The notes below the pieces were generated by a model. The model ran no database searches. It was not told the origin of the DNA and was given only the letters and a program-made list of their open reading frames with translations. From assembly GCA_023134955.1 (NCBI GenBank), contig JAGLUC010000460.1, positions 1-32,208 of the forward strand: a DNA stretch of 32,208 nt. Direction: 5' to 3'. Position numbers and translations under genes: made by a program. The first letter of the stretch is position 1; each line of letters begins with the position of its first letter. Shown here piece after piece: positions 1 to 32,208 of the stretch. Source of the stretch: Methylococcales bacterium (lineage in GTDB: Bacteria > Pseudomonadota > Gammaproteobacteria > Methylococcales > Methylomonadaceae).

Positions 1-449
1 TCAAACCACTGTTATGGCAGGTAACCGCTTTTACTCTGGCTCATACCATTACATTGGCGTTAAGTATATATGGTGTTATCAGTGTTTCCTCGTTAATTAT
101 TGAACCTTTGATTGCGTTATCTATTGCCTATGTGGGCATAGAAAATATGCTAACCCGTGAATTAAAACCCTGGCGTGTGGTTGTCGTTTTTTTATTCGGC
201 TTGTTGCATGGCTTAGGGTTTGCTGGAGTTTTGACCGAACTTGGCTTGCCAGAGTCTCAGTTTGTTACAGCTCTGATCAGCTTTAATATCGGTGTCGAAC
301 TGGGGCAGTTAAGCGTGATTTTACTGGCATTTTTAGCACTGTTCTGGTTGCGCAAGAATCGAGATCTATACCGTAAGTTTGTTATTATTCCAGGTTCTTT
401 CAGTATTGCTATGATGGGTTTGTACTGGACGTGGGTCAGGATTATTTGA
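1..449 (+). CDS. HupE/UreJ family membrane protein, 3' part
   Basis: The reading frame is open from the first bases of the window (codons from base 3), so the gene starts upstream and only its last ~148 residues are visible. The visible part is very hydrophobic, with about four membrane segments. It shows signatures of the HupE/UreJ family: an FTLAHTITL-like stretch encoded around 30-56, a LLHGLGFAGVL motif, and FNIGVELGQL near the C-terminus. Family members are small inner-membrane proteins, some linked to nickel or cobalt handling for hydrogenase and urease; many in non-hydrogenase contexts have no tested role. The TTG at 54 is not a credible start because the family motif precedes it. It ends about 100 bp before nifJ on the same strand. 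Family assignment is firm; the substrate is unknown. Confidence 0.8.
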   Translation, partial: KPLLWQVTAFTLAHTITLALSIYGVISVSSLIIEPLIALSIAYVGIENMLTRELKPWRVVVVFLFGLLHGLGFAGVLTELGLPESQFVTALISFNIGVELGQLSVILLAFLALFWLRKNRDLYRKFVIIPGSFSIAMMGLYWTWVRII

Positions 450-555
450 TTTTGTGCAAAGATCGCAGTGAATATTATTTGTTGATATAGGTCATGCCTT
501 TCAGGCTGGTCGTGCGTTATAAATAGTGTCTGCATTCTTTTGGGAATCTGGTGGT

Positions 556-3500
556 ATGCGAAAAACAACAAGCATAACTATCGATGGTAATCAGGCCGCT
601 GCCTCGATTGCTCATCTATGTAACGAAGTCATAGCTATTTATCCCATTACACCGGCTTCGCCGATGGGGGAATGGTCAGATGAATGGTCTGCGCAGGGGC
701 AGAAAAACCTGTGGGGAACAGTGCCTGAAGTGATTGAAATGCAATCCGAGGGTGGTGCTGCAGGGGTCATTCATGGCGCATTACAGACTGGTTCTCTGAC
801 CACTACATTCACCGCATCTCAGGGTTTGCTATTGATGCTACCCAATATGTATAAGATTGCCGGTGAACTGACTCCAACGGTATTCCATATTGCAGCACGA
901 TCTCTGGCCTGTCAGGCATTATCGATTTTTGGCGATCATAGTGATGTGATGTCTGCCAGGTCTACCGGTTTTGCCATGCTGGCTTCTAACTCCCCTCAGG
1001 AAGTTCTGGACCTGGCACTTATAGCTCAGGCTGCTACTTTACAAAGTCGAATACCCATTCTGCACTTTTTTGATGGTTTCAGAACCTCTCATGAAATAGC
1101 CAAGATAAAAGCGTTTAATGACACCATCTATCATGCCATGATTGATGATGAGTGGATTAAAGCACACCATGCTCGTGGTTTATCGCCGGAACACCCTGTT
1201 TTACGTGGTAGCTCGCAAAATCCAGATGTCTATTTTCAGGCACGTGAATCGGTTAATCCGTATTACAGCAACATGCTCGCTTTAATGCAGAACGCCATGG
1301 ATCGTTTTGCTAATCTAACTGGCCGGCACTATCACTTATTCGATTACATTGGCGCTCCCAGTGCCGAACGGGTCATTATTTTGATGGGATCAGCTGCTGA
1401 AACAGTCGAAGAAACGGTCGATTTTCTAGTCAGACAAGGTGAATCTATTGGTGCAATTAAAGTTAGATTGTACCGACCTTTTTCGGCAGAAGCATTGATC
1501 ACTGCCCTGCCCGCTAACTGCACTAATATTGCTGTGCTGGATCGTACCAAGGAGCCTGGTGCTGATGGTGAACCTTTGTATAAAGATGTAGTGACAGCCA
1601 TTGCCCAGTATTGCAGCTCGGCAGATTGTAAATTTGCCAACATGCCTCGGATTATAGGGGGGCGTTATGGTTTGTCGTCTAAAGAATTCACACCTGCAAT
1701 GGTCAAAACAATTTTTGATCATCTCAAACAAGCCGTACAGAAAAACCCGTTCACCATTGGTATTTTTGATGATGTCAGTTATCACAGTCTGGACTGGGAT
1801 GAAAATTTTCGTACTGATGCCCACAGCAACACTTTTCAGGCACTTTTTTTTGGACTTGGTAGCGATGGTACCGTCAGTGCCAATAAGAACAGTATCAAGA
1901 TTATTGGTGATAACACAGACTTGCATGCACAAGGCTATTTTGTTTATGACTCCAAAAAATCAGGCGCTGTTACCGTCTCGCACCTGCGATTTGGCTCGGC
2001 ACCCATTCATTCTACTTATCTTATTGCTAGTAACGATGCCAATTTTGTCGCCTGTCACCAACCTGTGTTTCTCGAACGCTATGATATGCTTGATCTGGCT
2101 ACAGAAAACGCAGTGTTTTTACTTAATTCAGCTGCTGATTGCGAAACAGTCTGGGACACCTTACCCAAACAAATGCAACAGCAAATCATTGATAAACAGA
2201 TCAGGTTTTATAGTATTGATGCCTATGCGGTTGCAGAAAAAACCGGAATGGGCAAACGCATTAATACCATTATGCAAACCTGCTTTTTTGCCATCTCAGA
2301 TATTTTACCCAGAGATGATGCCATTCTTGCTATCAAGCAGGCGGTTGAAAAAACCTATGGCAGAAAAAACAAACGAATGGTTGAGCTGAATTTCCACGCC
2401 ATTGATGAAACTTTAGCCTGTTTATACGAAATTAAAATTCCTAAACAGGTATCCAGTGAAATTATACTGCATTCCTCCGTACCCGACTCGGCACCAGAAT
2501 TTGTTCGCAAAGTCACAGCAGAAATCATTGCGGGTCATGGAAATACGCTTCCAGTCAGTTTGTTCCCTGCAGATGGATCTTACCCTTTAGGTACCAGTGC
2601 TTACGAGAAACGTAACCTGGCACTGGAAATCCCCGTCTGGGAAACAGACTTGTGTACTCAATGTGGCAAATGCGTCATGGTTTGCCCTCATGCCGTTATT
2701 CGCAGCAAAATTTTTCCGGCAAGTGATGTAGCAGATGCACCACCAACATTCAAACATACAGCTATGCTGGGCAAGGATTTTCCAGCAAACCTGGAGATCA
2801 GTTATCAGGTTGCACCTGAAGATTGTACTGGCTGTGCCTTATGTGTAGATATTTGTCCAATCCGCGACAAATCAAATGCCAGTCGCAAGGCACTCAATAT
2901 GGCTCAGCAACCTCCACTGAAACAACAGGAAAGGGAAAACTGGGATTATTTTTTGTCACTGGCAGAGTATGATCGTCGCCTGTTAAAAGCTACGACCATC
3001 AAAGGTTCAATGCTGATGCAACCTTTGTTTGAATTCTCTGGTGCCTGTGCGGGCTGTGGTGAAACGCCTTATCTAAAACTGGCTTCTCAATTATTTGGTG
3101 ACCGCATGGTAGTCGCTAATGCCACAGGTTGTTCCTCCATTTATGGCGGTAATCTGCCGACTACCCCCTGGGCAAAAAACAGCGAAGGTCGGGGACCAGC
3201 CTGGAACAACTCATTATTTGAAGATAATGCCGAATTTGGTTTAGGTCTTCGAGTCGCCATTGATAAACATTCTGCACAGGCTGTTGAATTATTAACACAA
3301 CTCAAGCCACAGATAGATAAGGAACTGCTTGAAGCGATTATACATGCCGATCAATCCGATGAAGCAGGTCTTTATGATCAGCGCCAACGTGTTGCCAGTT
3401 TACGTCAACAGTTAAAAGCTATTGTTACGCCAGTTGCCAGCCAGTTGTTACAACTGGCTGAAGATCTTTGTAAAAAAAGTGTCTGGATCGTGGGTGGTGA

Positions 3501-4182
3501 CGGTTGGGCTTATGATATTGGTTATGGTGGTCTGGATCATGTGCTGGCGAGTGGTCGCAATGTCAATATTCTGGTACTGGATACTGAGGTTTATTCTAAT
3601 ACTGGCGGACAGACATCCAAAGCCACTCCGCGTGGTGCTGTTGCCAAATTCTCAGCCAGCGGCAAATCAACAGCCAAGAAAGACCTGGCCCTGCTTGCCA
3701 TGGATTATGAAAACGTCTATGTGGCACATGTTGCCTATGCAGGAAAAGATACTCAAACACTACGTGCTTTTCTGGAAGCCGAAGCGCATGATGGGCCATC
3801 ATTGATTATTGCCTATTCACCGTGTATTGCTCACGGCATAGATTTATCCAATAATCACCAGCAACAACAACTGGCAGTAAAAAGCGGTCATTGGCCTCTA
3901 TTCCGTTATGATCCTAACCGTATCAAACAAGGCAAAAATCCGATGCATCTTGATTCTGCACCACCTTCTATTCCATACCAGGACTTCATCCGCACAGAAG
4001 CACGCTTTGATATGCTCTGGCAGACCCATCCTGAAAACGCCGAAAAATTGCTGGCTCTGGCACAGCGCGATGTTAATCATCGGTATCATTATTACCAACA
4101 ACTGTCCGAACTAGACTGGTCTGACAGCACCCGTGTGGCTGCCGTTAAAGCTAACTTCAAACATGCAGTCAAGGAGATTTAA
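556..4182 (+). CDS. nifJ: Pyruvate:ferredoxin (flavodoxin) oxidoreductase
   Basis: A single-chain, cytoplasmic, ~1208-residue pyruvate:ferredoxin/flavodoxin oxidoreductase, the normal length for the homodimeric type. It converts pyruvate and CoA to acetyl-CoA and CO2 and passes electrons to ferredoxin or flavodoxin. Visible domains are: the N-terminal pyrimidine-binding half with YPITPASPMGEWSDEW near residue 30; the transketolase-C-like and EKR-type central region; two [4Fe-4S] motifs, CTQCGKCVMVCP (~699) and CTGCALCVDICP (~756); the CAGCGETPY cluster and TPP site (~830); and GGDGWAYDIGYGG with DTEVYSNTGGQTSKA (~979-1020). I chose the ATG at 556, where MRKTTSITIDGNQAAA matches the family start, over an in-frame GTG at 526 that lacks a ribosome site. 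The next gene starts one base after the stop, so the two are probably cotranscribed. It may serve nitrogen fixation or low-oxygen fermentation. Confidence 0.95.
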   Translation: MRKTTSITIDGNQAAASIAHLCNEVIAIYPITPASPMGEWSDEWSAQGQKNLWGTVPEVIEMQSEGGAAGVIHGALQTGSLTTTFTASQGLLLMLPNMYKIAGELTPTVFHIAARSLACQALSIFGDHSDVMSARSTGFAMLASNSPQEVLDLALIAQAATLQSRIPILHFFDGFRTSHEIAKIKAFNDTIYHAMIDDEWIKAHHARGLSPEHPVLRGSSQNPDVYFQARESVNPYYSNMLALMQNAMDRFANLTGRHYHLFDYIGAPSAERVIILMGSAAETVEETVDFLVRQGESIGAIKVRLYRPFSAEALITALPANCTNIAVLDRTKEPGADGEPLYKDVVTAIAQYCSSADCKFANMPRIIGGRYGLSSKEFTPAMVKTIFDHLKQAVQKNPFTIGIFDDVSYHSLDWDENFRTDAHSNTFQALFFGLGSDGTVSANKNSIKIIGDNTDLHAQGYFVYDSKKSGAVTVSHLRFGSAPIHSTYLIASNDANFVACHQPVFLERYDMLDLATENAVFLLNSAADCETVWDTLPKQMQQQIIDKQIRFYSIDAYAVAEKTGMGKRINTIMQTCFFAISDILPRDDAILAIKQAVEKTYGRKNKRMVELNFHAIDETLACLYEIKIPKQVSSEIILHSSVPDSAPEFVRKVTAEIIAGHGNTLPVSLFPADGSYPLGTSAYEKRNLALEIPVWETDLCTQCGKCVMVCPHAVIRSKIFPASDVADAPPTFKHTAMLGKDFPANLEISYQVAPEDCTGCALCVDICPIRDKSNASRKALNMAQQPPLKQQERENWDYFLSLAEYDRRLLKATTIKGSMLMQPLFEFSGACAGCGETPYLKLASQLFGDRMVVANATGCSSIYGGNLPTTPWAKNSEGRGPAWNNSLFEDNAEFGLGLRVAIDKHSAQAVELLTQLKPQIDKELLEAIIHADQSDEAGLYDQRQRVASLRQQLKAIVTPVASQLLQLAEDLCKKSVWIVGGDGWAYDIGYGGLDHVLASGRNVNILVLDTEVYSNTGGQTSKATPRGAVAKFSASGKSTAKKDLALLAMDYENVYVAHVAYAGKDTQTLRAFLEAEAHDGPSLIIAYSPCIAHGIDLSNNHQQQQLAVKSGHWPLFRYDPNRIKQGKNPMHLDSAPPSIPYQDFIRTEARFDMLWQTHPENAEKLLALAQRDVNHRYHYYQQLSELDWSDSTRVAAVKANFKHAVKEI

Positions 4183-4183
4183 C

Positions 4184-5197
4184 ATGGTGGACTTAAGCAC
4201 ACAATATCTTGGTTTAAAACTTAACAATCCGCTGGTTCCCTCCGCCTCCCCCTTAAGCAAAGATTTGGATACAGCAAAGCAACTGGAAGATGCAGGTGCT
4301 TCCGCTTTAGTGATGCACTCATTATTTGAGGAACGCATCGAAACTGAAGCCAGGCGACATGAGCGATTCTTTCACCAACAGGCAATTGGTCATGCTGAAG
4401 CGGATAGCTTTCACCCACTGCATTTTGACTATGACAGCTATCAAGATCGTTATCTGGAAAAACTGCATCAGCTAAAAATGCAACTCGACATCCCTGTTAT
4501 CGCAAGTCTTAATGGCACTACGCCAGAAGGCTGGATCGAATATGGCAAGGCCATTCAACAGGCTGGAGCGGCTGCGCTTGAGCTTAACGCTTATTATATT
4601 GCCGCTGATATTGAATTGACTGCTCAAGCTGTTGAAGAGCAATATCTAAAGGTATTAACTGAATTGCGTCGCCATGTTTCCATACCCATTACCATGAAAC
4701 TGTCATCCCAATTTAGTTCACCACTGCATTTTATTCGCAAGCTGGAACAAGCGGGGGCAAACGGTGTTGCACTGTTTAATCGTTTTTACCAACCTGATAT
4801 TGATCTTGAAAGCTTGCTGATCATACCTAAAATAAATCTATCTACCTCGGCTGAGACATTATTACGAATCCGCTGGGTTGCTTTGCTTTATGGTCGAGTA
4901 AAGCTGTCCATTGCGGTTACTGGCGGTTTTCATACCGTTGAAGATGTCATCAAAGCCTTGCTTGCCGGAGCCGATGTCATTCATCTATGTAGCATACTGC
5001 TGGAAAAAGGTCCGCAACAGCTTAAGCAACTGCTTAATGAGTTAGCTTATTGGCTTGAACAACACGAATATGAATCCATACAACAGCTAAAAGGCAGTCT
5101 CAGTCAACAACATGCCATTAATCCTGCTGATTACGAACGGGCAAATTATATTGAAATACTGGATAGTTATAGCTCATCTGGTGGGGTATTAAGATAA
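4184..5197 (+). CDS. Dihydroorotate dehydrogenase-like flavoprotein
   Basis: A 337-residue TIM-barrel protein of the dihydroorotate dehydrogenase-like group. The start ATG follows an AAGGAG ribosome site at 4171-4176, inside the last codons of nifJ, giving near-coupled translation. Barrel signatures include YLGLKLNNPLVPSASPL at the N-terminus, SLNGTTPEGWIEYGKAIQQAG around residue 107, a TMKLSSQFS strand, and the phosphate-binding AVTGGFHTVEDVIKALLAGAD near residue 245, as expected for FMN binding. Members of this group found beside nifJ are probably not the pyrimidine-biosynthesis enzyme. From general knowledge such proteins often sit next to pyruvate oxidoreductase genes and may be an electron-transfer or oxidoreductase partner, but the substrate is not established. 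Longer in-frame starts upstream would overlap nifJ and are unnecessary. Confidence 0.85.
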   Translation: MVDLSTQYLGLKLNNPLVPSASPLSKDLDTAKQLEDAGASALVMHSLFEERIETEARRHERFFHQQAIGHAEADSFHPLHFDYDSYQDRYLEKLHQLKMQLDIPVIASLNGTTPEGWIEYGKAIQQAGAAALELNAYYIAADIELTAQAVEEQYLKVLTELRRHVSIPITMKLSSQFSSPLHFIRKLEQAGANGVALFNRFYQPDIDLESLLIIPKINLSTSAETLLRIRWVALLYGRVKLSIAVTGGFHTVEDVIKALLAGADVIHLCSILLEKGPQQLKQLLNELAYWLEQHEYESIQQLKGSLSQQHAINPADYERANYIEILDSYSSSGGVLR

Positions 5198-5211
5198 ATG
5201 ATGTTAAGATT

Positions 5212-8052
5212 CTAAACCTTGAATTTCCTTATAATTGCTTTTTCAATTTCAACCAGTGGCAATACCGAAAAAGAAACTGCGGTGATTAACAACCATTGTT
5301 CTACACCGATCGGGACAGTGCCGAATAATATATTCATTGGCTCCAGATAGGTAAATCCGAGTTGAAACAGAAATAAAACTATCACTGCAAACAAGGCATA
5401 TCGGTTTCCAATTAATCCCTGAACATTCAGTATGGATGCTTCAATTTTTCGGGAATTGAACAGGTAGAAAATTTCAAACATAACCAGTGTGTTGACTGCC
5501 ACTGTACGTGCATGCTCTATGGTTTCGCCGCTCTTGTGTTCCCACAAGAACAAGCCGAAAGTGCCAGTGACTATTATTAAAGATACAAAAACTATGCGCC
5601 AGATTAAAAAAGGCGTGAGTAACGGTTCATTTGCATTTCGTGGAGGTCGTGACATTACATTTACTTCAGGCGGTTCAAATGCCAGGGTTAAAGCTAGCGT
5701 GACAGCGGTAATCATATTAACCCAAAGAATCTGCACTGGTGTTATCGGTAGCATTGTGCCCATAAGAATAGCTGCCATAATAATCAATGCTTCTCCACCA
5801 TTGGTGGGCAGGATGAATAAAATAGCTTTTTTAAGATTATCGTAAACTGTGCGTCCTTCCAGTACGGCATGTGCCAATGAGGCAAAATTATCATCCGCCA
5901 GCACCATTTCCGCTGCTTCCTTGGCTGCTTCGGTGCCTTTTTTACCCATTGCTATACCGACATCTGCACGTTTCAGAGCAGGTGCGTCGTTAACACCGTC
6001 GCCCGTCATTGCCACAATATTACCATTAGCCTGCATGGCTTTGACCAAACGCAATTTGTGCTCTGGACTGGAGCGAGCAAATATATTAATTTTACTAACA
6101 GACTGTTGTAGTTCTGAATCAGACAAGGTTTCGATCTCATGCCCGGCCAGTACGGAACTAGATTCAGTTAGACCAAGCTGTGCGCCAATCGCAGCAGCAG
6201 TATCAGCATGATCACCAGTAATCATTTTTACCTTGATGCTCGCGTTCTGGCATTGTTGCACTGCAATAATCGCTTCTTCCCGTGGTGGATCCATCATACC
6301 TACGATACCCAGCAAAGTCAGATCTGTTTCCAGATCATCAAATATTAGGTTTCGCCGTTGATTGCTATTAGCCTTCATTGCAATAGCCAAGAGACGCTGT
6401 CCTCGTTGAGCCATAGATTTCATTTGTTGTAACCAATAATTGTGATTCAGCACAGTATCGTCACAACCATTACGTTGCTTGGTACACATTTCCAGCAATC
6501 TTTCTGGCGCACCTTTTATATACGTAAAACCATGTCCAGTATGATCGTGATGTAGCGTAGCCATGAACTGGTGTTCCGACTCAAATGGAATAACGTCAGT
6601 ACGAGGCCATTTTTCCTGTTCCAGATTAATTTGTAAGCCTGCCTTTAGCGCCATTGCCAGTAATGCGCCTTCAGTTGGATCTCCGTGAAGCTTCCAGTTG
6701 CCTTGTTTTTCATGCAGAGCAGCATCGTTACACAGCAGTGCTGCTCGCGCCAACTCTGCCAGGATCGGATGATCATCTAGGCTGATATCTTGTTTCTGCA
6801 ATTGAAAGCTTCCATGCGGGTTATAACCGACACCGTTTATGCTATAGAGGTGAATAGGAGTTAATATCGAAGTAACTGTCATTTCGTTACAGGTTAGCGT
6901 CCCTGTTTTATCAGAACAAATTACGGTCACTGAACCGAGGGTTTCAACGGCTGGCAAACGGCGGATAATCGCATGTCGTTTACCCATACGCTGTACACCA
7001 ATTGCCAGGGTAATAGACATGATTGCAGGCAGACCTTCTGGTATTGCTGCAATCGCCAGGCCCACCGCTGCCATAAAAATTTCAGCCATTCCGTAATGAC
7101 GAAAATAGTGACCAAATAAAAAGGTCGCAATCGCCAGCACAAAAATTGAGCCAGTCAGCCAACGCCCGAATTGTGTGACTTGTTTAAGCAGAGGAGTGAC
7201 TAATGTCTCTACTTTGGCGACCAAAGTGCTGATTAAACCAATTTCTGTACTAATTCCAGTTGCAACCACAACAGCAGTTGCCTGTCCGCTACTCACCAAA
7301 GTACCAGAATAGGCCATAGATAAGCGATCTCCCAGTTCAGCATTTTGTTCTACTGCCTCAGTTTGTTTCTCAACTGGCAGTGATTCCCCTGTTAAAACGG
7401 CTTCTTGCAGTCGAAAATTCTTGCATTTTAGCAGCCGCAAATCAGCGGGTACTTTATCGCCAGATTGCAGCATGACAATATCGCCAGGAACCAGTTGATC
7501 AGCAGCAATGGTGGTTTGATGACCCTCTCGAAGAACTATCGCTTGCGGTGAGAGCATTTTGCGGATTGCCTGTAGCGCGTTTTCGGCTTTGCCTTCCTGT
7601 ATATAACCAATTAGCGCATTAATAATAACCACGCCGAAAATCACACCGCTATCAACCATGTGACCGAGTATTAAAGTGATCATTGCGGTAAACAACAATA
7701 CATAAATAATCAAATTATGAAACTGACTGAGAAAACGTAACAACGCACTACGTGGTTTTATCTCAGGTAGACGGTTAAGCCCGTATTTTTGTTGGCGGTC
7801 ACTGATATCCGCTTGCTCAAGCCCCTTCATGGATGCATACAGTTTCGCCAATACCTGTTCCGTACTATGGCTGTGCCAGGCTATTTTATCTGGAACCTGA
7901 TGTTTATTATTGGCTTGTAATTGTCGTCTTTGTAGAAAATTCCAGGTAATCCAGGCAGAAATAATACCTAACAGCACAGCCGTAAACATAACAAGCCAAG
8001 GCCAGATATGCGTTTGTGCAAACCAATGATAAATAACTTCTTGATTACTCAT
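5212..8052 (-). CDS. Type II P-type cation-transporting ATPase
   Basis: A 946-residue inner-membrane P-type ATPase. The phosphorylation motif SDKTGTLT is near residue 380, the actuator motif LTGES near 221, and the hinge [21 protein letters not shown] near 684. The M4 segment reads [18 protein letters not shown], typical of the Ca2+/Na+/K+ (type II) branch. An extra hydrophobic segment lies near residues 15-40, before the usual cation-ATPase N-terminal domain. M6 reads [18 protein letters not shown] and lacks the Asp that Ca2+ pumps carry in their NxxTD motif, so calcium specificity should not be assumed. The start ATG at 8052 is preceded by GGAG. It is convergent with the nifJ pair and appears to be a single-gene unit. 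Class is certain; the ion is not. Confidence 0.9.
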
Positions 8053-8099
8053 GGGACTCCGCCAATTTTAAAAGTCTGGTCGACATAGGAAAAATTAAT

Positions 8100-8260
8100 G
8101 GGGTTAGATACTGTCTTAAAAATCAACCCTTATTTGTTTTTATTTATTAAAAACGCCCTCTCTTTTTCTTGGCTCGCCCTTTAAAAACTTAGTCGGCTCT
8201 TCTACGGTCTTGTGAGTGCATTTTACCCGTCTTTGTATCATAAATCAAAGACCTGACCCC
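8100..8260. mobile_element. Candidate short non-autonomous element (MITE-like)
   Basis: This 161-bp stretch begins GGGGTTAG and ends CTGACCCC, an imperfect terminal inverted repeat of eight bases (7/8 match). Its right end cuts into a short gene on the minus strand. The minus-strand interior has short, stop-interrupted coding-like stretches rich in Lys and Arg, which may be decayed transposase tail, but I cannot identify a family. No target-site duplication is evident. With the neighbouring short gene it accounts for much of the space between the ATPase and the tRNA remnant. Confidence 0.3.
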
Positions 8261-8456
8261 TAGCCTTCATCAGAAATAAATATAAATTTTTACTCGACTT
8301 TAATAAAAAAATTTGCTCGCCATTATGGCTAAACGTATTTTTATACCCAGTGTTGCCATAAGAACAAAAAGCATTTAAAAAAGGACGAATATCCATTAAA
8401 TGCTTTTTGTGATTAGTCTCGTTTTCTATTGAATAACCAAAATAATTAAGTTTCAT
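8238..8456 (-). pseudogene. Truncated small hypothetical gene
   Basis: A 72-codon reading frame with a convincing start: AAGGA lies a few bases before the ATG at 8456. The first ~63 residues (MKLNYFGYSIENETNHKKH onward, rich in aromatic residues) look like the N-terminus of a longer protein. The last residues (RGQVFDL) are encoded by the end of the adjacent repeat-like element, whose GGGGTCAG end lies inside this frame. The natural interpretation is a gene whose 3' part was lost when the element inserted or recombined. I do not recognise the family well enough to name a function. Confidence 0.45.
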
Positions 8457-8527
8457 TATATTCCTTCAAAAGATTACTAACTGTGTTTCAAACATGACCT
8501 AGCCATGACCTGAAACATTTCAGGCAT

Positions 8528-8565
8528 AAATAAAGGGCTGTAGATTTCTCTACAGCCCTTTATTT
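8528..8565 (-). terminator. Rho-independent terminator of tRNA-Asn
   Basis: A 17-bp perfect inverted repeat (8528-8544 with 8549-8565) encloses a four-base loop. Its GC core is GGGCTGTAGA, with A/T-rich arms that give U-rich ends on either strand. It begins four bases after the CCA end of the tRNA-Asn remnant, so it was probably the native terminator of that tRNA transcript. Confidence 0.8.
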
Positions 8566-8568
8566 ATT

Positions 8569-8613
8569 TGGCTCCCCCAGACGGGCTCGAACCGCCGACC
8601 TAGTGATTAACAG
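8569..8613 (-). tRNA. 3' half of tRNA-Asn (GTT); island attachment site
   Basis: Reading the minus strand, the sequence runs from an anticodon loop CTGTTAA (anticodon GTT, Asn) through a 3' anticodon strand, AGGTC variable loop and T arm (GGCGG-TTCGAGC-CCGTC) to a TGGGGGA acceptor strand, G and CCA. The 5' half (TCCCCCA acceptor strand, D arm, 5' anticodon strand) is absent: upstream sequence is unrelated, and ATCGA does not pair with TCACT. Homology therefore begins at the anticodon loop, a usual crossover point for tyrosine integrases in tRNA genes. I read this as the distal attachment site, with the reconstituted intact tRNA-Asn expected at the other island end beyond the window. Confidence 0.8.
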
Positions 8614-8620
8614 TCGATTA

Positions 8621-8790
8621 GGCATGTATTTCAAATCTTTTCATACTATATCATTTCGTTTCAGTTTCTTTCAATCTCTTTGAAAATAAAGGGTTATTTT
8701 AATTTCCTTTATTTCACTAAATTCCACTTTGTTTCAATTTTTTTCATTACATCGCACGACCAAAGGCACTAAAAAGGCACTACAGATTTA
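8621..8790. repeat. Repeat-rich att-flanking region, possible integrase arm sites
   Basis: This gene-free stretch between the tRNA remnant and the first toxin gene has two patterns. TTTCA occurs about seven times between 8628 and 8745. A perfect 10-bp direct repeat AAAGGCACTA lies at 8762-8771 and 8773-8782, spaced 11 bp, one helical turn. Its position just inside the island end fits arm-type binding sites for the integrase or its excision factor, but that role is inferred only from place and pattern. Confidence 0.35.
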
Positions 8791-8851
8791 ATGCTTTTAA
8801 CTGACTCGTCTTTCTAACACAACCTCTATCTTTTAAAATATTAACGCTCAT

Positions 8852-9340
8852 CTATTCACCTACTCTATCCAAAATTTGCTTAATGACTGCAGGTGCAATC
8901 CTAAAACTTGACTGGTGCAAACATTCAAATACTTCTTTTGCTGAGCTAATTAATCCTCGCTGTTTTGCCATACCGATAATTGCTGCTGTGCCAATGACTT
9001 TTAATCCTTTTTCCTTGGCAACACTTCGTCCCGCTCGCTCATCCATGACCAATAAAACTTGACCTGTATATTGCATGGCAATATTAATACAGTCTGTTTC
9101 ACCTGCATCCAGATCGATATCTAACAATGGAATAATGGGTTCCTGCCAAATTTTAAGCCAACCCGATTCAAAAGCCTGAGTAATTACATCTTCACCCTGT
9201 GCTCCTGTTCCTGGTAAAACTTCATTTTTAACTGTTTCAGAAACATAAACAATATCAAATAGCTTGGGTAACCAGCTCAAACCATCCACGATAGCTAAAC
9301 CTATCAACGGACTGGCATCAATCACAACAAAGTTCTTCAT
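8852..9340 (-). CDS. DUF3368 PIN-like toxin
   Basis: A 162-residue protein of the DUF3368 (PIN-like) family, predicted to be the ribonuclease toxin of a type II toxin-antitoxin pair. Acidic residues expected of a PIN fold are present: Asp in VVIDASPLIGLA at the N-terminus, Glu in SETVKNEV, Asp/Glu in LDAGETDCINIA, and Asp in LLVMDERAGRSVA. The start at 9340 has an AAGG ribosome site. Its antitoxin is encoded 15 bp upstream on the same strand, so they form an operon. The pair sits just inside the island end, where addiction modules may help keep the island. Target RNA is unknown. All key acids are visible, so the toxin may be active. Confidence 0.8.
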   Translation of the reverse strand: MKNFVVIDASPLIGLAIVDGLSWLPKLFDIVYVSETVKNEVLPGTGAQGEDVITQAFESGWLKIWQEPIIPLLDIDLDAGETDCINIAMQYTGQVLLVMDERAGRSVAKEKGLKVIGTAAIIGMAKQRGLISSAKEVFECLHQSSFRIAPAVIKQILDRVGE

Positions 9341-9355
9341 GTGACCTTATTCCTA

Positions 9356-9697
9356 CTATTGCTGTAACCATTGCTCCAAAGTATCCATATCCTGGTCTAC
9401 TTCTTCTGCTGTTTGGTTAATAATTGGAATACCCAACCGAGAAATATGTTCAATAAAATCAGCTAAAGCCATTTTAGCTAACTTAGCCGAGCGAGCAATC
9501 GATAACTCTCCATCTTTAAACAAAGCTGTTGCCATCGCCTTTCTAACACCAGGCATGTCTATAATATTGCCAGTGTCTACCCCTACTATCAATGCATCGG
9601 GCTCATTTCTGTTCATGACTAAAACCAAATCGTCATGAGAATAACGTAGTGCTTCACTCGGGTTGTTTTTTAAACCACTGACATTAACAGTTTTCAT
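9356..9697 (-). CDS. Phd-like/UPF0175 antitoxin
   Basis: A 113-residue protein with two parts. Residues ~1-45 (MKTVNVSGLKNNPSEALRY...VLVMNRNEPDALIV) resemble a Phd/YefM antitoxin fold. Residues ~50-113 (AMATALFKDGELSIARSAKLAKM and onward) match the UPF0175 helix-turn-helix family that usually accompanies DUF3368 toxins. It should bind and neutralise the downstream toxin and autorepress the operon. The antitoxin-first order and short gap are standard for type II modules. A promoter-like TATAAT lies about 30 bases upstream of the start. Family placement is good; the fused arrangement is from my reading of the two halves. Confidence 0.75.
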   Translation of the reverse strand: MKTVNVSGLKNNPSEALRYSHDDLVLVMNRNEPDALIVGVDTGNIIDMPGVRKAMATALFKDGELSIARSAKLAKMALADFIEHISRLGIPIINQTAEEVDQDMDTLEQWLQQ

Positions 9698-9729
9698 GGG
9701 AATAACTCATAGGAATATTAGATGGGGTT

Positions 9730-9757
9730 ATTATAGTCCTAATTAATCAAAATTGAA
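9730..9757 (-). promoter_or_regulatory. Promoter of the DUF3368/UPF0175 operon
   Basis: On the minus strand a consensus -10 hexamer TATAAT (9730-9735) is preceded, after 16 bases, by TTCAAT (9752-9757), a weak -35. The -10 lies about 33 bases before the antitoxin ATG. Confidence 0.5.
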
Positions 9758-9788
9758 TGGTTTTGACCTAATTCATGTCAAAAACACC

Positions 9789-10202
9789 TTAATCAATCAG
9801 CCAATTTTCGACCTTTAAATTCTCAATATGACTAAATTTTTCGTCATTTTTAGTCACAACTGTTAATCCTAATGACAACGCATGGGCAGCAACTAATAAA
9901 TCATGATGACTCAGTGATACCCCTTTATTTTCGAGACTTACCCTGATTTTAGAATACAGCTCATCAATAGGTTCTTCCAGTGGCAAGATGGGCAGACTAT
10001 TTAAAACTTGCTCAACATTAAATGATAATTTTGGTGATTGATTTTTCTCTGCGCTGTAACGTAATGCACATGAAACTATAATACTGATGCAGCACTGTAA
10101 TTCTAGTCCTGATGACAGCATTCTTTCAGCAATCACACCCTGTGGATTTTTAATCAATTCAGAAACTGTATAGGTATCCAGTAAATAACGATATTTAGCC
10201 AT
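9789..10202 (-). CDS. vapC: VapC-type PIN toxin with altered active site
   Basis: A 137-residue PIN-domain protein of the VapC/FitB type, normally an endoribonuclease attacking tRNA or rRNA. Family landmarks are clear (YLLDT at 6-10, LNSLPILPLEEP near 68-77, DLLVAAHALSLGLTVVTKN at 101-119, LKVENWL near the end). Two conserved positions differ: the usual DTN is DTY (Tyr11), and the usual Ser-Glu-Leu-Arg-Tyr motif reads SCALRY, with Ala46 (codon GCA) where the conserved metal-binding Glu is expected. The other acids, Asp9 and Asp101, remain. Loss of the Glu should abolish or strongly weaken cleavage, so this may be an inert toxin kept with its antitoxin. Its ATG overlaps the vapB stop by one base, indicating translational coupling. 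Confidence 0.8.
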   Translation of the reverse strand: MAKYRYLLDTYTVSELIKNPQGVIAERMLSSGLELQCCISIIVSCALRYSAEKNQSPKLSFNVEQVLNSLPILPLEEPIDELYSKIRVSLENKGVSLSHHDLLVAAHALSLGLTVVTKNDEKFSHIENLKVENWLID

Positions 10203-10444
10203 TACAAAACATTTTCTGAGTCTACGGGAAAATCAATAATCTCTGGAAACTCTTCATTTAAAGGAGACAGAGATGCTAATACAGCCTTTAAACTTTTCTT
10301 TCTGACGGGTTCGATTATTAACTTGTCACCCTCTTTATGAATAATTGCTTCTGTCCCTTCTAATTCAAACTCTCGTGGAATTCGTATGGCTTGATTTCGG
10401 CCATTTCTAAATAAACTAACGTGTCGTTGATTGTTCAAAACCAT
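10202..10444 (-). CDS. vapB: VapB-type AbrB/MazE-fold antitoxin
   Basis: An 80-residue antitoxin of the swapped-hairpin AbrB/MazE type, with a VSLFRNGRNQAIRIPREFELEG N-terminus and an IIHKEGDKLIIEPV strand. It should bind VapC through its C-terminal tail and repress its own promoter. The start at 10444 has a GAGG ribosome site, and its stop codon overlaps the vapC start (TAATG). A perfect palindrome lies 22 bases upstream and is the likely operator. The gene looks intact although its toxin partner carries an active-site change. Confidence 0.85.
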   Translation of the reverse strand: MVLNNQRHVSLFRNGRNQAIRIPREFELEGTEAIIHKEGDKLIIEPVRKKSLKAVLASLSPLNEEFPEIIDFPVDSENVL

Positions 10445-10465
10445 TACCTCAAATAAAAATAAATA

Positions 10466-10485
10466 GCATATGCCTTGGCATATGC
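10466..10485. promoter_or_regulatory. Palindromic vapBC operator
   Basis: GCATATGCC and its exact complement GGCATATGC flank a two-base spacer, a 20-bp near-continuous palindrome upstream of vapB. Further GCATAT copies follow to 10503, overlapping a TATTAT/TATATG -10-like sequence on the minus strand. Dimeric VapBC complexes bind such inverted repeats to autoregulate, so this is a probable operator. Confidence 0.65.
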
Positions 10486-10566
10486 ATATAATAAAAGCAT
10501 ATTACGCTTCAAAACTTATTGTTGCTGATGTTGAGTGCCTATCATAACGTAACCTCAGCAACTAGG

Positions 10567-10599
10567 AAAAAACCTAAAGGAAATGAAAAATGGTTTTTT
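10567..10599. other. A/T-rich hairpin upstream of the integrase gene
   Basis: AAAAAACC (10567-10574) and GGTTTTTT (10592-10599) can pair across a 17-base loop and end in a T run on the plus strand. It could be a weak terminator insulating the integrase from upstream transcription. The rest of 10486-10712 holds no convincing gene. Confidence 0.3.
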
Positions 10600-10712
10600 A
10601 AAGCGCTGGTAATCAATGTGTGAAATGATAATTTCCGACAAATATAAAGTATTTCAATTGATTTCATAACAGTTCGTTTTATTACTTGTACAAAGCAACT
10701 CAGGCATATTAT

Positions 10713-11919
10713 ATGAAATTTACCGACAATCTTATAAAAGGTTTAAAACCTAAAAACAGCCCTTATCGACTATTTGAAAAAGGCTCAGATAAAGGTTTTG
10801 GTGTTCAAGTAACCAAGTCTGGAACAAAGTCTTTTTTCTTACAATATGCGCTAGATGGCAAAAGAAAATTTCTAAATCTTGGTCGATATCCCGCTATAAG
10901 TCTTTCTGATGCCCGTGATAAAGTCCGAGATAATCGTGAATTGCTTATTAATGGTGACCATATTAGCCAATATGGTTCTAAAGTCATACGGTAGTCTTGA
11001 AGATTTAATCAATTATTATATTGATCAAATGCGTTCTCAAGGAAAAAGGTCATGGGAAAAAGTTTATGCTGATATTCAATACAATGTATTCACAGTGCTG
11101 GATAATAATATACCTGCAAAAGAAATCAACTCCGCACAAATTAGAAAAGTAATACATAAAATCATCCAGCGTGGAGCGGTAGTTCAAGCTAACCGAGTTC
11201 GCTCTTATCTTCATCGAGCTTTTGAACTTGGAATTTTCCATGATAATGATCCGAAAAGTTTAAGCAATGAATTTATTTTTAACCTTTCAATCAACCCAGT
11301 AACTGCTGTCCCTAAAAATGCCAGTGCGGAAAAAGTGGGTGAACGAGCATTGTCTTTTGAGGAAATAGCTGTTATTTGGAACAGTGAAAAAATTGACGCA
11401 CCTATCCCTACATTATTAGCAATTAAGCTCATCCTAATTTTTGGAATTCGTCCTATTGAATTAACAGGCGCTAAAAAATCAGAATTCGATTTTAAAAGTC
11501 TCACTTGGTCTATCCCACCTGAACGTATTAAAAATAAGCGTTGGCATTTGTTACCTATTATCCCTCAGGCAAAACAGCTACTAGAAGAACTGTTACTATT
11601 TTCTGGTGAATCTGAATTTCTAATGCCAGGAAGATACAATCCAGAGGAATCGATTCATAAGACATCACTGGGACACTCCTTAAAAAAAACACAAAAACAA
11701 AATATTCATTATCCTGTTTTCACATTACGAGATTTAAGGCGAACTGCAAAAACAAGGATGGGAGAGCTCGGAATTAATAAATCTATTCGCGACATTATTC
11801 AAAACCATGCATTGAGTGATGTCAGCTCTAAACATTATGATCGCTGGGATTACATGCCAGAAAAACGGGAAGCATTAGAAAAATGGAGTCATTATCTTGA
11901 ATGTAAATTAATGAGCTGA
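10713..11919 (+). pseudogene. Frameshifted tRNA-type tyrosine integrase
   Basis: A phage/island integrase of the DUF4102-plus-catalytic-domain type split into two frames. The first (from ATG 10713) encodes the arm-binding N-terminus (KGLKPKNSPYRLFEKGSDKG and GRYPAISLSDARDKVRDNRELL) and stops at 10992-10994. The rest continues one frame over from about 10980 (YGSLEDLINYYIDQM) to 11919. The catalytic half looks intact: Arg in FGIRPIELTGAKKSEF, Lys in KNKRWHLLPI, the RDLRRTAKTRMGELG box (this subfamily often has Arg where others have His), QNHALSDVSS, and the nucleophile Tyr in KHYDRWDY. The sequence fits insertion into tRNA-Asn, whose remnant lies 2 kb away. One base change between 10940 and 10994 would restore the frame, so decay, recoding or sequence error all remain possible. 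Confidence 0.8.
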
Positions 11920-11951
11920 GAACGCTGCATTCTGTTTTTTCTCGTTAAACC

Positions 11952-11976
11952 AAAAAACATCCTCATTTATTATGAG
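11952..11976 (-). terminator. Weak terminator after the relaxase gene
   Basis: On the minus strand CTCAT-AATAA-ATGAG forms a short hairpin overlapping the relaxase stop codon and is followed by GATG and six T. It separates the convergent relaxase and integrase genes. Confidence 0.35.
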
Positions 11977-13871
11977 ATTCTGGTCAAATGAGGGTTACTC
12001 GTAGGTGGCTCTTTAACCCCAAACACCTTTGATACATCCTCAAAAAGCACTGCATTAATAACGGCTTTTTTATTCACCCCCTTCACTGTGTATTTAACGA
12101 CATTCAAGCCTTTAGCATCTCTAACATGCCAGTTCTTTTTCAGCACCTTTTGTTGAATAGACGACCAGCTAGAAGTATCTTTATTACATTGTGATTTAGC
12201 AAAATCTTGAAAGATACCAGGGGTTATTAAAATAACGCCTTCATTGACGATGTGAATTCTAGCCTTGGCTTGATTAGCCTTTAAACTTCCAGCTTGAACC
12301 CCATCTTGTAACCACTTAAAAAACAAACTTACTTGATCCGCATTTGTACCAACATCATTATGGGTAGATAAAGTTACCTGCTTTTTTAACGATTCCTTAC
12401 TAGGAATGGTTGGCTCTGATTGAGTTGATAGTCTTGGCTCATTCTCCTCATTTTTTTTGACTTCAATTTCACCAGCAACACTCAACGTAATATTATCTTT
12501 GCTATCAGGACTTATAGAAGGTAAAAATGCTAACAGATCAGATTCATCCCCTTCTGTCACTGTAAAGTTCTGCTCCAATGGCTCTAATGCCTTATATTCT
12601 ATTTTTTCTAATGATGAGCTACCTGCACTACTCTCTGTAACATTTTTTGTACTCTCAATCTTAATCTGAGAAGCCGTTTTTTCTTGTGGCTTATTTTCAG
12701 ATAACTTAACATCCTTAGTAACAATACGCCCCTCAAAATTATTAGGCCGTTGTGCAAGGTTTACCCAGATTTTACTCGTTGCCATTTTGATCAAAGTAAG
12801 ATCATTACTCCAACCATCACCTTCTACGGTTACTGACCAGATGGCTTTATCACCATAAGGAATAATCACACCATGCTCCTGCAATACATCAAACAACCGA
12901 CCATTTTTAGTGGGAATGCCTGAATGCCCCTCCTGAATTAATTGTTCCCGAATAGCGTCTACTGTTCTCTTACTCACCAACCAACAGTCATCACCTTTAA
13001 TCCAGCCTGCTGCTCCATTTCTATTTAACGGTAACTCACCTTCCATCAATAAATAACGTAAAGCTGTTAACATCTTTTCATGTAAAGGCTTCGTTTTCAC
13101 TGTAGGCATTCGACTATTATCTGCACCTAAATTTGCAGCGACAGATTTACTATCAGCAATGCTAATAATTTCTCCAATGGATGCTGCGTTATCTATATCC
13201 CCCGAAAGACAGGCAAGCCAATGGGAAAAAATTGTCTGATCGCTACTAATCCATTTCATGCCTTGTGAAGAAATTATTCGACTGATCAATAACGGAGAGG
13301 CTTTTTCATGTAATTTATATTGCCGATTGTGTACAAACTCTGAGGTATACCACTGTCCTTGCTCATCTATAAATTGTTCCCAAGGCTCCCATTTTTGTTG
13401 TTGATGTTTTTCATCATAAATTGTCAGCACTTGGTCTACAGCAACTTTAGCTAAATCATGACAAAGTGCTGCAATAAACACCGCATAAGTCCACAAATCC
13501 TGTTTTTGACTAATTTCTTCTGCGCCTCCGGTTTCTGATAATAAATAAGATCTTCGTATTTTTAAGGCAATCACACAAACTTCAAGGGCATGAGTCAGCA
13601 TTCCTCCCAAACCTGCGTGATGATGAACCTCAGACGCAGGACATTGCTGTACAAATCGAGCATATTGGTGAATAGCAGAGAGGTAAAAACAATCAAAATT
13701 GACTTTAGATAGCCCTGCCAACTCATTAATTTGAGTCAACCGCCCTTTATGTGCACTCAGCAATTCATCAATAGATTTAACGTGAATAATACCTGGTACT
13801 TTAGGTGGTTTTAAGTATTTTATGGTTTCAGTATTTTGTTGTTCTCTACCCTTAAACCATTGTTTAAACAT
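11970..13871 (-). CDS. MobH-family relaxase (TraI_2 type)
   Basis: A 633-residue protein of the MobH relaxase family, whose TraI_2 domain has an HD-hydrolase-like metal site rather than the HUH fold. The N-terminal half carries HHHAGLGGMLTHALEV (83-98) and ALCHDLAK with the His138-Asp139 pair, the three-His/HD landmarks of the family. The middle has the GRLFDVLQEHGVI-type winged-helix region. The C-terminal ~120 residues (VSLFFKWLQDGVQAG onward) match the TraI_2_C domain. It should nick at an oriT and lead strand transfer during conjugation or mobilisation. I chose ATG 13871 over a TTG at 13877. It starts three bases after the upstream ATPase stop, so translation is probably coupled. Full-length TraI of SXT-type elements is somewhat longer. 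No mating-pair genes are visible here. Confidence 0.85.
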   Translation of the reverse strand: MFKQWFKGREQQNTETIKYLKPPKVPGIIHVKSIDELLSAHKGRLTQINELAGLSKVNFDCFYLSAIHQYARFVQQCPASEVHHHAGLGGMLTHALEVCVIALKIRRSYLLSETGGAEEISQKQDLWTYAVFIAALCHDLAKVAVDQVLTIYDEKHQQQKWEPWEQFIDEQGQWYTSEFVHNRQYKLHEKASPLLISRIISSQGMKWISSDQTIFSHWLACLSGDIDNAASIGEIISIADSKSVAANLGADNSRMPTVKTKPLHEKMLTALRYLLMEGELPLNRNGAAGWIKGDDCWLVSKRTVDAIREQLIQEGHSGIPTKNGRLFDVLQEHGVIIPYGDKAIWSVTVEGDGWSNDLTLIKMATSKIWVNLAQRPNNFEGRIVTKDVKLSENKPQEKTASQIKIESTKNVTESSAGSSSLEKIEYKALEPLEQNFTVTEGDESDLLAFLPSISPDSKDNITLSVAGEIEVKKNEENEPRLSTQSEPTIPSKESLKKQVTLSTHNDVGTNADQVSLFFKWLQDGVQAGSLKANQAKARIHIVNEGVILITPGIFQDFAKSQCNKDTSSWSSIQQKVLKKNWHVRDAKGLNVVKYTVKGVNKKAVINAVLFEDVSKVFGVKEPPTSNPHLTRIS

Positions 13872-13873
13872 AC

Positions 13874-15262
13874 TCAAACAACAGAAGCCAAGGTTGTTTC
13901 ATTTATAATCGCATTTTGAAACTTGGAGTCCATACTCCCTTTAAGCTGTAACTTTATTGCAGCGACCTGCTGAGGACGAATATACTTTAGAACAGAAGGT
14001 TCTATACGCAACTTTCGACAGGCCATATCCCAATAACTGGAATGTAATCCCAACAGAATTGTGGTTCCACAGTTGGTCAAAAAATCTTCGGAAAAATGAG
14101 TGGGTGATTGAGATGCACACCACAAACCTAAGCCAAACTTACGCCCTTCTTTGGCAATAATGTTAATAATATTACCACTGTCTTCTGAAATAAATTTATG
14201 CGCTTCATCAACAAACACAATATGCTGTATATCAGATTTCACTCCAGAATCACGGCATTGCCTAAAAATGCTTTCTAAGCGCATGAAAACAAACATAGAC
14301 TGCTCATCATCACTAAGATGTTTTATTTGATGGCAACGCCCATTAGCATCACCAAAAGCGGGAGGGTTTGGGTGAAATATTCCCGTAGCATTAAGAATAT
14401 TTAAGCGTTCTAAAACGCTTTGCAATACCTCTTTGCTGTTATATTTCATCACACCACTGATTTCATTCCCTGATTCGATATGATCAACATAGACTTCGAA
14501 TTCCGCTTTAACTTTTGATTTTGCAACCTCTAATGCTTTTTCAGTTTTTTCGATCTGTGCATCTTGATTAGATTTACTATACTTTTGCAATGCTCGATTC
14601 AGCTGTTTAGCTAAATAATTAACTTCTTCCAGTACTAATACAGCTTTAATATTAGTGCCTAGATAGAGAGAGCTTAATTTTCGTTCTGCAAAACTAAGAA
14701 GGTCATCCATCACTGGATAATATTGCCTTAGACCTTGATAATCCCCCTGTTTAATCAGGCTGTTTCGAGCTGCACCAGTAATTTCTTTTTTTCGCCAGGT
14801 ATTTGGTTCACAATCATTACACCCATTGATCCTATAGACATCATTTAGAAGGTTTCTAAGAGCTGTTTCTTGTTTTGAACCTAACTGTCTGCTAGTCGTA
14901 TTAAGCATATTAATTATTTCATTAATCCGCCTACGAACACCACCAGAGTGAGGATCAGGACTAACTGAAAGCAGGTTAAAACCTAATTGAGTTGACTCTG
15001 AATACAGTGCAGATCTTATTCCTGACTGATCAAGTTCATTATGAACATCGAAAATATCGACTTCTAAATTCTGCTCAATTGCATTTGTTAATAAACGTTG
15101 TGCCTGATAGCTTTTGCCCGTACCCGACATGCCTGTTAATAAAAGGTAGCCATTAATTAATTCTTGAGTATTTATGACAATAGGTTGATTGGTATTTTTT
15201 TGTCGATACAAATATTCGTTTAATCCAAAAATATGTTTCAAAGCCGACTCCAATAAATCCAC
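13874..15262 (-). CDS. HerA/VirD4-like ATPase next to the relaxase
   Basis: A 462-residue ATPase with Walker A TGMSGTGKS (residues ~43-51) and Walker B IVFVDEAH near 347, followed by an Arg/Gln sensor region (GLGLWCASQSP). The order and spacing resemble HerA/TraD-type DNA-translocating ATPases (DUF87-like). There is no obvious N-terminal membrane anchor. A Lys/Glu-rich, probably coiled-coil stretch (residues ~222-255) lies between the Walker motifs. Directly upstream of and nearly overlapping the MobH relaxase, it is a candidate coupling or substrate-delivery ATPase for island transfer. The start is a GTG at 15262; no in-frame ATG is near. The role in transfer is inferred from the neighbour. 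Confidence 0.7.
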   Translation of the reverse strand: MDLLESALKHIFGLNEYLYRQKNTNQPIVINTQELINGYLLLTGMSGTGKSYQAQRLLTNAIEQNLEVDIFDVHNELDQSGIRSALYSESTQLGFNLLSVSPDPHSGGVRRRINEIINMLNTTSRQLGSKQETALRNLLNDVYRINGCNDCEPNTWRKKEITGAARNSLIKQGDYQGLRQYYPVMDDLLSFAERKLSSLYLGTNIKAVLVLEEVNYLAKQLNRALQKYSKSNQDAQIEKTEKALEVAKSKVKAEFEVYVDHIESGNEISGVMKYNSKEVLQSVLERLNILNATGIFHPNPPAFGDANGRCHQIKHLSDDEQSMFVFMRLESIFRQCRDSGVKSDIQHIVFVDEAHKFISEDSGNIINIIAKEGRKFGLGLWCASQSPTHFSEDFLTNCGTTILLGLHSSYWDMACRKLRIEPSVLKYIRPQQVAAIKLQLKGSMDSKFQNAIINETTLASVV

Positions 15263-15302
15263 CGGACATGATATTCAATTTATTCTTGCATAGTAAATAT
15301 TA

Positions 15303-15327
15303 AACCCTCACTAAAAATTAGAGGGTT
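15303..15327. other. Short hairpin upstream of the HerA-like gene
   Basis: AACCCTC and GAGGGTT pair around an 11-base A/T-rich loop. A second small inverted repeat, ATCAAT/ATTGAT, follows at 15328-15344. Such clustered inverted repeats beside a relaxase operon could be part of an oriT, or simply a weak terminator. Confidence 0.3.
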
Positions 15328-15366
15328 ATCAATTAAATATTGATTAGCTATAAGATGACTCACATA

Positions 15367-15540
15367 TCACTTACCAACCCTCCCCAACCAGGTTGATCTA
15401 TTTGATTTTACAAACCAAAATAAAAATACTGAACTGATGAGTACGATAGATAAAATCAAAAATCGATTTCCTAAAGGTATTACATTAAGCGCGACTGGAA
15501 TGAGCTTGCGGTTGTAAAATGCAGATAATCCCTTCTGTGC
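15367..15540 (-). pseudogene. Remnant of a small membrane-protein gene
   Basis: A 57-residue open stretch reading KGLSAFYNRKLIPVALNVIP, then a hydrophobic helix (FLILSIVLISSVFLFWFV) and a basic tail to a TGA stop at 15367-15369. It looks like real protein, but no ATG, GTG or TTG is available before the upstream in-frame TAA. An out-of-frame ATG lies about 17 bases farther on. It may be a small transfer-associated membrane gene that has lost its start by an indel. I cannot name the family. The remaining bases 15541-15729 show nothing I can support. Confidence 0.35.
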
Positions 15541-15729
15541 TTATTTATTTTCCCATGACACTTTTGATTTTGGTAGGCGCTTAAAATCATCATAATTTGA
15601 ATAGAGTTAAGCGGTATATCTGACTACTTCCATTTGCCTTTTAATCATCACACTTCTTTTCAACAAGTGGTATATTTACGTTCATTATAGGATCTATTGT
15701 TTTACCAATCACTGGAATGCACTAAATAA

Positions 15730-16263
15730 ATGTCTACCTGCAGCCCTAACTTTAACTATTCTGATTTTTCTCAATGCGGTGTTACTCAAGCGAGTTATCA
15801 GCTTAGCAATCAAGCAAAAGACTCACGCACCTTAGATGCTATTCAGCAAATATGCCTTGATGTATTGGAACCTGTTGTTAAACAATTTGGCTCTCTTACA
15901 CTTACCTACGGCTTATGTTCTAATGATTTACTTCTGCAAATCAAAAAACAGTCGTCTCCTGGTATTGCCCCACAACTTGATCAGCATGCGGGGTACGAAG
16001 TAAACTCACGAGGGAACCGCATTTGCAAACGTGATGGCTTTGCTTGTGATTTTCATGTGGTTGGCATTGACTCCTTAACGGTTGCACAGTGGGTAGTAGT
16101 AAACCTGCCTTTTGACCGTCTGTATTTTTACGGTAAAGATAGGCCCCTGCATGTCAGTATTGCCCCTGAAAATAATTATGCGATTACGCTATTAGAACAA
16201 GCACCTTCTGAGCGCCGCATCCCCAAAAACATTAAAAAAGACGCTTTTCTGCTCAAAGAGTGA
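15730..16263 (+). CDS. Peptidase M15-like small protein
   Basis: A 177-residue protein whose C-terminal two thirds resemble the M15 D-Ala-D-Ala peptidase/endolysin fold. LDQHAGYE (His86), GFACDFHV (Asp107) and PLHVSIAP (His141) occupy the three zinc-ligand positions of that family. No signal peptide is visible, so it probably acts in the cytoplasm and need not be a cell-wall enzyme. It lies four bases before the phosphorothioation-associated methyltransferase and is surely cotranscribed, suggesting a part in the same DNA-modification or defence process. Substrate unknown. The start lacks a clear ribosome site. The M15 call rests on three short motifs and is moderate. Confidence 0.55.
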   Translation: MSTCSPNFNYSDFSQCGVTQASYQLSNQAKDSRTLDAIQQICLDVLEPVVKQFGSLTLTYGLCSNDLLLQIKKQSSPGIAPQLDQHAGYEVNSRGNRICKRDGFACDFHVVGIDSLTVAQWVVVNLPFDRLYFYGKDRPLHVSIAPENNYAITLLEQAPSERRIPKNIKKDAFLLKE

Positions 16264-16267
16264 CGCT

Positions 16268-18307
16268 ATGAATGCGAATGACTTCAATCAACTCATCAAG
16301 AAAGTAAAACTGGGTAAGCTAGTGGGTAATGCTCGCTATTTACATCGCAGTGCATTTGATGAAATCCCAGCTGAATTAACCGAGTTCATTCAGCTTATTG
16401 CGACTGCCTTAAAGGTTCCTGAAAATGATTGGAACATCATTAAGCTGCATACTCAACAATTTCGCATCTCATATTTAAATTACCCTGATTTTCACAGTGA
16501 CTCTTACCCTGCTTTGCACAACAGCATTACCGTGAATTTAGTGACTAAGACGCAAAAAGTTGCTAATTACACTGAAACTGAAAATGCCCCTATCCTGCAT
16601 CGTAAAGAATTATTTATCAGTCCTAAAGATGAACATTATGCTGAATTTGTAAGCATTACTGAAGAAGGTGTAGCGGCAGGACTGTACGAAAACAGCCGTA
16701 TTATTGGCTTCAAAAAGTCATGGGAACGTGTCATTCACCAAAAGGGCTATCAATTAGTCGATGGTCGTCTGTTTCGCTTAAGTGCTCTTCCCCAGTCAAA
16801 TACGCCTGATAACAAAATAGACCGGCACAAAACTGCTATACAGCGGCAATCCTTATCGACACCGATGAAAACGCTTGCCAAGCATAATTATCTAAGTGGT
16901 GAGTACACCCTATTTGATTATGGCTGTGGGTTGGGTGATGATTTACGTGAATTAGAAGCCCATGGTATTGATGCAGCAGGCTGGGACCCTACACATAGAC
17001 CCGAGGTTGACCGCTTCTCTTGTGACTTGGTTAATATTGGCTTTGTGATCAATGTGATTGAAGACAGAGAGGAACGTATTGAAGCCATTCAGCTGGCTTT
17101 TGAACTCGCCGATAAGTTACTGGTTGTTTCTGCCATGATTGCAGGTGATGCCCATATACAAAAGTTCACACCGTATAAAGATGGTGTCATTACCTCATTG
17201 AATACCTTTCAAAAATACTTTTCTCAATCTGAACTTCAAGGCTTTATAGAGAATACGTTAGATGAAAATGCGATTGCTGTCGGTCCTGGTGTTTTCTTTA
17301 TATTTAAGGACAAACTAGAAGAACAACTCTTTTTAGCGAGCAGGCAAACAAGGCATCATAGCTGGAAGCAGATCACTACACGACCTACCAGCAGTAAAGA
17401 AAAATTTGAGTTGGTATATGTCGAGCATGAAGCGTTATTTAAAGCGTTCTGGAACACCTGTTTAATCTTAGGTCGTATTCCTGCTAATGATGAGTTTGAT
17501 GAATCTGACAAAATAAAACAACTGGCAGGGTCTCATCATAAAGTTTTCACCCTGCTCGACAACCTATTTGAAGATAATGAGTTTGTACAAGCAGAACAAT
17601 ACCGGAAAGAAGACTTACTGGTCTATTTTGCCTTATCCCAATTTGATAAACGAAAACCTTATACCCAACTACCAGATGAATTACAGCGAGATGTAAAAGC
17701 CTTTTTCGGCAACTATAATAATGCCCAAGCCATTGCTAAAGAACTACTCTACTCAATTGCTGATACAGAGTTAATTACTGAAACAAGCTTAGCGGCACAG
17801 CAAGTATTAACTGCCAGCCACTTACTAGAAAATCACTCACTGACTTTTCACAAAGACTTTTTAGTACTACTTCCCGCCCTACTGAGAGTTTACGTGGGCT
17901 GTGCCGTGCAAATGTATGGAGAGCTAGAAGATATTCATCTCATCAAAATTCATTTTCATTCAGGCAAAGTGTCTTTTATGGGGTATGATGATTTTGATAA
18001 TTTACCACTACCCTTATTAACAGAGCGCATCAAAGTTAAATTAGCACAGCAGCAAGTGGATTATTTTGATTATATTGAGGAATACACGCCTCAGCCGCTT
18101 TATTTCAAATCAAACTACATCACGGACAGCTACCCTAATTACAAAAAACAAGTCAGCTTTGATAAGAAAATAGCGCTATTTTTACCCGTTCATAACCGCT
18201 ATGGCATTAAACTTGATGCGTTGAATATAATACTTGATAACAACCAAACAGAGATTAAAGGATTTAGATTTTATGCTAAAAAGCAACTTACTCATACAAA
18301 AGGATAG
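16268..18307 (+). CDS. DNA phosphorothioation-associated putative methyltransferase
   Basis: A 679-residue protein with a SAM-binding core: LFDYGCGLGDDLRELEAHG (residues ~215-233) is motif I, and CDLVNIGFVINVIEDREER follows where motifs II-IV are expected. Length and layout (long N-terminal domain, central methyltransferase, long C-terminal extension) match the family that co-occurs with dnd phosphorothioation clusters (TIGR04096, recalled from knowledge). Its acceptor is unknown, and the name reflects co-occurrence, not a tested activity. It follows an M15-like gene and precedes a zeta-like kinase and a cysteine desulfurase, all rightward. An AAAGAG ribosome site lies within the end of the preceding gene. 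No dndBCDE genes are in the window, so its partners here may be the leftward BREX-type operon. Confidence 0.8.
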   Translation: MNANDFNQLIKKVKLGKLVGNARYLHRSAFDEIPAELTEFIQLIATALKVPENDWNIIKLHTQQFRISYLNYPDFHSDSYPALHNSITVNLVTKTQKVANYTETENAPILHRKELFISPKDEHYAEFVSITEEGVAAGLYENSRIIGFKKSWERVIHQKGYQLVDGRLFRLSALPQSNTPDNKIDRHKTAIQRQSLSTPMKTLAKHNYLSGEYTLFDYGCGLGDDLRELEAHGIDAAGWDPTHRPEVDRFSCDLVNIGFVINVIEDREERIEAIQLAFELADKLLVVSAMIAGDAHIQKFTPYKDGVITSLNTFQKYFSQSELQGFIENTLDENAIAVGPGVFFIFKDKLEEQLFLASRQTRHHSWKQITTRPTSSKEKFELVYVEHEALFKAFWNTCLILGRIPANDEFDESDKIKQLAGSHHKVFTLLDNLFEDNEFVQAEQYRKEDLLVYFALSQFDKRKPYTQLPDELQRDVKAFFGNYNNAQAIAKELLYSIADTELITETSLAAQQVLTASHLLENHSLTFHKDFLVLLPALLRVYVGCAVQMYGELEDIHLIKIHFHSGKVSFMGYDDFDNLPLPLLTERIKVKLAQQQVDYFDYIEEYTPQPLYFKSNYITDSYPNYKKQVSFDKKIALFLPVHNRYGIKLDALNIILDNNQTEIKGFRFYAKKQLTHTKG

Positions 18308-18313
18308 TCATTA

Positions 18314-18887
18314 ATGCCTACATGCTGGATAATTTCTGGACCTAATGGAGCAGGAAAAACAACCTTTTCGCTTCAGTATTTACCCAAGGTAGTGGACTGT
18401 TTCACTTAATATTAATGCAGATTTAATCGCTGCAGGAATATCTCCTTTAGCACCTGAAAGAGAGCTTGTCGCAGCCAGTAAAATTTTCTTAAATGAAATC
18501 GAATCCTGTATTCAAAAAGAAGAAAATTTTGCGGTTGAAACAACATTATCAGGGCGCAGTTACCTTCGTATGATTAAAAGGTTAAAAAATACAGGCTGGA
18601 ATGTAGAACTTATTTATTTAGCATTACCCTCTATAGAAATGTCAAAATACCGTGTTGCCGAACGAGTTAAACATGGTGGTCACAATATTCCAGCAAAAGA
18701 TATTGAGCGCCGATTTTCTCGTAGCTTAAATAACTTATTAATTGAGTTTAGTGGCATTGTAGATAATTGCTTATGCTTTATTAATTCAGGTAAAGAACCT
18801 GTTTTAATATTTGAACAACAAGGCGAGCACCGCTATATCGCGGATGACTCTTTATACCAACTATTACTAACGTATTCAAAAAAATGA
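18314..18887 (+). pseudogene. Frameshifted zeta-toxin-like kinase
   Basis: A zeta-type P-loop protein in two frames. The first (ATG 18314) encodes [20 protein letters not shown] with an intact Walker A and stops at 18407-18409. Skipping one T at 18406-18407 restores CFTNINADLIAAGISPLAPE and continues through VETTLSGRSYLRMIKRLK, NVELIYLALPSIEMSKYRV, KHGGHNIPAKDIERRF and LIFEQQGEH to the TGA at 18885-18887. All parts of a ~190-residue protein are present apart from the extra base. Relatives phosphorylate small substrates (some zeta toxins act on UDP-sugars); the target of this stand-alone group is unclear. The stop overlaps the next gene's start (ATGA). One T-run indel is the only lesion. Confidence 0.75.
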
Positions 18888-19060
18888 TGCCTACAAAAAA
18901 GCCCAGCTCAAAGAAAAGCCAGACTGTTTTAAACGCCTTAAAACAAGCAACTGCTGATGCGTTAGAGAAAAAACGACTCTTAGGACAGTATGCTGTATTT
19001 TGGGAGAATGGAGAAATTATTTATGAAGGTAAAGATGCCCCTGTTGTTAAAGACTCTTAA
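18884..19060 (+). CDS. Small protein paired with the zeta-like kinase
   Basis: A 58-residue protein: a Lys/Ser-rich start, a helical stretch (VLNALKQATADALEKKRLLG) and a short C-terminal beta-like part (YAVFWENGEIIYEGKDAP). Small genes of this shape commonly follow the zeta-like kinase in related islands, so it may be its partner or antitoxin. The ATG at 18884 overlaps the kinase stop as ATGA; a second ATG follows at once. Too short for reliable family assignment. Confidence 0.6.
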   Translation: MMPTKKPSSKKSQTVLNALKQATADALEKKRLLGQYAVFWENGEIIYEGKDAPVVKDS

Positions 19061-19089
19061 CCTTAGCACCCAGTCACCTAGAAAGTACA

Positions 19090-20253
19090 ATGAATAAACC
19101 TATCTATCTTGACTACGCAGCCACAACCCCTGTTGACCCGACCGTTGCGGATCACATGATGCAACATCTTACCCTAGATGGTATTTTCGCTAATTCCGGC
19201 TCAATACAACACGTCCTTGGTGAACAAGCTGATACCACTATTGAACAGGCACGTAACAGCATCGCCCAACGATTACACTGCAAAGCCAAGGAAATCGTCT
19301 TTACCTCAGGTGCAACAGAATCCAACAATCTTGCTATTAGAGGCATCGCCTATAGTCGCAGCACACAAGACAAGCATATCATTAGCTGCCTAACTGAGCA
19401 TAAAGCAGTGCTAGACACCTGCAAGCAACTGGAAAAAGAAGGTTACAACCTCACTTACTTAAAGCCGAGCATTAACGGACTTATTGATCTTGATGAGCTA
19501 AAAAATGCAATCACTACAAAGACTATATTAGTCTCGATTATGCATGTTAATAATGAAACAGGTATCATTCAAGACATCCCTGCTATTGCAAAAATAACCC
19601 AAGAGAATAAGGTTCTTCTCCATGTTGATGCCGCTCAAAGTGCTGGGAAACTACCTATCAATCTAAGCGAGCTACCGATAGACTTACTCTCCCTCTCCGC
19701 TCATAAGTTTTATGGCCCTAAAGGTATCGGCTGTTTATTTATCCGCAATCGCGCAAAAATGCACTTACAAGCACTGACACAAGGTGGTGGGCAAGAATTT
19801 GGTTTACGTCCTGGTACATTAGCCACTCATCAAATAACTGGTATGGCTAAAGCACTTGAACTAGCTCATCAGCAGATGGATAAAGAACAACAGCAAGCTA
19901 AAACATTACAGCAGCAATTTCTGACCCAGTTGCACCCATTAGGTGGCATAACTATTAATGGTGAAATAGAGCACAGCCTTCCCAACATCCTTAACCTAAG
20001 TTTTGATAATGTTGGCGCAGATACGCTATTGACTGCATTAAGAGATAAAGTAGCCGCCGCCTCTGGCTCTGCCTGCAATTCAGGCGCTATTGAAGCATCT
20101 TATGTTTTAAGAGCAATGGGCATTGAAGGCGACCGACTCTATTCCGCTGTAAGATTCAGTTTTGGGCGCTACACAACAGAGAAAGATATCAATCAAGCCG
20201 TCGCCATTGTGAGCGAAGAAGTCCGGCGACTTAGGCTGTTGGCGGAAGGTTAA
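19090..20253 (+). CDS. dndA: Cysteine desulfurase (DndA/SspA/IscS-like)
   Basis: A 387-residue PLP-dependent cysteine desulfurase. Visible landmarks are YLDYAATTPVDP at the N-terminus, FTSGATESNNLAIRG (72-86), TEHKAVLDT with His104, HVDAAQSAGK (178-187), the PLP lysine in SLSAHKFYGPKG (Lys206), and the catalytic loop ASGSACNSGAIEASYVLRAMG with Cys329. It takes sulfur from L-cysteine as a protein-bound persulfide and delivers it to an acceptor. In a defence island beside a phosphorothioation-associated methyltransferase, and facing an operon with a PAPS-reductase-like protein, it most likely feeds DNA phosphorothioation (DndA or SspA role). The symbol dndA is a functional guess by context; iscS or nifS paralogues look very similar. 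Confidence 0.8.
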   Translation: MNKPIYLDYAATTPVDPTVADHMMQHLTLDGIFANSGSIQHVLGEQADTTIEQARNSIAQRLHCKAKEIVFTSGATESNNLAIRGIAYSRSTQDKHIISCLTEHKAVLDTCKQLEKEGYNLTYLKPSINGLIDLDELKNAITTKTILVSIMHVNNETGIIQDIPAIAKITQENKVLLHVDAAQSAGKLPINLSELPIDLLSLSAHKFYGPKGIGCLFIRNRAKMHLQALTQGGGQEFGLRPGTLATHQITGMAKALELAHQQMDKEQQQAKTLQQQFLTQLHPLGGITINGEIEHSLPNILNLSFDNVGADTLLTALRDKVAAASGSACNSGAIEASYVLRAMGIEGDRLYSAVRFSFGRYTTEKDINQAVAIVSEEVRRLRLLAEG

Positions 20254-20339
20254 CACCTGCAAAACAACTTAATAAATTGATGTTGCGCAGAGCTCGAAAC
20301 AGTATACTTACAGCTGGATGGCTTCATAAAACTTATCAA

Positions 20340-22493
20340 TTAAATTTTTTTACGTTCCACAAAAAATTCCTGAGTAGGCACCTTAACGCCACCTGAGTCT
20401 AGGTGGTACTTCTCAAATAGAGACTTAGTTTCTGTGGTCAGCCAATGAGTTTCTAACCCTGAGTTATCCAGAAAATCAAAAGAGGTATACATAGGCTTAT
20501 TAGATTTAGCCATATTTTCACTTCCAGGCATAGGAAACATATTCCCTAAGGCATTCACATCGTCATCACGAGAGATTTCGCCATATTTATAATATGCAGA
20601 CTGTACTGCTCCTTCTGGACTAGATGGTTCCATATGATCAAGATGCATGTCTTGAATTTCCTTAGGCTTAAGGCTTAGTGAAAATGCTGCTTCCTTTAAG
20701 CATCCATTACCATCTAAATCTAGCTGCAACAAGCGGTAAAATAAGACCTTAACTCTCACCTCATTACTCCTATAACGCCATGGGGTTAACCAACTTTCTA
20801 AAGTCTTCTTATCAAGGCTTACACTATTAGGAATTAGTGACTCCGATCCTACCTTATTCGCCTTAATAATATGATTTGCCATATCTTTAGCCGGCTTATA
20901 GTCAGGAGCCATTAAGGTCGTTTTCCAGAAAATTCTAGCCTGCTCATGCACCTCTAGGTGCTTAGTATTATCACTAACTAATTCCTCTAAAACCTTCTTA
21001 GCAATATCAGTACTAAATACCTGAGTGTGATTTAACTTAATATATTGCAAAATAAAACTGACTAGCCCCGACAAAACTCCTTCATGGCCTAAAGCAAGAA
21101 GTAAATGTACCGTCTTAAAGGTATCCGTTTTATCAGAGAATTCAGCCTCTAAAGCTTTATTTACACGCCCATTAGCTTTTAACTTGAATATATCCAGAAA
21201 CTGTCGAATACACTCAAAAATGGAAAAGTCTTTATGTAAATCTTTACATGAATACCGGTCTTTATACCCATTTAAATAATCTTTAATTGCATCCCTAAAT
21301 TTATCATGGGACTTCAACCCTATTTTTGTAGACCCCGTTAAATAAGTCGTTGCTAAAAAGGCAATTAATTTATTATTTGTATCCGTGTTATTTTTAAAGA
21401 CCTTGTCTCCCCACTGCTCTTCCCTAGCAACAATTTCCTTATCAATATCTTCATCACTAATATTTGTGTTTTTACTAGAAATACATAAAGAGCGATAAAA
21501 TTGATTTTTCACCAAGTCCAGATCATCTAACGCCAAAGACCGATCATTCAATACCTCAAATAAAGTATAGGCATCTTCAGAGTTTCCTGTTTGAATAACA
21601 CAAAGCTTGACCCCCTCCAAAAATGCAACAGCAGAGTCAATAATTGAAAGCGAGGTTTTAAATGGTGAGAGTGTTCTCCCCTTACTTCTTATCTTGCTTA
21701 TTTCAACTAGTGAATCAAAAATTTGCTCAACAGCGTTTAGGTACACTGATTCAATACACTCATTAGTTAAGTTAGACCGGTCAACCTCGACTTTTAACGC
21801 ATGCTGACTATCACTCCTAACAATGATTCGTGATAATGCCTTGCATAAAGATAAATTATATGAGTTGCGATCATACGATAACCTAGGCAAGTAAACTTCA
21901 GTAAACGTTAACAGTTTTGCAATATATCTTTCAGAAAAGTCCTCTTCGGATTCTGGTTCACTAGGTAAATGAACAATTGATAAATATTCGTCTAATATTT
22001 TTTGCAACGCAGTCTCATTTGAATCACTTCCAGCATCAAAAGATTCTTCAAGATCATCTATATCAATAATTTTCGGTATATCTTTGGTGACAGCATACTT
22101 TATTGATGTATTAAATTTATCTAGTAAGCCTGAAATTGCAATTTGTTGCTTACCAACTAAAGCCTCTCGTATAGTCGTGCGTAATAATAGAAAAAGTAGA
22201 AAGTTGGTTAAATAGATTGTTGTAAATCGTTGTTGTCCATCAATTAGCTGATGCAATAACACATCGGCCTTAGAGGTACTGACAGTAACAATAGAGCCCG
22301 CAAAATACTCACCATCAGTATTTTTCTGATTCTCTAGGCTCCAATCATCTAAAAGTTGCTTAACAATATCCTTTCCCCATTTATAAGGGCGCTGATAATG
22401 TGGAATTCTAATATCACCAATAGTTTCATCATTTGTACCAATATCACAACTTAACTTATAAAAATTTCTTACTTCAGCGCCCTTTAAATCCAT
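20340..22493 (-). CDS. DUF262-DUF1524 nuclease, SspE/GmrSD-like
   Basis: A 717-residue two-domain protein. The N-terminal DUF262 (ParB-like NTPase) has IPHYQRPYKW (30-39) and the signature DGQQR at 85-89. The C-terminal DUF1524 HNH-like nuclease has LDHMEP (His620) and VNALGNMFPMPGSENMAKSN, with the conserved Asn residues near 647-665. This architecture is shared by the modification-dependent GmrSD enzymes and by SspE, the phosphorothioate-sensing effector that nicks phage DNA. It is the last gene of the leftward operon, 166 bases after brxL, with a TAGGAG ribosome site. Given the desulfurase and PAPS-reductase-like genes around it, the SspE-like role is favoured over a glucosyl-HMC restriction role. 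It could still be a general DUF262 defence protein. Confidence 0.8.
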   Translation of the reverse strand: MDLKGAEVRNFYKLSCDIGTNDETIGDIRIPHYQRPYKWGKDIVKQLLDDWSLENQKNTDGEYFAGSIVTVSTSKADVLLHQLIDGQQRFTTIYLTNFLLFLLLRTTIREALVGKQQIAISGLLDKFNTSIKYAVTKDIPKIIDIDDLEESFDAGSDSNETALQKILDEYLSIVHLPSEPESEEDFSERYIAKLLTFTEVYLPRLSYDRNSYNLSLCKALSRIIVRSDSQHALKVEVDRSNLTNECIESVYLNAVEQIFDSLVEISKIRSKGRTLSPFKTSLSIIDSAVAFLEGVKLCVIQTGNSEDAYTLFEVLNDRSLALDDLDLVKNQFYRSLCISSKNTNISDEDIDKEIVAREEQWGDKVFKNNTDTNNKLIAFLATTYLTGSTKIGLKSHDKFRDAIKDYLNGYKDRYSCKDLHKDFSIFECIRQFLDIFKLKANGRVNKALEAEFSDKTDTFKTVHLLLALGHEGVLSGLVSFILQYIKLNHTQVFSTDIAKKVLEELVSDNTKHLEVHEQARIFWKTTLMAPDYKPAKDMANHIIKANKVGSESLIPNSVSLDKKTLESWLTPWRYRSNEVRVKVLFYRLLQLDLDGNGCLKEAAFSLSLKPKEIQDMHLDHMEPSSPEGAVQSAYYKYGEISRDDDVNALGNMFPMPGSENMAKSNKPMYTSFDFLDNSGLETHWLTTETKSLFEKYHLDSGGVKVPTQEFFVERKKI

Positions 22494-22585
22494 GTTTGAC
22501 TCCTACATAACTTGCTTAAATTTATTAAAAAAATTGCTGTTCTTTCAGGTTAGGAACGTGCATGAAATAACTTCGATAACTTGAT

Positions 22586-22684
22586 TTAAAAACTTTGATA
22601 ACCCAAGGCTTCTAATTTTGAGTTGCCTTGCTTAATTCGTGCACGATCCTTAGTAACCCCTAATAACTCAACTTCATCACCCGC
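22586..22684 (-). other. Out-of-frame continuation of brxL
   Basis: Beyond the annotated brxL stop, another minus-strand frame (codons from 22684) reads AGDEVELLGVTKDRARIKQG and then NSKLEALGYQSF to a TAA at 22586-22588. It has no start codon, protein-like composition, and begins exactly where the brxL frame turns (DKRVMKLSY). Inserting one base in the AA at 22685-22686 would join brxL to this 32-residue tail. I read it as the native C-terminus detached by a one-base deletion. Confidence 0.45.
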
Positions 22685-24066
22685 TTATCACCACCAAACT
22701 CACTTGGATTAAGCTCAGCTAATTGATCCCTAACTCTCTGCCTTAAATCTTTAGCGGGAGCCATAACATACTCTTCATAACCTGGATCATCAGGATTTAA
22801 CAGCAATAATTTAGACAACGCTGAAGCCAATCGAGTAACCGCTTTTACATCGCGACTATCCCCTTTGAGGGTAGGCACTACACCATAGGGGAATTCAACA
22901 TGACTCACCAATCGTAGTTGGTGTAAAAACTGTCCGAAAACATCGGCCTTAATACCGTAACCATGTGCTGCAGATTCCGTTGTGAAACGTGGTATTTTCC
23001 AGCCTGGAATAATGCCATGAAACCGATCTAATAACGCATCATCTTGGAACATTTCAGGTAAACTTTTAATATAGTCTTGCTGTCGAGGCAGACCCTCATG
23101 AATACCAATATTAGCTAGTACAATCAAACCGCACTCGCTCGTTATTTTTTCTTGGCCCACACTATATTGTCCAGACTCTAAAAAGTCTTTAAATTTGGCA
23201 TGGATATCATCCGCACCTTTAAAGTTAATTGACTGCCCTTCATCTAAAACCAATAAATCATATTTCCCAATAAGCCCCACTTCCTTGGTAGATAGATTCA
23301 TAAACAACTGTGCCTGAGTTAAAGCTCCACCACTATTTAGCCATGTATAACGACTTAAATTTGAATAAATATATGATTTTCCTGTCCCTTTAGGGGCTAG
23401 CTCCATCATATTTAAATTATTTTGCACTAACGGTAGTAATCGCAACAACACATTATTTTGCTGTTCATCACTATAAGCGGAAGGTTCATACCCCATAGTT
23501 CGTAGCAATAATGCAATCCACTCTCGTGTACTGAACTCCTTTCTCGCATTAATTAACTGCTCCAAGCGTACCGATCCAGACTGCATAGGGTGAAATTCTA
23601 TTAATTCAACCACATTAGTTTTACCTTCCTCTCGCACAGCAAGTCGCCCAGCCCCCCACTGCCCACCCTCTAGCAATGAATCATTATTTTCTAAAACTTC
23701 ACTAGTCACATGTGCATTGCGCTCATCAATACAGGGAATAGCAATTAATTTCTTATCATTTTTAATATCAATCCTTGCATCAAATCGATCTAACAATACG
23801 ACCGACTCGTTTCTCTGTAATTGATATTTAATTTTTTCTTTTTCAGTTTTTGCCGGTAAATGCTTGCTCATAAAGCTTGTAATATCGTTGTAGACCTCAG
23901 CATTTGATTTATTAGGCTCTTGAAAACGTGAAATCAACCACTCTTCAACAAAACTGGGAATCGTTCGCTTATCACGAATTTTTAATTGCCTGACCAACGC
24001 TTTATCAATCGTTAGTTCACTAAAATTTTCTAGTATTTTAGTATCTAATTCTTCTTTATTAATCAT
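22660..24066 (-). CDS. brxL: BrxL, short AAA+ form
   Basis: A 468-residue BrxL-family AAA+ ATPase. The N-terminal region has a helical start, then VVLLDRFDARIDI and LLEGGQWGAGRL. The ATPase core has Walker A LAPKGTGKSYIYSNLSRY (223-240), Walker B LLVLDEGQS (271-279), a sensor-1 like VLANIG, and DALLDRFHGIIPGWKIPR with a candidate Arg finger. In type 1 BREX, BrxL is longer and has a Lon-like domain. Here nothing of that sort follows, so it is a short form of the kind found outside type 1. Its ATG follows the pglZ stop directly with GAGGGA upstream. The last residues may be out of frame: an alternative frame continues for 32 residues past the stop. Confidence 0.85.
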   Translation of the reverse strand: MINKEELDTKILENFSELTIDKALVRQLKIRDKRTIPSFVEEWLISRFQEPNKSNAEVYNDITSFMSKHLPAKTEKEKIKYQLQRNESVVLLDRFDARIDIKNDKKLIAIPCIDERNAHVTSEVLENNDSLLEGGQWGAGRLAVREEGKTNVVELIEFHPMQSGSVRLEQLINARKEFSTREWIALLLRTMGYEPSAYSDEQQNNVLLRLLPLVQNNLNMMELAPKGTGKSYIYSNLSRYTWLNSGGALTQAQLFMNLSTKEVGLIGKYDLLVLDEGQSINFKGADDIHAKFKDFLESGQYSVGQEKITSECGLIVLANIGIHEGLPRQQDYIKSLPEMFQDDALLDRFHGIIPGWKIPRFTTESAAHGYGIKADVFGQFLHQLRLVSHVEFPYGVVPTLKGDSRDVKAVTRLASALSKLLLLNPDDPGYEEYVMAPAKDLRQRVRDQLAELNPSEFGGDKRVMKLSY

Positions 24067-26346
24067 CTAAAACATTCCCTCAAACCCTTGTGTTGCCGAA
24101 TCTATACTAATTAATGGCTCTGGTAAAAAACAAGAAAAAACTTTTGAATTAACCTCATGCGCTCCCTCCCTGTCATAACTTAGCTCTATGGCTAATTCAA
24201 TCATACCGACCTGCTCGTTATCGGAAGAAAAGTTTAGAAGCAGGCGACGAGATTCCCCTTTAGACATTGCTGTTGTTGATGCTTCTCCTATAAGAGGGAA
24301 CTTGAATTTCCATTTAATATTTTCAACAAAAACATCTGCGACTAATTCAGCCTCAATTTGCCACGATTTATCATTAATACGCTGGCACTTATCACTTAAA
24401 ATATTGACCATGAGTGGTGTGACACCTGCTTCAGCGTGTTTGGAAGAGAGCGTAACAAATGGAATCAACACTTCCTCAGGCGTTAACCCACCATGTGTTA
24501 GTAACGCGTCATCCGTTAACCCCACTCTTTCCTTAGGCACCAAATAAGATTTCTTTCCACCAGAATTAATGAATGCAAAACCTTCTGGCTCTTGCCCATA
24601 ATCACAAGGAACAGAAAAAACTCGCTCTTTGGTATCACCTAATTTATCACCCTGATATTTTGACCGAGTCACCGTCATACCATGATCAGCGGTAATTAAA
24701 AACACCACATCCCGATGTAAGTAAGCAGCGTCTTTACTCCAACGCTCTACCGACTCCATCAGCTGCCGTAAAACCAATGAAACATCTTTTCTATGCTTCT
24801 CAAAATCAACGCAGTCATGTAAGCGCTCATCAATTCTATTCTCGAAAAAAACCAGTAAATTTGTTTCTTCTTTGATGTGCTCTTTTTTAGATTCCTGCCA
24901 ACTTTTAACAACCCTCAAAGAATCCTGCTCGGGTAAATACTGACCATACACTTGTCGTATTGCCATTTCTTTATCGCTCGGTAACTTACTGGTCTCTTTT
25001 CCCGTTATCAGCGCCATTTTTCCAACTTCAGTTAAGGTAGGTAAAGGCGAAAATAAGGTTTCACTGCCTAACGATAGATGATTAACCTTAGAGGCACTTT
25101 CAAGCAATAAATCCTGATTTAAGGCTGAAAGCGCATCAACCATGCAAACAACAACTAAGTATCCTTTTTCAAGGTACTTATCAACGCGTGTAGAAAACTG
25201 CCTCCAATCCGATTCCGAGCGCGCGATACGCGCTGACTGAGCGAGCAACCAATGGGAAAAACTTAAATTTAAAGTATTATCAACAGCTTGCTCAGATAAA
25301 AACTGCTGCCGGATAAAATCAAAATAACCTTGGCTCCATTTATGCACCTCACTCATCGTAGAACTCTGAGATAACACTCCAAATTTTGAACGATCCAAAA
25401 TACCTGAGAACTCAACAGCGTACTGATTGACTAACTCATCATCAAACTCTGCCAACTTACTGATAAGCTCATCAGATATATAGCTTATATTATTCTGTAC
25501 TAGCTCATTTAACCGCATTAAAACCAATGGCCATGGTGCAATAACTAACTCAGCCAAGACCATTACTTCCAACTCTCCTTTATCAACTAAGCGATAAGAC
25601 CTTTCAATAGCCTCTATACACTTAACAGGTAAATCCTTTGCCCTCGCTTCAGATAACTCCAACAAAGGTAATTCAAGTAATAAGGTTGATAAAGACCTAG
25701 CTGGCAGGGCAATATTAAGGTGGAATTTAGAAATATTTTTACGCAACAATTCTTGGTGCTGCTCATAAGCAAGGCTAGCAATAAAGGCAGGAACAGACTC
25801 AGACTGTAATAAGTCATGAATGAATCTCTCAGACAACTCTTCTGATAAATTAAACTCATGTTTTAAATAGGTGATGAAATAAGACTTCACCTCACTTTCT
25901 TTAAATATCACCCAAAACGCATTACTCTGATTAAGAAGTGCCTGTGAAAAACACACAAAATCTTTTACCATAAGCCCTGCATCAACGCTCATGACAATAA
26001 TATCAATGAGACTCAAGTCCGTTAGATCTTCCGGTATCTTATTCAATAACGCTAGCTGAATAATAAGCTCATCCGATAACCAACTGGGTAAATTCTGTTG
26101 CACTAAATGCCGATAAACAACCCGTGGAATTAAATACTGCGTAGGAAAAACACCATCTAAGCCTTCAAAATAGCCAAAACTATTAAAAACAGCCTTACTG
26201 CTAAATCGCACTCGCAAAACATCATTAGTATCACTTTTTAAATGCTGATTAATGGTATTCCTTAATGAATCTACCTTATCGTAATGGGCTGTTAAAGCTT
26301 CGTCAGCATCAATATTAAACGGGTCAAAAACAAACTGAACGCTCAT
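24067..26346 (-). CDS. pglZ: BREX phosphatase-fold protein PglZ
   Basis: A 759-residue protein of the PglZ family (alkaline-phosphatase fold), a core BREX component needed for protection, though its exact reaction in BREX is unsettled. The phosphatase-like domain starts near residue 397 with LVVVCMVDALS, whose Asp is a metal ligand. Further on is FLITADHGMTVTRSKY near 550, another metal-binding Asp-His, and LTHGGLTPEEVLIPFV near 620, typical of PglZ proteins. The first ~380 residues are helical and lineage-specific. A strong GAGGTGA ribosome site lies inside the end of brxC, six bases separate the two genes, and the stop abuts brxL, so this is a tight operon. Length is in the usual PglZ range. 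Confidence 0.9.
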   Translation of the reverse strand: MSVQFVFDPFNIDADEALTAHYDKVDSLRNTINQHLKSDTNDVLRVRFSSKAVFNSFGYFEGLDGVFPTQYLIPRVVYRHLVQQNLPSWLSDELIIQLALLNKIPEDLTDLSLIDIIVMSVDAGLMVKDFVCFSQALLNQSNAFWVIFKESEVKSYFITYLKHEFNLSEELSERFIHDLLQSESVPAFIASLAYEQHQELLRKNISKFHLNIALPARSLSTLLLELPLLELSEARAKDLPVKCIEAIERSYRLVDKGELEVMVLAELVIAPWPLVLMRLNELVQNNISYISDELISKLAEFDDELVNQYAVEFSGILDRSKFGVLSQSSTMSEVHKWSQGYFDFIRQQFLSEQAVDNTLNLSFSHWLLAQSARIARSESDWRQFSTRVDKYLEKGYLVVVCMVDALSALNQDLLLESASKVNHLSLGSETLFSPLPTLTEVGKMALITGKETSKLPSDKEMAIRQVYGQYLPEQDSLRVVKSWQESKKEHIKEETNLLVFFENRIDERLHDCVDFEKHRKDVSLVLRQLMESVERWSKDAAYLHRDVVFLITADHGMTVTRSKYQGDKLGDTKERVFSVPCDYGQEPEGFAFINSGGKKSYLVPKERVGLTDDALLTHGGLTPEEVLIPFVTLSSKHAEAGVTPLMVNILSDKCQRINDKSWQIEAELVADVFVENIKWKFKFPLIGEASTTAMSKGESRRLLLNFSSDNEQVGMIELAIELSYDREGAHEVNSKVFSCFLPEPLISIDSATQGFEGMF

Positions 26347-26351
26347 TCAGC

Positions 26352-29300
26352 TCACCTCTTACAATCGTCTAAAAGGCTTTCAAGTAAACTCACAATATCC
26401 TGATTAGATAACCCTGACTGTTGCAAAGCTATTCTAACTTGCCCCTTAACTTTATCAACTGGTTGAGGTTCATCGATCTCAGATGTTGTCCCTGGAAATA
26501 TATCTGTAAATGATGAAGAATCACCATAATCAGACTGCCCCTTTATAAAAGGTTGAACACTCTCTTTAGTAGGCTCCCTTCTTTCCGGTTCAGGCATTCT
26601 TGCCTGCTCAAATAAGGACTCTAATACACCGGTACAGCGACCAATATCCGAATCTGAACACTCACTAAATTTCTTAGCTAACAACTGATGAATAACGGCC
26701 TTAGGCGATACATCATCGGCAACTTCAGCACCTTCAAGTAGCCCAATTAACTGATTTGATTGATGGGTATTAATAGACTGTAAACGAGAAATAATGGCAT
26801 GACGCTCCTCAGAGTTATCTGGAAAAACATCAACCCAGCAGGCTTTTATCTCATGTAATTTAGCATCTTCAACACGCGAAAAATCATCAAAGACCGTTCT
26901 AACCGCATCCAAAACTTTCTGTATATTTTGTGTATCGAGCAAATCTCTCTTGATATCGAATAATTCAATTAAAAAACCAGCTAGGTCTTGAGGTGTTTTT
27001 CCTTTTTCTTCAATAAATTTAACTAAGCTCTGTGTTTTCAGACCAAGTTTATTAGACTGCTTTACTCCTTCCGGCTTATTCTTAATAAAGTCACTCAAGG
27101 CACTCGCACATAACGGAGCATATTCTTCATTAGACACCCCCTCAACTTGCTCAACCTTAAGAATCCGTCCGACTAAAAATAAAACCGAAAATTGCTTTTT
27201 ACTAAACTCAAATAACTGAACCGTTAATTTACTACCTTTAGTAAAGGCATCCACTAATGTTTTAGCAAACTCGGCATCTTTTTTCTGACTTCCCCAGCGT
27301 AAACGTTTGACCTCCTGCCGAATAGAAACGGCAGCAAAGAGAGGTAAAGTACAAGCAGGCAACCCATAAGGCGGTGCAATTAATTTATTTCTTAATTCAC
27401 TAACAATATACGGATTTTCACGTTTTCTAAGCAACGTATCATGTAATAACTTTAAAATCTCACGTAGCTTACCCTGAGTCTCTTCCGCTGATTTGATCCC
27501 TAAGCCACTTGCCTGTTGAACAAATAATGAATTAGCGCCTAATATGCCGTCAATTAAAGCCGACAGCTCACTCGTTTCTTTTGCCTCACCTAATAAATCC
27601 GTTTGATACGTTGGATTTTCATCAAACTCTAAAATACGCTCAACAATTTTGACTAACTTCGAGCTGCCTGAATACTTCTCGTCCCGCAATACATTCATAT
27701 TCATCGCCCTAATAGGCAACTCATGACTATAAAGCTGATTAACTTCCTGCTCTAAATACCCTTTAAATCCATGCCAGCTAAGACAATCAATAGGATCAAC
27801 AGCCCCCGACTTAAAAACCTTACATTGCGCAGACTCTAATCCCGATCGACCATACAACACCTGAAGCATCGACTTAATAGCATTACGGTTACTTTCACCT
27901 TTCGCCTCCAGTTGTCGCTTCAAATCTTCTGACAGCGCCGATCCTTGTTTTAATTGATCCGCAATTGCTAAATAACGGCACAGCAAATCATTTAAATGAT
28001 AACTAACACCATTTTCAGTATAAGTCTGTACCTCAATACCCTGCACCGGCATCCAAAAATAGATATTTTGGTTAGCCATCTCCTGTATTCTCGCCTTAAC
28101 TGTCAGCACCTCTTCTTTTGTCTGAGCTAATACCAGAAAGACACGAGCAGAAATTAAAGAGTCTTTCAATTTAATAGACTCTGGCGCAAAAGGAGCGGTT
28201 AATAATTCAACTGAAAAAGAACGAATAATACCGCAAGCTGAAGGCTCTAAGTCATGCAGGTCAAGCGTGGGCAATAAATCTTGCTGCATTAACGGATAGC
28301 TTTCAAATAAATATTGATAAGAACGCCCAGAAAAATATTTAGTCCCCTTTTCAATAAGAGCATCAATATCAACCCCACCTTCTCCTGCTAATGACCAAAA
28401 ATGATTCGCCGTATTCTTCCAAATAACACCCGCTGCTTTTAACCAAGATAAATGCTCATTCAGCGTATGAGACGCAGGCGTATTAGAGAGCGAGTCGTAA
28501 AGCGTGCAGGCCAAAAAGTCTTCACTCGCCTTAAAGGACTCACCTAATAATTGCGCTAATAACAAAGAGCTTAAAATATCTTTACGAATAGCAACCTCAT
28601 GCACATCACCACTGACACAAGCCAGTGCCTGCTCATAACGCCGCCAATCACTGCCTGATTCTTTCTTTATACTTTCTTCATAATAATGCAATAAATGAGG
28701 GAAACGAATTAGCTCCGATTGCCACAACAGACCATCCCTTAACTCCTTATTTAAGATGTCCCCTGCATTCTCACGAAAAAAGGTTAATGCTGTTCTATTC
28801 GCTTGTGCTAATTTAGAAAAATTAAACAGGCCGACTGCCATTAAAGGATGCAAAGGGTACACATCCTCAAATAATGATTCTAGCTCTGTACTTAATGGAT
28901 GAAACACAGGCAATCGCTGACATGCTTCCACTAGTTTCGCTTTTTCAGATTGGCTCTCTATTAAAAGCTTACGCCCCTCCTCAGACCAAACCTTTTGCAT
29001 CCCCAGCAGATGATAGCCATCACTCTCAGCCGCATTCAGTTCTATTTTAAAAGGCTTATTAAAGCGCCCTGAAATTTTCTCTAAACCTTCTTTAATGGTA
29101 TCCGATGCATTAGTTCTGCTGGCATACTCAGGAAATGAAACATGCGATACCCCAAAAAATAAAGTATGTCCCACATCTGGTGAGCAGCAGGTTTCTACAA
29201 AATGCTGTAAGCTGATAATTTCTTGCCCAGCATTACGAGCAGGGTTACCAATTAACTCTTCTAACGCATTACCAAACTCATCCCACAGAACAACAATCCC

Positions 29301-30077
29301 ACCATAGTTATACTTTTCAGCAAGATTTTTTCCCGCTTCCGAATACGCTTCAATAAAATTTTTACCGCCTGCCTGAGCAACATTGAAAACACTGCCGTGG
29401 CACACATTTTTATGCCACTGCAAAAAAGCATCTAACGCCAGAGGTTCATGCTCCCTTAAAGCCAAGATTAATTCAGTGGTCGTGAAATAACTATCAATAC
29501 TCCACTGAGACAAATCAGCATCAATAAAAGCAGCATCAAGCGCTAACAATTCTTCGAAGCGTTCTACACATACTTCATATTCTGTCGAGAATAGGATTTG
29601 CTTAATATCTAAGCTTTTCTCTCTTTGTAATGCATCATACAAACCCTCCATTAATTTATCGCCTAATGAAGTTGTACCTGATGCATACAAAGACACTAAC
29701 AAATAGGGTTTAGTATCTTCATTTTCTTTTGGTAAAAAAGTAGTTTGCAATGAATTGGCTAAATCTTCATTGCCTGTATGCCTAATTCTATCCGCTAACC
29801 GATTAAAGCCATCCGAACTTGCCCCATCACGTAATAATTGCGCTAACACCACCGCTAAGTGACTTTTTCCCGAACCATAGCTACCATACAAATTAATAGC
29901 ACGCTGTTGTTGTGCCGCTTCAGGTAGCACGGCTTTGCAAACATGCCTAAAAACCTGAATGGCCGATTGGGTGGGCATATAGCTGCCGACTAATGAATTA
30001 TCAGAAATCCCTTGATCCAACAAAATAGCTGCATTATTTTGATCCGTATTAATACGGATTACATCATGTAGGTTCAT
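26352..30077 (-). CDS. brxC: BREX ATPase BrxC/PglY
   Basis: A 1241-residue P-loop ATPase of the BrxC/PglY family, a large core BREX protein. Walker A is LYGSYGSGKSHLAVVLAQLL (63-82), and Walker B-like GIVVLWDEFGNALEEL lies near 262. A gene of this size beside pglZ is diagnostic. In the Ssp phosphorothioation system a large P-loop ATPase, SspC, occupies a comparable place, and it is unclear from sequence alone which subfamily this is closer to. The start has AAGGAA upstream, 18 bases after the 155-aa gene. The C-terminal third is helical, Lys- and Glu-rich, with a Pro- and Ser-rich linker near residue 1180, before a short final helical segment. Confidence 0.88.
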   Translation of the reverse strand: MNLHDVIRINTDQNNAAILLDQGISDNSLVGSYMPTQSAIQVFRHVCKAVLPEAAQQQRAINLYGSYGSGKSHLAVVLAQLLRDGASSDGFNRLADRIRHTGNEDLANSLQTTFLPKENEDTKPYLLVSLYASGTTSLGDKLMEGLYDALQREKSLDIKQILFSTEYEVCVERFEELLALDAAFIDADLSQWSIDSYFTTTELILALREHEPLALDAFLQWHKNVCHGSVFNVAQAGGKNFIEAYSEAGKNLAEKYNYGGIVVLWDEFGNALEELIGNPARNAGQEIISLQHFVETCCSPDVGHTLFFGVSHVSFPEYASRTNASDTIKEGLEKISGRFNKPFKIELNAAESDGYHLLGMQKVWSEEGRKLLIESQSEKAKLVEACQRLPVFHPLSTELESLFEDVYPLHPLMAVGLFNFSKLAQANRTALTFFRENAGDILNKELRDGLLWQSELIRFPHLLHYYEESIKKESGSDWRRYEQALACVSGDVHEVAIRKDILSSLLLAQLLGESFKASEDFLACTLYDSLSNTPASHTLNEHLSWLKAAGVIWKNTANHFWSLAGEGGVDIDALIEKGTKYFSGRSYQYLFESYPLMQQDLLPTLDLHDLEPSACGIIRSFSVELLTAPFAPESIKLKDSLISARVFLVLAQTKEEVLTVKARIQEMANQNIYFWMPVQGIEVQTYTENGVSYHLNDLLCRYLAIADQLKQGSALSEDLKRQLEAKGESNRNAIKSMLQVLYGRSGLESAQCKVFKSGAVDPIDCLSWHGFKGYLEQEVNQLYSHELPIRAMNMNVLRDEKYSGSSKLVKIVERILEFDENPTYQTDLLGEAKETSELSALIDGILGANSLFVQQASGLGIKSAEETQGKLREILKLLHDTLLRKRENPYIVSELRNKLIAPPYGLPACTLPLFAAVSIRQEVKRLRWGSQKKDAEFAKTLVDAFTKGSKLTVQLFEFSKKQFSVLFLVGRILKVEQVEGVSNEEYAPLCASALSDFIKNKPEGVKQSNKLGLKTQSLVKFIEEKGKTPQDLAGFLIELFDIKRDLLDTQNIQKVLDAVRTVFDDFSRVEDAKLHEIKACWVDVFPDNSEERHAIISRLQSINTHQSNQLIGLLEGAEVADDVSPKAVIHQLLAKKFSECSDSDIGRCTGVLESLFEQARMPEPERREPTKESVQPFIKGQSDYGDSSSFTDIFPGTTSEIDEPQPVDKVKGQVRIALQQSGLSNQDIVSLLESLLDDCKR

Positions 30078-30095
30078 TACTTTTCCTTAATAAAA

Positions 30096-30563
30096 TTAAT
30101 CAGCACGCGCAGGTCGCCATACTTTTATAGCAAGGCCATCGAGTGGTTTATCTTTAAAATAAGCATTATTAATGGTTTGGAATTCATCACTCTCAGCAAA
30201 CACTAGCACAATCTTTTTTGTACTGTGCCACATCCCAATAGCAGACCAAAAAGCTTGCTTTTCCAATAATGACCATTGATTTAACCACTGCTCCGGCTGA
30301 TGAATAACCACACCTTCTTCTGGAATTTTTAATATTTTTTCTTCAAAGCGCTTACGAGAAACAATAAGTTCAGGGGTAGACTGCATTTTGGGCTGCTGCC
30401 AAAGCGCATAGCGAGGTAATAAAGCGCGAAGTGTCTGGGTTACATCATCAAGATCACGTAAACTTTTACTTGAAAACCCCACATTACAATACCGAAGGGT
30501 ACTCTCTGAATGATATTGATCAAGAGTCTCTTTCAATGTTGTATTTAGAAAATTTAAATCCAT
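30096..30563 (-). CDS. Unrecognised 155-residue BREX-operon protein
   Basis: I do not recognise this family. The protein has a helical N-terminal half (LKETLDQYHSESTLRYCN..., DDVTQTLRALLPRY) and an alpha/beta-looking C-terminal half (EGVVIHQPEQWLNQWSLLEK, KIVLVFAESDEFQ, LAIKVWRPA). No P-loop, Cys cluster or membrane segment is seen. The start has AGAGGAAA upstream. It sits 12 bases after the DUF4007 gene and 18 bases before brxC, so it is made with them. Position and size recall BrxB-like small proteins of other BREX types, but I see no matching motif. It could be a subunit or adaptor between the modification proteins and the BrxC ATPase. Confidence 0.7.
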   Translation of the reverse strand: MDLNFLNTTLKETLDQYHSESTLRYCNVGFSSKSLRDLDDVTQTLRALLPRYALWQQPKMQSTPELIVSRKRFEEKILKIPEEGVVIHQPEQWLNQWSLLEKQAFWSAIGMWHSTKKIVLVFAESDEFQTINNAYFKDKPLDGLAIKVWRPARAD

Positions 30564-30575
30564 TCGTATTTCCTC

Positions 30576-31445
30576 TTATAACCAAGTATCTTGGCCCTTT
30601 TGCAATAACTCTAATAAAGTTCGGTTTGGCTCACAGGAATCTTTAAAAGTAATTGACTCTAAATCAACAGCGTAATCAAAACTAAAATGCCCTTGCCATT
30701 CGCTCATGGAGCTTATCCGCTGTAAATTTTTCCTTAACTCCTCTTTTGAGCAGCATAGGAAATTAGGCAGCCCTGTTGATGCTAGTTCAGAAAAACTAAT
30801 AGAATCACGACTTTTAAAGTGTGAAAAACGGACAAGCGCTAGTCCATGCATAAAAATTTCATCTGATAAGAGCGGGCTTCCTAGTCGAATCACTGCGCCG
30901 GAATTATGAGCACCACTATTAATCTCGACTAAGCCCAGTTCCGCTAGTGGGTTATCACCTTGGAACATCCTTCTAACACCGCCGAGCAAAGATTCAATAG
31001 TTGAGTTTTTATACTGTTTACCAGATAAGTCAATTAAAGCGTTCTGTGTTTTTTTTATTACTTGAACCCAATCACTCCAGTCTTTAGTGGCTGTTTCTAA
31101 ATTTAGAAAAAAAATAGGATAAGGCTCGCTATCTTCAGAAAAACAAAGTGATAAGTGAAATGCCCACCACGTTGAAGATTTAATTAAACTGGGGTCATTA
31201 GTAAAGATAGAAAGCCCGAACTCTGTTAATTCATATTCTCTAGGGCTTCTTTTATTTTCGATCAGCCTAGAAGACACCATCCAGGACTTAATTGTTGTAA
31301 TCCTATTCGCACCAGCTATAAACTTTAACCTAGCTTCACGCATTTTTGATTTTGTAAAAATATCCCTTTCAGTTCTAACTACTTCCAGCCCTTTACTAAC
31401 CCACCATCTAGTAACAGGCTCACCTTCATTATTCATTAGTGCCAT
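30576..31445 (-). CDS. DUF4007 protein, SspB-like
   Basis: A 289-residue protein matching DUF4007: a helical DNA-binding-like segment (FIAGANRITTIKSWMVSSRL, ~43-62) with LTEFGLSIFTNDPSL (~73-87) and STWWAFHLSLC, then STIESLLGGVRRMF (~148), and a C-terminal part ending FDYAVDLESITF. DUF4007 proteins travel with PAPS-reductase-like proteins in sulfur-DNA-modification clusters, and from knowledge the SspB nickase of the SspABCD system is a DUF4007 protein. I infer a role in DNA binding or nicking before sulfur incorporation. AAAGGA precedes the ATG, 61 bases after the PAPS-reductase-like gene. The N-terminus lacks the FSGHETF-like start of many relatives, but the remainder is full length. Confidence 0.75.
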   Translation of the reverse strand: MALMNNEGEPVTRWWVSKGLEVVRTERDIFTKSKMREARLKFIAGANRITTIKSWMVSSRLIENKRSPREYELTEFGLSIFTNDPSLIKSSTWWAFHLSLCFSEDSEPYPIFFLNLETATKDWSDWVQVIKKTQNALIDLSGKQYKNSTIESLLGGVRRMFQGDNPLAELGLVEINSGAHNSGAVIRLGSPLLSDEIFMHGLALVRFSHFKSRDSISFSELASTGLPNFLCCSKEELRKNLQRISSMSEWQGHFSFDYAVDLESITFKDSCEPNRTLLELLQKGQDTWL

Positions 31446-31506
31446 TTTTATTTCCTTTAACTTTGAGCTCGTATATAGATTTAAAAAAGTTTATCTGTCG
31501 AAGGGG

Positions 31507-32208
31507 CTATTTGAAGCACACCAAACAACCATCATCGTCATCGTCATCGTCATCGTCTAAGACAGCACCCAAGAAACTTGTATTTTTCTTGTTGGGGTTA
31601 ATTTCTTTAAATTTTTCTTTAATCTCATCTTTTCGGGCTAGCATTTCATCTAATGATTCATCCTGAGACCAAGTATGATTGCGACCTAAATTTTTATGAT
31701 AAAGCTCAAACTCCCTTGCCTTTTCAAAAAATTCCGGATGATTTTCATGCAACCCTATCCACTCAATTTTTCTCTGATAAAAACAAAAATAACACCCTGA
31801 ACGACTACGCCATTCGTAATACTTAGGCATCCCAAGACCAGACTCATCAAGTATCTTAACTATATCTTCTTTGTTTTTGCCATCTTCTTTGAAAGGATAG
31901 ACAGCACTAATATTTGGTTTTGTTGATATATAGCCTGTTCTATAAGCTTCATCTGCTCGAATGGCAACATAACTAATCACAGGATCATCACCAACAAAAT
32001 TCTCAAAGGGCTTTAACTTTAAGTTAGTCGTGCACCAGCGCGATCGAGCGGTAGGTAAAAAATTACCATTCAACTTTAAATAGTAATCAAAGCCTCTTCC
32101 AGAATTCAATCTAGTAATAGGCTTACCCAAATAATCTTCCATGAGATCAACAAATTCTAAAGTCTCTGGTAATTCAGCACCCGTATCAGCAAAAAAATAT
32201 TCCATTTC
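31507..32208 (-). CDS. PAPS-reductase family protein (BrxP/SspD/DndC-like), 5' end missing
   Basis: The last ~233 residues of a PAPS-reductase/ATP-pyrophosphatase family protein. The first visible residues, EYFFADTGAELPET, follow the usual SGGKDS nucleotide loop, which must lie outside the window, so the Met at 32205 is not the start. Cys58 (RWCTTNLKLKPF, numbered from that Met), Cys138 and Cys141 (SGCYFCFYQRKIEW) and Cys227/Cys230 (GCLVC) are candidate Fe-S or sulfur-relay residues like those of DndC. Type 4 BREX is defined by such a gene (BrxP), and Ssp/Dnd systems use relatives (SspD, DndC) to activate DNA for sulfur insertion. Just before the last Cys pair is an unusual run of nine Asp. 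It heads the visible operon. Confidence 0.85.
   Translation of the reverse strand, partial: EMEYFFADTGAELPETLEFVDLMEDYLGKPITRLNSGRGFDYYLKLNGNFLPTARSRWCTTNLKLKPFENFVGDDPVISYVAIRADEAYRTGYISTKPNISAVYPFKEDGKNKEDIVKILDESGLGMPKYYEWRSRSGCYFCFYQRKIEWIGLHENHPEFFEKAREFELYHKNLGRNHTWSQDESLDEMLARKDEIKEKFKEINPNKKNTSFLGAVLDDDDDDDDDGCLVCFK
31531..31557. repeat. GTCATC hexanucleotide microsatellite coding poly-Asp
   Basis: Nine consecutive Asp codons on the minus strand alternate GAC and GAT almost perfectly, making four copies of a six-base unit. The unit length keeps the frame, so changes in copy number would lengthen or shorten the acidic run, not switch the gene off. Confidence 0.85.

Follow-up and report, generated by a model that had tools for sequence, protein, structure and literature searches.

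MOBH relaxases and integrative elements (ICEs) of the PFGI-1/pKLC102/ICEclc class are already known. The gene order of pKLC102 is TIGR03759-transglycosylase-PFL_4695-TraD-TIGR03747-RAQPRD ... VirB4 ... TraG ... mobH-integrase, and in PFGI-1 the relaxase PFL_4751 and the integrase PFL_4752 lie beside a tRNA gene (PMC2647930). MOBH relaxases carry a 3H and HD metal-binding motif; no covalent intermediate has been detected for their relaxosomes, and how these are handed over to the coupling protein is an open question (PMC12857230).

The window analysed here (32,208 bp) spans the whole of C402, one of the 510 contigs of a Methylococcales genome of 3.14 Mb with an estimated completeness of 92.5%. 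We consider it very likely that the window holds one end of such an ICE (MOBH, MPF_G), the end with the relaxase and the integrase, and that the element is probably decayed, with an accessory ATPase beside TraD. As in the described members, the relaxase lies beside the integrase at one end of the element, a tRNA gene is the target, the order TIGR03759-transglycosylase-PFL_4695-TraD-TIGR03747 is kept and cargo is placed between the transfer genes and the relaxase. In contrast to pKLC102 and pY89, an ATPase gene is found upstream of mobH; the integrase is interrupted by a frameshift and converges on mobH rather than running in the same direction, the target is tRNA-Asn and not tRNA-Lys, and the half from RAQPRD to TraG was not found.

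A MobH relaxase gene coupled to a gene for a soluble ATPase

Both ORFs of the pair described in the sequence-only reading were present (Table 1), and their coupling was borne out by a gene overlap of 4 bp, mobH starting at TTG 13877 or ATG 13871. The assignment of the relaxase also stood: the product matched NCBIfam MobH NF041494 with 351.6 bits (cut-off 200), the PFGI-1-class ICE relaxase model TIGR03760 with 178.8 bits (cut-off 161.4) and Pfam TraI_2 PF07514 with 213.6 bits (cut-off 23.9), as well as TraI_2_C. The 3H motif HHHAG was located at residue 85 and the HD motif CHDLAK at residue 139, and HHHA..GGM..H.LE together with CHDLAK could be aligned with the relaxases of pKLC102 and pY89. 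By its domains and motifs, the protein is thus predicted to be a full-length MobH relaxase.

Table 1. Features of the window, with coordinates, strand and basis of assignment
Feature	Position	Strand	Basis
Displaced 3′ part of tRNA-Asn(GTT), putative island end point (att)	8569-8615	-	47/76 nt, one mismatch
Two toxin-antitoxin-like pairs (DUF3368 + UPF0175; PIN + MazE-like), between att and integrase	8852-10444	-	
P4-type tyrosine integrase, N-terminal arm-binding domain (Arm-DNA-bind_3), cut by frameshift	10686-10994	+	
Catalytic part of the same integrase (Phage_integrase), other frame, convergent with mobH	10909-11919	+	
Predicted MobH relaxase (TraI_2 + TraI_2_C, 635 aa)	11970-13877	-	profile matches, motifs
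Predicted soluble HerA/DUF87-superfamily ATPase (462 aa), first gene of the pair	13874-15262	-	profile matches, Walker A/B
Intergenic gap, putative oriT; presumably holds the ATPase promoter	15263-15729		position only
Cargo: 177-aa protein and DNA-phosphorothioation-associated putative methyltransferase (TIGR04096)	15730-18307	+	
Cargo: cysteine desulfurase, SspA/DndA type	19090-20253	+	
Cargo: GmrSD/SspE-like restriction protein	20340-22493	-	
Cargo: BrxL, PglZ-like, SspC/BrxC-like ATPase, 155-aa protein, SspB (DUF4007), SspD	22660-32208	-	
150-bp terminal overlap with C296:12395-12544	32059-32208		sequence identity

The upstream gene had been read as encoding a HerA-like P-loop ATPase with no obvious membrane anchor, and we observed the same. 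Its product matched DUF87/HerA PF01935 with 42.5 bits (cut-off 23.2), with Walker A at residue 44, Walker B at residue 347 and a long region between them. The best models were DUF87/HerA, followed by VirB4-like models below threshold, and no T4CP model (TraD/TraG/VirD4) was among the Pfam or NCBIfam matches. When a membrane segment was defined as a 19-residue stretch with a mean hydropathy of 1.6, TraD of the contig joined below (C296) reached this value with 1.76, whereas the ATPase had a maximum of 1.03. With a HerA/DUF87 profile and both Walker motifs, the protein would therefore be placed in the HerA/FtsK superfamily; it appears to have neither of the two marks of a T4CP (VirD4/TraD/TcpA), the family model and the N-terminal membrane anchor. 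By profile it shares its motor core with HerA helicases, TdpA and DptH, but no pairing with NurA or DndFG was seen and its long inter-Walker region sets it apart from them. A structure prediction made from two sequences only (window and L002) had a mean pLDDT of 36, too low for use. The nearest relatives of the pair were found in Methylococcales MAGs.

The pair had also been assigned to an island, and this assignment was upheld. The end of the adjoining integrase lies 50 bp from the mobH stop; its frameshift could be a sequencing error. No Rfam families were detected in the window.

The window is probably continued by a contig with ICE transfer genes

The sequence-only reading regarded the pair as a minimal mobilisation module without mating-pair genes, a view that such genes elsewhere in the island would refute. 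Inside the 32,208-bp window, indeed, no transfer genes besides the pair were detected. However, when the contigs of the same genome were searched for ICE families, matches to PFL_4695 and to a coupling protein were obtained on two of them, C296 and C303. C296 carries, in order, TIGR03759, a transglycosylase, a small PIN toxin-antitoxin-like pair, PFL_4695 (TIGR03765), TraD, TIGR03747, sspB, sspC and the start of sspD, whose remaining part, cut by the contig end, is in the window. Its TraD is full length (TIGR03754, 999.6 bits).

The window and C296 share their last 150 bp without a single difference, and the match lies at the exact termini of both contigs; no further copies of this overlap were found elsewhere in the bin, and there was no comparable terminal overlap at six other contig ends tested. 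Joining the two contigs gave one uninterrupted, complete SspD. Also, in a complete genome from this family (G008) the order sspB′-sspC′-sspD-sspB-orf155-sspC-pglZ-brxL is kept across the join, although some 3.7 kb of additional DNA separate sspC′ from sspD there, which counts against the join. Because of the overlap, the intact SspD and the conserved order, we take the window and C296 to be neighbours in the genome. Their adjacency is deduced from assembly ends and not from reads, and a repeat shared with an unbinned third contig would mimic the overlap.

Given the join, TraD and MobH would therefore belong to a single element, 36 kb or more in length, with a distance of about 25 kb between them. 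Very probably, then, a TraD coupling protein and ICE transfer genes are encoded by the island itself, at this distance from the pair. The absence of mating-pair genes thus applies to the window and not to the island, and the idea of a two-gene module has to be given up, both for the genes of C296 and for the context of the nearest homologous pair, which sits in an ICE with VirB4 (see below). An IME in the canonical sense, with neither T4CP nor mating-pair genes in the element, is not what the joined sequence suggests. Where a relaxase pair looks minimal in a draft assembly, it can thus be the terminal part of a larger element with its T4CP on the next contig.

The element resembles a decayed PFGI-1-class ICE

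The marks of the PFGI-1 class were found on the joined sequence: a TIGR03760-class relaxase adjoining a tyrosine integrase, although a frameshifted one, an end point at a tRNA gene and, on C296, a TOL/SXT-type TraD with the TIGR03759-TIGR03765-TIGR03747 block. The closest pair was identified in a record labelled Methylomonas (G057), with 78% identity for the ATPase and 63% for MobH. One of its contigs (C42) carries ATPase, MobH, integrase and tRNA-Thr and, at its opposite end, TraG; a second one (C43), whose adjacency to the first is deduced from gene order, runs from TIGR03759 through TraD, RAQPRD and VirB4 to TIGR03755. This ICE is like the window in its ATPase-MobH pair, its convergent integrase and its gene class, but it has the VirB4 half and TraG, a tRNA-Thr target, a different integrase and a displaced PFL_4695. 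Since this nearest pair sits at the end of such an ICE, we conclude that the pair belongs natively to PFGI-1-class ICEs in this group.

By contrast, VirB4 (TIGR03744), TIGR03749 and TraG (TraG_N) were not found in the genome of the window, an absence that is provisional at this completeness, and where the RAQPRD-VirB4-TraG half would normally be, the defence cassette is located. As this half was not found, the cassette stands in its place and the integrase is frameshifted, this copy, loaded with defence genes of phosphorothioation/BREX-like type, is probably a decayed ICE rather than a complete one. MobH would be expected to nick oriT after excision, and the element would probably move only with help.

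Such help might come from a sibling. In this special case of the decayed-ICE reading, the element would be a trans-mobilised derivative: still with MobH, the ATPase and a TraD of its own, but having lost the VirB4/TraG half, it would use the pore of a sibling ICE, for instance that of C303. This contig indeed holds a second PFGI-1-class gene set with a TraD fragment 81% identical, the lost half is the one not found in the genome, and a near-identical junction of cargo and ATPase (orf177, 96%) in another genus (L003/G020) suggests movement. Yet C303 ends inside TraD with its pore genes out of sight, the integrase is frameshifted and the ATPase ORF of L003 is interrupted some 100 residues from its start. 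We therefore regard this derivative as possible but doubtful.

The intergenic gap does not stand out as an oriT

Clustered inverted repeats upstream of the pair had been proposed as a candidate oriT. In the gap, we counted 11 perfect inverted repeats of at least 6 bp against 9.2 ± 3.1 in dinucleotide shuffles, and 1 of at least 8 bp against 0.7; a single repeat of 10 bp was reached in 4% of shuffles. These repeats are not above chance for DNA of 32% GC, and the clustering on which the candidate rested is thereby dissolved. The best imperfect pair (I1, 15290-15309/15321-15340) lacks its second arm in L003, where that stretch is missing, and with the nearest intact pair (G057) only about 50 bp beside the ATPase start are conserved. 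An oriT identified by inverted repeats was accordingly rejected; an oriT near the relaxase operon is plausible, but the sequence of 15263-15729 lends it no support.

This bears on the reading from which the oriT proposal came, that of a minimal IME in which MobH and the soluble ATPase, as a coupling factor, deliver the DNA from an oriT in the gap to the mating pore of a helper. It agrees with the window, where the pair is alone, with the lack of a membrane segment in an ATPase whose superfamily contains all T4CPs (PMC12857230) and with the failure to find VirB4, TraG and TIGR03749 in the genome. It is nevertheless highly improbable: TraD and four other ICE genes are carried by the contig overlapping the window end, the nearest homologous pair is in an ICE with VirB4 and TraD, relatives of the ATPase adjoin TraD, and the gap repeats are at chance level. 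Moreover, a 2017 review knew no MOBH IME (PMC5704250); for this reason a genuine two-gene MobH module would have been of note, but the evidence does not support one.

Relatives of the ATPase accompany coupling proteins

Matches to the ATPase were obtained in 23 of 301 Methylococcales genomes. At the more distant Methylococcales places, counted without the window, G057 and fragments, MobH was encoded within 1.5 kb of the ATPase in 16 of 21, and the neighbourhoods that were read further had the order ATPase-(PH)-MobH-TraD-hypothetical gene-DUF4400. In these plasmid or chromosomal operons, which we liken to the traI-traD-traJ arrangement of Rts1/SXT/R27 (PMC10838148), the same ATPase family (35-41% identity) is likewise upstream of mobH. 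They differ from the window in an additional PH-domain gene, in TraD immediately downstream and in a MobH of only 15-17% identity, in which the HD motif is absent (three aligned). Members of the family (about 39-40%) were also found on Pseudomonas-type plasmids with IncI-like genes, where, in both records read closely, the ATPase gene follows that of a TraM-recognition coupling protein. Unlike in the window, MobH is not beside the ATPase there; one of the two plasmids was typed MOBP/MPF_I, the other was untyped. The scan gave no ATPase on viral contigs.

The ATPase thus appears to accompany a T4CP and not to replace one. Because the gene runs that hold its relatives also encode TraD or a TraM-recognition coupling protein next to them, the earlier proposal of a soluble coupling factor to a helper is unlikely; what survives of it is a possible need for a helper, as a copy without the VirB4/TraG half could now depend on another element's mating pore. 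From gene association, we infer an accessory motor between relaxosome and TraD: a soluble HerA-superfamily protein, carried by one branch of these ICEs, that would remodel the relaxosome or feed it, or the unwound strand, to membrane-bound TraD, beside TraD and not instead of it. More speculatively, and with rather less than even chances, the family may be an unnamed soluble motor of several conjugation lineages (MOBH/MPF_G ICEs, MOBH-TraD operons, IncI-like Pseudomonas plasmids) which works alongside the membrane coupling protein, for example by delivering MOBH relaxosomes to TraD. A limited literature search gave no description of this family in transfer operons. A general accessory motor of this kind would bear on how MOBH relaxosomes reach the coupling protein (PMC12857230).

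It is likewise highly improbable that the ATPase belongs to the defence cassette, as a HerA-type antiphage or DndH-like motor: it does score with DndH and HerA defence models and with DptH among solved structures, and it adjoins phosphorothioation genes, but the NCBIfam HerA matches are far below curated cut-offs and we rejected a defence gene on its context, as the ATPase gene overlaps mobH and diverges from the next cargo gene, the G057 pair has no such cargo beside it, relatives sit in transfer operons, and G008 has the cassette with no ATPase or MobH match within the surrounding 80 kb.

A tRNA-Asn fragment at the probable island end

Where a tRNA gene has been regenerated and a displaced fragment of it is present, the two indicate the ends of an island (PMC4383910). 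The fragment of tRNA-Asn in the window is cut just 5′ of the anticodon, and an intact tRNA-Asn is present on another contig (C365), beside tRNA-Arg and with an N6-methylase and other island-like genes after its 3′ end; in two relatives (G161 and G119), tRNA-Ser and a YlqF-like GTPase are at that place instead. On this ground the fragment appears to mark the island edge, and its orientation would place the island to the right of 8615. Tandem islands may be present at the tRNA-Asn site. The genes to the left of the fragment differ from those beside tRNA-Asn in the relatives examined, which counts against the reading as an ICE end.

The fragment came to light through a genus-wide DNA search for the empty site, in which the PFOR-DHOD-cation ATPase neighbourhood to the left of the island was not recovered. 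A perfect 19-bp hairpin at 8526-8567 was rejected as an island feature. Since a similar hairpin follows tRNA-Asn in relatives, it is most likely a tRNA terminator.

Island boundary and possible recent transfer

A displaced tRNA-Asn 3′ fragment, followed by the tRNA's downstream hairpin, matches C365, the contig carrying the intact tRNA-Asn, over 132 bp (92% identity). The left part of the window is thus not of this island: the PFOR, DHOD-like and cation ATPase genes lie outside it or belong to a neighbouring island. A nearly identical SspA-methyltransferase-orf177-ATPase junction was found in a Methyloprofundus MAG (L003/G020), a different genus, with 85–96% protein identity, suggesting that the island moved recently from genus to genus. 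The ATPase reading frame is broken there after ~100 residues.

The defence cassette is hybrid: sspBCD is linked to a second sspB/sspC-like pair, pglZ, brxL, SspE/GmrSD, SspA and a TIGR04096 methyltransferase. The complete genome G008, of the same family, keeps the greater part of the cassette in this gene order. The window SspC has matches at E <= 1e-30 in only 2 of 369 class-level genomes, its own included.

Related elements

The same genome carries a second PFGI-1-class block, possibly a helper or a second ICE, whose TraD (81% identical) is broken off at the contig end. A degraded piece of the same ATPase as in the window, near an HsdR-like type I restriction gene, is perhaps the leftover of another copy. 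In three Methylococcales ATPase-MobH-TraD operons, the remainder of the MobH domain aligns despite an incomplete 3H/HD metal motif; these proteins may be inactive or use a different chemistry.

Location of the features described
Feature	Location
Displaced tRNA-Asn 3′ fragment and downstream hairpin	window:8484-8615
Hybrid defence cassette	window:15730-32208 + L043:7890-12544 (contig taken to adjoin the window end)
Second PFGI-1-class block (TIGR03759, transglycosylase, PFL_4695, TraD)	L044 (G000:C303)
Degraded ATPase piece (45 residues, 84% identity)	L042:1725-1859 (G000:C390)
MobH without full 3H/HD metal motif	L005:12288-14864
MobH without full 3H/HD metal motif	L049:7429-9339
MobH without full 3H/HD metal motif	L053:5891-8266
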